Positions 1 to 64,000 of a stretch of DNA of 64,000 nt are shown here, one piece after another. This DNA comes from a bacterium (GTDB taxonomy: Bacteria > Acidobacteriota > Thermoanaerobaculia > Multivoradales > JAHEKO01): NCBI GenBank assembly GCA_024224155.1, contig JAAENP010000364.1, positions 1 through 64,000 on the forward strand. Reading direction: 5' to 3'. Each line of letters begins with the position of its first letter. Position 1 is the first letter of the stretch. The position numbers and the translations under genes were made by a program. Below the pieces are notes generated by a model. That model saw only the letters and a list, made by a program, of their open reading frames with translations, did not search any database and was not told where the DNA came from.

Positions 1-300
1 AAAGTGCCTGAGCGGAGCGGAAAGATAGTTGTAGTCGTGCGGGCGTATGAGCTCGTATCCCCCGGGCCGGGATACGATAACGGTCCGCGCGACCTTCAGG
101 CCGCTCGTGTCGGTTGGCGCATGAAGCATCTTGAAGATCAGCTCCTGTTTGCGAAGCGAGGTCGCGCCGTCGACGTTGAGCTCGACAGCGATCTTGGTGA
201 GCTCGGCGCTCTTCATCTCTTTCAGCGTACGGATGTCGAGCGCGTCCTTGGCCTCGCGTACCCGGCGAACCGAGCTTTCCTGCTGTGCGGGTTCAGTCAT
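1..300 (-). CDS. rho: Transcription termination factor Rho, N-terminal part (runs off the left edge)
   Basis: Reading leftward from an ATG at 298-300, 100 codons stay open to the window edge. Residues about 20-60 (LDIRTLKEMKSAELTKIA, then LRKQELIFKML) match the Rho N-terminal helical domain, and about residues 81-93 (GYELIRPHDYNYL) resemble the start of the RNA-binding CSD/OB fold, where family members read GYGFLRSxDYNYL. The ATP-binding core lies outside the window. Rho is the hexameric RNA helicase that ends untranslated transcripts. The start codon lies inside the 3' end of engB with an 8-base overlap (293-300), so the two genes are probably translationally coupled. The identification rests on the N-terminal domain only. 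Confidence 0.85.
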   Translation of the reverse strand, partial: MTEPAQQESSVRRVREAKDALDIRTLKEMKSAELTKIAVELNVDGATSLRKQELIFKMLHAPTDTSGLKVARTVIVSRPGGYELIRPHDYNYLSAPLRHF

Positions 301-970
301 GGTCGTCCCCTTGGTTGTCTCCTCGGCTATCGAATGAGCCGAGGTATTGTTCGATGGATCTCCAGATCTGTTTCGAGCCCTCGCCGCTTGGAGCCGCGAA
401 GGGAATGATCACCGAGTCGAGTAGCCCCAGGTCTCGCTGGATCGAGCCCAGCGTAGCTTGGAGCTTGCCCTTCTTGACCCGGTCCGCCTTGGTCGCGACC
501 ACGATCGGGTCGACGCCAACGGACCGTAAGTACTCGGCGCTCTGCTGATCGAGCTCGGTTGCGCCGACCTTGGCGTCGACGAGCTGAATGACCATCGCCT
601 TCCCGGATGCCATCTCGAAATAGCTCGCCATCAGATTCGCCCAGCTCTGTCTTTCCGTCTTCGAGACCCTTGCGTAGCCATATCCGGGGAGATCGACGAA
701 ATAGAAACTCGAGTTGATTTCGAAGTAGTTGATGGCTCGCGTTCTACCTGGTGTCGAGCTGATGCGCGCCAAACCGTGCCGGCCCACCAGCCTGTTCAGA
801 AGTGTCGACTTGCCGACGTTCGAACGGCCGACGAACGCAACTTGCGGACGGGCGTCGTCCAGGAAATCTCCCGGTCGAACAACCGAACATAGGTATTGAG
901 CACTCTTGACCTTCACTCTCTCCACCGCACCCGGGTTCAAAGGAACCGCCCCTCCCTCCCGAATCCCCAC
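293..970 (-). CDS. engB: Ribosome biogenesis GTP-binding protein EngB (YsxC/YihA)
   Basis: TRAFAC-class GTPase needed for 50S subunit assembly. Visible G motifs: Walker A GRSNVGKST at residues 48-56, the G2 region STPGRTR near 72-78, G3 DLPGYGY at 93-99 and G4 TKAD at 160-163. At 225 codons it is slightly long for the family because the N-terminus carries about 18 extra residues. The start used here is a GTG at 968-970 with no convincing Shine-Dalgarno. An internal GTG just before KVKSAQYL (about 914-916), preceded closely by GGAG, would give the usual family N-terminus and may be the true start. It lies 84 bases downstream of lon and overlaps rho by 8 bases. Confidence 0.93.
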   Translation of the reverse strand: MGIREGGAVPLNPGAVERVKVKSAQYLCSVVRPGDFLDDARPQVAFVGRSNVGKSTLLNRLVGRHGLARISSTPGRTRAINYFEINSSFYFVDLPGYGYARVSKTERQSWANLMASYFEMASGKAMVIQLVDAKVGATELDQQSAEYLRSVGVDPIVVATKADRVKKGKLQATLGSIQRDLGLLDSVIIPFAAPSGEGSKQIWRSIEQYLGSFDSRGDNQGDDHD

Positions 971-1054
971 CCGGCGGATGCCGGATGAACAACTTTTGAT
1001 AATGCTTGTGACTAAGCGGGATGGGCCGCTGGAAGAGCGACCCGGCGGCGGCCG

Positions 1055-3472
1055 CTAGTGGGCCACCGACCCCGGCTTGGGATCCGCCGGGGTCTTTTCC
1101 AAGCTCGCTTCCGTTCCCGGCAGCGAGCGAATCTCACCGTCCAAGGCCAATGCCAGGACCTCGTCCATGGTCTCGACCAAATGGAGTTCCAAATCTGCCC
1201 GAACCTCATCCGGAATCTCGTCCAGATCTCGCTCGTTCTCCTTGGGCAGGATCACTTCTTTGATGTCGGCCCGATAGGCCGCGAGCAGCTTGTGCTTGAC
1301 GCCGCCGATCGGCAGCACCTTGCCACGCAGGGTGATCTCGCCGGTCATCGCCAGGTTCTTGCGGACCGGCAAGCCGGTCGCCGCCGAAACCAGAGCGGTT
1401 GCCATGGTGATACCCGCGGACGGTCCGTCCTTGGGAATCGCGCCCTCGGGCACGTGAATGTGGAGATCCCTGCCCTCATTGAACTCGGGATCGACGCCCA
1501 GAAGATCCGCCCGGCTGCGCAGGTAGGAGACCGCGGCTCGGGCGCTCTCCTGCATCACCTCACCGAGCTTTCCGGTGAGGATCAGCTTGCCGCGGCCCTT
1601 CATCAGACCGACTTCGGTCTCGAGCAACTCGCCGCCGGCTTCGGTCCAGGCCAGCCCCATGGAGACTCCGACTTCGGGCTTCTCGCCCATCTTATAACGG
1701 CGGAACTTCTCCTTGCCCAGGTACTCGATCACGGCCTCGGCGTCGATCTTGGCCTTGCCCTTTCTCTTCTTCTGGACGATCGCGCGCGCCACCTTGCGGC
1801 AGACCTTGGCGATCTGGCGCTCGAGGTTCCGGACGCCGGCTTCGCGCGTGTAGCTCTCGATCAACTTGCGCAGACCGTCTTCCCGATACTCGATTTTGCC
1901 CTTGCTCAAACCGTGAGCCTTGTTCTGCTTGGGAATCAGGAACCCCTCGGCAATCGCGAGCTTCTCGGTCATGGTGTAGCCGGAGAGCTGGATCATCTCC
2001 ATCCGGTCCTTGAGCGCAGGGGGAATCGTGTGGCTGACGTTGGCCGTTGCGATAAACATGACCTTCGAGAGATCGAACTCGGCGTCCAGGTAGTGATCCT
2101 TGAAGGCGTTGTTCTGCTCCGGATCGAGAACTTCCATCAGAGCCGACGACGGGTCGCCGCGAAAGTCGGTCGACATTTTGTCGATCTCATCGAGCAGGAA
2201 GACCGGATTCACGGTTCCGGCCTTGCGCATCATCTGGATGATCTGGCCCGGAAAGGCGCCAATGTAGGTGCGCCGGTGGCCACGAATCTCGGCCTCGTCT
2301 CGAACCCCGCCGAGAGACAGACGAACGAACTTCCTGCCCATCGCGCGCGCGATCGATTTGGCGAGCGACGATTTCCCCACGCCAGGTGGGCCCACGAAAC
2401 AGATGATCGAGCTCTGGGTCTGGTTCGCCAGCTGCCTGACCGCCAGGAACTCCAGAATGCGCTCTTTGACCTCGTCGAGGCCGAAGTGGTCCTGATCCAG
2501 GATCTTCTGCGCCCGGTCGAGGTCTTTGATCTCCCGGCTCTTCTTCTTCCAGGGAACGCTCACTAGCCAGTCGATGTAGTTTCGCGAAACCGTAGCCTCC
2601 GCCGAAACCGGGGGCATCGACTCGAGGCGCTTGAGCTCTTGCTCGGCTTTCTCCTGAACCTCTTTCGGAAGGCCGGAGCTCTCGATCTTTTCCTTGAGCT
2701 CGGCCATCTCGTCGTTCTTGTCGTCGGTACGGCCCAACTCGTTATGGATGGCCTTGATCTTCTCGTTGAGGTAGTACTCCTTCTGGGCCTTCTCCATCTG
2801 CTTCTTGACTTTGACGTTGATGCGCTTGTCGATGTTGACCTTCTCGACTTCGACGTCCAGCAGATCATGAAGGTGCTGCAGGCGCTCGTAGGGGCTCAAC
2901 AGCTCGAGCAGCTCCTGCTTCTCCGAGGTCGAAACCAGGAGGTGCGCGGCCAGTTGGTCCGCGAAACGATCGGGCTCGTCGGTCTTGATCGTCGAGGCCA
3001 GGCCCTCGAAGGCCAGGTGCTGGGACATCTTGGCGTATTGCTCGAAGACGTTGAGCACCCGCGCCATGTACTTCTCCAGCCCCTCGTCGACCTCCAGATC
3101 GACCTCGAAAACCTCGACCGTGGCCGTAAACGCTCCTTCTTCCTCGTGCAGCTCCAAGAGCTCGACACGCTGCACACCTTCGACCATCACCTTGACGTTG
3201 CCGTTCGGCAGGCGCAGGTTCTGGACGATACGGGCGACGACACCGATCTTGTGCATGTCCTCCTGCCCGGGATCGTCGACCTTGGGGTCCTTCTGGGCGA
3301 TCAGAAAGATCTTGCGATCACCTCGCGCCAAGCTCTGCTCGAGAGCATGGACCGAACCCGCGCGCCCGACGATGAACGGCGCCATCATGTGCGGGAAGAC
3401 GACCATGTCTCGCAGAGGAACCGAAGGCAGACTCTCGCGCTTGGTCTTGATGAAGCTCGGCCTGTGGCTCAT
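1055..3472 (-). CDS. lon: ATP-dependent protease La (Lon)
   Basis: Cytoplasmic AAA+ serine protease that degrades misfolded and regulatory proteins. It has an N-terminal substrate-binding domain ([12 protein letters not shown] near the start), coiled-coil linker, AAA+ module with Walker [10 protein letters not shown] at about residue 360, Walker [11 protein letters not shown], and a C-terminal protease domain. The catalytic Ser lies in PKDGPSAG (about residue 687) and the catalytic Lys in [10 protein letters not shown] (about 730), the same 43-residue spacing as in E. coli Lon. At 805 residues it is full length. The ATG follows a GAGAAAGG-like ribosome binding site. It sits directly downstream of clpX, an arrangement widespread in bacteria. 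Confidence 0.98.
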
Positions 3473-3520
3473 GCCTTTCTCTTTTGCTAATGGTTAGTTA
3501 CGGCCCACGGGCGATACCCG

Positions 3521-4756
3521 CTAGACCGCTTTTTTGAGGGGAACCGGCTGCACCCGGTCAAGAACCGTCTCCTTGGTGATCATCACCTCGGAAATGTCCT
3601 CTTGTGAGGGGATAGTGTACATCAAGTCGAGCATCAGCTCTTCAAGGATGATGCGCAGCCCTCGCGCGCCCACGTTTCGCTTCTGAGCCTCGCTGGCGAC
3701 CGCCGCAAGTGCGCCATCCGTGAAGTTGAGCTCGACGTCCTCGAGCTCAAGCATCGTCTGGTACTGCCTGACCAGGCTGTTCTTGGGCTCACGAAGAATG
3801 CGTACGAGGTCTTCCTCGCTCAGCTCGTTGAGCGTCGAAACCACCGGCAGGCGGCCGACGAACTCGGGAATCAGCCCGAACTTGATCAAGTCGCCGGGGG
3901 CGACGTGCTCGAGAAGCGCACTCGAACGGCGCTCCTTCTCGGTCTTGACCTCGGCTCCGAAGCCAAGCGTCTTCTCATTGATCCGCGCCGCGATCTGTTC
4001 GTCGAGACCGACAAACGCCCCGCCGCAGATGAACAAGATATTGGTCGTATCGATCTGCAGAAACTCCTGATGCGGGTGTTTGCGGCCGCCCTGCGGCGGG
4101 ACATTGCATTGCGTCCCCTCGAGGATCTTGAGGAGCGCCTGCTGCACACCCTCGCCGGAGACGTCTCGCGTGATCGACGGGTTGTCGCCCTTGCGGGCGA
4201 TCTTGTCGACCTCGTCGATATAGACGATGCCGCGCTGGGTCTTTTCCTTGTCGTTCCCCGACGCCTGGTAGAGCTTGAGAATGATGTTCTCGACATCCTC
4301 GCCGACGTAGCCGGCTTCGGTCAGGGTGGTGGCGTCGGCGATCGTGAAGGGCACCGAGAGCAGTCGAGCCAGGGTCTGGGCGAGCAGGGTCTTACCGGTA
4401 CCGGTCGGTCCGATCAGAAGGATGTTGGACTTCTGTAGCTCGACCTCACCGCGGGCCTTCTCGGCGAACTCGATGCGCTTGTAGTGGTTGTAGACCGCGA
4501 CCGCGAGCTTCTTTTTTGCCTGCTGCTGACCGATGACGTAGTCCTCGAGGAAGGCCTTGATCTCCTTGGGCTTGGGAAGATCCGTCTCTTGCTGCTGTTC
4601 CAGCATCCGGTCTTCGGCGATGATGTCCAGACAGATGTCGACACATTCGTCGCAGATGAAGACGGTCGGGCCGGCGATGAGTTTCTTGACCTCGCGCTGG
4701 CTCTTGTTGCAGAAGGAGCACCTCAGCGCTTCATCGCCATTTTCTTTTTTCGGCAT
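3521..4756 (-). CDS. clpX: ATP-dependent Clp protease ATPase subunit ClpX
   Basis: AAA+ unfoldase that feeds substrates to ClpP. The N-terminal zinc-binding domain shows CSFC and CDEC cysteine pairs (about residues 13-39). Walker A GPTGTGKT and Walker [11 protein letters not shown] follow. The LGF tripeptide in [10 protein letters not shown] matches the IGF loop that docks onto ClpP. The length of 411 residues is normal. The ATG is preceded by GGAGGAT. Together with clpP upstream and lon downstream this forms a standard proteolysis operon on the minus strand. Confidence 0.98.
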
Positions 4757-4897
4757 CTATCCTCCACCCAGTCGGACCGGCTCCACGCCGTACCTCTCGT
4801 AGCTTAGAACAGGAGATCGCGGTTGATGTATTCCGCCAATGAAGTACTCCTCAGGAACTCTGGCCGGAAACCTTACGACAATCATACCAGACCGTCT

Positions 4898-5500
4898 TCA
4901 GCTCTTGGCCGCCTCGATGGGGCGCCTCGTCATCACCTGGTCGGCCAGGCCGTACTCCACGGCCGCCTCTGCGGTCAGGATCTTGTCGCGCTCGGTATCG
5001 CCATGCACTTCTTCTTGCGATTTCCCGGTGTGGTGCGCGAGCAGCTCATCGATTCGTTCGCGCATGCGCATAAGGTCTTTGGCATGAATGTCGATGTCGG
5101 TCTGCTGCCCCTGGAGACCGTAGAGAAGCGGCTGATGGATGAGGACCCGGCTGTTGGGTAGCACCGATCGCTTGCCCTTGGTGCCACCGGCCAGAAGAAT
5201 CGCGGCCATGGATGCGGCCTGGCCGACGCACAGGGTCGCGACATCCGGCTTGATGTACTGCATGGTGTCGTAGATGGCGAAGCCGGAAGTCACCGAGCCG
5301 CCTGGCGAGTTGATGTAGAGCGACAGGTCTTTCTCGGGGTTCTCGGCCTCGAGAAACAGCATCTGGGCGATCACCAGGTTGGCAACATCATCGTCGATCG
5401 TGCGGCCGATAAAGATAATGCCGTCCTTGAGCAGGCGCGAATAGATATCGTAGGCGCGCTCACCCCGGTTGGTCGACTCGACTACCATCGGTACTAACAT
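4898..5500 (-). CDS. clpP: ATP-dependent Clp protease proteolytic subunit ClpP
   Basis: Self-compartmentalising serine protease, full length at 200 residues. The catalytic Ser lies in GQAASMAA (residue 97), His in HQPL (122) and Asp in the DTERD motif (about 168). The oxyanion-loop sequence INSPGGSV is intact. The ATG is preceded by AGGAGA. It sits between trigger factor (20 bases upstream) and clpX (141 bases downstream), so nascent-chain folding and degradation functions are grouped in one transcriptional unit. Confidence 0.98.
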
Positions 5501-5520
5501 CGAAAACTTCTCCTGTTGCT

Positions 5521-6873
5521 TTACGAATCTTCGGTCTCTGCTTCAGGCTCGGCGTCAGGCCCGGTCTCGGCCTCGAGCTCGCCCAGCAGGCTTTTGATTG
5601 TCTTGTCACGCAGAAGCTGGCCTCTGAGCTCGGTCAGCCGCCCGGAACGGTCGAGCTCCTGGCGCAGCAGTCCCGAGGAGCGCCCCTGCGATCTCGCGAT
5701 GTCCGCGAGCGCGCCCTCGAGCTCCTCTTCCTCGATCGCGAGCTCGAGTTTCTTGGCCGCGGCGTCCAGAACCAGCCGAGCCCGAACCCGCTTCTCGGCC
5801 TGGGGCCCGAGCTCCTCGCCCATCTTCTGCCAGTCGATCCCGGCGTTCTCGACGTCCAGGCCCTGCTGAGCCAGGCTTCCGGCGTACTCTCTCAACATCT
5901 CCTGAGTCTCTTCGACAACCACACGCTTGGGCAGCTCGAACGGGTGACGCTCGCACAGCTGCTCGATCAGAGCGCCGCGCCGACCGCGCTCATAGTCTTC
6001 CCTGCCGACCTTGGCGAGATTGTCCCGCACGCCCTTGCGCATGTCCGCCAGGTCGTCGAAATTGCCGTACTTTTCGGCAAAGGCATCGTCCAGAGGCGCC
6101 AGCTCGCGCTCTTCCACGGATTCGACGCGAAACTCGAACTCCTTCTTTTCGACCTCCGCTCCCTCGAGGAACTCGCGCTCGAACTCCCCCCTCTGCCCCG
6201 CGCTCAATCCGGTCACCGCCAGAGACAGCTCTTCCCAGACCTGGGAATCTCCGACCTCGAAGGTGCTCTTCTGCGGCTCGGCTTCGGCCTCCTCGGTGCT
6301 GTCGGCGCCAGCGGCGCTGTCGGAGCCAGCGGAGCCAGCCGAGCCGGCCGCCTTGGATTCGGCGATCTCGACCCGGACCCGGTCACCGCGAGCCGCCGGC
6401 CGTTCCGCGCTCTTCCAGTCGGCAACGCTCCGGCGCAGATCCTCGAGAGCCTTGTCGACATCCTGGTCGGTGACCTCCTTCGGCTCGTCGGGAAAGTCGA
6501 AGCTGTCGAGATTGCCGAGCTCGAACTCCGGCCTCAAGTCGACCGTCGCGACGAACGTCAGCTCGGACCCGAACTCGAAGTCCACGGCACCCAACTGCGG
6601 AGCCACGAGCGGATCGAGCTCGCTCTCCGCCTCGGCCTGCTTCCAGTAGCGCGGCACGAGCCGCTCCACGACGTCCTTCTCGATGTCGTCGCTGAACCGC
6701 TGCAAGACCAGTGACGTCGGCACCTTGCCCTTGCGAAAGCCCGGGATCTTGGCGTGCTTGCGGTACTCCGCGGTCACGCGGTCGGTCTCGGCCTCGACGG
6801 CTGGCGCGGGCACGGCCACTTTGACCTGCTTCTGGCTGCCGCCAAGGTCCTCGATGGAAACCACTACGCTCAT
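5521..6873 (-). CDS. tig: Trigger factor (ribosome-associated chaperone)
   Basis: Chaperone that binds nascent chains at the ribosome exit tunnel. The ribosome-docking signature GFRKGKVP is present near residue 45. The middle FKBP-like peptidyl-prolyl isomerase domain is poorly conserved and interrupted by an Ala/Gly/Ser/Glu-rich insert (about residues 170-200, encoded around 6290-6360). The C-terminal helical chaperone domain follows and ends in a Glu-rich tail. I chose the ATG at 6871-6873, which has GAGAG about nine bases upstream; a TTG six bases earlier is also in frame. The isomerase activity may be weak or absent, which is inference from the divergence. Confidence 0.95.
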
Positions 6874-6917
6874 TGTCAAAACTCTCGGTCGGTAAGAAGG
6901 ATCGGGGCTCTTGAATC

Positions 6918-7004
6918 TGGTGCGAAAGGGGGGACTCGAACCCCCACCCCGATTACGGGACTAGATCCTAAGTCTAGCGCGTCTACCAATTCCGCCACTT
7001 TCGC
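6918..7004 (-). tRNA. tRNA-Leu, anticodon UAG
   Basis: On the minus strand the 7 bp acceptor stem GCGAAAG/CTTTCGC closes a cloverleaf. The anticodon stem CTAGA/TCTAG encloses a loop with anticodon TAG. A long class-II variable arm is present and the T-arm reads GGGGGTTCGAGTCCCCC. The genome encodes the 3' CCA (complement of 6918-6920). It ends about 45 bases before the trigger factor start on the same strand, so the two may be co-transcribed. Confidence 0.95.
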
Positions 7005-7037
7005 TGGGATCAGCCGGCCGGGCCGGCGGGGAAGGTC

Positions 7038-7065
7038 ACTCTAGTCCAATCGGATTTGAAAACAA
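7038..7065 (-). promoter_or_regulatory. Possible sigma-70 promoter for tRNA-Leu and the tig operon
   Basis: On the minus strand TTGTTT and TAGAGT are separated by 16 bases, and the -10 box lies 33 bases upstream of the tRNA 5' end. The region is AT-richer than its surroundings. It is a sequence match only. Confidence 0.35.
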
Positions 7066-7131
7066 AGGCTGACGGGTAGTCGGTCCTTTCGCGTCGTTCA
7101 TCTGGCGTCTCCGTATACTAAGAGGCCCAAC

Positions 7132-8406
7132 ATGCCCCAACTGTTCGAATCAAAAAGACACTCGCGAGCGCCACTCATCGGCCTGGTGGTACTCGGCACG
7201 ATTGCCGCGGGCTGGTCTCGACCTTCGCCGGCCTTGGCCCAGGGCTGGACCGTGCTCGGGCCCATGCCGGTTGCCAACTCGGAATTCGACGCCGCGCGCA
7301 TCGGCGACCACGTCTACACCGTCGGCGGCATCAACGATCCGCGCGCCGACGAGCTCTGGCGCTACACGCCGGCCTCGGACACCTGGCGGCGGATGGCGGG
7401 GCTTCCGGAGCACAGCCACCACACGGGAGTCGCCGTTCTGGGCGGCAGGCTCTACGCCGTCGGCGGCTCGGGATCGGAGGAGAGACTTCAGATCTACGAT
7501 CCGAACACCGATACCTGGTCACAGGGCGACGAGCTGCCGACACCTCGTACCGCCATGGCCGTGGCGGTAGTGGGCGGCAAGCTCCACGCGATCGGCGGCG
7601 CGGCGAATATCTTCTTCGGCGGCGCGCAGCCGACGCACGAGGTCTACGACCCGGAACGCGACCGCTGGACGGCGGCGGCCGGGCTGCCGATCGCCACCGA
7701 ACACGTAAAGGCCGAGGTCGTTGGCGGCCGGATCTACGTCATTTCGGGCCGTGACAACGCGGTCAACCGCGGCGTCCTGCAGATCTACGATCCCGCCACC
7801 GACAGCTGGAGTGAGGGCGCGCGCCTGCCCGAGGCCACCAGCGGCATGGCGACCGGCGTGGTCGACGACAAGATCTACGTCTTCGGCGGCGAGAATCTGG
7901 AAAGCCAAGCGGTGGTGGACAAGACCCAGCTCTATGATCCGAGCACCGACACCTGGACCACCGCCGAGGAGCCGCCGCTACCCACTCACGGCAACGCCGG
8001 TGCGACCTTCGGCAACTCGATCTTCATCTTCGGTGGCGCTCCCGTCGCCGGCAGCGCGCAGGGCTCGGACTTCGTCGGCCGCTACGACCCGCCCGGCGCT
8101 CCGGCCCTGGAACCCGGTGCCCTCCAGGCGCCGCGCAAGCTCAAGGTGAAGGTGCTCTCGGGCAGCGAGGCCCGTCTCAAGTGGAGATTCCGTTTCAAGA
8201 AGTCCGACGCCGACACCCTCGAGATCGAAGTCCGGCGAACAGGCAGGAGAAGATTCAAGCAGGTCGCCGCCGTTCCGACCAACCTCCGAAAGATCGTCCT
8301 CGAGGGCCTCGAGCCCGGCAGGACCTACGACTTCCGTCTGCGCGCGTCCGGCCCCTCGGGCCCGTCCTCGTATTCGAACGAGAGAACCGCGACCACGCTC
8401 GACTGA
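7132..8406 (+). CDS. Secreted kelch-repeat beta-propeller protein with C-terminal FN3 domain
   Basis: The protein has 424 residues. A Sec signal peptide ends near SPALAQ (about residue 36). From residue 40 to about 320 there are kelch repeats with Gly-Gly dyads (YTVGG, YAVGG, HAIGG, YVFGG, FIFGG) and the usual YDPxTDxW blades (IYDPNTDTW, IYDPATDSW, LYDPSTDTW), enough for a six-bladed propeller. The last 90 residues, ending GRTYDFRLRAS and NERTATT, look like a fibronectin type III module. It is expected to bind ligands outside the cytoplasm; no catalytic motif is visible. It starts 127 bases from the tRNA-Leu gene and is divergently transcribed. Confidence 0.85.
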   Translation: MPQLFESKRHSRAPLIGLVVLGTIAAGWSRPSPALAQGWTVLGPMPVANSEFDAARIGDHVYTVGGINDPRADELWRYTPASDTWRRMAGLPEHSHHTGVAVLGGRLYAVGGSGSEERLQIYDPNTDTWSQGDELPTPRTAMAVAVVGGKLHAIGGAANIFFGGAQPTHEVYDPERDRWTAAAGLPIATEHVKAEVVGGRIYVISGRDNAVNRGVLQIYDPATDSWSEGARLPEATSGMATGVVDDKIYVFGGENLESQAVVDKTQLYDPSTDTWTTAEEPPLPTHGNAGATFGNSIFIFGGAPVAGSAQGSDFVGRYDPPGAPALEPGALQAPRKLKVKVLSGSEARLKWRFRFKKSDADTLEIEVRRTGRRRFKQVAAVPTNLRKIVLEGLEPGRTYDFRLRASGPSGPSSYSNERTATTLD

Positions 8407-8449
8407 CTCGCGCGTTCCCCAACCTTCTGGCACCCCTATTGAAAGCCTG

Positions 8450-10228
8450 GTGAGCGTGACCGGAACCAGCTTGGCTCACCCAATAGGCATGGGCTTTCTG
8501 GCCCTCGCGCTCGCGGGCAACGTGTCAGCCACGGAGGACGGCGTCTCCTTCTTCGCGGACGTCCGCAAGGCCTATTCGGAGCGGGCCTCCTATTCCGACG
8601 TCGGCCAGATCGAGATCATCGAAGAGATCGACGGTATCGAAGAATCGCGCGTTCATTTCTTCGAGACGGCCACCACTCGAGATGCCGGCATGGTGTGGCG
8701 GGCGCTGATGGAATCCGATCGGGGCTTCGAAGAACGTGTCGTCTGGCTCGCCGGAGATTCGGTGATGGTCTACGACGGTGGCCTCTGGCAGGCCAAGCCG
8801 GTGCGGTCCATCGCCAAGGGCATCGAGGACATCCTCGGGGCCGGGATCGGCCAGGCTCTGGTCGTTCCCTCCCTGCTCGAGCTCGGCGTCGGCTCGCAGG
8901 CCCTCGATGCGCTGGCCATGTCCGCTTCCGTGGGCGAACCGGAGCCGTGCTTCGACGATCGGGAATGTCGGCAGCTGTCCGCACCCTTGACCGCGAACGG
9001 CGAGATTCGCCTCAGGGTCGAAACCGGTACGTTCTGGATCCACGACGTCGAGGTCATCGTACGCGATCCTGCCCCGACAGCCGATGCCGCCCGGGCGGCT
9101 CCCGGCGCCGCCACCGGGCCGAAGACCACCACCGTCCGGGTGAGCCATTCCGAGGCGGCCTTCGAGGACACCGAAATCGAGAACCGAGTCGCGTTCTCAC
9201 CACCGACCGCGACCCGGGAGGTCACCGAATGGGAGCCAGGCGAGACCGGGGCACCGGATGCCTTCGACCCGCAGAGAGGCTTCTATGACGTCATCACGAT
9301 CGATGTTTTCACGGTCGTGGCGCGCATCGTCACCGACTCCGGCTACCCATTGCTGGACCTCGAGCCGGGCGACCTGATCGCCACGATCGGCGATCAGGAG
9401 CTCCCGGTCACTGCGCTCGACTGGTACGGGGTGACCCGAGGACCCGAGGCCGAGCCGGAGCCCGCCGATCGGGAGATCGAGCCCCTACCCCTGCCCGCGG
9501 AGCCCCGAGACCAGCCGGATGCGGAGGGGAGGCTGGTGCTGATCTTCCTGCAGAACGACTTCGAGCCCACGCGCGTCAAGGGCATGATGAAGCTCTTTCC
9601 GGGCCTGCGCGAGCTGGTCGACGGCCTCGATCCCGCAGATCGAGTCGCGGTTCTGTCCTACTTCGGGCACCTCAAGCTCTGGCAGGACTTCACCACCGAC
9701 CGCACCGCCGTCAAGGCGAGCCTCGAGCGAGCGTTCTACCCCGGAGCGAAGCCCGACACCGCCATCCCCAGTCCCGGCGTATCGCTGCTCGACTACTTCG
9801 ACGAAGAAGGGGCTCGCGACGTCGCCAGCTCGGTGGAAGCGCTGCACTTCACCTCCGACGCCCTCGCCCCGATCCCGAGCGAGAAGGACATCATCTTCTT
9901 CGGTTACGGCCTCGAGGGTGGTGGCGTGAGGCCCATGCTCAGGGCATTGCAGGCGGCGCGTGCCACGACCTTCGTCATCGACACCACGCAGGCCGACTTC
10001 CATACTCTTGGTGGCGGCCTGATGACCATGGCCCAGGCGACCGGCGGCACCTATGAGTCGAGCTACCACTTCGCCAATCAAGCGCTGCACAAGATGGAGC
10101 GCACCCTCACCGGGCACTACGTGATCACGATCGATCGCAGCGAAACGCCCGAGGTTCGAGGCCCGCTCAGGATTCGGCTGCGAGACAAGAAGGGAACCGT
10201 CCTGATGGCGCCGAGCGGACTGCGTTAG
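8450..10228 (+). CDS. VWFA-related secreted protein with degenerate metal site
   Basis: The protein has 592 residues with a weakly hydrophobic Sec-type N-terminus (GFLALALAGNVSA). The first 260 residues have no recognised fold. From about residue 280, VVARIVTDSGYPLLDLEPGDL is the lead-in strand typical of the acidobacterial VWFA-related family. A VWA-like Rossmann domain follows, but the MIDAS DxSxS position reads LIFLQNDF, so metal-dependent adhesion of the classic kind is unlikely. Starts are GTG at 8450 or 8456; neither has a strong ribosome binding site. It is followed 13 bases later by a second secreted-type gene, probably co-transcribed. Function unknown. Confidence 0.7.
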   Translation: MSVTGTSLAHPIGMGFLALALAGNVSATEDGVSFFADVRKAYSERASYSDVGQIEIIEEIDGIEESRVHFFETATTRDAGMVWRALMESDRGFEERVVWLAGDSVMVYDGGLWQAKPVRSIAKGIEDILGAGIGQALVVPSLLELGVGSQALDALAMSASVGEPEPCFDDRECRQLSAPLTANGEIRLRVETGTFWIHDVEVIVRDPAPTADAARAAPGAATGPKTTTVRVSHSEAAFEDTEIENRVAFSPPTATREVTEWEPGETGAPDAFDPQRGFYDVITIDVFTVVARIVTDSGYPLLDLEPGDLIATIGDQELPVTALDWYGVTRGPEAEPEPADREIEPLPLPAEPRDQPDAEGRLVLIFLQNDFEPTRVKGMMKLFPGLRELVDGLDPADRVAVLSYFGHLKLWQDFTTDRTAVKASLERAFYPGAKPDTAIPSPGVSLLDYFDEEGARDVASSVEALHFTSDALAPIPSEKDIIFFGYGLEGGGVRPMLRALQAARATTFVIDTTQADFHTLGGGLMTMAQATGGTYESSYHFANQALHKMERTLTGHYVITIDRSETPEVRGPLRIRLRDKKGTVLMAPSGLR

Positions 10229-10241
10229 CGAGGTCTTTCGA

Positions 10242-11555
10242 TTGCCGTCGAACGTCATCGTCTTCGTCTCCCTGTTTCTCGGCATCGTCACCGGCCAGCA
10301 AACGGTCGGTGTGGCGGTGTCCGAGGACGTCGCCGCCGTCCGGATTCTGGTCGACGGCGCGCTCGTCGCGGAGATGCGCGAGGCGCCCTGGCGAACCACC
10401 CACGATTTCGGTCCGGAGCTGACGACTCGTGAGCTCACCGCGATCGCGCTCGACGACACCGGGCGAGAGATCGGCCGCACGGCCCAGCACCTCAACGTGC
10501 CCCGAGCCCGCGTCGAAACCGAGGTGCTTCTCGAGGAGTGGGTTGGTGGCAGTCCCACCGTCGCCCGCCTGGTGTGGCACTCCGCCGAAGCCCTCGAGCC
10601 GGAGCGGTTGTCGGTTGCGCTCGACAATGTCTCCCTGCACGCATCCGACCCGGACCGGATCGAGCTACCGGAGCTGGATCCGGGCGAGCTCCATTTCATC
10701 ACCGCCGAGATCTTCTTCCCGAACCGGAACGTAGCGTCGGCAGAGGTAGTCTTCGGAGGAGCCTACGGTGCCTCGGTCGAAACCGAGCTCACCGCCGTCC
10801 CGCTGGTTGCCCCCAGACGCAGAGTGCGTTCGATCGCGGCGACCCGCGGCTGGCTGCGCCACGTCGATGGCTCGGAGCTGCCGGTCGTGGCTGTTGATGA
10901 CGGTCCGGCCGAGATCGCCGTGGTCCGAGAGGACGGAGCCATGCTGCCCCTCGCCCACATCGATCTCACGATGCGCGAGGCGCGCGGCTTCAACTACAAG
11001 ATCCTGCGCCTCAACCGGCGTGACCGCGTGCGCTTCGTCTCGACCAGGCCCTCGAGTGCCCTCCACCCGACAATTCGCTATGACGTCTTCCCCATCTCAC
11101 GCGCCTACGGCCCACAGGACGGCCCGCTGCCCGGACTTCTCGGGAACGTGCTGTTCAAGGGCGACAACACGCCGTCTCAGAGACTCACCGACGCCGTCGC
11201 GATCGCCGGGCGCTACGTGGTCGAGAGCCAGAAGCGGCGGGCCGTGCTGGTCGTTACCAGAGACTGCGCCAATGTCAGCGGCCAGTACAGCGCGGAAGCG
11301 GTGCGCAACTACCTGGCGGAGCTCCATGTGCCGCTGCGAGTCTGGCAGATAGCGCGCGTTCGACGCGCGAACCGCGAGTCGGGGCTCTGCAAGTCCGCCG
11401 AGGAGATCTACGGCGCCAAAAACTACGCCGGAGCCGTTCGCCGCCTGCGCACGGATCTGGAAGATCAACAGCTCGTATGGGTGCGGGGACGGCCGTTGCC
11501 CAGAGAGATCACCCTGACCGCGGCCGTACGCGGAGTTCGTCTGGCCGGGAACTGA
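10242..11555 (+). CDS. Conserved-type hypothetical protein paired with the VWFA-related gene
   Basis: The protein has 437 residues. The predicted start is a TTG at 10242 preceded by GAGGT at about eight bases. The N-terminus (VIVFVSLFLGIVTG) looks like a signal peptide. The middle part is rich in short beta-strand-like segments and begins with an Ig-like stretch (VAAVRILVDGALVAEM). The C-terminal 150 residues resemble a small Rossmann-like domain (RAVLVVTRDCANVSGQYSAE, then VPLRVWQIARV), possibly a second VWA-type fold. It is in the same transcription unit as the VWFA-related gene. I do not recognise a specific function. Confidence 0.55.
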   Translation: MPSNVIVFVSLFLGIVTGQQTVGVAVSEDVAAVRILVDGALVAEMREAPWRTTHDFGPELTTRELTAIALDDTGREIGRTAQHLNVPRARVETEVLLEEWVGGSPTVARLVWHSAEALEPERLSVALDNVSLHASDPDRIELPELDPGELHFITAEIFFPNRNVASAEVVFGGAYGASVETELTAVPLVAPRRRVRSIAATRGWLRHVDGSELPVVAVDDGPAEIAVVREDGAMLPLAHIDLTMREARGFNYKILRLNRRDRVRFVSTRPSSALHPTIRYDVFPISRAYGPQDGPLPGLLGNVLFKGDNTPSQRLTDAVAIAGRYVVESQKRRAVLVVTRDCANVSGQYSAEAVRNYLAELHVPLRVWQIARVRRANRESGLCKSAEEIYGAKNYAGAVRRLRTDLEDQQLVWVRGRPLPREITLTAAVRGVRLAGN

Positions 11556-11596
11556 AGAACCGCCTGATTCTACCTGGTCATTCCCGCCAGCGCCGA

Positions 11597-11621
11597 GGCC
11601 GGAATTCGTAATATTCCGGCC
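11597..11621. terminator. Inverted repeat after the VWFA-related pair
   Basis: Nine-base arms GGCCGGAAT and ATTCCGGCC enclose a seven-base loop 42 bases after the preceding stop codon. There is no T run, so it may be an RNA 3' stem or a protein-binding palindrome upstream of the kinase gene and not a classic intrinsic terminator. Confidence 0.4.
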
Positions 11622-11751
11622 GTTAGTGGCGCAGATCACAGCAAGAATCGCATAGACGGAGGAAGCTTGCAGGAGCCCGAGGCTGACGGCCGGTCTGTCC
11701 CGAGTCCTATCGTAGCCGGCCGGCCGGCCGCGAGGCGGAATCGAGGAAACG

Positions 11752-13500
11752 ATGATCCTCCGCAGAGTCCCCGACCAGATCGGCCGCTATCAAATCCTCT
11801 CCGAGCTGGGGCGCGGGTCAATGGGCGACGTCTACCTGGCGCTGGATCCCAACATCGAGCGGCGGATCGCGCTCAAGGTTCTGCTGCCGCTGCTCAAGGT
11901 CGGCGTCAAGGAGCAGGCCGAGCTGCGCCAGCGGTTCCTGGTCGAGGCGCGCGCCGCCGGTAAGCTCAAACACCCGGGCGTGGTCACGCTCTTCGACGCC
12001 GACACCGATCCCGACACCGGGCTGTCCTTTATCGCCATGGAGTGGGTCGACGGCCCCTCCCTACACGATGTCGTCCGCGAGTCGGGCACCCTGGCCATTC
12101 CACGAGCCGTCGAGATCTTCGAACAGGTGGCTCACGCTCTCGAGGCCGCCCACCAGGCGGATCTCGTGCATCGGGACATCAAGCCGGCCAACATCCTGCT
12201 CACGGCTACCGACGAGGCCAAGGTCACCGATTTCGGCATCGCAAAGCTGGCTTCCATGTCGATAACCGCTACCGGCTGGGTGCCCGGCTCGCCCTTTTAC
12301 ATGTCCCCGGAACAAGTGCGCGGGCAGGATATCGATGGCCGCTCAGACGTCTATTCCCTGGGAGTCTCGCTCTACCAGTGCCTCACCGGAGAGGTCCCCT
12401 TCCAGAGCGACTCGCTCGCCGGCGTGACCTACATGATCCTCGAAGTGGACCCACGCCCTCCGCAGCCCCTGAATCCAGACATTTCGGATCAGCTCGCCGC
12501 GGTCATGGGCAGAGCGATGGAAAAAGCCCCGAAAGACCGCTTCCAGAGCGCCCTCGAGTTCGCGGAGGCCCTGCGACGGGTCTCATCCGAGCCCCGGTGG
12601 GCGCCGGGGGCATCGGCCCACTCAATGAAAACCAGCGTGCCGACTCACCGGACGGGCACGGTCACGGCGAGAGAGCGCACGGCGACGGTGCGGCTCCAGG
12701 CGGCTGACCCCGAAGCCCCTTCGGCGGCCGCGGCGCACTACAGCGAGCCGGCCCCACCCAGCTCGAGACCGGTTTCACGGCTCACCCGCTACGCGCTGGC
12801 CGCGATCGGCCTGCTGCTGCTCTTTCTCGTCGGGCCAGCGCTACGAACGTCCGCGTCGCAGGATCAGCAAGCCGCGACCTTGCTGGTTGAAGCAACCGAG
12901 CCGTTCTCGTACGCTCATCCTCAGCCGGTGGATCCTCTTGATCCTCAGCGACCGGCGCTCGACGTCCCCGTCGAGCCGCCGCCCTTCACAGGTGCCGAAG
13001 AGGCAGCCCAGGCAGACAACCAGCCGGAGCCTCAGCGCGCTCCGACCAGGCGCAGCCTCGAGAGAGCGGCTCCGAAGCCCGCCACGGTCCCCGCGCCGGC
13101 TTCCCTGCCTCCCGCGCCGGCCGAGCCCGCCCCGGTGGAGCTTGCGAAGCCGGTCCAGGCTCCTGCGGTCAGAAGAGCCAATCTCGAGATCGTGTTCAAG
13201 AACCGTCTCAAGAACGCCGAGGTCTCGGTCTGGATCGATGAAGAGAAGATCTGGTCGCGAGCCGTGGCCGCGCCCAAGAGCGTGTTCAAGCGTGTCGTCG
13301 GACGCAACGTCTTCACGCTCATCCCTGTCGCGGAGGGCTCGCACGTGATCGACGTTCGCGTCATCGGCGTGGAAGGCAAGGTCGACGTGGTCCGCCGCGC
13401 CGAAGCGGAATTCGTGGCTGGAGAGACCAAGCGACTCAAGGTCGCCATGGTTCCGCCCAAGAAACTCAAGTTGTCGTGGGGCAAACAGAACAGTGGCTGA
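11752..13500 (+). CDS. Transmembrane Ser/Thr protein kinase (PknB/Hanks type)
   Basis: The protein has 582 residues. The kinase domain covers about residues 10-280, with the glycine loop LGRGSMGDVY, catalytic loop HRDIKPAN, DFG, and SPEQ in place of APE; all catalytic residues are present. A Pro/Thr-rich juxtamembrane linker follows, then a transmembrane helix at about 346-365 and a Pro/Ala/Glu-rich periplasmic linker. The last 120 residues form a compact domain of unknown fold (VWIDEEKIW, GSHVIDVRV), reminiscent of PEGA-type modules. The stop overlaps the start of the FHA gene by eight bases, which fits a kinase with its own phosphothreonine-binding partner. Confidence 0.92.
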   Translation: MILRRVPDQIGRYQILSELGRGSMGDVYLALDPNIERRIALKVLLPLLKVGVKEQAELRQRFLVEARAAGKLKHPGVVTLFDADTDPDTGLSFIAMEWVDGPSLHDVVRESGTLAIPRAVEIFEQVAHALEAAHQADLVHRDIKPANILLTATDEAKVTDFGIAKLASMSITATGWVPGSPFYMSPEQVRGQDIDGRSDVYSLGVSLYQCLTGEVPFQSDSLAGVTYMILEVDPRPPQPLNPDISDQLAAVMGRAMEKAPKDRFQSALEFAEALRRVSSEPRWAPGASAHSMKTSVPTHRTGTVTARERTATVRLQAADPEAPSAAAAHYSEPAPPSSRPVSRLTRYALAAIGLLLLFLVGPALRTSASQDQQAATLLVEATEPFSYAHPQPVDPLDPQRPALDVPVEPPPFTGAEEAAQADNQPEPQRAPTRRSLERAAPKPATVPAPASLPPAPAEPAPVELAKPVQAPAVRRANLEIVFKNRLKNAEVSVWIDEEKIWSRAVAAPKSVFKRVVGRNVFTLIPVAEGSHVIDVRVIGVEGKVDVVRRAEAEFVAGETKRLKVAMVPPKKLKLSWGKQNSG

Positions 13501-14104
13501 GATCCGATGCAGATCCTGCAGCGCAGCGGTTCCACTGCCCCCCGGTTCGGTCGGCTCCTGGGTCGTGGTGGAATGCGCCTTCTGCGGATCGCAGTTCGGG
13601 GCCACGGTGCCAGAGCCCACGGGATTCGAGACCATCTCCTATCAGCCAGCCTCGACCGAGAGCGCGGATGAATCGGTGGGTTCAGCCTCTGAACCGGGCT
13701 ACGGCGTCGCGACCGCACGACCGTCGAGCGGGACCGCGCTCCTGATTCCCGGACAAGACCTGAAGGCGAAGCCTCAGCCTGAGCCGCCGAGGACCATCAG
13801 ACGGGCGAACCTGGGCATAGAAGGGTCGCAGGGAGCCCACATGCCCTTGACCGGGCCCCGTACCGAGGTCGGCCGCAAGGGCGCCCACGTCGTCATCGCC
13901 GATCCGGCCCTGTCCGCCAGCCATTTCGCCATCGAGGCCAAAGGCGATAGCTTCTTCGTCCGCGACCTCGACAGCAGCAATGGCACTCGGCTCAACGGCC
14001 ACAAGGTCCGATCGGCGCGGCTCAAGTCCGGCGACACCATCCACGCGGGGGAAACGACTTTCTCGTTTCGGATCGAGGAAGTGATTCCCTGGGACGATAG
14101 CTAG
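13493..14104 (+). CDS. Zinc-ribbon and FHA-domain protein
   Basis: The protein has 203 residues and a GTG start overlapping the kinase stop (GTGGCTGA). An N-terminal zinc ribbon is shown by C6xxC9 and C28xxC31. After a linker, residues about 100-200 form a forkhead-associated domain with the canonical Gly-Arg (VGRKGAHV), Ser-x-x-His (LSASHF) and Asn-Gly (SSNGTRLNG) elements that bind phosphothreonine. The overlap with the kinase gene suggests it recognises the kinase or a substrate of it. The zinc ribbon may contact nucleic acid or another protein. Confidence 0.9.
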   Translation: MAEIRCRSCSAAVPLPPGSVGSWVVVECAFCGSQFGATVPEPTGFETISYQPASTESADESVGSASEPGYGVATARPSSGTALLIPGQDLKAKPQPEPPRTIRRANLGIEGSQGAHMPLTGPRTEVGRKGAHVVIADPALSASHFAIEAKGDSFFVRDLDSSNGTRLNGHKVRSARLKSGDTIHAGETTFSFRIEEVIPWDDS

Positions 14105-14115
14105 CCCAGCAGGCT

Positions 14116-16251
14116 CTAGCCCGGCAGCTCGACGGTCCACATTCCCCGCCCCAGGGTGGAGACCACCATGCGGTTGCGAGAAGCGTCGACGAGCACGTCC
14201 ATGGCCGGGGCGTTGGGGAGCCCCTCGCCGTAGCGGCGCCAGGTCGTGCCCTCGTCGTCCGAGAGGTAGACCCCGGCGTCGGTGCCGGCGAAGAGATATC
14301 GAACGCCGCCGGCGAGGTGAACACCGATCGCGCTCACCGGAACGTCCGGCAGGTCGCCGGCTATGGACTCCCAGTTCGCGCCCCGGTCGAGGCTCCGCAC
14401 GACCTTGCGGCCGCCAAAGCGCATGTCGGCCAGGTAGACCCGCTGGTCGTCCTCGGGGTCGACGCCGATCTGCCGCATGACACGCGGCCAGCCCCCGAGA
14501 TCGGTGAGCGAACGGGTCCAGGAGACGCCGCCGTCCTCGCTCACGTGGGCACCGCCGTCACTGGTGGCGGCGTAGAGCACGTCGGCGTTCGACGGCGCGA
14601 TCGCGAGCGATCGTATCGCCCAGGGCCGAGACGCCAGATCGGGACCGATCGGGTTCCAGGTAAAGCCGCCGTCGATGCTCTCGTACAGGCGTTGGGTGGC
14701 GTAGTAGAGGTGGCTCGAATCGTTCGGGGCGAACAGCATCGGCGCCTGAAACGCCGTGCGGTCGTTGGCGCCGATCGTGGCGCCCACATCGGTGAAGGTG
14801 ACGCCGGCATTCGACGAGCGAAAGACATTGCCGACACCCTGGAACTGGACGAATTGGATCGAGGAATCTTCCGGATCGATCAGGCACCAGCCCCCGTCGC
14901 CGCCGAACACGCTGCGCCAGCGCTCACTGCCGCCCGACGGCAGGTCAGAGCGCAGATTGGTGCCGTTGTCCTGGGTGCCGCCGAGCACGACCTGCGGATC
15001 CGAAGAGTCGAGCGCGAGCCCGGGATAGAACTGGATCGTGCCCAGGCTCCGGTTACGGTTGATCCAGGTGCTGCCCAGGTCCGCCGTGCGGTGGACGCCG
15101 CCGTCGCTCGCCACCACCAGCCGGCCGGCGGCGTCGAAGGCGGCATCGTGTTGATCGACGTGCGGCGGCGTGACGTCGCGGTAGCTCGCGCCGCCGTCCG
15201 TCGATAAGAGCAGATTCAGGCCGCCGATCACGAACGTGTCGGGGTCCGTCGGGTGGACCGCGATCGTCGAGTAGTACTGGCCGCAGCACGACTGGGGGTT
15301 GCCGGGGTTGAGCAGCCGCCAGCTGTCGCCGCCGTCGTCGGAGCGCAGCACCCCGAAGGTGCTCGCGCCGCCGGGAGCGGAGCCGCCCGTGGTGTTTCGA
15401 CTCGCGGGGCGCGCGACCAGGGCGTAGATCCGGTTTGGATCGGCAGGCGCCACCGCCAGCGAGATCCGGCCGATCGAACTACCGGCGGCTCCAATCGGCA
15501 GCCGGCTCCAGCTCTCGCCGCCGTTGGTCGATCGATAGATGCCGTTCTTCGAGTGGCCGAAGACACTGCCGAAGCTGGCGTAGATCCGCTTGGCGTTTTC
15601 GGGATCGAGGTCCACGTCGCTGGCCGGGATCTTGGGCAGTCCGCCGGTCAGGCGCTTCCACCTCTCGCCGCCGTCGAGCGAGCGGAAGATGCCCATGCGC
15701 CGGTTGCGCTTGGGGTGGCGGCGAGCGCCCTCATTGCCCTCGCGGGTACCGCCGGCTCGCGCCACCGCCGCCCAGACCACGTCGCCATCCGCGGGCGAGA
15801 CGACCAGGCGCGAAAAGGTGCGACCGGCGAAGGTCTTGCCGGCCAGCACTCTCCAGCTACGACCCCGGTTGGTCGACTTGTAGAGGCCGAGCCCGTACAG
15901 GCTGTGGTACGCGTAGTTGGCCTCGCCCGAGCCCGCGTAGATCACCTTCTCGTTCGCCGGGTCGAGCGCCAGAGCACCGATGGCGAGCGTCGGCAGTCCG
16001 TCGGTCTTCGCCTTCCAGGAGCTACCGCCGTTCTTCGACCGCCATACGCCGCCCGAGGCCGCTCCCACCCAGTATTGGTTCCTTTTCTTGGCGCTGAGCG
16101 CGAGCGCCGACGCCCGCCCGGCCTGCTCCACATCCGTGATCGGCGCCGGCCCCAGGGCCCGCCACTGCTGGGCTTCGGCCGCGGACAGGCCGAGAACAAG
16201 CGCGGCCACCACCAGCGCGGCAACACGCAGCCGTTGCGCGCTACGGCACAT
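14116..16251 (-). CDS. Secreted BNR/Asp-box beta-propeller protein (sortilin/Vps10-like)
   Basis: The protein has 711 residues. A Sec signal ends near GLSAAEA (about residue 27). About twelve Asp-box motifs of the form SxDxGxxW are visible, including SKNGGSSW, STNRGRSW, SLDGGERW, STNGGESW, SDDGGDSW, SIDGGFTW, SEDGGVSW and SDDEGTTW, which implies one or two large beta propellers. Known relatives include sialidase-like and sortilin-like propellers, but the sialidase catalytic arginines cannot be identified, so enzymatic function should not be assumed. Its start overlaps the 3' end of the preceding minus-strand gene by 11 bases. Confidence 0.85.
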   Translation of the reverse strand: MCRSAQRLRVAALVVAALVLGLSAAEAQQWRALGPAPITDVEQAGRASALALSAKKRNQYWVGAASGGVWRSKNGGSSWKAKTDGLPTLAIGALALDPANEKVIYAGSGEANYAYHSLYGLGLYKSTNRGRSWRVLAGKTFAGRTFSRLVVSPADGDVVWAAVARAGGTREGNEGARRHPKRNRRMGIFRSLDGGERWKRLTGGLPKIPASDVDLDPENAKRIYASFGSVFGHSKNGIYRSTNGGESWSRLPIGAAGSSIGRISLAVAPADPNRIYALVARPASRNTTGGSAPGGASTFGVLRSDDGGDSWRLLNPGNPQSCCGQYYSTIAVHPTDPDTFVIGGLNLLLSTDGGASYRDVTPPHVDQHDAAFDAAGRLVVASDGGVHRTADLGSTWINRNRSLGTIQFYPGLALDSSDPQVVLGGTQDNGTNLRSDLPSGGSERWRSVFGGDGGWCLIDPEDSSIQFVQFQGVGNVFRSSNAGVTFTDVGATIGANDRTAFQAPMLFAPNDSSHLYYATQRLYESIDGGFTWNPIGPDLASRPWAIRSLAIAPSNADVLYAATSDGGAHVSEDGGVSWTRSLTDLGGWPRVMRQIGVDPEDDQRVYLADMRFGGRKVVRSLDRGANWESIAGDLPDVPVSAIGVHLAGGVRYLFAGTDAGVYLSDDEGTTWRRYGEGLPNAPAMDVLVDASRNRMVVSTLGRGMWTVELPG

Positions 16252-16915
16252 CGAAAATCAACTCCGCGACCGCTCCGGCATGGCCGAAGCGCAGGGTCCA
16301 GCCACCGGCTGCTGGAATCGTGAGGGTCGCAATCCCGACGCCGTCGGCGGTGGCCTGGATCTCGACGCCGTCGGGACCGCGGCCGGAGATCACGCCGCCC
16401 CGCACGGCCTCACCCTGGTAATAGAGTCTCACCGGCAGATCGCTCCCGGGCTCCAGAGCCAGCGGGTTGAACAGCGGCCGGATCTCGATCCGGCTGCCGG
16501 TCTTGGCCGTCAGCAGTGCTCCCGCTCGCTGGCGCATGGCGGCTCCGGCACCCGCACGGCCTCCCTCCGGGCAGGCGGCGATCTTGGTGCACCGGGTCAC
16601 CCGTTGCCATGAGTCCGACCGTCCCGCGGTCGCCGCCGGTCCCACGTCGACCTGCACGACCGAGCAGCCGGTCCTCGACAGAGACAGGTTCAGATGACCG
16701 GTCGCCGGGAGCCGCTCGGGGTCGACGGCCTTCTGGCCACTCGCGGATCGCACCTGAAGGCGGCCGACGTTGATCTCTCGCCACGACTCCCCGAGCTCGG
16801 CCGGCAGGCTCAGCCGGTGGGTCCCGCCCTGGAGCCTCTCGAGCCGCAGCGATTCCGCCCCGGCCGCGGTCGCCAGCGCCAGGAGGAAAACAAGCCACGT
16901 GAAGAGTGCGCGCAC
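16241..16915 (-). CDS. Secreted DUF4198-like protein
   Basis: The protein has 224 residues, with a signal peptide at the N-terminus (LFTWLVFLLALATAAGA). The C-terminal half has the arrangement of DUF4198/GH25-like periplasmic proteins: IRPLFNPLALEPGSDLPVRL, then a Gly-rich beta segment, then ATADGVGIATLTIPAAGGW and FGHAG. Some members of that group sit beside nickel or cobalt transporters, but no metal transporter is nearby, so the role is open. It is the first gene of a two-gene minus-strand unit with the BNR propeller protein. Confidence 0.6.
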   Translation of the reverse strand: MRALFTWLVFLLALATAAGAESLRLERLQGGTHRLSLPAELGESWREINVGRLQVRSASGQKAVDPERLPATGHLNLSLSRTGCSVVQVDVGPAATAGRSDSWQRVTRCTKIAACPEGGRAGAGAAMRQRAGALLTAKTGSRIEIRPLFNPLALEPGSDLPVRLYYQGEAVRGGVISGRGPDGVEIQATADGVGIATLTIPAAGGWTLRFGHAGAVAELIFDVP

Positions 16916-17066
16916 CGCTCGGGTCCCAAGTTCAGTCTAGCAGGCGGTCGACGAACTCGAACCCTCCCGTTTCTCCGCCCCGACCCACCCGGCCGGGAAA
17001 AACTCCCTGCTCCATATGCAGCCGCAAAACCGTGCTTCCTTCTGCATTTCAAGCGACAGAGTCCCT

Positions 17067-17089
17067 AAGTCGCTCTGTAATAGCGACTT
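17067..17089. promoter_or_regulatory. Palindrome in the divergent intergenic region
   Basis: Eight-base arms AAGTCGCT and AGCGACTT enclose CTGTAAT. It lies between the divergent DUF4198-like gene and the HPt gene, a position suited to an operator; a terminator is also possible. No other regulatory signal is clear in this 287 bp gap. Confidence 0.35.
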
Positions 17090-17202
17090 GATCGGCACTC
17101 GCTCGATCCGTGCTCATGCGCGCATGCCAATAAGACAACAGCACCCGGCTTGCCTCTTCTGGGACCATGTCAATCAACACCTGGGTCGAACAGGAGTGAC
17201 GA

Positions 17203-17640
17203 GTGAGACCCGCACCGTTCTCGAAACCGACGAGTCCCGGAGGTGCGGGTACTCCGGCCGGAGCCGAGCCGGCCTCCGCAAACCGCCCGGCCGTCAACCA
17301 GAACGTCCAAGATCGATATCTCTGGCAGGGGCTGAGTACCGAAGCCGCGCTCCGGGCTCTCGCGACCTACATGAGGACTGCACCCGGGCTCATCGAGGAC
17401 ATGCGCGAGGCCCTGCGGTGCCGAGAATGGACGCGGCTCGCCGAGCTCGCCCACGCCTTCAAATCGAGTAGCGCGATCGTAGGAGCCGAGTCGCTCTACG
17501 AAACATGCAACCGGTTGGAGGAAGCCTCCGGGGAGGGGACGAGCGCGGAGGCTTCCTCGCAGCTGGAAAGAGTGAAGGGAGAATACGACCGCGTGCTGCT
17601 CTCGCTCGAGGCGCGAGACCCTCACGCGAAGGCGGACTGA
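17203..17640 (+). CDS. Histidine phosphotransfer (HPt) domain protein
   Basis: The protein has 145 residues. The GTG start has AGGAG six bases upstream. Residues 1-38 are Pro/Ala-rich and disordered-looking. Residues 40-140 fit an HPt four-helix bundle with phospho-acceptor His84 in LAHAFKSSSAIVGA, where the family has AHxLKGSSxxxGA, followed by LYETCNRLEEA. HPt proteins relay phosphate from a hybrid histidine kinase to a response regulator. No kinase or receiver gene lies nearby, so the partners are encoded elsewhere. Confidence 0.85.
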   Translation: MRPAPFSKPTSPGGAGTPAGAEPASANRPAVNQNVQDRYLWQGLSTEAALRALATYMRTAPGLIEDMREALRCREWTRLAELAHAFKSSSAIVGAESLYETCNRLEEASGEGTSAEASSQLERVKGEYDRVLLSLEARDPHAKAD

Positions 17641-17685
17641 GCGACCCGCCTCGCCCTTATTGGTCTCGCCCTCTATCATCTCCCC

Positions 17686-18723
17686 ATGCGGAAGGTCGTC
17701 GTGCATCGCCCGGGGGGCCACGAGCGCCTCGAGATCGAGGAGCACCCGACGCCCGAGCCGGGCCCCGGCGAGCTGCGGATCGAGGTGACCGCCGCCGGAG
17801 TCAATTTCGCCGACTGCCTGATTCGCATGGGTCTCTACAAGTCCTCGCGCGATCAAATCGGATGGCCGGTTACACCCGGGTTCGAGGTCGCGGGAAGGGT
17901 GGACGCGCTCGGTCCCGGAGTCGACGATCTCGAGCCCGGCGACGAGGTCCTCGCTGTCACCCGCTTCGGCGGCTACGCCACCGAAGTCGTCGTGCCACGG
18001 GGCCAGGCCTTCCGGATCCCGGACGGCCTCGGTCTCGAACAAGCCGCCGCCTTCCCATCGCCCTTCCTGACCGCCTACTACGGACTCGTCCAGCTCGCCA
18101 ATCCCAGGCCGGGCGAGTCGATGCTGGTTCACTCGGCGGCCGGCGGCGTCGGCGGCGCCCTGGTGCAGCTCGGCAAGGCCTGCGGCTGCCGGGTGATCGG
18201 GGTGGTCGGCGCTCGGCACAAGGTAGAGACCGCGCGGAGTCTGGGAGCGGACGCGATGATCGACCGGTCGAATGAAGCCTTGTGGCCCGCGGCCGAGCGC
18301 CTGGAGCCCGACGGCTACGCGATGGTGTTCGACGCCAATGGCGTGGCCACGCTGCGCCAGAGCTACCGCCATCTCGGAAGGCCCGGCAGGCTGGTCGTCT
18401 ACGGCTTTCACTCCATGCTTGCCAAGGGAACGAGCCGGCCGTCGTGGCCCCGGCTCCTGCTGGCCTGGCTGCGCACGCCGCGCTTCGACCCGCTCCGCAT
18501 GACCAACTCGAGCCGCAGCGTCCTGGCCTTCAACCTGAGCTACTTCTTCGACCAGACCGAGCTGTTGAGGGAGATCATGGGCCGCCTGCTCCGGTGGCTG
18601 GCGGACGGCCGCATCGTGCCGCCGCCGGTCAAGTGCTACCCGTTAGTACGGGTCGCCGACGCCCATCGCGAGATCGAGTCCGGGCTCACCGTGGGCAAGC
18701 TGGTCCTGACGATGGGAGAATGA
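17686..18723 (+). CDS. MDR-family NADPH:quinone oxidoreductase-like protein
   Basis: The protein has 345 residues. The N-terminal GroES-like domain contains AAGVNFADCLIRMGLY and GDEVLAVTRFGGYA. The Rossmann domain has HSAAGGVGGALVQLGKA, the usual NADP(H) loop of zinc-independent quinone oxidoreductases, and no structural or catalytic zinc ligands are seen. The overall pattern (GFEVAGRVDALG, GFHSMLAKG, RPSWPRL) resembles the VAT-1-like branch. The stop codon overlaps the ATG of the next small gene (ATGA). Confidence 0.88.
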   Translation: MRKVVVHRPGGHERLEIEEHPTPEPGPGELRIEVTAAGVNFADCLIRMGLYKSSRDQIGWPVTPGFEVAGRVDALGPGVDDLEPGDEVLAVTRFGGYATEVVVPRGQAFRIPDGLGLEQAAAFPSPFLTAYYGLVQLANPRPGESMLVHSAAGGVGGALVQLGKACGCRVIGVVGARHKVETARSLGADAMIDRSNEALWPAAERLEPDGYAMVFDANGVATLRQSYRHLGRPGRLVVYGFHSMLAKGTSRPSWPRLLLAWLRTPRFDPLRMTNSSRSVLAFNLSYFFDQTELLREIMGRLLRWLADGRIVPPPVKCYPLVRVADAHREIESGLTVGKLVLTMGE

Positions 18724-18968
18724 GTGAGCCGGTGTACGCTTCAAAGGACGTCGATGACCCTGCTCGCGAAAACCCCGCGGCGGCACATGATCTGCTCCAC
18801 CGTCAGAAGCGAAAGAACTGGATGATTCTCGAGATGGCCGAGATGAACCATGCCTTCCAGCGCTGTGAGATCGGCATGCCCGACGAGTACGAGGCCATCG
18901 ACCACGTCATGGCCGACACCATCCTCGACCAAGTATCGACCTGGATCCGTTCGATTGTTCCTGAGTGA
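18720..18968 (+). CDS. Small hypothetical protein, 82 residues
   Basis: The ATG at 18720-18722 overlaps the MDR gene stop by four bases (ATGA), which argues for coupled translation. The protein is charged and mostly helical-looking (RKNWMILEMAEMNHAFQRCE, then a segment ending IVPE) with no signal peptide or membrane segment. No family is recognised. It is 10 bases upstream of the next membrane-protein gene, so three genes likely form one operon. Confidence 0.6.
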   Translation: MSEPVYASKDVDDPARENPAAAHDLLHRQKRKNWMILEMAEMNHAFQRCEIGMPDEYEAIDHVMADTILDQVSTWIRSIVPE

Positions 18969-18978
18969 GAACGTCACG

Positions 18979-19668
18979 ATGAACCTCAGACCGGTTACCT
19001 TGGCGGTCATTGTCGGCATCTGCTGCGTCTTCTTCCTGCGAACCCTGGCGACCTTCCTCCCCGGGGCCAGCCAGGGTGCCTCGATGGCGTGGACGGCGAT
19101 CATCGTCCACCTGCTGAGCGACCTCGCGGCGCTATTGTTCTTCGTCGGTTTCTTCCGCCAGATAGCCCGGGTAGAGCGCCGGACCCTGCGACAGGTCTCG
19201 ATGCTGGCCGCGGCGGGCGCGGCGGTGGCGCTTCTGCCGTCGCTGCGCGCGCTGTTGCAGGTCCTCCAGATCGGAGTATTCTCGCCGCTGGCGCGATCAC
19301 CACTGGTCGCACCCTTGGCGCCCCTCTTGAGCGCGCTGACGGTCGTTCTGTTCTTCGCCGTCTACCGCCGCGACATGGACGAGACCGAGCGACCCAGGCT
19401 GCGCGGTGGCGCGACGACGGCCCTGGCCGGCGCCGCGGTCATCGTGCTACTCAACCTCATCGTGCTGGGTTTCTATCTGCAGTCGGGCGAGCTGCGCTGG
19501 CTGACCCAGAGGTCGACGGCGGTCGCGCTCCTGTCGCTGCCGATCGTCGCCGCGGCGGTCGCGGCAATACTCAACTTCTTCGTCGCCTTCTACCGCTACC
19601 TGCCTCGCGATGCGAGCGAGCGGCGGCTACCCCCACCTCATGGGGTGTTGCCGCCCGCGCAAGACTAG
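18979..19668 (+). CDS. Integral membrane protein, about six helices
   Basis: The protein has 229 residues. I start it at the ATG at 18979, giving MNLRPVTLAVIVGICCVFFL as the first helix; the reading frame is open further upstream but that part overlaps the 82-residue gene. Hydrophobic segments are spaced as six transmembrane helices, ending with IVAAAVAAILNFFVAFYRYL and a short polar tail. No transporter or enzyme motif is seen. The last 62 codons are duplicated at 25120-25305, 5.6 kb downstream, where the rest of the gene is absent. Confidence 0.7.
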   Translation: MNLRPVTLAVIVGICCVFFLRTLATFLPGASQGASMAWTAIIVHLLSDLAALLFFVGFFRQIARVERRTLRQVSMLAAAGAAVALLPSLRALLQVLQIGVFSPLARSPLVAPLAPLLSALTVVLFFAVYRRDMDETERPRLRGGATTALAGAAVIVLLNLIVLGFYLQSGELRWLTQRSTAVALLSLPIVAAAVAAILNFFVAFYRYLPRDASERRLPPPHGVLPPAQD

Positions 19669-19735
19669 CCGTAACTATCGGGGCCCTATGCGCCGCGCTC
19701 TTCAAAGCGCCCCGACACGTACTTGTGCAAAACGC
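19483..19735. repeat. Long direct repeat, left copy (253 bp)
   Basis: This segment holds the 3' end of the membrane-protein gene and, convergently, the last 16 codons of a BrnA-like antitoxin. It matches 25120-25363 with about seven substitutions and one nine-base insertion (after 19670). Left of it the membrane-protein gene is intact; right of it sequence identity stops inside the antitoxin reading frame. Confidence 0.9.
19686..19733 (-). pseudogene. 3' remnant of a BrnA-like antitoxin gene
   Basis: Sixteen codons including the stop read VLHKYVSGRFEERGA on the minus strand, identical in sense to the end of the intact antitoxin at 25314-25589. Upstream sequence is unrelated, so this is a truncated leftover created with the direct repeat. 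The gap from here to 19966 shows nothing else I can support. Confidence 0.85.
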
Positions 19736-19966
19736 CGTAAGACTCTGGCCAAAGGCTGCGGCTGCTACGACGTGAGCGCTGCCGCAGTCGCTGGGATCGT
19801 GCCGATGTGTGGGCCACCGCGAGGACGCCTGCAAGTACATCCTAGCTCGACTCCAGACGCGGTCAGGAGCCGCCGACACACTCCGCTACACTTGTGGCTT
19901 AGCAACTCTGAATAGGCTTTCGCTAGTCGACGCCTTCTCGATTTCGACCTGAAAAGGAGGTAACCC

Positions 19967-20161
19967 ATGGAGCCGTTGATGGTTGGTCTCGCTGTCCTCG
20001 CAGCCCTGGTGCTCATTCCGTTAGCAATTGCACTGTTTCAGTGGCTTTGGAACATCACCATGCCTGACGTCTTCAATCTCAACATCATCACTTTTTGGCA
20101 GGCGTTTCGCCTGCTGCTGATCGCAGCCTTCTTGTTCGGAGCGGGAAGGAGCGGCGGCTAG
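19967..20161 (+). CDS. Small membrane protein, 64 residues
   Basis: A very strong ribosome binding site (AAAGGAGGT) precedes the ATG. The protein has two hydrophobic segments (VGLAVLAALVLIPLAIALF and the region after ITFWQAFR) joined by a short loop, and ends GAGRSGG. The ITFWQAFxLLL..LFG pattern is familiar from small membrane proteins of unknown function in several phyla. Good start signal and composition support a real gene inside the rearranged island. Confidence 0.65.
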   Translation: MEPLMVGLAVLAALVLIPLAIALFQWLWNITMPDVFNLNIITFWQAFRLLLIAAFLFGAGRSGG

Positions 20162-20301
20162 CTCTCACTCATCGGACGGGTTGGTGGGGTCAGGTCACAG
20201 TCGCACCCTTGACACGCCGGTACCGACATCAGAGCCTTTCCAAGGCGCGGCAGCGCAGAACAGTCTAGGCCCGGCATCTTCGCTCGCTGCAGGGCACCTC
20301 G

Positions 20302-20988
20302 GTGTCACACGGCGAGCGGCTCGACTCGGCCGGTGTACGGTTCTTGCTCGACATCGATCCCAAAGGTACGGAGCGCCACCTAAACCTGATGGACGAGAAC
20401 GGCGGCCGCATCTCGATCTACGTGGCCTTTGCCACCCTCGACCCCGACCTCGATTTAGAGCGCCTCGAAGCAGCGATCGCGAAGCACGACGTTCTCGTGC
20501 TCGGCATCAACAACTACTGTCGACGCCTGATCCCGCTGGCCCAGGGACTCGATCGGCCGATCTGGTGCGACATTCACGACTACGACGGGCACGCCGACTA
20601 CCATCGCGACTTCGTGGAAGCCGCTGACGTCCTGTTCCTGAGCTCGGACCAGCTGCCCGGCTACCGCGACTTTATGGAGGCTCAGGTCGCGGCCGGCAAG
20701 TCGCTCGTCGTCTGCACCCACGGACGCCAGGGCGCCTCCGTCCTAAGCGGAGACGGACAGTGGGCGGAGCAGCCCATCGCCGGTGGCTTCGAGCGGGTCG
20801 ACACCAACGGCGCCGGCGACGCCTTCTTCGCCGGCTTCCTCTCGTCCTGGCTCGACGGCAAGCCGGTGCGCCGGTGCCTCGAGGTCGCCAGCGTGGTCGC
20901 CGGCCTCTGCGTCACCTCACGAGAGCTGGCGTCGGCCGAGCTCAGTCCTGCCCGTATACGGGCCGAGCTCGAAAGGCTCGGATGGTGA
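20302..20988 (+). pseudogene. PfkB-family carbohydrate kinase, 5'-truncated
   Basis: The frame encodes the C-terminal two thirds of a ribokinase-type sugar kinase. The nucleotide-site signature DTNGAGDAFFAGF is intact (the catalytic Asp is in GAGD), and GVRFLLDIDPKGTERHLNL matches the lid/substrate region. About 60-80 N-terminal residues, including the Gly-Gly signature 1 and the first strands, are missing, and no other frame upstream supplies them. The nearest start is GTG at 20302 without a ribosome binding site. Family members have about 300 residues against 228 here. I regard it as a remnant; an active shortened enzyme is less likely. Confidence 0.7.
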
Positions 20989-21200
20989 CACTCGTTAGAT
21001 TCAGGATGGTAGACCGTACGGGATTCGAACTCCGGCCAGCGTCCCTCCAAGTCTGGGCACCTGGGTGCACCGAAACCTCGAAGCGTCTCTAACGACGGAC
21101 GGCGGCTCTTTAGGGTCTTGCGGCCCCTCCGACGGCTCTCCCCTGACACGCCCACCCTTTCGGGTGTTGCCCTGTCCCATCGCAAGGTATAGGAAGGGAT

Positions 21201-21293
21201 TGCCTCGACAAAGGCACATCTGGGAAAACCCAGGCCGCCGAGTTGCCGAAGGGTTGTCGGAGCCCGCGTGAGTGCTCCGTTCGACAAGGAGGT
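21201..21293 (+). promoter_or_regulatory. Structured leader with mutually exclusive pairings before a regulator gene
   Basis: CGACAA at 21206-21211 can pair with TTGTCG at 21254-21259, enclosing a hairpin CTGGG-AAAA-CCCAG and a GGCA/TGCC helix. The same TTGTCG can instead pair with a second CGACAA at 21282-21287, extended by GGAGC/GCTCC, which abuts the Shine-Dalgarno AAGGAGGTGA ahead of the ATG at 21301. The 3' half (CCGCCGAGTTGCCGAAGGG) closely resembles that of the GEMM-like element at 22150-22268, but the GACGCAAAGC core and the third helix are absent. The rest of the gap 20989-21200 shows nothing I can support. Confidence 0.45.
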
Positions 21294-21300
21294 GACATTC

Positions 21301-22027
21301 ATGAACGCGAGTAAGAGCCGTCGAGCTTGCCGGCGATGCCACCTTCGCGGCCGACTCAGGGGGCAAGATCATCGCCTGGAACGAGACCGCAGAACAGCGC
21401 CTCGGCTATCCGCCCTCCGAGGTCGTCGGCCGGTGTTGCTGGAGCGTTTTAGACGGCCGGGAGGTCCACCGCGCTCGTCGCTGCGACGAGAGCTGTCCCT
21501 ACCTGGCATCGCTGAGAGCACCGGGCAGCCCGGAACAGCTGTTTCTGTGCCCGATGAGGCCAAAGCGGATGACTTCCCGCAAGCGTCCGGCGAGCCGACT
21601 CGAGTCGACATGTCGACTTTCGTGGTGCAGGAAGAGACCGGAACGAGAGAGGTGGTTCACCTTTTCTAGAGCCGCGCCCCTGAACGAAGCGGCCTTTCGC
21701 TACTATCCGCGCCTTGCGCGGGTTCGGGAGTTCGTGCTTTCCAGCTATTCGGAACAACTCACCCTGGCGGATGCGGCCCGGGTTGCCCGCATGGAACGGA
21801 CGGCGTTCTCCGACTTCTTTCACCGCAAGACGGGCGTTCGGTTTCGGGACTGGCTAGCTGGCGTTCGCGTGACCAAAGCGCAGGAGCTTCTCGCTGAAAG
21901 AGATTTTCCGGTCACCAAGGTGGCTCGCAAGGTCGGCTATGGCAGTGTTCGCTCGTTCGAGCGCGTCTTTCTGAGAACGACCGGCGTGACTGCGGTCGCG
22001 TACAAGAAAACGAAACGGCCGTCGTAG
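21301..22027 (+). pseudogene. PAS domain-AraC family regulator broken by frameshifts
   Basis: The strong Shine-Dalgarno and ATG at 21301 start in one frame. A PAS-like segment (DATFAADSGGKIIAWNETAE, EVVGRCCWSVLDG, then a CDESCP pair) runs in a second frame to about 21540. Its natural continuation (PTRVDMSTFVVQEETGTREV, VHLF) returns to the first frame and stops at 21669. The C-terminal AraC/XylS-type helix-turn-helix pair (LTLADAARVARMERTAFSDF and VTKVARKVGYGSVRSFERVF) is again in the second frame and ends at 22027. Three changes of frame are needed, near 21312, 21545 and 21665. Either it is a decayed gene or the assembly has indels here. Confidence 0.7.
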
Positions 22028-22149
22028 ATCTCGGGGCGCGCCAAATACTTGTCGCCTCCCGCCAAAGAACCGTCGCCGCATCGAGGGGTGGTCGTCGACT
22101 GCCCGTGCGGGTGTTCCCAAAGCCATTTGGATATGGCAATAAGAGCATT

Positions 22150-22268
22150 GCCCCGACAAGGGCTCACCTAGCTCAAAAGACTAGGGTCGCAAAGCTACGG
22201 ATCCTCGTTTCTCCGCGACGGCCCCCCGCCACGAAGATCCCAAGACCGCCGGGCTGCCGAAGGGCGTC
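22150..22268 (+). ncRNA. GEMM-type (cyclic-di-GMP-I-like) riboswitch candidate
   Basis: The core GGGTCGCAAAGCTACGG follows the consensus GGGACGCAAAGCCACGG of the GEMM-I aptamer. P2 is CCTAG (22167-22171) with CTAGG (22181-22185) around an A-rich loop. P3 is GGATC (22199-22203) with GATCC (22236-22240). The conserved 3' part GACCGCCGGGCTGCCGA matches GAyrGCCgGGyTrCCGA, and outer pairing GCCC/GGGC closes the element. Downstream, strong hairpins around 22354-22410 could form the expression platform. It lies 217 bases before a subtilisin-like protease gene; GEMM elements often control extracellular functions. Confidence 0.6.
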
Positions 22269-22484
22269 TCATTCCCTCGAGCAAGAGAGGAAGTGGCGGT
22301 GTCAACCAGCGAGATCGCAATGCCGGGGCAGCTCCCACCGAGTGAACAGGCTCGGGCACCCCCCCGACCGAAGTGCCCGATCGCCGCGGGCTCCCGATCG
22401 GCGGCCGTCTCCGTCTCCGCAATCATGAGAGATACAAACCGGTGGCCCTGTCCGTGCCACACCCCGATGAAGGAATAGAGCGAC

Positions 22485-24842
22485 ATGCCAATCACACGAG
22501 AACGAGTCAAAAAGGAAACCAAGTTCGTTTACACGAACAAATTCATGGCCGAGGAGCTGGAGTTCAGGCCGTCCGAGGACGAGGTCGTGGCGACATTCGA
22601 CGAGCTGGAGGCCGCCGACGCCGCGAGCACGCTGTCGATGCGGGCAACCAGCACGCCCCTGGCCGCGCGGTCGGATCGCGGGTTCGCGATTCTGCGTCTG
22701 GGCGAGGAGGAAACGACCGCCAAGGCGATGGACTCCCTGGAAGCCGAGGACAAGGTGGCCAACGTACTGCCCGTCTTGTTCGACCAAGCCGACAATCGGC
22801 GCTACTTTCTACCCGACGAGCTGACCGTTCAGTTCCAGAGAGAGATCACGCCCGAACAGGCTCGGGAGATCATCGAAGCGCAAGGGTGCCGGGTCGTGGT
22901 CCAGCAGCGAACGCCGGGCTACTTCACTCTCAGCGTTCCCAAGGACAAGGGCCTCTTCGAGACCTTGCGAGCATTCTCGGAGCTCGAGGAGGTCGCGTTC
23001 GCCGAGCCCAGCGAGGTCGGTCTCGACGACACGCTGGTCGAGGCGACAGCCGAGCCACCGGTGAAAGTGGCCAAGCCCCCCGAGGCCCCCGAGCCAACCG
23101 TGCGCCTGGCCGAAGGCGAACTGCCGATCACGGAATTCGGTGAGCTCACCGGCTTCGAGGAGGGGATCGAGGTTCCCGCACTTCCCGAGTTCCTCTTCGA
23201 GGAAGAGGAGGATGTCCTGGCCCTGCCGAGCGACACCCATTTCGGGAAGCTCTGGGGTCTGCACAACACCGGACAGATGGTCAACGGCACCGCGGGGCTG
23301 GCCGACGCCGACATTGACGCTCCGCAAGCATGGACCATCACCAAGGGTTCGGATCGGGTCGTCGTCGCGGTCGTCGACACCGGAGCCGACCTCGACCACC
23401 CCGATCTGGCGCCCAACCTCTTCCCCCGCGGGGCTGAGGACTGGGACTTCGCTGACCCCACCGACAACGTGCCCTGGGACTCCGGTTATCACGGCAGTCA
23501 TGTCGCCGGAACAGCCACGGCACCGGAGAACGGCCAGGGAGTGGTCGGAGTGGCTCCGCACTGCCGCACCATGCCGTTGCGGGTCAAGCTGATCTCCGGC
23601 ATGAACGCCAACCGGGCCGATGCCATCAACTACGTGGCCGAGCAGGCGGCGACCCATCCCGAGCTGCGCTTTGTCATCAACTGCAGCTGGAAGATGAGTG
23701 GCAACTTCGCCGGCGTCCACAACGCCATCCAGAACGCGGTGGCGCACAACGTCGTGGTCATCTTCGCCGCGGGCAACAGCTACGGTGCCGTCACCTATCC
23801 GGCGGTCTACCCCGAGGTAATCGCCGTCGCCGCTACCGATCAGCAAGACGTCAAGCCCAACTTTTCGGCCTTCGGCCCCGAGGTGGACGTCTCGGCGCCG
23901 GGTGTGAACGTCTACTCGTCCATGCCGGACGATACCTACGGCTATCTGGACGGAACGTCGATGGCCTCACCGCACGTGGCCGGTCTGGCGGCGTTGATCT
24001 GGTCTCGTAACCCGAGCCTCACCAACGCCCAGGTCCGCTCGATCATCGAGACGACCTGCGACGACGTCTACGCGAAGAACCCGACCTTGGTCGGCAAGCT
24101 CGGTGCCGGGCGCATCAACGCCTACCGCGCACTCAAGGCGACGCCGGCGCCTCCCATTCCGTGGAAGCTCCTGCGCGAGCTGAAGTATCCGCAGCCTAAC
24201 GCCGGATCTTCGACCGGTCTGTCGTTCGTGCCGAAGATCCAGGTGCCCTGGTTCGGCATCAGGCCGGCGCTGGCCTTCCTCACTCAGAAGGCCTATTCGG
24301 AGCAGGTGTTCTTCATGAACCCATGGTCCGGGGCGGTTCTGCGCACCGTGGACCCGGTGGCCAACGACACCATCGGCAGCCTGGCCTGGGACGGCGCCGC
24401 CCTGCGCGTGGCGAACGTCACCGTCGGCGCCGGATCGATCAACCGGATCAACCCGTTCACCGGAGCACAGATCGGTTCCATCCCGGCTCCCGCCGGCCGC
24501 GGCGAGGGTCTGGCGGCGGCCGGTCCCTGGCTCTTCTACTCGACCATCAACCGGATCCACATTCTGTGGGCTCCGACCGGTGCGGTGGTGCGGTCGTATC
24601 CACCTCCCGGTGGCCCCTGCCGCGCGCTCACGTTCGGCGGAGGCTGGTTGTTTAGCGGCAACTCGTTAACCGGCGAGGTCACCGTCTTCCATCCGTGGAC
24701 TCTCCACGTGCGCGGGATCATCACGGTCCCCGGCGGCGGGGCCCAACGGATCGAGGGCCTGGCCTACGACGCGACGCGCCGTACGCTGTACGTCGCCAAT
24801 CAGAGCCAGAACAAGATCTACGCACTCGCAGTGTTCCTCTAG
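22485..24842 (+). CDS. Subtilisin-like serine protease (S8) with C-terminal propeller-like domain
   Basis: The protein has 785 residues. Residues 1-245 form a long acidic prodomain-like region (two fervidolysin-like segments, RYFLPDELTVQF and VPKDKGLFETLR). The S8 domain spans about 255-560, with the catalytic triad Asp298 (VVDTGADLDH), His336 (GYHGSHVAGT) and Ser492 (GTSMASPHVAG). Asn in FAAGNSYG is the oxyanion residue. The last 200 residues contain four or five strand repeats with WxWDG and PxTG-like turns, probably a small beta propeller. No signal peptide is visible at the chosen ATG, which is odd for this family. GAAGGA lies 13 bases upstream. A riboswitch candidate precedes the gene. 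Confidence 0.92.
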   Translation: MPITRERVKKETKFVYTNKFMAEELEFRPSEDEVVATFDELEAADAASTLSMRATSTPLAARSDRGFAILRLGEEETTAKAMDSLEAEDKVANVLPVLFDQADNRRYFLPDELTVQFQREITPEQAREIIEAQGCRVVVQQRTPGYFTLSVPKDKGLFETLRAFSELEEVAFAEPSEVGLDDTLVEATAEPPVKVAKPPEAPEPTVRLAEGELPITEFGELTGFEEGIEVPALPEFLFEEEEDVLALPSDTHFGKLWGLHNTGQMVNGTAGLADADIDAPQAWTITKGSDRVVVAVVDTGADLDHPDLAPNLFPRGAEDWDFADPTDNVPWDSGYHGSHVAGTATAPENGQGVVGVAPHCRTMPLRVKLISGMNANRADAINYVAEQAATHPELRFVINCSWKMSGNFAGVHNAIQNAVAHNVVVIFAAGNSYGAVTYPAVYPEVIAVAATDQQDVKPNFSAFGPEVDVSAPGVNVYSSMPDDTYGYLDGTSMASPHVAGLAALIWSRNPSLTNAQVRSIIETTCDDVYAKNPTLVGKLGAGRINAYRALKATPAPPIPWKLLRELKYPQPNAGSSTGLSFVPKIQVPWFGIRPALAFLTQKAYSEQVFFMNPWSGAVLRTVDPVANDTIGSLAWDGAALRVANVTVGAGSINRINPFTGAQIGSIPAPAGRGEGLAAAGPWLFYSTINRIHILWAPTGAVVRSYPPPGGPCRALTFGGGWLFSGNSLTGEVTVFHPWTLHVRGIITVPGGGAQRIEGLAYDATRRTLYVANQSQNKIYALAVFL

Positions 24843-24868
24843 CCGATTGCGTGGAAGTTGATGCGAGA

Positions 24869-24899
24869 AGCCCCGGGGCGCCGCCGGCGCCCCGGGGCT
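24869..24899 (+). terminator. Perfect GC-rich inverted repeat after the S8 protease gene
   Basis: Fifteen-base arms (AGCCCCGGGGCGCCG and its complement) flank a single C, 27 bases after the stop codon. There is no T tract. It probably forms the 3' end structure of the protease mRNA. Confidence 0.65.
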
Positions 24900-24909
24900 C
24901 TTGGCGCTG

Positions 24910-24925
24910 GGTGCCACCCTTTTCT
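24910..24925. repeat. Left arm of a 16 bp inverted repeat around the toxin-antitoxin region
   Basis: GGTGCCACCCTTTTCT here is the exact reverse complement of 25920-25935. The roughly 1 kb between the arms holds the right copy of the long direct repeat and the toxin-antitoxin pair. The remaining sequence from 24926 to 25119 has no gene I can support; a related but imperfect motif occurs near 25004-25023. Confidence 0.6.
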
Positions 24926-25119
24926 GCAAGAAGAAGCGGTTGCTTTGCGTCTTCTAAGGCATGGCGAGGCCCCCGGGCTGGACTCCGCTGGGCTTTGGGA
25001 AGATCAAGAAAAGGCTGGTACCTCTATCGGGGGGAACCTTTTTTTCGGGCTGGAACCTTCTCATCCATCGGCTGAGTACCCAACCTCAAGAAGCGTCTGG
25101 CACCCCTTTGTCAGAGCAC

Positions 25120-25305
25120 TCGGGCGAGCTGCGCTGGCTGACCGAGAGGTCGACAGCGGTCGCGCTCCTGTCGCTGCCGATCGTCGCCGCGGCGGTCGCG
25201 GCAATGCTCAACTTCTTCGTCGCCTTCTACCGCTACCTGCCTCGCGATGTGAGCGAGCGGCGGCTACTCCCACCTCACGGGGTGTTGCCGCCCTCGCAAG
25301 ACTAG
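25120..25305 (+). pseudogene. 3' remnant of the membrane-protein gene
   Basis: Sixty-one codons plus a stop begin SGELRWLTERSTAVALLSLP and end with VLPPSQD, collinear with the end of the intact gene at 18979-19668 with a few substitutions. No start codon or upstream part of the gene is present. It converges on the intact antitoxin gene. Confidence 0.85.
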
Positions 25306-25363
25306 CCGGGGCCCTATGCGCCGCGCTCTTCAAAGCGCCCCGACACGTACTTGTGCAAAACGC
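25120..25363. repeat. Long direct repeat, right copy (244 bp)
   Basis: Matches 19483-19735. Here the antitoxin side is intact and the membrane-protein side is truncated, the mirror image of the left copy. The start of identity (TCGGGCGAGC) and its end (AAAACGC) are sharp at both copies. Confidence 0.9.
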
Positions 25364-25589
25364 TCGAGACCAGGGTCTGATAGGGGATCCCCTCTTCCAA
25401 CGCTCTCAGCTGAAGAGCTTCGAGATCCTTGGTGGAAATCCGGATATTGATGCGCCGGTCCTTTCGAAAAGTAGCCTTGGCGTACTCGCTGTAGCGAGCC
25501 ATCTCTCTCTTCCGATTGCGGACCGGTTGCCATTCTTCGGCTTCGACCGCTCGCACGAGGTCGCGTTCTTCCTTGTCTAGCTTAGCCAT
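25314..25589 (-). CDS. BrnA/CopG-like antitoxin
   Basis: The protein has 91 residues. The C-terminal half (KDRRINIRISTKDLEALQLR, EEGIPYQTLVSSVLHKYVSG) is a ribbon-helix-helix fold typical of CopG-type antitoxins paired with BrnT-family toxins. The N-terminal half is charged and would wrap the toxin. It follows the toxin gene by four bases, matching the toxin-first order of brnTA. Such antitoxins neutralise the toxin and autoregulate the promoter. The last 16 codons also occur at 19686-19733. Confidence 0.85.
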   Translation of the reverse strand: MAKLDKEERDLVRAVEAEEWQPVRNRKREMARYSEYAKATFRKDRRINIRISTKDLEALQLRALEEGIPYQTLVSSVLHKYVSGRFEERGA

Positions 25590-25593
25590 TGAA

Positions 25594-25866
25594 CTAGCCT
25601 CCCAGGTACTTCTTCGTCGCTTTCCGGCTGGGGATGATTGTTTTGAGAAACACCTCGGTCTCGGACTCTACGAACGGAACGACATAAGCGTATGCCTCTA
25701 CCTCGACGATAAAGACACGCTGTTTCGGATATCGCTCCTTATTCGGGTGTTCAAGGATGTCGAGCAGATCGCCCCTTTCAATGTGAAAGACGATCTCCTC
25801 GAACGTGATGCCACGCTCCTGGCGTAGCTGGTTGCCTTTCTCCACACTCCAGGAGAAGTACTTCAC
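25594..25866 (-). CDS. BrnT-like ribonuclease toxin
   Basis: The protein has 90 residues. The sequence (MKYFSWSVEKGNQLRQERGI, then EIVFHIERGDLLDI and a C-terminal IPSRKATKKYL) fits the BrnT/DUF4258-type toxin family, which folds like RelE-type RNases. It is the first gene of a two-gene minus-strand unit with the ribbon-helix-helix antitoxin. Toxicity is inferred from the family. Confidence 0.82.
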   Translation of the reverse strand: MKYFSWSVEKGNQLRQERGITFEEIVFHIERGDLLDILEHPNKERYPKQRVFIVEVEAYAYVVPFVESETEVFLKTIIPSRKATKKYLGG

Positions 25867-25916
25867 GACAGGATCTTAACACAATGTGTGCCTTACGTCC
25901 TCAGCCCAGGAGACGT

Positions 25917-26516
25917 TCAAGAAAAGGGTGGCACCTCGTCAGCAGGGAGCCTTCCGCTACTCGGCTCGATAACCGTCAAGTGCGTTGTGCTTGGATAGCC
26001 GCCCTTCTCCGTCAGGATCATGACACCCCGATCAGTCAACAAGGGATGAATGGGAAACTGAAGCCAGGACACCCGTCTCCGCCATCGCCAACGTCGAGTC
26101 CTATCCCTCATGGAAAGGAGAAACTTGTAGCAGTCGGGAATCCAGCACTCGGCTCGCTCGTAGGCGATCTCTGCGGTTCCGAGACGAAAAAGGACCCCAC
26201 CAGGTACCTCAAGCAGGCCAAACAGGGCTTCGTAGGCAGCTATCTCACCGGAGCGTTGGAAACGGGCTTCGAAACGCTGATCGCTTGCGCTCATCGTTTC
26301 GAAGAGCCATTTGGCGATGTTCAGATTCTGCCGGTGAGCGACGACCTCTGCCAGCTTCTTCTCCTGTTTCCCATTGTCGCAGTCAACACAGGTCTTCCCG
26401 TCCGGCGTAAATGTGAGGACTCGTTCTACGAGGTCTGAGCCAATAGCCGGCGTAGAGAGGACTACTGAACAAAACAAGATCACCACCCGTACTCGGTTGA
26501 GTGCGTCACTAGCCAT
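25917..26516 (-). CDS. Secreted hypothetical protein, 199 residues
   Basis: The start is an ATG at 26514-26516 with GAGGTG about five bases upstream. A signal peptide (VVILFCSVVLSTPAIGS) is followed by a CVDCDNG cysteine pair and later C residues (ECWIPDCYKF), so disulphides are likely. No known family recognised. Its last codons (VPPFS, stop) coincide with the right arm of the 16 bp inverted repeat at 25920-25935. It lies on the same strand as, and 79 bases downstream of, the metalloprotease gene. Confidence 0.55.
   Translation of the reverse strand: MASDALNRVRVVILFCSVVLSTPAIGSDLVERVLTFTPDGKTCVDCDNGKQEKKLAEVVAHRQNLNIAKWLFETMSASDQRFEARFQRSGEIAAYEALFGLLEVPGGVLFRLGTAEIAYERAECWIPDCYKFLLSMRDRTRRWRWRRRVSWLQFPIHPLLTDRGVMILTEKGGYPSTTHLTVIEPSSGRLPADEVPPFS
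25920..25935. repeat. Right arm of the 16 bp inverted repeat
   Basis: AGAAAAGGGTGGCACC, exact complement of 24910-24925, overlapping the 3' end of the 199-residue gene. No target-site duplication is visible outside the two arms. Confidence 0.6.
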
Positions 26517-26595
26517 CAAGCACCTCAATTGAATGGAACCGCATCGCCGACTGGCTCTGAGCGTACCCCGATGCCCGCGCCGGACAGGCGGCCGC

Positions 26596-27807
26596 CTACG
26601 GAACGGAGCTATCCGCTGTGAACTGGCCGATGACCATGGTGCCATTGGCCAGGATCACCGAGGGTGCGGTCGCGGTCACCACGCCGCTGGCGCCGACCGT
26701 GTAGCTCGGACCGTAGGTGATGCTGTTGCAGGCTTCGTGGTTCTGGGTGTTGTTGTGGGTACCCGTGAAGGTCAGATCGATGTCGCCCACCGAGCAGCCC
26801 GAGTTCAAGACCTGATTGAAAAACCAGGTGAGATTCGAATTGTAGGAAAACGTGGGGTTGGTCATCCTTATGTGATCGCTGGCGCCGATAAAGGACCCTC
26901 CGAACGAACAGGACCCGAAGCCGGTCGTCGCCGACCGAATCACGATGTCGCAGCCACTCGTGTCGGCCTTGATCCCGCCATACACCATGTTGATGGTGTA
27001 GTCGTCCGCCGTACCGGCGATCTCGTCCAGCCCGGTCATTCCCATTCTGTAGGTCGCGACATCGTCGGCCTGGAGCGATCGCTGATCCTCGTCCGAGCCC
27101 TGACCTTGCTGCATCACCGCCTCGGTGTCAGCCACGGACACAGCAGAGCAAACGTCGCGACTGGCGTTGGCGGCAAAGTCGTGGCCGCCCGGGAGGTCCG
27201 CCACCAGCCGACTGTAGTTGCTCGACTCGGGATTCGCGACGCCGATGCAGGGGTTGTTGACCAGCTTCTCGAACCAATGGAGGTTCTGGTCGTCGCCCCG
27301 CTGGTCGTCACTTGTGCCGATCACCGTGTCAACGCCGGCGTCGAAAGCAAACATATTGTTCGCGCCGTCAGTGGCCTGGGTGAAGTTCGTGTTCGCGCCT
27401 TCGACGACTCCCATCTCAAAACCTAGGTTCGGATGCGCCAGCCCCGTGCAGTGCCCGAGCTCATGAAGAGTCAGCGACTCGAAATCCACGACTCCAGCCG
27501 GAATGTTGTTGTTGCCACCGAACAGCAAGTTCGGCGTCGACGCGGTCATGTTGTTGATCTCGAACACGATGTTCTGCACCGGAATCGCCATCAACGCGGC
27601 ATTCGCGGCAGTTGAGTCAATACAGACCTCGACATCGAGCACGCCGCCTACGCCGGTATATCCGGGAGGATGGGTAATGACGTCCAACCCGTTGGCTTCA
27701 CCGGCAAATACGAACGAACCGGCGCTGGCTGCAGCGGGCAAGAGAACCGCCGCGACACACAGCGAGAGCTTGGCGCTGAGAGCTCCTCTGCCCCTACGCA
27801 TCGTCAT
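26596..27807 (-). CDS. Secreted metzincin-type zinc metalloprotease candidate
   Basis: The protein has 403 residues and begins at the ATG at 27805-27807, which overlaps the upstream gene's stop by four bases (ATGA). A signal peptide (LCVAAVLLPAAASAG) is followed by a domain with HELGHCTGLAH at residues 115-125, the extended metzincin motif HExxHxxGxxH that supplies three zinc-binding histidines and the catalytic Glu. The C-terminal 200 residues are rich in Asn, Thr, Ser and Cys and beta-like, probably a surface or adhesion region. A Met-turn residue cannot be assigned with confidence. Substrate unknown. Confidence 0.7.
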   Translation of the reverse strand: MTMRRGRGALSAKLSLCVAAVLLPAAASAGSFVFAGEANGLDVITHPPGYTGVGGVLDVEVCIDSTAANAALMAIPVQNIVFEINNMTASTPNLLFGGNNNIPAGVVDFESLTLHELGHCTGLAHPNLGFEMGVVEGANTNFTQATDGANNMFAFDAGVDTVIGTSDDQRGDDQNLHWFEKLVNNPCIGVANPESSNYSRLVADLPGGHDFAANASRDVCSAVSVADTEAVMQQGQGSDEDQRSLQADDVATYRMGMTGLDEIAGTADDYTINMVYGGIKADTSGCDIVIRSATTGFGSCSFGGSFIGASDHIRMTNPTFSYNSNLTWFFNQVLNSGCSVGDIDLTFTGTHNNTQNHEACNSITYGPSYTVGASGVVTATAPSVILANGTMVIGQFTADSSVP

Positions 27808-28460
27808 GGCACCGACTCGACTCGCACCAGCTCGTCTCGCTCGGTGAGCGCCCGCAAGGCCTGGTCCACTTGCCACAGATCCTGAATCGCCCCGAGCTCG
27901 GGATATCTTTCCGCGTCGAACCGGAGTCCGCGCCAGGTCCTGTCCAGCTCGGGTTTGGAGATCGTCAGCCCGGGTTCTCCACCCGGCCGATAGCCCTCGA
28001 TATTCAGATGGAAGTTCGAGTATTCAGCGTCGGCGACATAGAAGAGCGTCGGCTCTTCGGCCGCGAGTGCCGCCGCGCGCAGAAGCTCTTCCGCCGCCTG
28101 CCTGTCTCTCTTGACCTGTTCTTCATCAAAGGCCAGCAGCACCGGCGTGAGCTGGAGAAGCAGCGCTTCGAGCTCATCGGGAGGCAGCCGCATTTCGTAC
28201 TGGCCGGCTCGGTTCATGTACGCCGCGAAGTAGGCCACTACGCGGCCGTCGCCGAAAACGCGCACCAGCGGCGTCGGATCCTGGTCCCGAAACTCCGGCC
28301 AGACCTCTCGAAACGAGACCAGCAGCGTTCCGGGATCTCGCGAGTAGTCAACAGCCGGTTGGGCGAGCGGTCCGGTGTCGGCAGCCGCCACCGGAGCGGC
28401 ACTCACGACGGCCAAGACGAGGCACACGAGCCCCCCCACTGCGCGAATCGACAGGAACAT
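27804..28460 (-). CDS. Secreted hypothetical protein coupled to the metalloprotease
   Basis: The protein has 218 residues from the ATG at 28458-28460; a longer frame is open upstream but lacks a signal-like start. The signal peptide (GLVCLVLAVVSAAPVAAA) is clear. The mature part contains VRVFGDGRVVAYFAAYMNRA and a helical region rich in Glu/Ala, with no known motif. The four-base overlap (ATGA) with the metalloprotease suggests joint function, for example as an inhibitor or chaperone; that is inference. The 239 bp to the next gene contains only a short coding-like scrap (28588-28683, plus strand) I cannot assign. Confidence 0.55.
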   Translation of the reverse strand: MFLSIRAVGGLVCLVLAVVSAAPVAAADTGPLAQPAVDYSRDPGTLLVSFREVWPEFRDQDPTPLVRVFGDGRVVAYFAAYMNRAGQYEMRLPPDELEALLLQLTPVLLAFDEEQVKRDRQAAEELLRAAALAAEEPTLFYVADAEYSNFHLNIEGYRPGGEPGLTISKPELDRTWRGLRFDAERYPELGAIQDLWQVDQALRALTERDELVRVESVP

Positions 28461-28699
28461 TGCGGAGAGTATTAACACAGAGAGCTTCTCGACGTCAAAA
28501 AGGCCGATCCACATCTGCATCCGACACACCCTGGCCGACGCGCACGGGATGATCGGCTGGCACAGAGACGAAAGCCAGATGGTCTAAGTCGTCGCCGGCG
28601 ACGGTGCGACCCAAGGCCAGCGCATCAAGGAGCTGGGGCGCGGCGAGCCCATCGAGCTCGACATTTTCGGAGATCCGGTGTGACCGACGATCCGGGGCC

Positions 28700-31066
28700 C
28701 TAGCCCCACCCGACCCACCAGAGCTCCTTGTCGGTCAGAACCAGCGCGCCCGAGTAAACCGGGTGCGGCAGGATTTGACGGACGCGGGAGTTCCTGGCGA
28801 CCGGCAGGGCGTACTCGCGCTCCGGCTCGGAGCGGCTGCCGAGCACCAAGAGCGGGCGGTTGTGGTCGTGGCCGAGGAGCCTGCCGCGGGCGACGTCGAA
28901 GCCCAGGGCCCGGGGATGGATTCCCACCTCCACCACCCGCACCGGATCCTGGAGATTCTCCAGCCGGTAGATCGGCAGCGAGCCCTGCTTGATTCTCGGA
29001 TGGTTCTTGATCGCATTCGACGACAAGCTGCCGACCATCGTCAGGTACTTCGAATCCGGGCTGATCTCGATCCGCCCCGTGCCGAGTCTCGGCCCCATCT
29101 CCTCGTACTCCAGGCTGGTGCCCTTGATGCGGAAGCGGTGCAGGCACTCGAAACCCTCGGCAAACAGGTACTTGCCGTCGGGTGACACCGTCAGGGCGTC
29201 GAACTCGCTCAGGACCACGCCATCAGGATGACGGCGGATCAGGTGCCGAAAGCGCTGCGAGACCTCGCGCGCCGCGTAGGTTCGGGCCACTCGCTTCCGG
29301 TGCAGATCGACGACCGAGAGCTCCCACGGGCTCCTCTCGTCGGCGGCATAGGCCACCTTGAGCTGCGGTGACGAGACGAGCTGCGACACGCCGGGCACGC
29401 GGATCGTTCGAAGCGTCCGCAGACCGTCCTCGGCGATCACGCGCACCAGCTGGCTTCCCGGCACCGCAACCACCAGGCCCATGGCACTCTGCGCCATCGC
29501 CGAGGCTTCCTCGAACAACCGCACCCGGTGGGTCTCACGAAAACCGTCGAGCGCGACCCGATGCAGCGCCCCCACCTTGGTCAGGGCGAAGAAGGCGTTC
29601 TGGTCCGACGACCACAGTAGGTGCGGCAGCAGGTTCTTGGCGTCTTCGAGCAGTAGCGAAGCCGTGGCATCGGCCACTGTAGCGGTCTTCTTGGGCGCGA
29701 ACGAAGTCTGAGCGATCACGTCCGGGATCGCCTCGGGATCGCCGGCCAGAGTGCCGTCGCCGGCATCGGGGTCCGGCTCGAGCCAGTCGCCGGTCAGCGG
29801 CACGCCACCGCCCGAGGCCCACTTCGGTTTCTCGTCCGACCACCCCTGCTCGACCTCGGCGTTCCACTTCAGCTCGCCCGACTGCCGGCCGGAATCCAGG
29901 AGCGACACCCGGAACGGGGCGAAGTTCCGGCCGCCGCGCGGATTCGAAAACCAGGGTTGGAGAAACACCCGGTCACTCGGCTGGCGAGCCACCCGGACCC
30001 GGAGCTGGGTCGTCTCGCCCTGTGGCGCCGATCGGGCCAGCTCGCTCCCCACTCGCGGGACCGCCTCGCCCGCTTCGACCTGGGGAATCTCGCCTTCGGA
30101 GGCCACCAGGTTCACCCCGAAGCCCGAGATCCGCGCCATCGGATCGCGCGTGTCGAACTCGATCGTCACCAGCTTGTCGCGGGCGCCGCCCTCGACCTCA
30201 TAGCGAAGCGCCACCACATAGCCGTTCAGAAGATCGTGCAGCCGCGACACCGGCACCATGAACGAGATGTTGGTCGCCGAGACCGACTCGACCGCGACCC
30301 CCACCACCTGGCCGCCACCCGAGACCACCGGGCCGCCGCTGTTGCCGGGATTCACATCCGCGTCGAGCTGCACCCGGAAGAGCTCACCCCGGTCATCATG
30401 GCGCAGGCTCGAGACCGAGCCCTTGCCGAGCGTCGGCGCCGGCAGACCCGAGCGCGACAGGATCTCCCCGAATGGAAAGCCCGCGACCACGATCGACTGG
30501 GTCTCGAATACCGCATCGTCGACCGCCAGAGCCAAAACCTCCCGGGGCCGCTCGGGCTCCTGGATCTTCAGCACCGCGAGATCCACGTCCGGGTCCATCG
30601 CCACCACCTGAGCCAGGAGCTGCTCCTGCCGGGGACTGCCCGAATCCAGCACCACCTCGAGCGTCGAGCCGAAATCCTCCAGCCCATCGACCACGTGATG
30701 GTTCGTGGCCACCAGATGCGAGCCGTCGCCATTGCGATGAAACACAAACCCGCTCCCCGACCCCCGCGGCGAGCGCACCATGACCGTCGCCGCCTTGACC
30801 CTCGTGACCTCGGCGGGCGTCAGGTCGCGCTGCAGACCGCCCAGGAACCGGGCCGCGACCTCGGTGCGGTAGTCGCGCGAGCGCTCGAGTCCGGGCCCAG
30901 CAGCCGGCTCGCCCGTCGCATCGGCAACCGAATTCTCCGCCGACTCGACCGCCTCGGCGGGCGAGTCACCGGCCGTCTCCTCGACCACCGGCGCGCCGCA
31001 GGCGAGGATCCCGACGGCCAAAAGGCAGGCGGCTCCGACAGCTACTGCTCGCCCCTTCCAGCGCAT
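28700..31066 (-). CDS. Lipoprotein trypsin-like protease (HtrA/S1C type) with C-terminal propeller
   Basis: The protein has 788 residues. A lipoprotein signal ends at the lipobox LACG. The S1C protease domain covers about residues 85-270, with His in NHHVVDG, Asp in DVDLAVLK and Ser in NPGNSGGPV. No PDZ domain follows, unlike typical DegP/HtrA. The C-terminal 400 residues contain repeated strands (ALTVSPDGKYLFAEG, IEISPDSKYLTMVG), consistent with a WD40/YVTN-like beta propeller. It is probably anchored to a membrane facing the periplasm. The gene is divergent from the sigma factor gene. Confidence 0.85.
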   Translation of the reverse strand: MRWKGRAVAVGAACLLAVGILACGAPVVEETAGDSPAEAVESAENSVADATGEPAAGPGLERSRDYRTEVAARFLGGLQRDLTPAEVTRVKAATVMVRSPRGSGSGFVFHRNGDGSHLVATNHHVVDGLEDFGSTLEVVLDSGSPRQEQLLAQVVAMDPDVDLAVLKIQEPERPREVLALAVDDAVFETQSIVVAGFPFGEILSRSGLPAPTLGKGSVSSLRHDDRGELFRVQLDADVNPGNSGGPVVSGGGQVVGVAVESVSATNISFMVPVSRLHDLLNGYVVALRYEVEGGARDKLVTIEFDTRDPMARISGFGVNLVASEGEIPQVEAGEAVPRVGSELARSAPQGETTQLRVRVARQPSDRVFLQPWFSNPRGGRNFAPFRVSLLDSGRQSGELKWNAEVEQGWSDEKPKWASGGGVPLTGDWLEPDPDAGDGTLAGDPEAIPDVIAQTSFAPKKTATVADATASLLLEDAKNLLPHLLWSSDQNAFFALTKVGALHRVALDGFRETHRVRLFEEASAMAQSAMGLVVAVPGSQLVRVIAEDGLRTLRTIRVPGVSQLVSSPQLKVAYAADERSPWELSVVDLHRKRVARTYAAREVSQRFRHLIRRHPDGVVLSEFDALTVSPDGKYLFAEGFECLHRFRIKGTSLEYEEMGPRLGTGRIEISPDSKYLTMVGSLSSNAIKNHPRIKQGSLPIYRLENLQDPVRVVEVGIHPRALGFDVARGRLLGHDHNRPLLVLGSRSEPEREYALPVARNSRVRQILPHPVYSGALVLTDKELWWVGWG

Positions 31067-31262
31067 GTGATGAGTCTAGGTCCTCCCTACCGGGAGCTTC
31101 ATGAATTTGTTCACACGTGCTTACACCTTGGCCAGGGTCCATCCGTGACCGCCTCGCACGGGCTTCCCCACCTGCTGTCGCAGAGCAATCTCGCGCCGGC
31201 ACCCCAGAGCCATGAGGTTCTTCACGGCGTTTTTGCGCCTTCTTAGGGATAGAGAGGAAATA

Positions 31263-31952
31263 ATGCAGTTGAATCTCGCAGTTGCGCGCCCCCACGGTTT
31301 CGGCTACGTTTGGCAAGTCACTGTCAGACCGTCGGAGGGCCCGCGGCGCCTCGAGCGTCCGGGGGAGGTCATACCTAAATCGCCCAAAACAATCACCCGC
31401 ATGCTGCGGGACTGGAAAGATGGTGACGAGCAGGCGTTGGAGGAGCTCGTGCCTCTCGTCTACGAGAAGTTGCGCGGCCTGGCCCGGCGCGAGCTCCGGC
31501 GCGACCGACCCGGCCACAGCCTGCAGCCGACCGAGCTGGTCCACGACGCCTACGCGCGCATGGTGGACCTCGAGTTGTCTTGGCAGGACCGGGTGCACTT
31601 CTACCGCATGGCCGCCCGGACCATGCGCCGGGTCCTGGTCGACCACGCCCGGGCCCGCCGCGCCGAGAAGCGCGGCGGTGGCGCGGTCATGGTCACGCTG
31701 TCCGAAGGCCACGGCCAGCCCGAGCAGCCGGCGAGCGACGTATTGGACCTCAACGAGGCGCTCGGACGCCTGGCCGAACAGGACGCCAGGCTGAGCCAGG
31801 CGGTCGAGCTCTACTACTTCGGCGGCCTGACCTACCAGGAGATCGCGCACGCCCTCGAGGTCTCGGCCGCCACCGTCGACCGCGACCTGCGTTTCGCCCG
31901 AGCCTGGCTGCGCCGGGAGCTGGCACCGGCGGCTGGAAACGCCGAGGCCTGA
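31263..31952 (+). CDS. ECF-type sigma factor (TIGR02999 group)
   Basis: Sigma region 2 begins at MLRDWKDGDEQALEELVPLV and includes the ELVHDAYARMVD segment. Region 4 reads LSQAVELYYFGGLTYQEIAH followed by the recognition helix. I start at the ATG at 31263 because GAGAGG lies seven bases upstream; this gives about 45 residues of unusual N-terminal extension before region 2. Members of this group are usually encoded beside a large Ser/Thr kinase instead of an anti-sigma factor. That is the case here, with an eight-base gap (31953-31959 region), so phosphorylation is the likely control. Confidence 0.9.
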   Translation: MQLNLAVARPHGFGYVWQVTVRPSEGPRRLERPGEVIPKSPKTITRMLRDWKDGDEQALEELVPLVYEKLRGLARRELRRDRPGHSLQPTELVHDAYARMVDLELSWQDRVHFYRMAARTMRRVLVDHARARRAEKRGGGAVMVTLSEGHGQPEQPASDVLDLNEALGRLAEQDARLSQAVELYYFGGLTYQEIAHALEVSAATVDRDLRFARAWLRRELAPAAGNAEA

Positions 31953-31959
31953 GAATCAG

Positions 31960-34740
31960 ATGGACCCTCACAGCTGGTCCCGGATCCGGGAACTCTTCGC
32001 CGCCGCCGTCCTCCTCGATCCCGAGGAGAGATCGGCGTTTCTAAACGACAACTGCGGCGAAGATGCCGCGCTGCGCCGCGAGGTCGAATCGCTTCTCGAC
32101 CACGACCTCGAAGCGGGCGACCACGGCGACGCGATCGGCGAAGCGGTGCGAGCGGAGGCGCGCGGCGTCGCCGGTACCGGCGACGGCAGGGGCACCCAGA
32201 CCGCGCCCGCCCCCGACCCGCTCGTCGGCCAGCGCGTCGGCCAGATCCGGGTACTCCAGCTCCTGGGCCGGGGCGGGATGGGCAAAGTCTACGTGGGCTT
32301 TGACGAGACCCTGCAGCGTCGCGTGGCGCTCAAGGCCATTCGCGCCCGGCACCGCCTCGCCGCCGGCTCCCGGGCCCGCTTCCTACGCGAAGCCCGCATC
32401 CTGTCCCAGCTCGAGCATCCCAACATCTGCCGCATCCACAACTACATCGAAGGCGACGAGAGCGACTTCCTGGTCCTCGAGCTGATCGAGGGAGGCGATC
32501 TGGCCGAGGCCATCGCCGAGGGGCTGGAGCCGGCTCAGAAGATGAAAGTGGCGATCCAGATCGCCGCCGTGCTCGAAGCGGCGCACGGCCAGGGCGTCGT
32601 TCACCGCGACCTCAAACCGCAGAACGTCATGGTCACGCCCGAGGGCGAAGCCAAGGTGCTCGACTTCGGACTGGCGCGCTCGGGCGAGCCCGCGCCCAGC
32701 GAATCGACCGGCCCCGAACCGACCGGGCCCGAACCGCCGGAACTCGACGCGCCCGAGCCCGTCGCGGCACCGGACGGCCGGACCCTCGCCATCCCGGACG
32801 AATCCTCGGCCGACACGGCACTGATGCCGGAGCTCGGCGGCCCCGAGGCCGGCCGGGAACCGAGCGTTCGGACCCGGCGCGGCCAGCTCGTCGGCACGCC
32901 CGTCTTCATGAGCCCCGAGCAGGCGAGCGGCGAGGAGGTCACCACCGCCAGCGACATGTACTCGTTCGCGCTCCTACTGCAGGCGCTCTTCACCGGCGCC
33001 TCTCCCTACCCCGCCGGCCTCGACTCGGTCGAGATCCTCAGCCGCGCCCGCCGGGCCGAAACGCTTCCCGCCACCGGCGTCGACAAGGACCTGGCGGCTC
33101 TCATCGGGCGCATGAAGTCCGCCGCACCGGCGGCCAGACCGACGGCGGTCGAGGCCCTCGAGCGCTTGCGCTGGGTCCGCGGCAAGCCCAAGCGCCGCCT
33201 GCGCCGACTGATCGCCGCCGCCGTCCTGGCGTTGCTCGCGCTGGGCGGCGCCAAGTACACCTTCGATCTCAAGGTGGCGCGCGACGAGGCCACTCGGCGC
33301 CGCGACCAGGCGGAGGACTTGATCGGCTTCATGATCGGCGACCTGCGCTCCAAGCTTGCGCCGGTCAATCGGCTCGAGGTGCTCGACACCATCGGTGACA
33401 AGGCGCTCGACTACTTCGCGGCCGTCCCGGCGGCCGAGCTGACTTCGAAAGAGCTACTGTTTCGTTCTCAGACCCTCTCCCAGATCGGCCAGGTGCGAAT
33501 GGACCAGGGCGATCTCGCCGCCGCACTGGAAGCCTTCAATGAGTCCCTGGGTCTCGCCCGGGACCTGACCGAGCGCGAGCCGGACAACGGTGACTGGCTG
33601 GCCTGGCTGGGAGCCGCGCACTTCTGGGTCGGTTTCGTGGACTGGAAGCGCAGCGATCTGGAGGGTGCGCTGGGGAGCTATCGAGCGTACCTGGACGTCT
33701 CGCGCGAGCTCGTGGAACGCGACCCGGAGAACCTCGACTGGCAGCTCGAGCTCTCCTACGCTCACAACAACATCGGCTCGGTGCTGAGCGCCGCGGGGAA
33801 TCTCGCCGCCGCGGCTGACGAGTTTCGATCTTCCGTGGACATCAAGCGCCGGCTGGTCAGCGAACAGCCCGAGAACCGCCAGTGGCAGACGGACCTTGCC
33901 GGGAGCCATGTCTGGCTCGGTCGGGCGCTACTTTCGAGTGGAGACCTCGAGGGCGCCCTGCATGAATACCAAGCCAACCTCGAGATCCTGCAAGAGCTGG
34001 TGGCGGCGGAACCGGCCAACACCCGCCGGCAGTGGCTGCTCGGCATCGCGCACGAAAAGATCGGATGGGTTCTGGAGATAACGGGCCGGTTGGACGAGGC
34101 CCTGCCCAGGTATGAGGAGTACTTTGAGATCAACCAGGCTCTCGTCGAGCACGACGGTGAGAACTCGACCTGGCAACGCGAGCTGGCGGTCGCTCATACC
34201 CGGGTCGGCAACGCGCTCGTAGACCTCGGAGAGTCGAAGCAAGGGCAGGAACGCCTCCGAGCCGCGGAAGCGATCTTAGAGCGCCTGATCGCCATCGACG
34301 CTAGCAACACCAACTGGAAGTGGGAGCTGGCGCACGCCCGCACAGGTCTCGCCAATGTTCTTTGGCAACGGGGCCTTGCCAAGGAAGCTCTGCAGAAAGC
34401 AGCGGAGGCCACGGAAATCTCCAGGGCCATCCTGGAGGACAATCCGGGTGACTCGACCATGCCGAGGCTCTATAGCCACAGTCTCTTGGCACTCGGAGAG
34501 GTTCATCTTCAACTGGAGCGCGGTGACGAGGCCGCGGCAGCGTTCTCGCGTGCCCTCGAAGCTATCGAACGCGCAAACGGCGAGTCGTCCGATCCACAGC
34601 ACGGCGCGACCCGAGCCCAGGCCTTGCTGCGGCTCGGTCGGATCGAGGAAGCGAGGCCCATCGTCGCCAAGCTGCACAGGCAAGGCTTCCGCCGCCGAGC
34701 GTTCGAGCGTCTGTGCCGTGACATGGGGGTGTGGCCATGA
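31960..34740 (+). CDS. Ser/Thr protein kinase with transmembrane helix and TPR domain
   Basis: The protein has 926 residues. An N-terminal helical segment (DPHSWSRIRELFAAAVLLDP, LLDHD) is typical of the family. The kinase domain starts near residue 88 with LLGRGGMGKVY; the catalytic loop HRDLKPQN is near 214 and DFG near 235. The activation segment carries an insert of about 65-70 residues rich in Pro, Glu and Ala before GTPVFMSPEQ. A transmembrane helix lies at about 415-437. Residues 495-926 are tetratricopeptide-like repeats of roughly 50 residues (GDLAAALEAFNESL, GDLEGALHEYQANL). It pairs with the sigma factor immediately upstream. Confidence 0.92.
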   Translation: MDPHSWSRIRELFAAAVLLDPEERSAFLNDNCGEDAALRREVESLLDHDLEAGDHGDAIGEAVRAEARGVAGTGDGRGTQTAPAPDPLVGQRVGQIRVLQLLGRGGMGKVYVGFDETLQRRVALKAIRARHRLAAGSRARFLREARILSQLEHPNICRIHNYIEGDESDFLVLELIEGGDLAEAIAEGLEPAQKMKVAIQIAAVLEAAHGQGVVHRDLKPQNVMVTPEGEAKVLDFGLARSGEPAPSESTGPEPTGPEPPELDAPEPVAAPDGRTLAIPDESSADTALMPELGGPEAGREPSVRTRRGQLVGTPVFMSPEQASGEEVTTASDMYSFALLLQALFTGASPYPAGLDSVEILSRARRAETLPATGVDKDLAALIGRMKSAAPAARPTAVEALERLRWVRGKPKRRLRRLIAAAVLALLALGGAKYTFDLKVARDEATRRRDQAEDLIGFMIGDLRSKLAPVNRLEVLDTIGDKALDYFAAVPAAELTSKELLFRSQTLSQIGQVRMDQGDLAAALEAFNESLGLARDLTEREPDNGDWLAWLGAAHFWVGFVDWKRSDLEGALGSYRAYLDVSRELVERDPENLDWQLELSYAHNNIGSVLSAAGNLAAAADEFRSSVDIKRRLVSEQPENRQWQTDLAGSHVWLGRALLSSGDLEGALHEYQANLEILQELVAAEPANTRRQWLLGIAHEKIGWVLEITGRLDEALPRYEEYFEINQALVEHDGENSTWQRELAVAHTRVGNALVDLGESKQGQERLRAAEAILERLIAIDASNTNWKWELAHARTGLANVLWQRGLAKEALQKAAEATEISRAILEDNPGDSTMPRLYSHSLLALGEVHLQLERGDEAAAAFSRALEAIERANGESSDPQHGATRAQALLRLGRIEEARPIVAKLHRQGFRRRAFERLCRDMGVWP

Positions 34741-34808
34741 ACTAGCTCTCCGGGGCCCGACTCACCGACGCAAGTCAAGAACCTGAATTAACAGAAGGAG
34801 GAACTCAG

Positions 34809-35204
34809 ATGACAGAGCAACCAGCAGACATCACACTCTATGCCGCAATCGAACCCACCGGGGATTACGAGATCTTCGAGATCAAGCTGTTCTCCGACTA
34901 CGCGGGGAGCCAGCCAACCAAGGGCGACATCCAGGTTCCCATGGGAGGGGCGGTTCTTCGTTTCAAGAAGGTAGCAGCTCAGGTAGTGTGGCCGTGGCGG
35001 TTTCACGATCTCACCATCCACCCGATGGGGCCGGAAACCGACCGGCTCGATCTCAAGTGGAGAGTGAGCCCCGCTGACGTTGTTGTGAAGCACGAAGAGG
35101 CGACGGTGAAGCGCACCTATAGCTACACCCTCTCGGTCGAGTTCGCCGGAAGTTACTTCTATCTCGATCCCCAGATGGTGGATGTCGGCGGCGGTCAGAA
35201 GTAG
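34809..35204 (+). CDS. Hypothetical protein, 131 residues
   Basis: A strong ribosome binding site (AGGAGG) precedes the ATG. The protein is soluble, beta-rich and without a signal peptide (ITLYAAIEPTGDYEIFEIKL, then YSYTLSVEFAG). No family recognised. Its last 71 codons including the stop are repeated at 43433-43645 at roughly 90 percent identity. It follows the kinase by 68 bases and could belong to the same unit. Confidence 0.6.
   Translation: MTEQPADITLYAAIEPTGDYEIFEIKLFSDYAGSQPTKGDIQVPMGGAVLRFKKVAAQVVWPWRFHDLTIHPMGPETDRLDLKWRVSPADVVVKHEEATVKRTYSYTLSVEFAGSYFYLDPQMVDVGGGQK
34992..35204. repeat. 213 bp partial-gene duplication, left copy
   Basis: The second half of the 131-residue gene, from CCGTGG to the stop codon, is present again at 43433-43645 in the same orientation and with the same length. 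Substitutions are scattered and mostly silent, so both copies evolved under or came from coding constraint. Confidence 0.88.
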
Positions 35205-35278
35205 GCGACGGACACCCGGCGCCTGACTGAACAAGCGGGGGCGGGACTCTGCCGAAACGAGTGTCCGCCTCCGCCGGG

Positions 35279-35335
35279 AAAAGCGGTGACAGAGTACTCA
35301 TCCCGGCATTGACCTCCGAAGCCGAGAGCAAAGAC
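35279..35335 (+). repeat. Interspersed repeat element, copy 1 (divergent)
   Basis: Begins AAAAGCGGTGACAG and keeps TACTCAT and the CCGAAGCCGAGAGCAAAGACC segment of the family. Its stem is only partly formed. It lies in the 328 bp gap between the 131-residue gene and the GMC oxidoreductase, 75 bases after the former. The rest of that gap shows nothing I can support. Confidence 0.7.
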
Positions 35336-35532
35336 CCCCCTCTATGGGGCAGCGCTTTCGCCGGCGTGGCGACTTCTCGTTCGAGGTGCCTCGAATTTGG
35401 GTAGAGCGACGACTGAGTCGCAACCGAGACATCTGAGCCCACGGCCCTACCCTCACAAGTGGTGCGGCGCTCGGGAAGCCAGCCATAGGCTGGACTCCAG
35501 ACGGCCAACCCTGCCCGATGGAGGACAAGCGC

Positions 35533-36987
35533 ATGGCAATCACACGACGGGAGTTCCTCGCCGGCGCGGGCGCACTGGCGGCATCGACCCTTGCCTGCCC
35601 TCGGCATCCGGAGCCCTGGGACGTCTGCGTCATCGGGTCCGGATTCGCCGGCATGCACCTGGCGCTCCGCACTGCCGACGCGGGGCTCAACACCATCATC
35701 GTGGAAGCGGGCCCGAGACCCGAGACGGACTCCGGAGAGGATCTCCGCGGTGATCTGTTCGCCTATCGCAACAGCGGGGAGGTGCAGTACCCGCTCAACT
35801 CGACGCGCGCCATCGGGGTCGGAGGAACCAGCAGGCTCTGGGGCGGCGTTTCGACGAGACTCTGGCCCAGCGACTTTCGGATGCGGACGAACCACGGGTT
35901 GTGGACCAACTGGCCGATCAGCTACGAAGACCTCGTCCCCTACTACTGCGAGGCCGAACAGCTCCTGAGCGTGCGGGGCGGTGACGTGGTGCCGGCGGCC
36001 GAGCCCCCGCGGGAGTGCCCCTACCCCGTGCCCCTCCGCCAGCCCCCCGGCAACCCAGACGTACGGGTCGAAGGTGCGCCTCGCCCGTTCTTTCGAGTGC
36101 CCCGGTCCAGAAGAAGCGGGCGCCCGGTCCGGCTGGCGCAGGACGAACTCTCCAGATTCGAGGCCCACCCTCTGGGTACCCTGCTACCGGGTCTCCAGGT
36201 CACGCGCATCGTCACCCAGGACGGCGCCACCGTGGACCACCTCGAGGCACGGCCCATCACGGGCGGAGATGTGCGGAAGATCTCCGCACGCTACTTCGTG
36301 GTGGCCGCCGGAGCCATCGAAAGCGCGAGACTCCTCCTACTGTCGCGCTCGCCGGACGGGGAAGGTCTCGGCAACCGGCACGGTCAGGTCGGGCGCTACT
36401 TCGCGGTCCACCCGAGCCTTCAGATTCGCCTCGTCCCGTCCAGGCCCATCAATGTCACGCATGGCAGCTACAGGACCTATGCCCTCAACGATCTCTACCG
36501 CAAGCAGGGACTCAACGCCGCACACTACCAATTGGACGTCTTGGACTCCGACAGGCTCCGGTGGCGCGTGCAGCCGGAGATCGAGCCCCAGGCCGAAAAC
36601 CGCGTGGCGCTCGGCGACAGCGCCACGGACTCGAGGGGCCTGCCCCTGCCGGATCTCAGACTTACCTATTCCGACCGCGACCAGCGCACGTTCCAGCGCT
36701 GCAGAGCCTTCGTGGCCGAGACCAGAGCGGACCTGCGCGCTGTCGAAGGCAGCGGACGCGAGAAGTTCCCCTGGTGGCGGTCACATACGTCCGGAACCTG
36801 TCGCATGGGGTCCGACCCGACATCCGGTGTGGTAGACGCCAACAACCTCGTCTTCGGCACGCGTAACCTCTTTGTCTCAGGCGGCGCCACCTTCCCGAAT
36901 GCCGGCACGGCCAATCCCGTGAGTACCATCGTTGCCCTCACCCTCCGTCTCGGGGATCACATCCGCGGCCTGGCCGCGCGCGGCTAG
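35533..36987 (+). CDS. GMC-family FAD oxidoreductase with Tat signal
   Basis: The protein has 484 residues from the ATG at 35533, chosen because GGAGG lies nine bases upstream. A twin-arginine signal (TRREFLAGAGALAA) indicates export of the folded flavoprotein. The FAD-binding motif reads VIGSGFAGMHLALRTADAG. The C-terminal GMC domain includes HTSGTCRMG, NLFVSGGATFPNAGTANP and the final VALTLRLGDHI, with the catalytic His expected at HTSGTC. Family enzymes oxidise alcohols or sugars. No cytochrome partner or gluconate-dehydrogenase subunit 3 gene is adjacent, so the electron acceptor is unknown. Confidence 0.88.
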   Translation: MAITRREFLAGAGALAASTLACPRHPEPWDVCVIGSGFAGMHLALRTADAGLNTIIVEAGPRPETDSGEDLRGDLFAYRNSGEVQYPLNSTRAIGVGGTSRLWGGVSTRLWPSDFRMRTNHGLWTNWPISYEDLVPYYCEAEQLLSVRGGDVVPAAEPPRECPYPVPLRQPPGNPDVRVEGAPRPFFRVPRSRRSGRPVRLAQDELSRFEAHPLGTLLPGLQVTRIVTQDGATVDHLEARPITGGDVRKISARYFVVAAGAIESARLLLLSRSPDGEGLGNRHGQVGRYFAVHPSLQIRLVPSRPINVTHGSYRTYALNDLYRKQGLNAAHYQLDVLDSDRLRWRVQPEIEPQAENRVALGDSATDSRGLPLPDLRLTYSDRDQRTFQRCRAFVAETRADLRAVEGSGREKFPWWRSHTSGTCRMGSDPTSGVVDANNLVFGTRNLFVSGGATFPNAGTANPVSTIVALTLRLGDHIRGLAARG

Positions 36988-37123
36988 CCCGCCCTTCAGC
37001 CGGGACCGCCGAGCCGTAGCGGTAGACGTCCGCTTCGGAGGCTCTAACGGCCCTCAACTCGGCACAACTCTTGATCCTGCTGACGGATTCGTATCGTGGT
37101 TTCACACTGAGGAGCACGCCACT

Positions 37124-37645
37124 TCAAGGGCTAGCAAGCGCTGACTCAGTGAGTAGGTACACATGGCTGTCGCGACCGCCATCGTCGGGCCTCGATCCCA
37201 CCCGCACACCGCCGACCTTTTCCACGGCCCGCTGCGAGCGCAGGTTCTGTGGAGCGGCAAGCCAGACAACGCCACTCACAAACCGAAACGCATGCCGCAA
37301 CATGAGGCGCGTCAGCTCCCCGTTATAGATTCCTCCCCAGTGCGACCGAGCCAGGAATATCCAACCGATTTCCACTTCATCTCGGTCCTCGTCGTAGTCA
37401 TGGAAGCGCGCAGACCCAATTACGCGCTGAGCTTTGGCATCGATAACGATCAGCGCTCCGCCTGACGCCAGGGACTCACGGAAGAACGCCCGGAAGCTCG
37501 TTTCTTCGTGGCGGTTCTTGACCGGGTGCTGCTCCCAGATCAGTGGGTCGGCGGCGACCGCATAGAGGCTGTCGTAGTCCTTGGCGCGAAGCGGTCTGAG
37601 TTCGACGAGGTCGCCTTTCAGAGTCGGTTGATAGTCGAATGGCAC
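37124..37645 (-). CDS. GNAT-family N-acetyltransferase
   Basis: The protein has 173 residues. It starts LKGDLVELRPLRAKDYDSLY, the usual beginning of RimJ/RimL-like GNAT enzymes, and includes RVIGSARFHDYD, the beta4 strand VEIGWIFLARSHWGGIYNGE and the conserved NLRSQRAVEKVG segment of the acetyl-CoA-binding region. The substrate is unknown. No operon partner. Confidence 0.9.
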   Translation of the reverse strand: MPFDYQPTLKGDLVELRPLRAKDYDSLYAVAADPLIWEQHPVKNRHEETSFRAFFRESLASGGALIVIDAKAQRVIGSARFHDYDEDRDEVEIGWIFLARSHWGGIYNGELTRLMLRHAFRFVSGVVWLAAPQNLRSQRAVEKVGGVRVGSRPDDGGRDSHVYLLTESALASP

Positions 37646-37836
37646 TCTCCGGCTCCTTCCGCCGGCTCCACTCGGCGCTGAGGTATCTCAGCTCGGCGCA
37701 GTACGAGGCGTGGACGGTAAGTCATCCCTTGGTTCTGTCAGCATTCTACCGCGAAGAGCCTGACAAGACATGCTCGGAGCGCGCGAACTCTGGCAGGAGC
37801 CGGGCCGTTCGAATGGCATGAGCCTTCCAACTTCGC

Positions 37837-37865
37837 TTGACCGGAGTCGAGCCGGATTACACAAT
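37837..37865 (+). promoter_or_regulatory. Possible promoter of vapBC giving a leaderless transcript
   Basis: TTGACC (37837-37842) and CACAAT (37860-37865) are 17 bases apart. Transcription would start at or next to the ATG of the antitoxin at 37872, which lacks a Shine-Dalgarno sequence. This is a sequence match only. Confidence 0.4.
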
Positions 37866-37871
37866 ATACAC

Positions 37872-38102
37872 ATGAAACGTACAAATCTTGTGCTTCCCGA
37901 GGACGTTCTCGAAGAGACCCTGCGCCTGAGCGGCGAGCGCACCTACTCGAAAGCAGTCACCAGGGCGCTCGAGGATTTCGTGCGGCGGGCGAAAGCCAGG
38001 AAAATCCTCGAGCTGCGCGGCTCCGGGCTGTGGCGAGGCGAGCTGGCGGAGATGAGGGGCGACCAGCCGAAAGCCAAACGGGCCGAACGTGCTTCTTCTT
38101 GA
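37872..38102 (+). CDS. vapB: VapB-type antitoxin
   Basis: The protein has 76 residues. The N-terminus (MKRTNLVLPEDVLEETLRLS) and the following YSKAVTRALEDFVRR fit a VapB-type antitoxin with ribbon-helix-helix-like DNA-binding character. The C-terminal Arg/Lys-rich tail would occupy the toxin active site. The stop overlaps the toxin start by 14 bases. The frame is open further upstream, but the ATG at 37872 gives the family N-terminus. Confidence 0.85.
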   Translation: MKRTNLVLPEDVLEETLRLSGERTYSKAVTRALEDFVRRAKARKILELRGSGLWRGELAEMRGDQPKAKRAERASS

Positions 38103-38478
38103 CACCTCGATCTGGGTCGAGGTGTTCCGCAAGCGACGGCCCCTGGATCTCGAAGCTCACCTCGACTTCGAGGAAGTCGTGACCTGCCTGCCGGTCATCC
38201 AGGAAGTGCTCCAGGGCTTCGACGACCAGCGAGCCTTCCGATTGGCCCGGGAAGCCATGCTGTCGCTGCCCATGGTCGAATCGTCTCTCGAGGCGAGCAT
38301 CTTTGAAGAAGCCGTCGGGCTCTATCGCTCGGCGAGACGGCTCGGGCTCACGGTGCGCTCCGGCACGGACTGCCTGATTGCCGCGTGCGCCCTGCGGAAC
38401 TCGCTGGCTGTCGTCCACCGGGACCGGGACTTCGACGCCCTGGCCCAGGTCGCGCCACTCGAGACCGTGTCTCTCTAG
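38089..38478 (+). CDS. vapC: VapC-type PIN-domain ribonuclease toxin
   Basis: The protein has 129 residues. PIN-domain acidic residues are visible: Asp in LLLDTSIWVE, Glu in VIQEVLQG, Asp in SGTDCLIAA and the final HRDRDFDAL. These coordinate Mg2+ for RNA cleavage. The GTG start lies inside the antitoxin gene, the common coupling for vapBC. Its stop overlaps the 3' end of the convergent SGNH-like gene by four bases. Confidence 0.9.
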   Translation: MLLLDTSIWVEVFRKRRPLDLEAHLDFEEVVTCLPVIQEVLQGFDDQRAFRLAREAMLSLPMVESSLEASIFEEAVGLYRSARRLGLTVRSGTDCLIAACALRNSLAVVHRDRDFDALAQVAPLETVSL

Positions 38479-39599
38479 GGCCGGTCTCGGCCCGCGCCAG
38501 ACTTCCCGCTCGCGAGCACCCGCCGTCTGATCTCGCGCGCCACGATCCGATTGAAGTGTTCCGTGGGGTGGGAGCTCTCGGGGTCGATGTAGCGAGCGGG
38601 AGTCGCCGAGCCCCACTCCCGAGAACTCCGAGAACCGCGGGAGCCGCGATCCCCCGCCACGACGTCCTTCGACCAGATGTAGGGCACGCCGTTCCCCTCG
38701 AGCCAGCGGCGCAGAAACTCCTCTCGCCAATCGCTGCCACCGAACAAGGGGTTGTCCGACGGGCGCTCGCCGTGAAACACGAGAAAGACGAATCCGAGGT
38801 CGCGTCGCCTCAGCTCTCCGAGAGTCGCTGACAGAATCCCCTCGCTGACCTCGATCTTGCGCTGGCGCTGCCAAGCCTCTCGGCGAAGCGTCCGAGAGAG
38901 CCACGCCGGCAACAGGTCGCTGAAGACGGCTCTTCGATAGAGATAAGACACCGCGCGCGGCGGATGATCCGCGACGAACGCCTCGGCACTCTCATAGATC
39001 GGCGTCGGCTCCAACTCCAATGCGCCGTCGACGACCTCAAAGCGAGGCTTCTGGCCAATGCGAATCGAAAGCGCGCTGCGGGCGAGATCGTAGGGAAAGA
39101 GGCTGAAGACCACGAAGGGATCATCGAAGAGCTCGACCGTGTTCCGGAGCAGAAGCAAGGACTGGTCGACTCCGTAGCCACCGACGCCGTAGTTGAGCAG
39201 GTAGTTCTCTTCGCTGAACTCACGATCCCGATTGAGGATGTCCTCGAAGCAGGCGACGTCCCCGGCGCACTCGGCGAACGAGTCGCCGTAAAGCAGAACC
39301 GGCCGGCGCCCCGCGAGTCGGGCCGAGTCCCGGTGACGCAAGTCCGCTCTCGAGAACTTCCCCACCCAGCCCAAAACCGGGTGCGGGCGCCGAGGCGGCT
39401 TGGACTCTCCATCCAGCAGCAGATGGAGCTTCCAATGGAGGTCCTCGGAGAAGTAGTCCGCATAAAGCGCCGGGTCCTTGAGTTTCCGAAACCGCTCGCC
39501 GTCGCTGAGGAGCGCGGCCCGATAGCCCAGCTCCGCGACGACCAGAGCGACGAGAACAGACGTTGCCAGCAGCAGAAGGCGGGCCGATCTGCCTTTCAT
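38475..39599 (-). CDS. Membrane-anchored SGNH-hydrolase-like protein
   Basis: The protein has 374 residues from the ATG at 39597-39599; the frame continues upstream without a plausible start. An N-terminal membrane anchor (ARLLLLATSVLVALVVAELG) precedes an SGNH/GDSL-type domain: block I LLYGDSFAE, block II-III NYGVGGYGVDQS and block V near DPESSHPTEHFN. Relatives with this architecture act on O-acyl groups of surface polysaccharides. That is family knowledge and no polysaccharide genes are nearby. Confidence 0.7.
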   Translation of the reverse strand: MKGRSARLLLLATSVLVALVVAELGYRAALLSDGERFRKLKDPALYADYFSEDLHWKLHLLLDGESKPPRRPHPVLGWVGKFSRADLRHRDSARLAGRRPVLLYGDSFAECAGDVACFEDILNRDREFSEENYLLNYGVGGYGVDQSLLLLRNTVELFDDPFVVFSLFPYDLARSALSIRIGQKPRFEVVDGALELEPTPIYESAEAFVADHPPRAVSYLYRRAVFSDLLPAWLSRTLRREAWQRQRKIEVSEGILSATLGELRRRDLGFVFLVFHGERPSDNPLFGGSDWREEFLRRWLEGNGVPYIWSKDVVAGDRGSRGSRSSREWGSATPARYIDPESSHPTEHFNRIVAREIRRRVLASGKSGAGRDRP

Positions 39600-39709
39600 C
39601 GCGCGGGAAGGCGCTTCCTTTCGGACCTGGGCCGAATCGGGGCCGGCATGCACGGCGGAGATTCTACCGGCCGACCCGTCGCGGGCCGATCTCAGCCGGA
39701 TTCCCTCTA

Positions 39710-40000
39710 CTATCGAGCCTTGCGTATCAGATAGGCACGGGTGCCCATGAAGACCGCGCTGACCAAGAAACAGCCGGCGGCAAGACCGGCCATCACGAGC
39801 TGGGCCTCGCTCATTTGCCCCCAGTACCTGAACATCAGGACAACGCAGCCCCCGAGCCATAAACTCGCCAGAAGAGACGCCAGACAAGCGGCTTTCAGAT
39901 TGTCCTGCTGCTCCAGGTCGCGAGTTCGCATCGACCAGATCGCGCCCGTGAGAAGGACCGCTCCTGCCGCAAGGTTCAAACCTAGTTCAAAGTTGATCAT
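39710..40000 (-). CDS. Small membrane protein, 96 residues
   Basis: Three hydrophobic segments are visible (LGLNLAAGAVLLTGAIW, LASLLASLWLGGCVVLM and LVMAGLAAGCFLVSAVFMG), with a basic C-terminal end (YLIRKAR). No family is recognised. It lies 110 bases upstream of the SGNH-like gene on the same strand. Confidence 0.6.
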   Translation of the reverse strand: MINFELGLNLAAGAVLLTGAIWSMRTRDLEQQDNLKAACLASLLASLWLGGCVVLMFRYWGQMSEAQLVMAGLAAGCFLVSAVFMGTRAYLIRKAR

Positions 40001-40156
40001 GCTCGAACCCGACCAGTGCTTCGGCTTGGCTTCGCTCTTTCACCCTGCACCTGAACCCACTGGAGCTCCATTGAGCCGCCTCTATCTATTTACATTGCCG
40101 CCGGATCACGAAACCTGACAAAAAGCACGACGCTCCACCCGTCCGCGTTTCCGGAA

Positions 40157-40172
40157 CCACCCGCTCGGGTGG
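40157..40172. terminator. Short perfect hairpin
   Basis: CCACCCG and CGGGTGG arms with almost no loop. It is GC-rich and has no T run. It lies 33 bases before repeat copy 2 in the 385 bp gap 40001-40385, which otherwise holds only that repeat. Confidence 0.35.
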
Positions 40173-40204
40173 GTCCGCACGCCGCCGCCGGCAAAGGCCC
40201 CGCC

Positions 40205-40326
40205 AAAGCGGTGACAGGATACTCATTCAGGTCTTGATTTCCGGAGCCGAGGAAAGAGACCGATTCGTCCGTGACGCTCCAGGTCTGGGGCTCTGAACGG
40301 TCCCAGGCGCATCCTCTTGCTGTTGC
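40205..40326 (+). repeat. Interspersed repeat element, copy 2
   Basis: Core AAAGCGGTGACAGGATACTCATT is followed by GGTCT-TGA-TTTCC-loop-GGAAA-G-AGACC, a bipartite stem, and CCGATTCGTCCGTG. Similarity to copy 3 continues for about 50 further bases (to 40326). It lies 60 bases upstream of the secreted protein at 40386. Confidence 0.8.
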
Positions 40327-40385
40327 CGTCACCGTCCCCGATCGTCGTGTACTATCTGACTCAAATTCGAACAGAGGAGGCTCCC

Positions 40386-41198
40386 ATGCACAGATCTGAC
40401 TCACTGAAACGCCTTGGCATAGCAATGGTGCTGAGCGCACTGGCCTTCCCCGGCCTCAGCCAAGCGCAAGACGCTTGGGGCACGGCTAAGATCGTCCTAC
40501 AAGCGAACGGGTTGCGCGCCAAAGACGTCGGCGGGAGCCTCTGCATCGCACTCGATCCTTCCGACCAGTTGATCAATGTAGACAACGTCACCATTGGTTG
40601 CACGGTGACCGCCTCTCGCAACGGACGCAAGGTGAAGGGAGCGTCTTTTGAGGTCAGCGTGTGGGCGGGTTCGGACGGAGAAGTCTGCGACAGCACTGAG
40701 TTGGTGGATGATGTCGTCTGGACTGACGTCTCCAAAACGAAGCGCCCCGGGACGGCGGAGTTCACGCCGCCAGGGGAGCTTATATTCGAAGAATTTGATT
40801 TTACCGACGATGATCCAGATTGGTTCCTAATCGAGATCGAGGGAAGGAAGAATAAGAAGGTAGGTAAGGTCACTGGGGAATGCACGATGCACGCTGGCCC
40901 GGACTGCGTCCAGGGACCAGGCGTTGTATGCCTCGAGGGGCCGAACGGGGACATCATGGCCGAGGTGCCAGGCTTCGAAGTCTTTCAGGCCGACAACGAC
41001 AGCGCTATCCTCTTTAAGGGCTCGACGGACGTGCTCCTCGACGTTATGGACGACTGCATAGAAGTTGGCGGTTTCTTCGTGGATGTAACCACGAGGGGCG
41101 GCCCCGCGCCCTTTACGCTCATGCTCACCGACATGGACACCGGCGACATGGTGACTCTGACCGAGCCGGGGACGAAGTTTCTAGGGAGCTGCCGCTAG
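40386..41198 (+). CDS. Secreted hypothetical protein, 270 residues
   Basis: The ATG at 40386 has GAGGAGG six bases upstream. The signal peptide (GIAMVLSALAFPGLSQAQ) is followed by an acidic, beta-rich protein with about eight cysteines (LCIAL, IGCTV, EVCDS, GECTM, DCVQ, DDCIEV), probably disulphide-linked. No family recognised. The base composition is less GC-rich than in neighbours (for example 40780-40870), which hints at later acquisition. It is flanked by repeat copies 2 and 3. Confidence 0.6.
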   Translation: MHRSDSLKRLGIAMVLSALAFPGLSQAQDAWGTAKIVLQANGLRAKDVGGSLCIALDPSDQLINVDNVTIGCTVTASRNGRKVKGASFEVSVWAGSDGEVCDSTELVDDVVWTDVSKTKRPGTAEFTPPGELIFEEFDFTDDDPDWFLIEIEGRKNKKVGKVTGECTMHAGPDCVQGPGVVCLEGPNGDIMAEVPGFEVFQADNDSAILFKGSTDVLLDVMDDCIEVGGFFVDVTTRGGPAPFTLMLTDMDTGDMVTLTEPGTKFLGSCR

Positions 41199-41410
41199 GA
41201 TAGTCCCCGCCAGGGACCGTTGTAGTCAACGAGCAGCATCGCCCCTTTTCCGGGTCCTGGGCTGGCGTGCCGCCCGGCTCCGACCGGCACGCGGATATCG
41301 CTCTCGATTTCGCGAAGCTGAGTCTTCCACCAAGCTATTGCATCGCGGACTAGGTCAAGGGCCGGCATGCCTTCCCATGGCGTTCGATCTGATGTGAGGC
41401 TTTCAAGCGA

Positions 41411-41532
41411 AAAGCGGTGACAGGATACTCATTCAGGTCTTGATTTCCGGAGCCGAGGGGAGAGGCCGATCCGTCCGGGCACGCCAGGTCTCGAGCTCTG
41501 AGCATTCCCAGGCGCGTTCTCTTGTCGTTGCG
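41411..41532 (+). repeat. Interspersed repeat element, copy 3
   Basis: Almost identical to copy 2 over the first 48 bases. The distal stem strand differs (GGGGAGAGGCC against GGAAAGAGACC) in a way that mostly keeps pairing through G-U pairs. It lies in the 383 bp gap 41199-41581 between convergent genes, which otherwise shows nothing I can support. Confidence 0.8.
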
Positions 41533-41581
41533 CTTCACTAGCGAATGCGCCCGCCGGCGGAATGAGTGTCCTTTCACCGTT

Positions 41582-43009
41582 TCACTCTCCACCACGCATC
41601 GGGCCTCGAACCGGCCAAACGGCGCTTTCAACCCACTTGACATGGGAGCCAATCGAAGCGACGTTGACGTTCGCTGTCCTCGCTTTGTCCGGGACCCAGG
41701 GGACGGTTTCCATCGTCCAGTAGCTTGACCGCAGAGGTCCCGCCCAGGGGTACTCCGAGTAGCAGTTGACCTCGGCATCGGCCGTTCCATTGCCCATGAT
41801 CTCGGGCGGGTCCTCACAGTCCTCGTTGAAAAGCGCTTTGAATTCTTCCGCAGTCGCGAGGCGCCAGTCTCCGGGTCGGGAGCCGTCCGTCAAGCCGCAG
41901 TCACCATCTCCCGGATAGCCCGTTGCGCCATCCCAGAAAGCCGCGGCGGCCTCGTTGGCACTCTGGTAAAGCATTCTCTCGAAGCAGTCCGCATCCTCGA
42001 GCCAGATCAGCCCCGTAGCCGTGTCCGTCACAGTGCCGTTGCCGCAGCTTACGAATCTGTGGGTGTCGCTGTAACACGGTGGATCCGGATCGATGCCAAC
42101 CAACGGTCCTCTGAAGGTCGTGGTTCCGGTGTCGCGATGGATCGTCAGCCAGGGGCCGGACTCCCATCGTTGAAAGCGGCCCCAGATCTCCAGCGTGTTG
42201 CTGATCTGTCCGTCGTACCGAATCACCATCCCGTAGGTGCCGTCGTCGTCCTCGGCCAGGAGAATCTCCGAGCTTTGGTTGGCGGACGGCTCGTCCGGGG
42301 CCAGTAACAGGCTCCCGATCGCTGGCCTGCCGACCACGTGAACGTCCGCTAGCGGCGTGGCGGTCCCAACTACGAGAGCCCCTTCCGTAACCAGTGAGAC
42401 CGTTGGGATAACCGGCGGCTCAAGGGCGAGCACCGATGGCCCCGCAGTCGAAGCCTCCGCTTCGACCGCGACTCTCGACGCCGCGGCGCTGGTCGCAGGA
42501 GGGGTAGCCCCAGAGAGAGGGCCCCCGCTCTCCGGCTCCGGAGCCCGATCAGGCGGACCATCGTGCTGTTCCAGGTAACGCTGCACCAATGCCAGAGCCT
42601 GCTCGAATTCCACCTCGCTCGGGCCCGATGCCACCTCGAACAAGCTCGGAGCCGACCACCCAGTGTTCGCGTTCTCGCCGGTAGCGCGGACAGTCCAGGC
42701 GTACTGTCCGCCCCGCTCCAGGCAGCGGGCGAGTGAGGGTGTCCAGCTAGAAACCGAACCCGCGAAGCTCTGCCGCAGCACTGGCTCTGCCTCCTCGCCC
42801 CCGTCGCCCAGCCGGTAGACGACCAGCTCGTACGAGCGAGCCCCGGCGACGGAACCCCAGCTGAAGGTCGGACACGTGTCGCCGATCATCGAGCCCGTCG
42901 GACTCCCCGGCGACACCGCCACGGGGTGTGGCGCGGAAGCTCCAGCCGCCTGTACCGAGACCAGTAGCAGGATCCCGAAGAAGACCCCATCCAGTGTCGT
43001 CCGTCTCAT
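41582..43009 (-). CDS. Secreted DUF1566-domain protein
   Basis: The protein has 475 residues with a signal peptide (GVFFGILLLVSVQAAGA). Residues 35-130 resemble a fibronectin/Ig-type module (PTFSWGSVAGARSYELVVYR, YAWTVRATGE). A Pro/Ala-rich linker follows. The C-terminal 150 residues match the DUF1566/Lcl type: RFVSCGNGTVTDTATGLIWL, DGSRPGDWRLATAEEFKALF and YWTMETVPW. These domains occur in secreted proteins of unknown binding function. Confidence 0.8.
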   Translation of the reverse strand: MRRTTLDGVFFGILLLVSVQAAGASAPHPVAVSPGSPTGSMIGDTCPTFSWGSVAGARSYELVVYRLGDGGEEAEPVLRQSFAGSVSSWTPSLARCLERGGQYAWTVRATGENANTGWSAPSLFEVASGPSEVEFEQALALVQRYLEQHDGPPDRAPEPESGGPLSGATPPATSAAASRVAVEAEASTAGPSVLALEPPVIPTVSLVTEGALVVGTATPLADVHVVGRPAIGSLLLAPDEPSANQSSEILLAEDDDGTYGMVIRYDGQISNTLEIWGRFQRWESGPWLTIHRDTGTTTFRGPLVGIDPDPPCYSDTHRFVSCGNGTVTDTATGLIWLEDADCFERMLYQSANEAAAAFWDGATGYPGDGDCGLTDGSRPGDWRLATAEEFKALFNEDCEDPPEIMGNGTADAEVNCYSEYPWAGPLRSSYWTMETVPWVPDKARTANVNVASIGSHVKWVESAVWPVRGPMRGGE

Positions 43010-43210
43010 GACTCCACCTCCTCAGTGCCCTTCGGCAGCTCGGCGGTCTGGAGGTGGGTCTCGGACCCGTGGCTTTGCGTCGCCGTCTTTCGGCGGCTTT
43101 GCCGTTTTCGGGGCTGGTTCCCCTTCTACACCCGCAGCATGCCGGACGCGCCACCCGGAGGGGCGGGCAGACGCTGTGGCCTCCCGCGAGGCTCGGCCCT
43201 TCGCGGGGGA

Positions 43211-43363
43211 TTGGACGGCCTCCGGTGGAAGGACGTCGACCTCGACGCCGGCATCCTGACTCTCGAGGACTCCAAGACCGCCTCCCAGCGCCGAGTGATC
43301 GGCCAGGCGGCGGTCGACCTCCTCCGCGAGGCCAAAGCCAAGTCAGCCCGCCGAGAAGATTGA
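43211..43363 (+). pseudogene. Tyrosine recombinase (integrase) remnant
   Basis: Fifty codons read LDGLRWKDVDLDAGILTLED and then SKTASQRRVIGQAAVDLLRE, matching the part of phage-type integrases just after the first catalytic Arg. The N-terminal domain and the catalytic HxxR and Tyr are missing, and upstream sequence is only weakly integrase-like in shifted frames. It ends five bases before repeat copy 4. It marks a past integration or excision. Confidence 0.65.
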
Positions 43364-43368
43364 GCCGC

Positions 43369-43440
43369 AAAGCGGTGACAGGATACTCATTACGGTTTCG
43401 ATCTCGGAAGCCGAGAGCAGAAACCGATTTGTCCGTGGCG
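43369..43440 (+). repeat. Interspersed repeat element, copy 4
   Basis: AAAGCGGTGACAGGATACTCATT is followed by the best-formed stem of the family: GGTTTC-GAT-CTCGG-AAG-CCGAG-AGCA-GAAACC. It then runs directly, through a shared CCGTG, into the duplicated gene fragment at 43433. Confidence 0.8.
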
Positions 43441-43645
43441 GTTTCACGACCTCACCATCCACCCGATGAGGCCGGAAACCGACCGGCTCGATCTCAAGTG
43501 GAGAGTGAGCCCCGGCGACGTTGTCGTGAAGCACGAAGAGGCGACAGTGAAGCGCACCTACAGCTACACCCTCTCGGTCGAGTTTCTTGGGGTCTACTAC
43601 TATCTCGACCCCCAGATGGTCGATGTCGGAGACGGCACCTTATAG
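43433..43645 (+). pseudogene. 3' fragment of the 131-residue gene (right copy of the 213 bp duplication)
   Basis: Seventy codons plus TAG read WRFHDLTIHPM and DLKWRVSPGDVVVKHEEATV, collinear with 34992-35204. The final residues differ (DVGDGTL against DVGGGQK). No start codon or 5' half is present. On the opposite strand it forms the false C-terminal end of the truncated lipoprotein gene. Confidence 0.85.
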
Positions 43646-43994
43646 GCAACGGGCGCATCCGCTTCAGTGGAATCTTGAGCAGAGGCCTGGCTTCATCCAG
43701 GACCCACCATGGCGGCGAGGCGATATGGAGACCAATGAACGCATCGTTGGAATCCCACACGAAGTGCTCATCAACGTCTGTCGGTATCTCTGCACTAACT
43801 CCGGCATGCTGAAACTCCCGCAGACGCCATTCACCGACTAAGCGAGTCCGCTCCAGCCGGCCGCAGTTTAGTGCACCGTCGTAGTCGTCCTCGCAGGCCC
43901 CGCAACCTGTAACTGAACCGAGAATCGCCAGACTCAAGAACAGAATGGTCAGAAGTGTCCCCTGACCAAACTGGCTTTCGGGTGTTGACATCAA
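43494..43994 (-). pseudogene. Lipoprotein gene truncated by the duplicated fragment (candidate immunity gene)
   Basis: A lipoprotein signal peptide ends at the lipobox SVTGC (Cys31), followed by CGACEDDYDGALNCGRLERT and a globular part (VGEWRLREFQHAGVSA, DEHFVWDSNDAFIG). Genuine coding sequence runs only from 43994 to about 43646; the remaining frame to 43494 is the antisense of the 213 bp duplication. The start codon overlaps the stop of the orphan Rhs tip by four bases (ATGA), the same arrangement as the lipoprotein after the main Rhs gene. I infer a broken immunity gene. Confidence 0.65.
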
Positions 43995-44938
43995 CCGATT
44001 CGTCGCTGTGTCACCTGATCTACACAGCCTCTCTCATTGCCGATTGGCGGGGTCCCTGGCGGTGCCGGTGGCGTAGGTTCGTAGCTCGGAATCCCGGCCT
44101 CCCAACTGTCCTTGGGCTTCCGCGCCGCAGCACCGATCTGACGCGCGGTGAGACCTCCGATACATACACCTTGAGTGATTCCCTCAATAACGCCACCAGT
44201 CCTGGGATTCGTGTCCCACTTGCCACCAAGTCCAATACCTTCGTTCCAGTCTTTAGCCTCGTTCGGCAACGCAATTTGATTCGACTCTAGGATGTGCTTC
44301 GCCCAGGTGCCGCAGTTATTCGTACCGAGCTTGTACGTCCCGATGTCGCCACTCAGTGGCGATTTGTTGTTGATGTTGCGCGACGCAATGGCCACTCGAT
44401 ACAAGCGCTCCTGTACATCCTGCGTGACGCCCAAAGGCACAATCTGCGACTGAAGAGCCCCTCCCTCGAGTCCTTGGAAGGTCCTCTGGTCAAATTTGTC
44501 GCTGTAGCCAATGAACGAACCCATCGTGCAGACTGTCCCACCCAGGTCGTTGCTCGAGTCCTGAGCGCCGCCCACCTCTCGAACCTTCCACGGGTGAAAG
44601 GAGAACGTCTCGGCTTCAGGGTTGGGGTTACGGGGAGGCTCCTCTTGCTTTCCAAGGTCTCGGACCAACCTCCGTCACTTCCCCGGATCCTCGAGTCCCT
44701 GGCCGTCGAACGCGAGGAACACGTGGCCTACCTTGGGATAGCGTTCTCGTAACCAGTCCTTATTGAACTCCCGATACACCAGATAGACCTCTTTCCCCAT
44801 CGGGTCCACATTGTTGAAGGGGTCGCTTAGCCCGTACTGATAGAGGCTCGGTGCGTCCTGGTACTCCTTAGAATCAACTGAGATAAACCGCCCGATCTCG
44901 GGGTCGTAGTAGCGGTTCCGTAAGTACACCAAGCCGAT
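43991..44938 (-). pseudogene. Orphan Rhs C-terminal tip with papain-like toxin domain, one in-frame stop
   Basis: The frame begins inside the Rhs core (GLVYLRNRYYDPEIGRFISV, SLYQYGLSDPFNNVDPMG) and continues into a tip unlike that of the main Rhs protein. An in-frame TGA at 44675-44677 interrupts it; the same frame is otherwise open to 43991. The tip has VGHVFLAF about 260 bases before the stop's far side and NNCGTWAKHIL later. His before Cys in this order fits circularly permuted papain-fold enzymes (LRAT/NlpC-P60-like peptidases or acyltransferases). There is no N-terminal Rhs region, signal or start. It is a displaced, decayed toxin cassette. Confidence 0.7.
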
Positions 44939-44942
44939 ACTC

Positions 44943-45212
44943 CGGCATCACATCAAGCAAGACATCCCGGAGGGCGTTGAAAGCGAACTCGGTTCAAGCG
45001 GATTCGAAAGAAGCGACCTTGGTGTTGCCGAAGTCGCCACCAGATTCGTGTTGACGATCGCCGGCGGAGTTACCACCAAGGTTTTGGCCGCCTGGCTCTA
45101 CGAAAAGCACAAAGCCGGAAGCGCCACAAGCATCGAGATCGAACGCGAGCACGTCGAGATCTCCGAAGAAAGCACCGCACGCACCATCGAGGGTATTCGG
45201 ATCAAGAAGTAG
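44943..45212 (+). pseudogene. 5'-truncated plus-strand coding fragment
   Basis: An open frame without a clear start ends at TAG 45210-45212. It reads well as protein: VATRFVLTIAGGVTTKVLAA followed by EKHKAGSATSIEIEREHVEI and ending EGIRIKK. One possible membrane-type helix is followed by a charged beta segment. It lies between the orphan tip and the lipoprotein and is antisense to the lipoprotein's apparent C-terminus. Family unknown. It may be debris from the rearrangement that placed the orphan tip here. Confidence 0.45.
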
Positions 45213-45785
45213 AAAACCTCGCACCGAGTTCTGGACCGGCACCTCGTCACAGAAACGTGCGTAGCGCGCGTCCAAGATTTCCCGACCCGCTACTTCGGCG
45301 CGTTCGGTGGGATGAAGTTCCCCTTTGTCTAGAGCTGAGTACCACACATCGTCCAGAATGCGAATCACGTTGACGGTGAGCGTTTGCCCATCGTGCTCCA
45401 TCTGTGCCGTCAGGGCGGGAATCGAGCCTTCAAAGGCCTCTAAGTCCCACACGCGGTCGAGCTGGATTCGAGACCCAGCTTCAATCAACCGCAGTACCTC
45501 GGATAGGTCATCCGGCTCGTAGTCACCGCTTCGGTATTCATCGACCGAGAAAGGGGCGAAGAGCTTTCCGGGTCGCACCAGTGCGTTCCTCACCTGCGGC
45601 TCTAAGTTGTTCTCATTTCTCTTGACTAGAAACATCGGCTGCTGAAGCTCGATACACCGTCCGGCCAAGAACGGCACATCTGGATAGTCGCTGATGTCGA
45701 CCTGCTCAAACTTCAAGCAGCCTGCCCACACGAACAGCAGGCCGACGACTAAAGCTAGGCGACCGCTGTTAGTTCGACTCGTCAC
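44994..45785 (-). CDS. Lipoprotein, probable immunity protein of the Rhs toxin
   Basis: The protein has up to 263 residues. The GTG start at 45783-45785 overlaps the Rhs stop codon by four bases (GTGA). The lipoprotein signal ends at VWAGC (Cys23). The mature part (DISDYPDVPFLAGRCIELQQ, LDRVWDLEAF, QTLTVNVIRILDDVWYSALD) has no known family. A lipoprotein anchored in the periplasm suits neutralising a lipase-type toxin that attacks membranes, as in known Tle/Tli pairs. The C-terminal 70 residues (45212 and below) may be an artefact, because a protein-like frame runs on the opposite strand there. Confidence 0.65.
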   Translation of the reverse strand: MTSRTNSGRLALVVGLLFVWAGCLKFEQVDISDYPDVPFLAGRCIELQQPMFLVKRNENNLEPQVRNALVRPGKLFAPFSVDEYRSGDYEPDDLSEVLRLIEAGSRIQLDRVWDLEAFEGSIPALTAQMEHDGQTLTVNVIRILDDVWYSALDKGELHPTERAEVAGREILDARYARFCDEVPVQNSVRGFLLLDPNTLDGACGAFFGDLDVLAFDLDACGASGFVLFVEPGGQNLGGNSAGDRQHESGGDFGNTKVASFESA

Positions 45786-48700
45786 GGCGAGCTGGCGAGG
45801 CGATTGTACCAGTACCAAGGTGACGTCCACCTAGACAACGCGCCGCGAAGCGACCCGCGTACCCGATTCACCTCAGCACCGATGGGACCGGCCGCCGAGG
45901 TCGCTGCGCTATGCCGCCTATAGTCGTCTACCCCGTGCGTGTTCGGGAAGTCGAAGGGCCTCCCAAAGGACGAGTAGTGGACGGTCACGTTCGGATTGGC
46001 ATGGGCCAAATCGTTGACGAGCGGTGCGCCTGCACCCGCGCCCATCGGCACGATGTCTCGCGTGTTGATGTAGGCCGTCGTCGAACGCAGTCCTGACGGG
46101 AACGTATAAGAAGCTCCACCGATCGAGATGAAGTCGATCCTCGACCGCTCCGCTTCGCTCAGGTGCGACAGGCTTGAGGTCGAAATCGCTGCCCCCTGGC
46201 TGTGGCCCACAAGGGTCAGAGACTCGTTGGCACCTAGCTGTCCGAGGCGACCGCGAACTGTCTTCACCACCAAGCGTGTCGTCTCGTCTGGAAGGTTGAG
46301 CTTGTTCACAAACGTGGTCTGAAGAATGTCCTCAACCCCACTTCGCGTCGGGTTCCAGATCGGAGTGACGGACCGTCCAAGCATCTTGGCCGTCTCGTCA
46401 GCATAGAAGGTCGCCCTCTCGGAATCATTCAGGATGCCGTTTACAAACAGAGCAGAGTTAGCTTCCGTCCCGATCGTGTCCAAGACCCTCGCGCGTTTAG
46501 CGTTCGCGTCATCCCCAAATCGCCGAATCAACGACCCCGCGATCAACCCCTGGCAGTCCAGTTCAAGTGGATTCGCCTTACAGAATTCGGCATGCTCACG
46601 CATGGCTTGTACGCCTCGCTCGACGATCGGTCGGTACTTTGAACGACTCTCGAGCCCCAACGGATCGCTGGCATTGAACGGGCTATTGCCCGCGTACTGG
46701 TACAAGCTCGGCCCGTCCACGTACCCCATCGGGTCGGCGGTGATGAAGCGCCCGATCTCGGGGTCGTAGTAGCGGTTGCGGACGTAGACGAGACCGGTCT
46801 CCTCGTCCACCGGCCTGCCGTGGAAGCCGTGGTCGTTGCCCACGGTCGAGGTCGCGACTTCACCCGGCTTGGGCGTGTCGTAGAGGCGACGTTCGTCCGT
46901 GAAGATGCAGAGGATGTCCGGCGGGCAGCCGGCGAGGGACGAGGCCAGGTGGAAGTCGAGGGTGAGGGTCTCGGAGACGCCCTTGCCGGCCAGATCCATC
47001 GGACCGGTCGCGATCTCGAGCGTGTGGGTGCCGTTGCCGACCGAGTCCGAACCCAGGAGCCGGTAGCCGTTGGCCGCTAGGCTCCAGGACGTGGGCTGGC
47101 CGTCGAGGGTGATCGCCGCACCCGCGAGCGCCGGGTCCGGCGTCTCGGAGAGCTGGACTCGGAGCCCGCCGTCCTTGTAGTCCACGGTTACGAGCCGCGG
47201 ATCGGAGAGGTCCTCGACGACGCTGTCGGCGGCCGGCCAGGAGAAGGCCAGGACGTAGTCCGCGCTCGGCCGGTTGCCGAAGAGGTCGACCAGGGCCTCG
47301 GGTTCGATCACGAGCTCGAGGGCGTCACCCGAGGCGGGGACCGAGCCCAGATCCACCACTAGCCGCCTCTGGGCCTGCCGGCCGTCTTCGACCGGCTGGG
47401 TGACCGTGACCGGGAGGTTCATGGCCGCGGCCGTATCGGTCAGACGGAGGGCCTCGGCGGTGACAGCCTCTTCCAAGTCGTCCGGATCGACCGCTTCGGT
47501 CAGCTCGAGGACGAGGCTCGAGCCCTCGGTCCGCACCTGCTCGACCGCCGGCGGCGTGGCATCGGCGAAGATCGTCCGCTCACCGAACGGTGTGAACTCA
47601 TAGCGCTCGACCACTCTGCCGTCCGGGCCGGTCGAAGCCGCGAGGTTCCCGGTCGAGTCGTAGAGCGGCACGGTCTCGGTCTCGAGCGTGCCGTCGCCAT
47701 CGACGTCCACCGCCTGGTTGACGATCTCGTCGAGCCCCAGCCCGAAGGTGCGCACCGCCGACAGCTCCTCGGTCTCGATCGAGGTCGCCGGGTCGGTCTC
47801 CACCCGGTACTCCTCGATCGATTTCCAGCGGTGCCAGACCGTCTGGCTCCTCCGGACGCCGACTTCGCGCTCGACCCTGCGGTTGAGAGCGTCGTAGGTG
47901 TAGGTCGCCACGTCCTCGAGCGGCCCGCCCAGGAGATCTTCGCGGGCCACGCGCACCAGCCGGTTGCGGTAGTCGTAGAAGTAACGGCTCTTGCCCTTCT
48001 GGGTGAGATTGCCGTTCAGGTCGTAGGCGAGGGCCAAGCCGTTGATCGAGGTCGGGCGGTTGCGGTTCGACGGTGGCAGGCTCTCGGCCTCGCCGATCTC
48101 GTCCTCGACCGAGGTCTGGGCGATCAGGTTCTCGGCCTTGTCGAACTGGTACTGATATGCCTCGGCGGCATCGGCCGAGAAGCCCGGCGTCGAAGCGGAG
48201 TTCGGCAGAACCGAGCCCGCGGGATCGGGCAGCTTCGCCGCTTCGGTGACCCGCCCCGCGCCGTCGTAGCCCATCTGGAAGCCGCGATTGCCGAGATCGC
48301 CGCGGGTAGTGGCGGTCTTCAAATACCGCGGGCTCCAGGCGATCTGCTCTTCGAGAGCCGCGACCGGGTCGGGGCCCGCCGCCGCGCCCGGCAGGAAGCT
48401 CTGACCGGTCATGCGCTTGGCCGAGTCGAACGTCATCTCACCTGAGACTCCGTTGCCGAGGGCCTTGGTCTGGATGAGATCGGGACCGCGGTAGCCGTAG
48501 GAGGCGGCCTGGGCCACAGGATCCGGGCTCCCCGCCGTTCCGGTCGAGATCACCCGCGGCCGGTCGAGCGGGTCGAACGTCTGGGTTACCTCATGGCCCG
48601 AGGGATAGCCGATCTTGGTCGCCGAGCCGACCTTGTCGTGCTGGTACGAGACGGTCTTCGTCATGGCCAGCGGCCCGGTGCCGATCCTCGTGCCCTCCGA

Positions 48701-51700
48701 GGTCATCCGCGACAGCGAGTCGTAGGTGAAGGTCGTCGTCACGCTTCCCGAAACCGCCCGCGTGGTCCGGTAGAGGCCGTCGTAGTCGTAGGTCTCGGTG
48801 GTCACACCTTCGACAGCGCCTCCCGGGATGATCGACCGCGAGCTCATCCGATTGGCCGGGTCGAAGACCTGGCCGATCGTCGTGCCGTTGGCGTCGGCGA
48901 TCTGAATGACGTTCGAAGCCGGGTCGTAGGCCAGAACCTCGCTCGTCCCGTCCTGATAGGTCGTCGTTTCCTTACGGTCGAGCGCGTCGTAGGTGTAGGT
49001 GGTCCGGTTACCGTTAGCGTCTTTGTACTCCTCGAAGCGCGAACTCTTGTCGTACTTGTCGTCGCCCGAGATCCCGTCGGTGCGATCGGGCTTCGTCAAC
49101 CGGTGCAGCCCGTCGGAGGCGTACGTCGTCAGAAAGTCTTCCGGATCGCGCGAGCGGATCACGTTCGAGCGCGCGTCGTAGGAAGTGCGGGTCGTGTTGC
49201 CCAAGACGTCGGCCGAGGTCACCCGGCGGTTCAGAGCGTCGTAGGTCGCCGTGTAAGGGACCGTCACCTCGCCCGCGCCGTCGGCGGTCTTCTCAATCGA
49301 CTGGGTCAGACTCGCGTTGCCGTTCGCATCGAGCGTGTACGCCATCCGGTTGCCTGCCGGGTCGGTTGTCTCGATCAGCCGCTCGGCTTTGTCGTACCGG
49401 TAGCTCGTCGTCCGGCTCTCGTAGTCGGTCGTCGCGGTCACGTTCGAAGCCGGGTCGTAGACGGTCGTCGAGCTCAAGGGGCCCTCGGTCGCCGGGTCGC
49501 CGGCACCGAACAGGGTCTGGTTGAACCCGGTTCTTCGGTTCAGGAGGTCGTACACACCACCGCCTTCGGCCAGAAGCGTGTTCGCCGCGTCGTAGCTTTG
49601 GGACTCGGTCAGGTTGCCGTTGTTGTCGTACCTCGACACCGCGTAGTTGCCCACCGGGTCGGTCGTCCTCTTCGCCCGGCCGTAGCCGTCGTACGCGGTC
49701 GTCCAGGGGTGGGTCCGACCGTCGGTCACGGTCGTCCGCTCGCGGTCGGCGTTGAAGACGAAGGTGTCGGTCGAGGCCTCCGGCGAGCCGAAGCCGCGGG
49801 TCACGGTATCGACCAGGTTGCGCGGGTCGTAGGTGTACCTGGTGACATTGAGCTCGGGGTCGGTCACCGTCTCGAGATTGAAGTTGGCGTCGTAGGTGCG
49901 GGTCTCGAGCGTGGATTCGCCCAGACCGATCTCGCGCTCGGTAGTCTCCAGATGGTTGAGCACACCGTAGCTGTAGGTGTTCGTGGTGCTCGAAGCACCC
50001 GTCTCCCCGAACGGCAGGCGCTCCGTCTCGAGGTTGCCGTTCCGGTCGTAGCCGTAGACCGTTGTGTAGCCCAGCATCGGCGCGTCGGGACCGTCGTCAG
50101 AGCCGATCTCTGCCGCGGTCGACGACACCCGCCAATCGAGCTCGTTGTACTCGGTCGTGTGGCGCACGCCGCGCGGGTCGGTCACCTCGGTCACGTTGCC
50201 CCGTGCGTCGGTTTCGTAACGGGTGGTGAGCCCGAGACCTCCCGGGTCCTCCACTTTGCGGCTCAGGTAGCCGGTGGATGGTCCGCCGTCGAAGTAGGTG
50301 AACTCGGTGACGTTGTCGTTCGGATTGGTGGCCTTGGTGGGCTGCCCGAACTCGTTGTAGTCGATCTGGGTGACGCTCGACTCCGGACGGGAGATGACGC
50401 GCGCAAGCCCCTTGCTGTCGCGCGTGATCGAGGTCAGGGCCTGGCGCGGATCGGTGATCATCGACGGCTGGTTGGTCACCGAGTCGTACTCGATCGTTGT
50501 AACGAGCACGGAGCTCGAGCCGTTGGCGCCGCGTCCGTCCTCCGTCACCGTGATCCGCACCACATTGCCGTGCCTGCGCGGGTTCTCGCCTTCGTCGTAG
50601 GCGTACTCGGTGACGCGGCCGAGCGGCAGCTCCATCCTGGTGGCCAGCCCGTCGTCGTTGTACTCGTAGGAGGTCGTGGCGGTGATGGGGTCGGCCACGC
50701 TGGTCATCTGGCCGTCGTCGTTGTGGCGGTACACCCACGGGTTGCCGCGCCGGTCGGTCACCGTGGTGATCCGGCTCACGAAGTCGTACGAGACCGAGAG
50801 CCCGTGGCCGCCCCAGGTCTGGGACGTCACCTCGTCCGAGCGCCCGTCGTTGTCGGGGTCGGTGTAAGTGAGCGTCAGCCACTCAATGCCGCGCGCGTCG
50901 TCGTAGGAGGCGATGTTGTCGCGGGTGTTGAGCAGGGTCGCCAGATCGCCGCCGCCGACCGGCTCGTAGGCCGCCGTCTTCGTCAGCCGTCCCGACGGCC
51001 CGCCGGTGGAGACCTCCGGCGAGCGCACGTCGGTCAGCCGCCCGTCGTCGTCGTACTCGTAGAGAACCTCCCGCTCGTCGAAGTCTCTTAGCTTGGTGAG
51101 CCGGCCGTCGTCGTCGTACTCCAGGAAGTAGTCGCGGTCCAGGGTGTCGGTGACGCGGGTGAGCCGCGACGCCAGGTCGTAGCCGAAGGTCATCTCGTTG
51201 CCGGTGTCCTCGGCCTCCTTGGTGGAGTCGGCGAGGCTGACCAGGCGGCCGAAACGGTCGAACCGCGCCAGGTTGCGGCGCGCGTCGATCATCAGGAAGC
51301 CGTTGGCTGTCCGGCGCAGGACGGCGAAGCGGCCCGGCGGCGGCTCGAGCTCCTCGCTCTCCTCGTTCCTCTCGAACAGCTCGCGGCGGCCGCGGCCGTC
51401 GTAGTACTCGACGTCGCCGTTGGGTAGCTCGCGCAGGCGCTGCCGGTAGTTGAAATCGCAGCCCGGGCCGCAGGGGCCGGCGCCCACCGTCTGGGTGCGC
51501 TGGGTGCGGCGGAAGAGGAAGTCGAATCCGCGGCTCTTCACCGACATGTCCACCGCGCTCATCGCGCACTCGCCGGAGTGCAGCAGCGTGCCGGCCGCCA
51601 CGTCCCCGGTCCCCATCGACGGATTCTGCGTCGGTTCCTGGCGCACCGCCGGGCTCGTCTCCCAGCGCACACTGGCGAGCTTCAGCTCGGCCGAGTCGAG

Positions 51701-54700
51701 GCGGCTCTCGCTGTACATGCCTGACAGCAGCTCGCGCACACCGGCCGGGAAGGAGACCCGGACGGTGTCGCCGGAGAGGATCTGGACGGCGTCCTCGCTG
51801 ACCTCCTCCATCGCCTGGTCGCAGCGCGGGCAGAGGTTCTCGTCCTTCTCATCCTCGGTGCGCCCGTATTCGCGCGTCGCTCGGAGATCGGCGAGGACGG
51901 CGATCTCGTCGGACATGTAGAGCTGGTGGCCGGTGTCGGTGTTGGTGTCGGAGAGGCGGCGCAGGACGATGCCGTCGTCGCCGGTCAACGAGGTCGGCGG
52001 AAGGTTGGGGATGAGGTCAGGATCGCCGGCGCCGTCCATCGGCAGGCCGCCGGGGCCCAGCGCCTCGAGGTCGAGCTTGACCTCGTCGCCGGAGAAGCCG
52101 GGCAGCGAGGCCAGTACGTAGAAAGAGCCCTTCAGGTCGGGCGGCTCCTCGCCGCTCTCGCTCGGCCGGCCGTCGGGAGTGGTGGGCACGCCGAACGGCG
52201 CCAGGCGGTCGATGCGGCGTAGGCTGCCGTCCTCGTTGCGGGCCAGAGCCGTGAGCAGCGGCTTATCGAAGCTCACCGCGGTGAGGCCGCGGCTGTTGCC
52301 GCCGACGTAGACGATGCCGAGCTCGGGATCGACGACCATCGGCGATTTGGTGGTGCCCTCGAGGTCCACCGTCTCGAGGATGCGGTCGTCGGTGCCGTCG
52401 CCGTTGACGTCCACCAGCTCGCTCGAGAGCGGCGCGTTCATGTCCACGACGTAGAGCCCGCCGCCGTAGCCGGCGCCGAAGATGCGCCGGTTCGTCCGGT
52501 CGACGCCGATGTGGTTGACGGACCCGGGCACCCGGATCTGGGCCACCTGGAAGGGCGCGGCGCGGTTGTGCACGTCGTAGATCAGGATGCCGCCCCTCGC
52601 GTGGCCGATCACGAGGTAGTCGCTGCGCTCGTTCTCGTCCAGCATGCCGTCGTCGTTGAGGTCGAAGATGAAGTCCTGGAGGACCTCGAGGCCGACCACC
52701 TGCTGCGTGCCGTCGAGGGTGATGCAGCGGTTGGTGAGGTGCTGCATGGCGCCCGGCGACGACGGGAAGCTCTGCAGCATCTCCAGGCCCTTCTGGAAGA
52801 TGAGCGACGGGATGACCAGCGGGTTGGGGTTCTGCTGGTCCAGCAGCACGCCGACGTTGAGCACCAGCCCGAGCGAGTTGATCGGCTCGTCGCAGAGGTT
52901 GATGCCGGCGCCCTCGCCGGTGAAGAACCCGACGAGGTCGCTTTTGATCGGGTTGTCGTCCGGCTCGTTGTAGAAGGCGTTGACGTCCACCGCGGCGACG
53001 CCGGCAAGCGCGACCGCCACGTAGGCCACCGTGTTGCGGTTGATCAGGAGTTCGAGGCGGGTGCCGACGCGGACGGTCAGCGTGACCATGTAGTTGCCGA
53101 ACTCGTCGGCGTCCACCCGGTTCCAGCGGCCGCTCTCGAGATCCTTGAGAGTGACCGGCAGGCCGCCGGAGGCACCGCTCCCGGTGACCGTGACCTCGTA
53201 CTCCGTCACCCCCTCGGGCGGCGTGTCGGGGCTGATGGTGACGCCGCCGGGAGGCGCCTCGCCCAGACGCCACTCCTCGCGGTCGTCGTTGGAGAGGATC
53301 GCGGTGCGACGCGGGGTGCCGACGGGCAGGTTGGCGACGAAGCCGCCCGGGTAGTTGGAGAGGATCGTGTCGCCCTTGAACGCCGCGTAGCGCACGTCGA
53401 GGTCGTCGGGGTTGGCGGCGATGGCCTCGGGATCGAGGTCCAGCGGATCGAGAATCAACATCTGGCCCGGGCTGCGGTCGCCGCCGCCCACCATCAGCAC
53501 GCGGCCGTGCGGGTCCACAGCGACGCCGCGCACCGAGGCCGAGAAGACCAGCGGGAAGGTGATGTCGTTGGGGATCAGGTTCTTGATGTCCGTGGGATCA
53601 CTGGCGTCGAGGATCACCAGGCCCTGGGAGGCGCCGGCCACGAACAGCAGGCTCCCCAGCCGCGCCACGTCGCGGGCGTCGCCGAGCTCGTAGGTGTCGA
53701 GGACCTCGCTCTCCTCCACCTCGAAGCGGATCTCGAGCTCCTTGCCCCACTCGTTCTCGGCGCTGTCGGTGAGGTCCGACTCGATCTTCAGGATGTAGGT
53801 CTCGCCCGCCAGCCAGCCGGGGTTGGGCATGATGCGTACCGTCTCCCGGGTGCCCAGCGGATCGATCCTCGGGTCCACGTCGACGCCGTCGGCGGCGGTC
53901 ACCGTGATGCCGGTGAGCCCCTCGTTGAGCGCCTCGCTGAACTCGAGCAGTAGGGTCTCGTCGGTGGCCACCCGCGCCCCCAGGGCGAGCAGGTACCGTT
54001 GGCCGGCCTCGGCGGGGATCGACAGCGTGAACGAGCCGTCACTCATGGCGGTGGTGAACCGGTCCTCGTCGAGCTCGGGGTCGAGCGCCAGCACCCGGAC
54101 ACGCACCTCCGAGTGGACCGCGCCCGCGAGCCCCTCGATCTCCAGCGTGCCGCCGCCGAAGGTCGCCATGACGTCGGGAGTCACCAGCTCGTCCATGCCG
54201 GGCGTTACCTCGAGGACGATGAGGCGGACCGGCGAGCCACCCACCGGCAGCGGCGGCGTCTCGTCGGCGACGGTGGTGTCCACCGGCAGCTCCACGGTCT
54301 CGCCCGGCCCCGGCGGCGGGTCGAAGACGTCCTCGAACAGCTTGAAGCCGGTCGTCAGATCACGAGCCTCGACTTCGAACGGCTGCTGCAGCCGGCTCGG
54401 CATGACGATGCTGGAGACGTTGCCGCCCAGGATGCGACTCACCGCGGCGTCGATCGCGGTCGCCATGACCATCGACGAGCTGTAGTAGACGGCGTCGGGG
54501 ATGAGCGGCAGGGAGGCCCAGCCCAGCGGATCGTTGGCGAGCCAGAACTGGTAGTCGCGCTTGCCCACCGGGGAGTGCATACCGGGCAGGAGGTGACGTG
54601 GCAGATCCGGCGGCTCGGGTCCCGCCGCCTGCGGCCCCTGCGCCTCCGGGCCGAGCGCAGCGAGCCCGGACAGCGTCGAGGCGCGAAGACGCTCGAGGCT

Positions 54701-57700
54701 CACCTTCCGCACCGCGCCGGTGCTGGGTCCGTCGCCGGCCGCTCTCACGCCGGCGGGAGCGCCCGTGGCCGGAGCGGCAGTCGCCGGCGGCGGCTCCGGC
54801 TCGCTGGTGAAGCGGCCGGCCACGAGCAGGCCAAAGTCCTCCATCATCCAGCGGGGGCCGAAGAAGGTGTCGACCACACGCGTCAGCAGGTATTGGCCGT
54901 CCAGGGCATCCACCGGCGCCGGCACGCTGATCCGCAGCCCCTTGTTGGCCTGGGCGCCGCCCAGGTCGAGCGAGAACGCATAGGTGGGCGTGAAGCCCGG
55001 CGCGGTGGGCACGGTATCCACGTCGATGGTGATGGGCTCGACGACGACCCGCGCCGGGGCGTCGAAGGTGCCCTCCTCGACCGTCACGATGAGGTCGTCG
55101 GCGGTGGCGAAGCGCGCCCCCTCCGTACCAACGAACGCGCCCTTCAGGTCGGCGGTGCGGAACGGCGTCAGCTCGAGCACCAGCTCGTTGCTGCCCTCGA
55201 TCAGCACGTGCAGCAGGATGCGGTCGGAGACGCTGGCCTCGATGGTGATGAGGAAGTCGCCGTCCGGCCCGGCCTCGACGGAGGTCGTGGTGGCGAGCGA
55301 GGTGATGTTCTCGACGAACACAAGCGTGCCGAACGGGATCGCCCCCGGCTCCCCGATGACGGTGGCGAAGCCGCTCGCGTCGGGCTCGATCAGCAGCACC
55401 TTGGTGAGGTCGATGTCCTCATTGAAGAGGACCTCGATGGTGGTGAAGGTCGTGGTTACCGGGGTGCCGAGAGCGAAACCCTGGAGGTCGGTCACGCCGC
55501 CGCCGACGCGCAGCTCGGTGGGCGTCCCCGGCAGCAGCGTCGCGGCCGGCAGAACCGTCACCACCGCGCCCTGGGTGTCGAAGGTGACCTCAACGGGCAC
55601 GCCCTCCTGGACGAGCTCGATGCCCGCGGCGAGCGAGGCCGGGGCCACCGGTTCGGTGAAGCTCACCGTCGGCTGGATTCCGGCCGACACGTCGATGGCG
55701 CCGTCCGCGGGCGAGATCGACACGACCTCCGGCCGCACGACGACCAGCGTCAGGTCGAGATCGAGGCGCTCCCGGGCCACGGCGGGAGCCGCGGCGACCG
55801 TTACCGAGTTGCCGCTGGTGGCGTCCTCGGCGCTGACGGTGGCGGCGCCGAGCAGAACCGGCAGCACGTAGGAGCCGTCGCCGGCGGTGACCTGGATCCA
55901 GGAGACCTCGGCGGCGCTCACCAGGGCGCCGGCGAGCGGTGCAGACAGCACGTCGAACACCGCGCCGCGCAGATAGGCGACGTCCTGGGTATGGCGGACG
56001 AAGACGAAGGTGCCGTCGCCGGTCACCCCCGGCCAGGCGAGATCGAGCGGATCGATGGCGGCCGTCGTCCAGCCGCTGGCGGTAGGCTCGAGCGCGGCCA
56101 CCGCACGGTAGGCGGCGCCAGTCGCCAGCTCCAAGACCTCGAGCAGCACGCCATACTCGCCCGCGGTCGGTGCCGGGTCGAGCGCCAGGCTCAGGGCCGC
56201 GGAAGGCGTCCAGGTGTTGCCACCGCTCTCGATCGTCACGACGCCGTCCACCTGGCCTTCGGGTGGCGCCGGTAGCGGTAGGTCGGCTACCGGGTTGCGG
56301 CGAACGGTCACCGCGGTCGGCTCGGCGAAGGCGCCGGCGGGAACGTCGAGCCGGTCGCCCTCGGCGTTGGTCACCGAGCCGCCCGCCGGACCGAGCACGT
56401 TGCCGCGCACCGACTCGTCGACGAAGCGGTTGACGCTCACGTCCTCGTGGCCGAGGGTGAGCGGCGCCAGGCGCGCCGCCTCGGACGGCTGCAGCAGGAA
56501 CTCGGAGCGCGGCGAGCCGTCCGGCGCCCGGTAGAGCACCAGATCGGCCTGGTAAGGAGCCGAGGAGCGAACGCTTCCGTCGAGGAGCTGCAGCTCCTCC
56601 TGGATCACCAGCGTGAGCGGCAGGCCGCTCGCCGCGTCGAGGCCGAGTTCGTACGTCACCGTCGCCAGGCTGCGCTGGGAGGGCAGCACCACCTCCGGCG
56701 AGAAGTCGAGCGTGGCGGCGTCCACCTCCTGGCCGGTCGGCGTCGGCGACGAGCCCAGGACTGTGCCGACGACCGGCGGCGGCGGCGCCAGCGCACCGGC
56801 GTCCGCCTCCACCGCAGCGAAAGCTCCGTCGGTCTCCACTGTGGTCGTCACGGCGCCGTCCTCGACGGTCAGCAGCCGCGCTACCCGCCACTGCAACGTC
56901 GCGAGGTCGAGGGTGACGAAGGCGAGCTGCGTGCCCTCCGGCGCGGTCACCGGCAGGGTGAGAGTCGCCGGCACCAGCAGCGCCTCGCCGCCCAGATCAG
57001 TCCACGCGGCGCCGCGCGGCGTCCAGCCGAACGGCAGCAGCGCCGGCAGCCCCTGCTCCTGGACCGGGCTGGTGGCCACCGGGGCGTTGGCCGCCAGAGC
57101 GCCGGCCGCGAACGACAGGACGAGCCCGCTCCCGTCCTCGTAGACGCCACCCCCCGGGCCCAGGGTCTGGGACGTGGCGACCGGAGTGAGCCGCGGGTCC
57201 AGCAGGTCGGCGCCGAGCTGGCTCTGGTTGGTGGCGAAGCGGAAGACCGGCGTGTAATCGGACCTGAGCACCAGGACCTCATGGGTCCCGGCCGAAGTGG
57301 GAATCGAGAAGCGGCCGTCGGCGCCGGTGGTCTGCTGCGGCGCCGGTTGGGGGAGCGGCGTGCCGTTGGTGGCGACGACCGTCACCTGGGCTCCGGCCAG
57401 CGGCCGTCCGGTCGAGTTGTCGAGAACCGTGCCGGTGATGAAGCTCTCCCCCTCCGCGCCGCCGAAGATCTGCGAGAACGGGTACGCCAGCGGGTTGGCG
57501 GCGCGATCCTCGACCAGGCGGAAGACCTCGAAGCGTAGCGCCTCCGCGGGTGGCGCGGCGTCCGGCGTGAAGACCGCCTCGACGCCGCCGGCCACGAGGG
57601 CCACGCTGCCGGCCAGCGCTCCGGTCGAGGCACTCAACGTCACGGCGCCCGGCAGCGCCACCGAGGCGGGGTCCACGATCTCGTTGAAACTGGCGATGAA

Positions 57701-60700
57701 CTGGTCGCCGTCGCGCCGCGCGGCGACGACGATCGGCGCCACGCAGTCCTGCACCACCTCGACGATGGTGGCCGACGACGAGTTGCCGCTCGCGTCGGTC
57801 GCCAGCAGCGACAGGCGGTTGAGAACGTCGGGAACCAGGTCCACCCGCAGATCAAAGGCGCCGGAGGCGTCTACCGGGCCCTCGACGATGGCGGCGCCGC
57901 CGGTGACGCGGATCGTGGTCTCCGCCTCCGCGGTGCCGGTGAGATCGACGGCCAACGCGCACAGAAAGGGAGGCGGCACCGGGTCCACCACCGGTGGGTC
58001 GGGGGCGCCGGTGTCGGAGACCACGAAGACCAGGGTCTGGGGGTTGGCGAGCGCGTTGCCCGCCAGGTCGGTCAGGGCGCTGGTCAGGGTGAGCTCGAGG
58101 CCGGTGGCCGACGGCAGGGCGGCGTCCGGCGTGATCGTCAGCAGGTCCTCGGCGATCGTGCCCGTAGCGGTCAGTGGCGCACCGCTCTCGGTGGCCAGGG
58201 TCCAGTCGCCCGGCGCCGGCGGTGCCAGCTCCTCGGAGAAGGTCAGCCGGAAGTCCGAGCCGATGTCGACGGCCAGGGCGCCACCCGGCGGATCGGAGGC
58301 CAGGAACTCCGGCGGCGTCGTGTCCACGAGCACGATGCGGGTGCGGACGACGGCGTTGCCCAGCGAATCGACGGCGCGGGCGATGAGCCGGTTCTCGCCC
58401 TCGACCAGGGGCACGTCGGGGGCCGTGTAGAGGCCGGCGTCCACGCTGGCGGCGACGCCGTTGACCGTGACCACGATGCCGGGCTCGTCGTCGACCGTTC
58501 CCGTCACGTCCGTCACGTCGACGTTGAGCAGCGCTCCCTCCAGCGGCGAGGAGATGGTAATGACCGGCGCAGTACTGTCGCGGTTCAAGGTCACCGCGTC
58601 CTGGGCGCTGTTGCCCAGGCTGTCGAACGCCACCGCCACGAAGTCGTTCGCGCCCTCCACCATCGGCACGACGATCGACCAGTTGCCGCCCGCCAGGTTG
58701 GCGAGCTGCCCGTTGACCTCGACGCGGTCGAGATGCGGGTCGGCGGCGGTGCCGAGCAGCGTCACGGTGGGCGATGAGATCACCGTGCCGGCGGCCGGAT
58801 CGGTGATCATGACGGTCGGCGGCTGGGTGTCCACGACAACGGCGATCTCGTCCTGACCGCTGTTGCCGGCCAGGTCCACCGCCACCACGGTCAGGACGTT
58901 GCCGCCCTCCGCCAACGGCACGCCGCGCGCCAGGTAGCTGCTGCCGGTGACCGCCGCCTCGATGCCGTTGACGGCCACGGTGTTGAGATGCTGGTCCTCC
59001 GCGCTGCCCGAGACGTCCACGGTCACGCTGCCGAGGAGCGCTCCGTCGTCCGGCACCTGGATGCTGACCACCGGCGGCGTCGAGTCACGGATCACTGTGT
59101 GCGCCTGCTCGGCGCGGTTGCCGGCCAAGTCCTCGGCCACCAGCAGCCAGATGCGCTCGCCCTCGGCCAGGGCGAACGGCCCGGCGGTGAAGCTCTCACC
59201 GGCGAGCGGCACCGGCGCGCCGTCGATCGTCAGCGTGTCGGCCCCCTCCACCTGGCCGACGAGCGTTACCTCGGCTTCGGGCAGCAGGGTGCCGTCGGCG
59301 GGCTCGATCGAGATGAAGACCGGCGGCACCGTGTCGATCTCGAATCCGAGCGTGGTCGAGGCCGAGTTGCCGGCGGCGTCGGTGGCGAGCACCGCGAGCG
59401 TGTAGGCGCCGTCCACCGTGACCGCGGTGCCCGAGGTGAACGGCAGCCCGTTGAGCTGCGCGTCCACCGTCACGTCGGTCTCGTCCACGACCTCGATGAC
59501 CGGCGTCACCGAGCGGTTGAAGAGCGAGCCGTCGGCGAGCGGCACGCCGTCCTCGAGGACGGTGATCGCCGGCGGGATCGTGTCCACTACGAGACTGACC
59601 TGCGCACTCGCCGCGTTGCCGATGGTGTCCGTGGCGTTCACCACGATCGTGTTGAGGCCCTCGGCAAGGGCCAGCGCCGTGCGTACGTAGTCGATGCCGG
59701 CGACCGTGGCGGGGAGGCCGTTGACCAGGACCTCGGCGAGGTTCGGGTCGATCGCCGTGCCCGTGACGTCGACGGTCGCGACCGCGAGGATCGCGCCGTC
59801 CGCCGGCGCCGTGATGGTGAGCTCCGGCGGCTGGGTGTCCACCTCTAGCCGATGCGAGAGCTGGGCGCTGTTGCCGGCGGCGTCGGTCGCCTCCAGCAGG
59901 AAGGTGCGCTCGGTGCCGGTGATGGTGAACGGTCCGGCGGTGAAGCTCTCGCCGACCAGGGAGGCGGGGATCCCGTCCACCGTCAGCTCCGAGGCGCCGC
60001 GCACCTCGCCCTCCAGAATGACCTCGGTGACGCCGAGGATGGTGCCGTCGGGCGGGCGCACGTCGAGGAACTCCGGCGGCGTGAGGTCGATCTCGAAGCC
60101 GAGCGCGAGCGCGGCGGCGTTGCCTCCCTGGTCCACCGCGGTGATCGCCAGCGTGTAGACCCCCTCGGCGGTCATCGGTGTGCCGGAGACGAACGGCTGG
60201 CCGTCGAGGAGGACGTCGGTGGTCACCTCGGTGGCGTCCTCGACCTCGATCACCGGCACCACGGCCTGGTTGGTGAGCAGGCCGTCGGCGAGCGGCGCCC
60301 CCTGGTCGAGCACCGTGATGACCGGCGGGATGGTGTCCAGGATGACGGTCTTGTCGTCTTGGCCGGCGTTGCCCACCGTATCGGTTGCCACCGCCGTCAA
60401 GGTGTTCGAGCCCTCGACGAGGGCCACGCCGGCGAGGCTGAAGTTGGGCCCGGCGAGGCCGGCCGGAACGCCGTTGACCCGGACCTCGGCCAGGTGCAGG
60501 TCGACTGCGGTGCCGGCCACCGTGATCGGAGTGCCCCCCGCCACCGGCGCGGCTGGCTGCACGATGGTCACCACCGGCGGCGTCGTGTCGAGTTCCAGTG
60601 TGTGGAGCTGCTCCGCCCGGTTGCCTGCGCGATCGGTGGCGGCGAGCAGGAAGACCCGCTGCCCCTCGGCGAGGGTGAACGGCCCGGTCGAGAAGTCGAG

Positions 60701-63043
60701 GCCCGAGAGCGAGGCCGGGGCGCCGTCGACGGTCACTTCGAACGCCCCCTCCACCTGTCCCGTGAGGGTTACCTGCGGGGTTCCCAGCAACGAGCCGTCG
60801 GGCGGCAGGACGCTCAGGAACACCGGTGGCGTGAGGTCCACCGCGAAGCTGACCTGGGCGCTCGACGAGTTGCCGGCGGCGTCGGTGGCATTCACCGACA
60901 GCGTGTAGTCGCCCTCGGCGGCAACCGGCGTGCCCGAGACGTACGGCTGGCCGTTGAGCAGCGCCTCCGCCGTCACCGGCGTCGCGTCCTCCACCTCGAT
61001 CACCGGCACCACGGTGCGGTTGAAGAAAAAGCCGTCCGGGAACGGCGCGCCGCCCTCCAGGATGGTGATCACCGGCGGCACGTTGTCGAGAGTGAGCGGG
61101 TGCTCGAGCTGCGCGCTGTTGCCGGCCAGGTCGGTGGCCACGAGCAGGAACAGGTTGTCCCCCGGCGCTAGCGGCAGCGGGTCGGTGGTGAAGCTCTCGC
61201 CCACCAGGCTCGCGGGCTGTCCGTCCACGGTGAGCGTAGCGGCGCCGCTGACCTCGCCCTCGAGCACCACCTGGGAGTCCGCCAGGATGGTGCCGGCCGG
61301 CGGCCGCACGTCGATGAACACCGGCGGCGTGAGATCGATCTCGAAGCCGACAGCCGCGGCGCTCGAGTTGCCGGCGGCGTCGACCGCGGACACGGTCAGC
61401 GAGTAGGTTCCCTCGGCGGCCACCTGGCTCCCCGACGCGAACGGCACGCCATTGAGCTGAATCTCGGTGGTGACCGAGCTGGCATCGGTCACCTGCACCA
61501 CCGGCGTCAACGGTTGGTTGGTGCGCTGGCCGTCGGTCACGCCGCTGATGCTGATGGCCGGCGGGATCGTGTCCAGGGTCACCGCTCGCTGGGCCTGGCC
61601 CGCGTTGCCGACGACATCGGTGGCTTCCACCGAGATGGTGTTGACACCCTCGGTCAGTGTGACGCCGTCGAGCGAGTAACTCGAGCCGCTCAGCGCCGCC
61701 GGTGTGCCGTTGACCCGCACTTCTGCAAGGTGCAGATCGACCGCGGTTCCCGAAACGGTCGTGGTCGGGTTGTTGGTGATTCCGGCCGGCGGTTGCGCAA
61801 TCGTGACCACCGGCGGCGTCGTGTCGCGGACGATGGTGTGGGTCAGCTCGGCGACGTTGCCGGCCAGGTCCGCGGCGCTCAGCAGGAAGGTGTTGGAGCC
61901 CTCGACCAGGGCAACAGGACCGGCGCTGAAGTCGGTTCCGGCGAGGTTCGCGGGGACGCCGTCGACCGTGACCTCGTTCGCGCCCTCGACCACGCCGGTC
62001 AGAATCACCTGCGCCTGCCCGGTGATCGTTCCATCCGTCGGCGACACCGAGACGAACACCGGTGGCGTCAGGTCGATCTCGAAGCTGACGGTCTTCGTCG
62101 AGCTGTTGCCGTAGGCGTCGGTGGCGACCACCGCCAGGGTGTACACCCCGTCGGTCTCGACCGGCGTGCCGGAGACGAAGGGCGCGCCGTCGAGGGTGAC
62201 CATCGAGGTGAACGGCGAGTCATCGACGATCACGATGACCGGCACCACGGACTGGTTGGTCAGCAGGCCGTCGGGCAGCGGCGCGCCGCCGTCGAGAATT
62301 GCGATCACCGGTGGCGCGTTGTCGCGCAGGACGCCCAGGTCGTCCCAGTACTTGGCGCCAGGATCCTCGCCCCACAGGCCGATCCAGGGGCCGGCGCCCG
62401 GGAACGGCAGCGGGTTGGCGAGGTCGAGAGCGTCGATCACCCAGGTGTCGGGCTCCGGCTGGCCGTCGGCCCACACACGGGCCCGGATCCGCACGCCGTC
62501 GCTCTCGGCATGCGCGCGGAGGGCAAAGCGGTACCAGACGTTGGGCGCCATCGTCACGTCGGCTTCTACGTCACCCGAGAGCGGTCCGCCCCCCTGGGCG
62601 GTCAGGAGCACGCTGCCGTTGTCCGTTGTCTGCGCCAACCGATAGTAGGCATCGGGGTTCGGGTACCCGGAAAGCACCGTGACGCCCATGTGGGCGGTGT
62701 CCTTGGTGCGCAACATCCGCCCCTCGAAGCGGAACAGGTCGCCGACGCCGATCTCGAGGCTCCGGTAGTGTGTGAACGAGTCGGAGGCCCCCTTCTTGCC
62801 GAAGACGGTGTTGCCGCCGTCCACCGGATCGGGCCAGGTCTTGTAGAGGCCGGGGGCCCCGTTTTGCGGGTTGCCGGAGCTCGAGTCGAACCAGCCGGGT
62901 GGATTCGCCTCGGTGCCGTAGGACTCAAAATCGTCCGCGAAAACGCCGGTCTGCGCGACCGCCGGCGGCGGCACGAGCAGCGCCGCAGGCAGCCAGCAGA
63001 CCGCCGCCAAGAGCCAGAACAGGGATCGAAGTCTCGTCGTCAT
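45782..63043 (-). CDS. Giant Sec-exported Ig/LVIVD/Rhs protein with alpha/beta-hydrolase tip
   Basis: The protein has 5,753 residues. A signal peptide (LFWLLAAVCWLPAALLVPPPAVAQ) is followed by a LamG-like domain (about 33-245), some 16 tandem bacterial Ig-like domains (about 245-1580), an SbsA-type Ig domain, and a carboxypeptidase-regulatory-like domain near 1870. Further beta domains and LVIVD-like propeller repeats follow from about 3115. The YD-repeat/Rhs shell starts near 3828 (SVKSRGFDFLFRRTQRTQ). Between PFGER (near 5156) and HGFHGRPVD (near 5403) an Ig-like insert interrupts the Rhs core. The core ends with NRYYDPEIGRF and DPLGL; the tip (about 5462-5753) has GHSQG, the nucleophile elbow of lipases. 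Probably a contact-type toxin encapsulated by its Rhs shell. No PAAR or VgrG element is seen. Confidence 0.88.
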   Translation of the reverse strand: MTTRLRSLFWLLAAVCWLPAALLVPPPAVAQTGVFADDFESYGTEANPPGWFDSSSGNPQNGAPGLYKTWPDPVDGGNTVFGKKGASDSFTHYRSLEIGVGDLFRFEGRMLRTKDTAHMGVTVLSGYPNPDAYYRLAQTTDNGSVLLTAQGGGPLSGDVEADVTMAPNVWYRFALRAHAESDGVRIRARVWADGQPEPDTWVIDALDLANPLPFPGAGPWIGLWGEDPGAKYWDDLGVLRDNAPPVIAILDGGAPLPDGLLTNQSVVPVIVIVDDSPFTSMVTLDGAPFVSGTPVETDGVYTLAVVATDAYGNSSTKTVSFEIDLTPPVFVSVSPTDGTITGQAQVILTGVVEGANEVTVDGVPANLAGTDFSAGPVALVEGSNTFLLSAADLAGNVAELTHTIVRDTTPPVVTIAQPPAGITNNPTTTVSGTAVDLHLAEVRVNGTPAALSGSSYSLDGVTLTEGVNTISVEATDVVGNAGQAQRAVTLDTIPPAISISGVTDGQRTNQPLTPVVQVTDASSVTTEIQLNGVPFASGSQVAAEGTYSLTVSAVDAAGNSSAAAVGFEIDLTPPVFIDVRPPAGTILADSQVVLEGEVSGAATLTVDGQPASLVGESFTTDPLPLAPGDNLFLLVATDLAGNSAQLEHPLTLDNVPPVITILEGGAPFPDGFFFNRTVVPVIEVEDATPVTAEALLNGQPYVSGTPVAAEGDYTLSVNATDAAGNSSSAQVSFAVDLTPPVFLSVLPPDGSLLGTPQVTLTGQVEGAFEVTVDGAPASLSGLDFSTGPFTLAEGQRVFLLAATDRAGNRAEQLHTLELDTTPPVVTIVQPAAPVAGGTPITVAGTAVDLHLAEVRVNGVPAGLAGPNFSLAGVALVEGSNTLTAVATDTVGNAGQDDKTVILDTIPPVITVLDQGAPLADGLLTNQAVVPVIEVEDATEVTTDVLLDGQPFVSGTPMTAEGVYTLAITAVDQGGNAAALALGFEIDLTPPEFLDVRPPDGTILGVTEVILEGEVRGASELTVDGIPASLVGESFTAGPFTITGTERTFLLEATDAAGNSAQLSHRLEVDTQPPELTITAPADGAILAVATVDVTGTAIDPNLAEVLVNGLPATVAGIDYVRTALALAEGLNTIVVNATDTIGNAASAQVSLVVDTIPPAITVLEDGVPLADGSLFNRSVTPVIEVVDETDVTVDAQLNGLPFTSGTAVTVDGAYTLAVLATDAAGNSASTTLGFEIDTVPPVFISIEPADGTLLPEAEVTLVGQVEGADTLTIDGAPVPLAGESFTAGPFALAEGERIWLLVAEDLAGNRAEQAHTVIRDSTPPVVSIQVPDDGALLGSVTVDVSGSAEDQHLNTVAVNGIEAAVTGSSYLARGVPLAEGGNVLTVVAVDLAGNSGQDEIAVVVDTQPPTVMITDPAAGTVISSPTVTLLGTAADPHLDRVEVNGQLANLAGGNWSIVVPMVEGANDFVAVAFDSLGNSAQDAVTLNRDSTAPVITISSPLEGALLNVDVTDVTGTVDDEPGIVVTVNGVAASVDAGLYTAPDVPLVEGENRLIARAVDSLGNAVVRTRIVLVDTTPPEFLASDPPGGALAVDIGSDFRLTFSEELAPPAPGDWTLATESGAPLTATGTIAEDLLTITPDAALPSATGLELTLTSALTDLAGNALANPQTLVFVVSDTGAPDPPVVDPVPPPFLCALAVDLTGTAEAETTIRVTGGAAIVEGPVDASGAFDLRVDLVPDVLNRLSLLATDASGNSSSATIVEVVQDCVAPIVVAARRDGDQFIASFNEIVDPASVALPGAVTLSASTGALAGSVALVAGGVEAVFTPDAAPPAEALRFEVFRLVEDRAANPLAYPFSQIFGGAEGESFITGTVLDNSTGRPLAGAQVTVVATNGTPLPQPAPQQTTGADGRFSIPTSAGTHEVLVLRSDYTPVFRFATNQSQLGADLLDPRLTPVATSQTLGPGGGVYEDGSGLVLSFAAGALAANAPVATSPVQEQGLPALLPFGWTPRGAAWTDLGGEALLVPATLTLPVTAPEGTQLAFVTLDLATLQWRVARLLTVEDGAVTTTVETDGAFAAVEADAGALAPPPPVVGTVLGSSPTPTGQEVDAATLDFSPEVVLPSQRSLATVTYELGLDAASGLPLTLVIQEELQLLDGSVRSSAPYQADLVLYRAPDGSPRSEFLLQPSEAARLAPLTLGHEDVSVNRFVDESVRGNVLGPAGGSVTNAEGDRLDVPAGAFAEPTAVTVRRNPVADLPLPAPPEGQVDGVVTIESGGNTWTPSAALSLALDPAPTAGEYGVLLEVLELATGAAYRAVAALEPTASGWTTAAIDPLDLAWPGVTGDGTFVFVRHTQDVAYLRGAVFDVLSAPLAGALVSAAEVSWIQVTAGDGSYVLPVLLGAATVSAEDATSGNSVTVAAAPAVARERLDLDLTLVVVRPEVVSISPADGAIDVSAGIQPTVSFTEPVAPASLAAGIELVQEGVPVEVTFDTQGAVVTVLPAATLLPGTPTELRVGGGVTDLQGFALGTPVTTTFTTIEVLFNEDIDLTKVLLIEPDASGFATVIGEPGAIPFGTLVFVENITSLATTTSVEAGPDGDFLITIEASVSDRILLHVLIEGSNELVLELTPFRTADLKGAFVGTEGARFATADDLIVTVEEGTFDAPARVVVEPITIDVDTVPTAPGFTPTYAFSLDLGGAQANKGLRISVPAPVDALDGQYLLTRVVDTFFGPRWMMEDFGLLVAGRFTSEPEPPPATAAPATGAPAGVRAAGDGPSTGAVRKVSLERLRASTLSGLAALGPEAQGPQAAGPEPPDLPRHLLPGMHSPVGKRDYQFWLANDPLGWASLPLIPDAVYYSSSMVMATAIDAAVSRILGGNVSSIVMPSRLQQPFEVEARDLTTGFKLFEDVFDPPPGPGETVELPVDTTVADETPPLPVGGSPVRLIVLEVTPGMDELVTPDVMATFGGGTLEIEGLAGAVHSEVRVRVLALDPELDEDRFTTAMSDGSFTLSIPAEAGQRYLLALGARVATDETLLLEFSEALNEGLTGITVTAADGVDVDPRIDPLGTRETVRIMPNPGWLAGETYILKIESDLTDSAENEWGKELEIRFEVEESEVLDTYELGDARDVARLGSLLFVAGASQGLVILDASDPTDIKNLIPNDITFPLVFSASVRGVAVDPHGRVLMVGGGDRSPGQMLILDPLDLDPEAIAANPDDLDVRYAAFKGDTILSNYPGGFVANLPVGTPRRTAILSNDDREEWRLGEAPPGGVTISPDTPPEGVTEYEVTVTGSGASGGLPVTLKDLESGRWNRVDADEFGNYMVTLTVRVGTRLELLINRNTVAYVAVALAGVAAVDVNAFYNEPDDNPIKSDLVGFFTGEGAGINLCDEPINSLGLVLNVGVLLDQQNPNPLVIPSLIFQKGLEMLQSFPSSPGAMQHLTNRCITLDGTQQVVGLEVLQDFIFDLNDDGMLDENERSDYLVIGHARGGILIYDVHNRAAPFQVAQIRVPGSVNHIGVDRTNRRIFGAGYGGGLYVVDMNAPLSSELVDVNGDGTDDRILETVDLEGTTKSPMVVDPELGIVYVGGNSRGLTAVSFDKPLLTALARNEDGSLRRIDRLAPFGVPTTPDGRPSESGEEPPDLKGSFYVLASLPGFSGDEVKLDLEALGPGGLPMDGAGDPDLIPNLPPTSLTGDDGIVLRRLSDTNTDTGHQLYMSDEIAVLADLRATREYGRTEDEKDENLCPRCDQAMEEVSEDAVQILSGDTVRVSFPAGVRELLSGMYSESRLDSAELKLASVRWETSPAVRQEPTQNPSMGTGDVAAGTLLHSGECAMSAVDMSVKSRGFDFLFRRTQRTQTVGAGPCGPGCDFNYRQRLRELPNGDVEYYDGRGRRELFERNEESEELEPPPGRFAVLRRTANGFLMIDARRNLARFDRFGRLVSLADSTKEAEDTGNEMTFGYDLASRLTRVTDTLDRDYFLEYDDDGRLTKLRDFDEREVLYEYDDDGRLTDVRSPEVSTGGPSGRLTKTAAYEPVGGGDLATLLNTRDNIASYDDARGIEWLTLTYTDPDNDGRSDEVTSQTWGGHGLSVSYDFVSRITTVTDRRGNPWVYRHNDDGQMTSVADPITATTSYEYNDDGLATRMELPLGRVTEYAYDEGENPRRHGNVVRITVTEDGRGANGSSSVLVTTIEYDSVTNQPSMITDPRQALTSITRDSKGLARVISRPESSVTQIDYNEFGQPTKATNPNDNVTEFTYFDGGPSTGYLSRKVEDPGGLGLTTRYETDARGNVTEVTDPRGVRHTTEYNELDWRVSSTAAEIGSDDGPDAPMLGYTTVYGYDRNGNLETERLPFGETGASSTTNTYSYGVLNHLETTEREIGLGESTLETRTYDANFNLETVTDPELNVTRYTYDPRNLVDTVTRGFGSPEASTDTFVFNADRERTTVTDGRTHPWTTAYDGYGRAKRTTDPVGNYAVSRYDNNGNLTESQSYDAANTLLAEGGGVYDLLNRRTGFNQTLFGAGDPATEGPLSSTTVYDPASNVTATTDYESRTTSYRYDKAERLIETTDPAGNRMAYTLDANGNASLTQSIEKTADGAGEVTVPYTATYDALNRRVTSADVLGNTTRTSYDARSNVIRSRDPEDFLTTYASDGLHRLTKPDRTDGISGDDKYDKSSRFEEYKDANGNRTTYTYDALDRKETTTYQDGTSEVLAYDPASNVIQIADANGTTIGQVFDPANRMSSRSIIPGGAVEGVTTETYDYDGLYRTTRAVSGSVTTTFTYDSLSRMTSEGTRIGTGPLAMTKTVSYQHDKVGSATKIGYPSGHEVTQTFDPLDRPRVISTGTAGSPDPVAQAASYGYRGPDLIQTKALGNGVSGEMTFDSAKRMTGQSFLPGAAAGPDPVAALEEQIAWSPRYLKTATTRGDLGNRGFQMGYDGAGRVTEAAKLPDPAGSVLPNSASTPGFSADAAEAYQYQFDKAENLIAQTSVEDEIGEAESLPPSNRNRPTSINGLALAYDLNGNLTQKGKSRYFYDYRNRLVRVAREDLLGGPLEDVATYTYDALNRRVEREVGVRRSQTVWHRWKSIEEYRVETDPATSIETEELSAVRTFGLGLDEIVNQAVDVDGDGTLETETVPLYDSTGNLAASTGPDGRVVERYEFTPFGERTIFADATPPAVEQVRTEGSSLVLELTEAVDPDDLEEAVTAEALRLTDTAAAMNLPVTVTQPVEDGRQAQRRLVVDLGSVPASGDALELVIEPEALVDLFGNRPSADYVLAFSWPAADSVVEDLSDPRLVTVDYKDGGLRVQLSETPDPALAGAAITLDGQPTSWSLAANGYRLLGSDSVGNGTHTLEIATGPMDLAGKGVSETLTLDFHLASSLAGCPPDILCIFTDERRLYDTPKPGEVATSTVGNDHGFHGRPVDEETGLVYVRNRYYDPEIGRFITADPMGYVDGPSLYQYAGNSPFNASDPLGLESRSKYRPIVERGVQAMREHAEFCKANPLELDCQGLIAGSLIRRFGDDANAKRARVLDTIGTEANSALFVNGILNDSERATFYADETAKMLGRSVTPIWNPTRSGVEDILQTTFVNKLNLPDETTRLVVKTVRGRLGQLGANESLTLVGHSQGAAISTSSLSHLSEAERSRIDFISIGGASYTFPSGLRSTTAYINTRDIVPMGAGAGAPLVNDLAHANPNVTVHYSSFGRPFDFPNTHGVDDYRRHSAATSAAGPIGAEVNRVRGSLRGALSRWTSPWYWYNRLASSP
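58300..62330 (-). repeat. Tandem Ig-like domain array within the giant Rhs gene
   Basis: About 16 modules of 80-85 codons repeat. Most begin near TPPVxxI and end near AxDxAGNxA. Three module types recur in order: one with the FVSGTPV-type loop, one with a PPDGTIL-type start, and one with a LAEVRVNG-type strand. That gives a higher-order period of about 250 codons. DNA similarity between equivalent modules is strong, so the array probably grew by unequal recombination. Confidence 0.85.
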
Positions 63044-63050
63044 GCCGTCC

Positions 63051-64000
63051 TTATCCGAAGCCGGAGAAGTCGTCGTCCGGATCGAGAGGATCTGTGCCGA
63101 ACAGGACCTCGTCGCCGTCCCAGAGCCCGCCGTCGTCGGTGTCGGGGTCGTTGGGATCGGTCAGGTGAACGTTGACCTCGGCGGCGTCGTCGAGCTCGTC
63201 GGAGTCCGAATCCTGCTGCCGCGGGTTGGAGAAGTGAACCGTGACCTCGTCGCCGTCGCTCAAGGTGTCGGAGTCGGTGTCGGAGTCGGAGGGATCGGTG
63301 AAGGCGGCGTCCTCCTCGGCGTTGGTGAGGCCGTCGCCGTCGCCGTCGAGGACGCCGTCGCCGGCGTTCAGCGGATCGAGACCGAAAGCGACCTCGAAGC
63401 CGTCGCGGGCGCCGTCGCCGTCGCTGTCCGGGTTGGTGGGATCGGTGCCGAGGACCAGCTCCTCGGCATCTTGCGCGAAGTCGCCGTCGGTGTCCGCGCG
63501 CCGCGGGTCGGTGCCGTGGACGTCCACCTCGTCGCCGTCGGTGAGACCGTCGCCGTCGCTGTCGGAGCTTGTGGGATCGGTGCCGGCGGCCTCCTCTTCG
63601 ACGTTGGTCAGGCCGTCGCCGTCGAGGTCCAGCGCGCCGTCGCCCGCGTCCAGCGGGTCGAGCCCGAAGCGGTGCTCGAAGCCGTCCCCGGCGCCGTCCC
63701 CGTCGCTGTCGGGGTTGGCGGGATCGGTGCCCAAAAGGGCCTCCAGCCCGTCCGACAGACCGTCGCCGTCGAGATCGGGGTTGATCACCCGCAGCACGAC
63801 CTCCAGCTGGCCTCCACCGTCGTCCGCCCAGGCCACGAAGGTGCTGTGGTCGCGCACCGCGACCGCCGGCGCCGCCGCCAGGAACGGACCGCTTGCGGTG
63901 CGCCCGGACGTCAGCGGCTGCCGCGGCAGGACCTCGGTGCCCGCATCGTCCAGCGCGACGAAGAAGGCGTCGCCGCGCTCCCCGAACTGCAGGTCCTCGA
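63051..64000 (-). CDS. Thrombospondin type-3 repeat protein, C-terminal part (runs off the right edge)
   Basis: The frame is open to the window edge on the minus strand, so the true start lies beyond 64000. From about 63780 leftward it has repeated calcium-binding TSP3 motifs ([64 protein letters not shown]). The visible N-terminal part ([20 protein letters not shown]) looks like a beta-propeller or Ig-type domain. It ends seven bases before the Rhs start, so both are probably one operon and both act outside the cytoplasm. It may be a stalk or adhesion partner of the Rhs protein. Confidence 0.85.

Follow-up and report, generated by a model that had tools for sequence, protein, structure and literature searches.

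Repeat copies in the window

The window, the 64,000-nt stretch of an acidobacterial (Thermoanaerobaculia) contig analysed here, contains four copies of a short repeat, among other features. A 131-aa gene without a Pfam family (34809-35204) recurs 8.4 kb away as a truncated duplicate of 90% identity (43430-43635), which starts at a CCGTGGCG microhomology with repeat copy 4. Just 5' of copy 4 lies an ORF fragment, 43160-43363 (+), that by eye, from its translation only, resembles a truncated tyrosine recombinase (integrase). Two c-di-GMP-I riboswitch aptamers are present, at 43030-43112 (-) and 22151-22261 (+) (RF03167, RF01051); the gene downstream of the former (41582-43009, -) encodes an Lcl C-terminal domain, and the DNA across this aptamer is found again in many related genomes. 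The - strand at 45782-63043 is occupied by a 5,753-aa ORF that combines repeated Ig-like segments with an RHS core; a second, detached RHS tip (NRYYDPEIGRFIS) follows at 44675-44932 (-).

The repeat was described in an earlier note, made by reading the sequence, as four intergenic copies in one orientation. A 22-nt leader was matched four times on the + strand of the window, at 35280 (2 mismatches), 40205, 41411 and 43369, compared to 0 matches expected in shuffled sequence, and all four matches sit between ORFs. The repeat is therefore real and intergenic as described, and the last three starts are as given, whereas the first had been placed at 35279. A 67-nt register aligns copies 1-4, with ~50-70 nt common to all four, and copies 2 and 3 are 86% identical over 122 nt. 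The single orientation, however, is contradicted by a fifth, decayed end on the - strand at 41561-41579. Because this end opposes copy 3, copy 3 represents one end of a ~175-bp segment with inverted ends (Table 1).

Table 1. Putative terminal inverted repeats (TIRs) and adjoining parts in the window.
Feature	Position	Strand	Evidence or comment
TIR core, copy 1 (decayed; 2-3 mismatches)	35277..35304	+	motif matches; G011:C179 synteny border at 35277
TIR core, copy 2	40202..40229	+	motif matches; syntenic copy in other genus (G011:C179)
Copy 2 inner part (proposed stem region)	40230..40301	+	probable transposase 3'-end remnant, read backwards
TIR core, copy 3; left end of mini-element	41408..41435	+	motif matches
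Decayed TIR facing copy 3; right end of mini-element; core match 41561-41579	41559..41583	-	
Mini-element of ~175 bp, inward-facing TIRs at both ends	41408..41583	.	analogous ~400-bp deletion derivatives, same genus (L164)
TIR core, copy 4	43366..43393	+	motif matches
Copy 4 inner part; at CCGTGGCG meets truncated duplicate 43430-43635 of gene 34809-35204	43394..43440	+	

A conserved core and its distribution

Across ~160 copies from 16 related genomes, the only conserved part of the repeat is a ~27-nt core, GGAAAnnCGGTGACAGG(A/C)TACTCATTTC. Among 158 unique copies the conserved unit spans -7 to +20 around CGGTGACAGG(A/C)TACTCAT, and conservation stops at +20. The repeat had been divided in the earlier note into an unstructured leader and a structured stem, but it is the leader itself that constitutes the conserved unit, and the proposed stem begins outside it.

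Further copies were sought beyond the window, and the host genome was found to hold 11 motif copies with no more than 2 mismatches. The motif occurs 1-52 times per genome in 15 of the 18 members of the host's GTDB family, compared to 0 or 1 for a reversed-pattern control. Exact copies in named public records belong mainly to Thermoanaerobaculia and other Acidobacteriota metagenome-assembled genomes, plus Bryobacterales; two Bryobacterales genomes contain 10-11 copies each (control 0), and a transposase sought beside these Bryobacterales copies was not found. Exact matches outside Acidobacteriota (Ruminiclostridium, Prevotellaceae, Aegiribacteria) were judged to be chance, as by our own arithmetic about four are expected in 257 Gb. 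Neighbouring copies no more than 250 bp apart formed 44 pairs among the 129 listed copies; 36 of the 44 face inward, and the outer length of the inward pairs is mostly 60-80 bp.

A Y1 transposase gene accompanies the repeat

Thirty Y1_Tnp loci were fetched from related genomes and checked for the motif nearby. The motif (at most 3 mismatches) was found within a few hundred bp at only 4 of the 30 loci, 3 of them with the motif in the defining position. Three genes with intact starts and the motif just upstream form one subfamily (MAR[FL].R.VVP.VPHHVTQRGARRM) whose members are 67-81% identical, compared to 55% or less for the others. The motif is likewise upstream in relics and deletion derivatives from this subfamily, and the distance from core start to ATG is exactly 57 nt in all eight cases (L083, L091, L092, L163, L164 twice and L032 twice), which comprise intact genes, relics and deletion derivatives. 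At the other end of the gene an inverted TIR overlaps the stop codon (AAATGAGTA...) in L164, L160 and L162, and L091, L092 and the L164 derivatives likewise have an inverted TIR at their 3' end. Among the loci examined, the Y1 gene recurs beside the TIR in four genomes and no other gene recurs there.

The partner protein, of ~220 aa, matches Pfam Y1_Tnp (PF01797) at 38 bits, above the cut-off of 23, and Pfam found no HTH in it. Among NCBIfam models it matches REP_Tyr_transpos best (E 5e-20); its scores against this RAYT model (NF047646), 71.9 and 73.6 bits, are just below the curated cut-off of 80. NHVH/NHCH and YVLLNP motifs were present in the L083, L091 and L092 proteins.

Deletion derivatives and the state of the family in the host

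A genome of the same genus as the host (G002) contains two ~400-bp elements between inward TIRs (L164), in which the start of the transposase, a short stretch of its middle and its 60 final residues are retained. In the window, an nhmmer profile of transposase 3' ends gives a weak match to 40242-40291 (+) (E 0.77 over 160 kb), placed and oriented beside the TIR as expected. In pairwise shuffle tests, the inner part of copy 2 compared with transposase 3' ends gave 1/200 against G005 and 4/200 against G002_105, and was not significant against four other references. The stretch of copies 2-4 that had been drawn as a stem is thus probably remnant 3'-end DNA of a transposase gene.

The host assembly (96.6% complete) was searched for a partner gene, and none of its three Y1 genes has this TIR; the closest, at 49% identity, has no such TIR nearby. 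Because the assembly holds no matching transposase, the window copies look fossil, old copies whose active partner would be missing from the host genome. The block holding copy 2 is found in another genus too, 92-93% identical, and where copy 1 would lie in G011 there is only a truncated end, GGAAAGCGGTG.

N-terminal transposase relics in contigs C54 and C22 of the host were considered as the partner and rejected, since they belong to sibling families, the one in C54 with TIR GGGGACACAATACGTAAT. At that locus (L182, G000:C54), the sibling TIR GGGGACACAATACGTAAT flanks the N-terminal relic ~110-290 nt around its start, and an inverted copy lies downstream. Separately, positions 37809-39708 are 92.7% identical to G011:C179, from a different genus, compared to ~70% for same-genus G002, which suggests horizontal transfer of this VapBC-containing block.

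The repeat as the probable end of a TIRtron-type transposon

We consider it highly probable (about 0.88) that the four copies are TIRs of a small TIRtron-type transposon family, whose Y1/HUH transposase is a relative of the REP-associated transposases. The repeat family, the spacing of TIR and gene, the inward pairing and the deletion derivatives can be read directly from the sequences compared. A full element would consist of a TIR, 57 nt leading to the ATG, the ~220-aa transposase gene and a stop codon within an inverted TIR. Non-autonomous elements, 400, 175 or 60-80 bp long, would arise from it by internal deletion, and single TIRs by decay of the ends. The window copies would then be old non-autonomous remnants, the shared 3' part of which is probably left over from the transposase gene and not an RNA fold.

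By analogy with TnpA(REP) and TnpA(IS200) proteins, the transposase may bind the TIR as single-stranded DNA, with a short terminal stem (GAAA..TTTC) around a conserved 15-nt loop, and may cut and join it there. In ~160 copies, the pair -4/+18 covaries within genomes (0/1000 shuffles, stratified by genome; 37 pairs tested), and this is the only register that closes the short stem. Adjoining pairs trend alike without reaching significance, leaving one terminal pair that covaries significantly; because of this, and because 37 pairs were tested, the covariation is suggestive of a real terminal stem. Such a stem would be in keeping with an enzyme that recognises its ends as single strands. A clean empty-site pair for a TIR element was sought and none was found.

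TIRtrons were described by Di Nocera et al. (2013; PMC3733652) as Y1 transposases that have TIRs on both sides in place of REPs, in some cases at a constant distance. In the majority of the published cases, not in all, the TIRs share GGGGWSAS; they are also dispersed as singles, dimers and groups, and there is a distinct acidobacterial TIRYT group, in which Koribacter versatilis has one repeated TIR family (PMC3733652). The elements described here are alike in having a Y1/HUH tyrosine transposase gene, inverted TIRs at constant distance, a TIR overlapping the gene end, and TIRs dispersed as single copies, dimers and groups. Their core CGGTGACAG has a majority form, GGTGACAG, one mismatch from GGGGWSAS; 13 of the 158 copies carry G at the mismatch position and read GGGGACAG, an exact GGGGWSAS, and GGGGACAC is the form found in a sibling TIR of the host genome. 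They are unlike the published cases in that the TIR sequence is new, the partner is ~220 aa and the hosts are Thermoanaerobaculia and Bryobacterales metagenome-assembled genomes. With limited confidence we file the family as a new TIRtron family, assigned by element structure. Through it, the poorly studied TIRtron class would gain a well-defined TIR family whose transposase, deletion derivatives and decay products are all represented, in Acidobacteriota known mainly from metagenomes.

Alternative explanations

The earlier note had offered a structured RNA, a REP-like element or a recombination site. The REP-like option came close, as the repeat appears to be the terminal repeat of a REP-associated/IS200-like Y1 HUH transposase family; the RNA option fell, and a role at borders of exchange is hinted only. 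Canonical REPs or REPINs, in which GTAG- or GTGG-footed hairpins are moved by a RAYT, nonetheless seem improbable. The transposase is in the TnpA(REP) superfamily and carries WQ, NHVH and YxxxNP motifs, and the ~70-bp non-autonomous inward-facing doublets, accompanied by decaying singlets, are like REPINs (PMC3116915, PMC2817692, PMC8049555). However, column counts over the 158 copies show neither a GTAG/GTGG foot nor the long basal hairpin (7-20 bp by the criterion of PMC6006769), and the structure amounts to the putative short terminal stem around the 15-nt conserved loop. In addition, several transposase copies and relics occur per lineage here, whereas a RAYT is one vertically inherited gene. 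The partner's NHVH, W[EQ] and Y..LNP motifs and an SS motif after the core are those of TnpA(Y1) subclass 2.1 (PMC6006769; group 1 of Bertels), a membership judged by motifs only; the lack of an HTH by Pfam is a difference from that subclass.

Less probable still is a structured non-coding or cis-regulatory RNA in which the leader is conserved and the stem covaries. Every window copy is intergenic, copies 2, 3 and 4 permit a similar hairpin with one double change between them, and copy 4 folds far better than its shuffles (z -5.1). The stem was tested on the four window copies together with an independent fifth copy that occupies the syntenic position in a different genus (G011:C179; 93% identity over 98 nt). 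In this 5-row alignment the RNAalifold covariation term was 0.04, and for the stem as drawn all five measures, among them the percentage of paired positions, the double changes, the number of pair types and the covariation score, were each reached by 169-247 of 500 shuffles. Shifting the 3' side of the stem reduced pairing, which is expected because the structure came from the consensus. Copy 4 was the sole copy of the five to fold better than shuffles, the others giving z values of -1.4, +1.5, -0.1 and 0.0. The stems of copies 2, 3 and 4 had been read correctly in the earlier note, but the apparent compensatory changes are no more than chance gives; with no excess covariation, that claim hangs on one double change among three copies.

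The same note had named many copies with substitutions that do not respect the stem as a refutation, and copies that depart from it exist: the stem region is missing from the other members of the family, copy 1 breaks two outer pairs and the homologous G011:C179 copy breaks one. Elsewhere the copies form palindromic inward-facing pairs and flank a transposase gene at fixed spacing, and an Rfam search with the copies matched no family even at E up to 1. This removes a candidate structured RNA and illustrates that few copies with one double change can mimic covariation.

An unrelated DDE transposon or MITE as the source of these ends, the Y1 gene being a bystander, is scarcely credible. The ends are TIR-like, the mini-elements look MITE-like and in G000:C220 an IS110-type gene starts downstream of one copy, but the exact spacing to the Y1 ATG, the stop codon overlap and, among the loci examined, the recurrence of the Y1 gene alone in four genomes speak against it.

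TIRs at possible borders of exchanged DNA

Two Bryobacterales genomes, G059 and G060 (~91-96% identical), were compared at a small number of loci chosen for holding TIRs. Five loci were colinear across the TIR. At three others, the DNA from the inner side of the TIR was replaced or unmatched while the outer side was shared; at one locus, TIRs stood at both borders and the cargo was wholly different. All four breaks at TIRs (4/4) were on the inner side, in a few loci that had been selected for TIRs, and the third case is weaker, as the shared part stops 44 nt short of the TIR on its outer side, within a different abundant repeat. Synteny between the window and G011 ends at copy 1 (35277, just outside the core) and inside copy 2, on the inner side. 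TIRs might border exchangeable segments of ordinary genes, with the Y1/HUH transposase or TIR-TIR recombination swapping cargo at fixed sites, although we regard this as unlikely. The hint of inner-side breaks turns the question whether these HUH enzymes move cargo or delimit it into a testable one.

Two further observations concern the Bryobacterales genomes. At one site flanked by a gltD-like gene and an SBBP-like gene (L034:2994-5081 and L224:1501-2402), entirely different genes are found between the same two outward-shared TIRs in two genomes. A 51-bp repeat adjoining a TIR (L249:5383-5433) belongs to an abundant, partly palindromic family in G060, with dozens of matches at 89-100% identity.

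Follow-up and report, generated by a model that had tools for sequence, protein, structure and literature searches.

A probable decayed orphan Rhs tip and immunity cassette behind a giant Rhs gene of Acidobacteriota

The window, a stretch of 64,000 nucleotides from an acidobacterial draft genome in 576 contigs, carries on its minus strand a giant Rhs gene (63043-45782), a lipoprotein gene reaching to 44994 and, directly behind both, a small orphan unit. The giant gene encodes a protein of 5753 aa with a signal-like N-terminus, a match to the Rhs core profile TIGR03696 (E 3.1e-22) and a lipase-type tip, which matches Lipase_3 at E 0.0021, below the cut-off. Its stop codon is overlapped (GTGA) by the start of the lipoprotein gene (45785-44994), which belongs to this main cassette. 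A protein with bacterial TSP3 repeats (eight stretches, E 5e-36) is encoded directly upstream of the giant gene, at 63051-63857 on the minus strand. Three Rhs cores were detected with TIGR03696 in the whole draft genome, one of them being the core end of the orphan unit. The third Rhs gene (L046, G000:C38, 4145-5800) has a different tip, for which a Pfam search returned no match, and the small gene downstream of it looks soluble and is without a signal sequence; lipoprotein-type partners are thus not simply a general feature of the Rhs genes in this organism.

The orphan unit occupies a minus-strand frame (44935-43991) with one stop in 315 codons, compared with 5-15 stops in each of the other five frames. 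Its first 47 codons (44935-44795) specify the end of an Rhs core, with DPMG as the final residues, and TIGR03696 (Rhs_assc_core) matches residues 2-46 of the translation of 44932-44678 at 49.4 bits (cut-off 32.5; E 4.9e-13). Fused to this core end in one frame is a tip domain of about 270 residues (44794-43991), which finishes at its own TGA (43993-43991). The similarity of the core end to that of the main Rhs gene (46674-46796) is 72-77% at the DNA level over just 97-123 nt, so that the orphan core is not a fresh duplicate of the main one. A core fragment is present and the shell absent, and the tip, downstream of the main rhs and immunity genes, is directly followed by a small, putatively immunity-like gene. 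The preliminary description, which saw here an orphan Rhs tip repeating the layout of the main locus (core end, tip, overlapping lipoprotein gene), is borne out in these respects.

The only interruption of the frame is a TGA at 44677-44675, as had been described, between motifs containing GH and SFH. The reading frame is unchanged on either side of it, and an intact homologue (see below) aligns across the stop with an ordinary residue in the same column. Recoding of this TGA was considered and rejected, as no RNA element was found near it and the genes neighbouring the orphan tip end at TGA, using it as a stop; an assembly error could account for it, given that the source is a 576-contig draft. 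A search for a sigma-70-like promoter around the cassette found none, which is weak evidence.

Overlapping the stop codon of the tip is the remnant of a lipoprotein gene (43994-43646, minus strand). The four-base overlap proposed earlier (TTGA) holds if translation begins at TTG 43994; it is reduced to one base if the start is ATG 43991, perhaps the likelier choice. What remains of the protein retains a signal with a hydrophobic stretch, a lipobox (VTGC, residues 27-30) and about 85 further residues. At about 43646 the frame runs straight into an inserted piece (43430-43645, plus strand in origin), which has its own stop codon at 43643-43645; at this junction the lipoprotein frame falls from 0.62 to 0.34 in third-position GC. 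The piece is a copy of the 3' end of a plus-strand gene in the same window (34809-35204), positions 43430-43635 being 89.8% identical to 34989-35194 over 206 nt; the earlier statement that foreign DNA cuts the lipoprotein here is correct. At the protein level, the donor gene has copies in this draft genome and in another genome of the family; it stands behind a protein kinase/TPR gene, and a full-length relative has the same context in the same-family genome (L016). No credible homologue of the lipoprotein was found among 149 genomes of the class (a match in L014, E 0.004, was set aside because it falls in the region of a protein kinase gene), nor did profile searches of Pfam, NCBIfam, PHROGs and PADLOC return a match. 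From its position alone, the lipoprotein is presumed to be the cognate immunity protein of the tip.

The fragment that cuts the orphan lipoprotein is abutted by one copy of a dispersed repeat of about 67 nt, which lies in the window at 40205-40271, 41411-41477, 43369-43435 and about 35280-35336. Its 20-nt core is found 10 times in the draft genome when up to 2 mismatches are allowed (reversed control pattern, 0). A c-di-GMP-I-GGC riboswitch (RF03167; 65.8 bits, E 1.2e-14) is located at 43030-43112 on the minus strand, just upstream of gene 43009-41582, the product of which has an Lcl_C domain and a signal-like N-terminus and is probably a surface protein under cyclic dinucleotide control.

Searches with the broken tip, in which X was placed at the stop position, gave no match in Pfam, NCBIfam, PHROGs or PADLOC apart from the Rhs core, and sequence searches of the PDB with single sequences and a pair profile returned chance-level matches only. 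A search of the class identified a single credible relative (49% identity, E 2.5e-37), encoded on contig CALMZP010000100.1 (L011) of an uncultured acidobacterial MAG from another family of the same class. Matches in L006 (E 0.003) and L009 (E 0.0003) were discarded because they lie across ordinary genes, not toxins; other weak matches were in L005 (E 0.002) and L007 (E 0.003). No further credible homologue was found in 396 genomes of the phylum, in plasmids or in phages, and peptide-pattern scans of the GTDB species collection and of viral contigs, which reach close relatives only, detected no other tip. The tip is one of a small family without an entry in Pfam, NCBIfam, PHROGs or the PDB.

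The homologue is intact: at L011 2353-4314, core and tip share one frame, the core scoring 46.5 bits against TIGR03696 and the remainder matching nothing in Pfam or NCBIfam. An unbroken relative attached to an Rhs core, which the preliminary description had proposed as a check, thus exists, on a core fragment that likewise has no N-terminal shell. Ahead of it on the contig (L011 1-2063) is a first cassette, an Rhs end whose tip is unrelated and resembles DUF6765 (E 2.3e-6), followed by a lipoprotein gene in ATGA overlap; this makes another envelope-type pair of tip and partner in Acidobacteriota. The second core fragment (725 bp), which bears the homologous tip, is 85% identical to the first. 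The tip family thus occurs in spare cassettes at two loci, each time after another Rhs tip, in genomes from separate families of the class.

After the homologous tip comes a gene (L011 4311-4619, GTGA overlap) whose product, about 102 residues long, is predicted to have three membrane helices. This protein has no resemblance to the lipoprotein that partners the tip in the window, and the anticipated lipoprotein homologue behind an intact tip is not what the locus contains. A small overlapping gene nevertheless follows each of the four tips at the two loci, by GTGA for the main tip of the window, by TTGA or one base for the orphan, and by ATGA and GTGA in L011.

Comparison of the two tips points to a candidate active site. 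Only one of the four cysteines in each is common to both, in LGTNNCG (44329-44309), and is the candidate catalytic residue; two of three histidines are shared, one in VGHVFLAFD (44731-44705), the first candidate catalytic histidine, and one in ETFSFHP (44611-44591). SFHP is the most conserved block of the pair and NNCG the second. The order is histidine (GH), histidine (SFH), cysteine (NNCG), corresponding to H42, H87 and C189 in the homologue, and these shared residues carry limited weight because the family has two members. As read from the sequences, this order fits a permuted NlpC/P60-like (papain-like) enzyme.

Several known proteins share features of this arrangement. Tox-Act1, a toxin of the Salmonella T6SS, is a permuted NlpC/P60 phospholipase with an essential histidine followed by a cysteine, and with membrane-associated immunity (PMC12994826). 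The present tip is similar in having histidine before cysteine, a putative membrane-type immunity protein and the envelope as its likely target; it differs in being carried by an Rhs core and, as far as can be compared by description, in its spacing, with 147 residues from histidine to cysteine in the homologue (H42, C189) against 108 in Tox-Act1 (H43, C151). Lnb_N/DUF4105 (PF13387), Peptidase_C92 (PF05708) and LRAT (PF04970) likewise have an early histidine motif and a late N-x-C motif, and the Y-x3-T-N-x-C of acidobacterial Lnb_N proteins is present in the tip too, but the tip has no profile match to any of the three. Tox-HDC, Tox-PL and Tox-NLPC/P60 are further Cys/His domains found at the C-terminus of polymorphic toxins (PMC3482391), though Pfam gives no match for the tip; for Tox-PL and Tox-NLPC/P60 the order listed there is cysteine before histidine.

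Fold comparisons did not assign the tip to the permuted NlpC/P60-like families. AlphaFold was given three rows, the homologue and the two pieces of the window tip as separate rows, and produced low-confidence models (pLDDT 31.8 for the whole tip, 39.8 for a trimmed domain). A structure search with the better model gave a best Z of 5.4, to a homing endonuclease, which is meaningless at such confidence; homing endonucleases and ribosomal proteins, and no papain-like chain, were among the matches listed. With hhalign, NNCG was placed on the cysteine motif of Lnb_N with a score of 15.8, while shuffles reached 19.8, and a two-block score was equalled by 250 of 5000 shuffles for the window tip and 592 of 5000 for the homologue. 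HMM and block comparisons with Lnb_N and Peptidase_C92 stayed within shuffles and background; LRAT was sought in the class as a further comparison family, and none was found. Lnb_N and Peptidase_C92 have been placed in one superfamily (PMC12994826), and they miss each other in the same comparisons, so profile comparisons are silent on the fold in either direction.

The LRAT/NlpC-P60-like permuted papain fold proposed in the preliminary description thus retains its residue order, with NNCG holding the only shared cysteine, and lacks a profile match; we regard it as possible, at slightly less than an even chance. A toxin of another fold, such as a nuclease or a Tox-HDC-type Cys/His enzyme in which the histidine-before-cysteine order is coincidental, is a serious if lesser prospect. 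The unmatched papain-like profiles, the composition of the structure-search lists and the background-level Lnb_N and Peptidase_C92 comparisons all speak for it. Yet structure matches from models at pLDDT 32 and 40 mean little, known permuted families also miss each other in the same tests, and an envelope target fits the membrane-type immunity candidates better than does a nuclease. For the intact tip, those candidates (lipoproteins or a three-helix membrane protein) suggest action on the envelope, which we consider somewhat likely. A lipid-cleaving cysteine enzyme like Tox-Act1 is perhaps the most likely chemistry, though its chances fall a little short of even.

As for the unit as a whole, its place immediately after the giant Rhs gene and lipoprotein leads us to read it as a decayed orphan Rhs-CT/immunity cassette of a known kind, and this is probably what it is. 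Orphan rhs-CT/rhsI and cdiA-CT/cdiI modules (PMC3150448, PMC3967940) are alike in lying behind the main gene and its immunity gene, in having a short core homology that ends in DPxG and is followed by a small immunity-like gene, and in being without a start or export signals of their own. The present case differs in its host, an acidobacterium, in the 5753-aa Rhs protein with signal-like N-terminus that precedes it, in a very short and diverged core arm, in damage to both halves and in an unnamed tip family. The cassette might instead be alive, if the TGA were a draft error or the tip a reserve for recombination and the shortened lipoprotein still gave immunity. The 576-contig draft and the retained signal, lipobox and about 85 further residues allow for this, as does a frame so clean over 315 codons, one stop aside, that any decay would be recent. 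It is nonetheless unlikely, because the lipoprotein frame enters a copied gene end, an independent sign of decay, and because the core shared with the main Rhs gene is limited to about 100-120 nt (72-77% identity), where Salmonella has 522 bp at 95% (PMC3967940) and L011 has 725 bp at 85%. Far less probable still is that the tip is nothing more than the remains of a displaced Rhs C-terminus, with no function as a toxin, beside an unrelated lipoprotein gene: no homologue of the lipoprotein turned up among 149 genomes of the class and no toxin family matched the tip, but a tip kept at 49% identity in another family, with an intact frame, on an Rhs core and next to an overlapping membrane-protein gene, argues against it. 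With its short, diverged core arm, a stop in the tip and a broken lipoprotein, the decayed cassette in the window would no longer be usable and is most likely dead.

Orphan cassettes of such layout are without initiation signals and are loaded by recombination (PMC3150448, PMC3967940). An orphan Rhs tip of Salmonella comes to be expressed once it has recombined with the main gene through a shared 522 bp at 95% identity (PMC3967940), and the immunity genes of orphan modules can be both expressed and protective (PMC3150448). By analogy, we infer that a spare tip, a short core stretch and an immunity gene would be kept in reserve downstream of the main Rhs and immunity genes, the tip staying silent, without start signals or an export shell, until recombination through the shared core joined it to the main shell; the immunity gene could meanwhile protect the cell. 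The toxicity of the tip and the immunity function of its neighbour are likewise inferred. When intact, the tip would most likely be a cysteine-dependent enzyme, with two histidines ahead of one cysteine as permuted papain-like lipid hydrolases have, and would harm a competing bacterium at its envelope; a lipoprotein or membrane-bound protein would serve as its immunity. A broader proposal, which we consider rather doubtful, is that the tip founds a small new family of acidobacterial toxins that are carried by Rhs proteins, depend on a cysteine, attack lipids and have a permuted papain-like core, and that immunity proteins of two unrelated kinds (a lipoprotein and a three-helix membrane protein) have come to be paired with it.

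The arrangement of a main tip with a spare, known from enterobacteria, would thus also occur in uncultured Acidobacteriota, behind Rhs proteins of very large size; at the window and homologue loci, all four tips are followed by a partner gene of envelope type. While the copy in the window is probably dead, its intact homologue may represent a new family of envelope-acting toxins.
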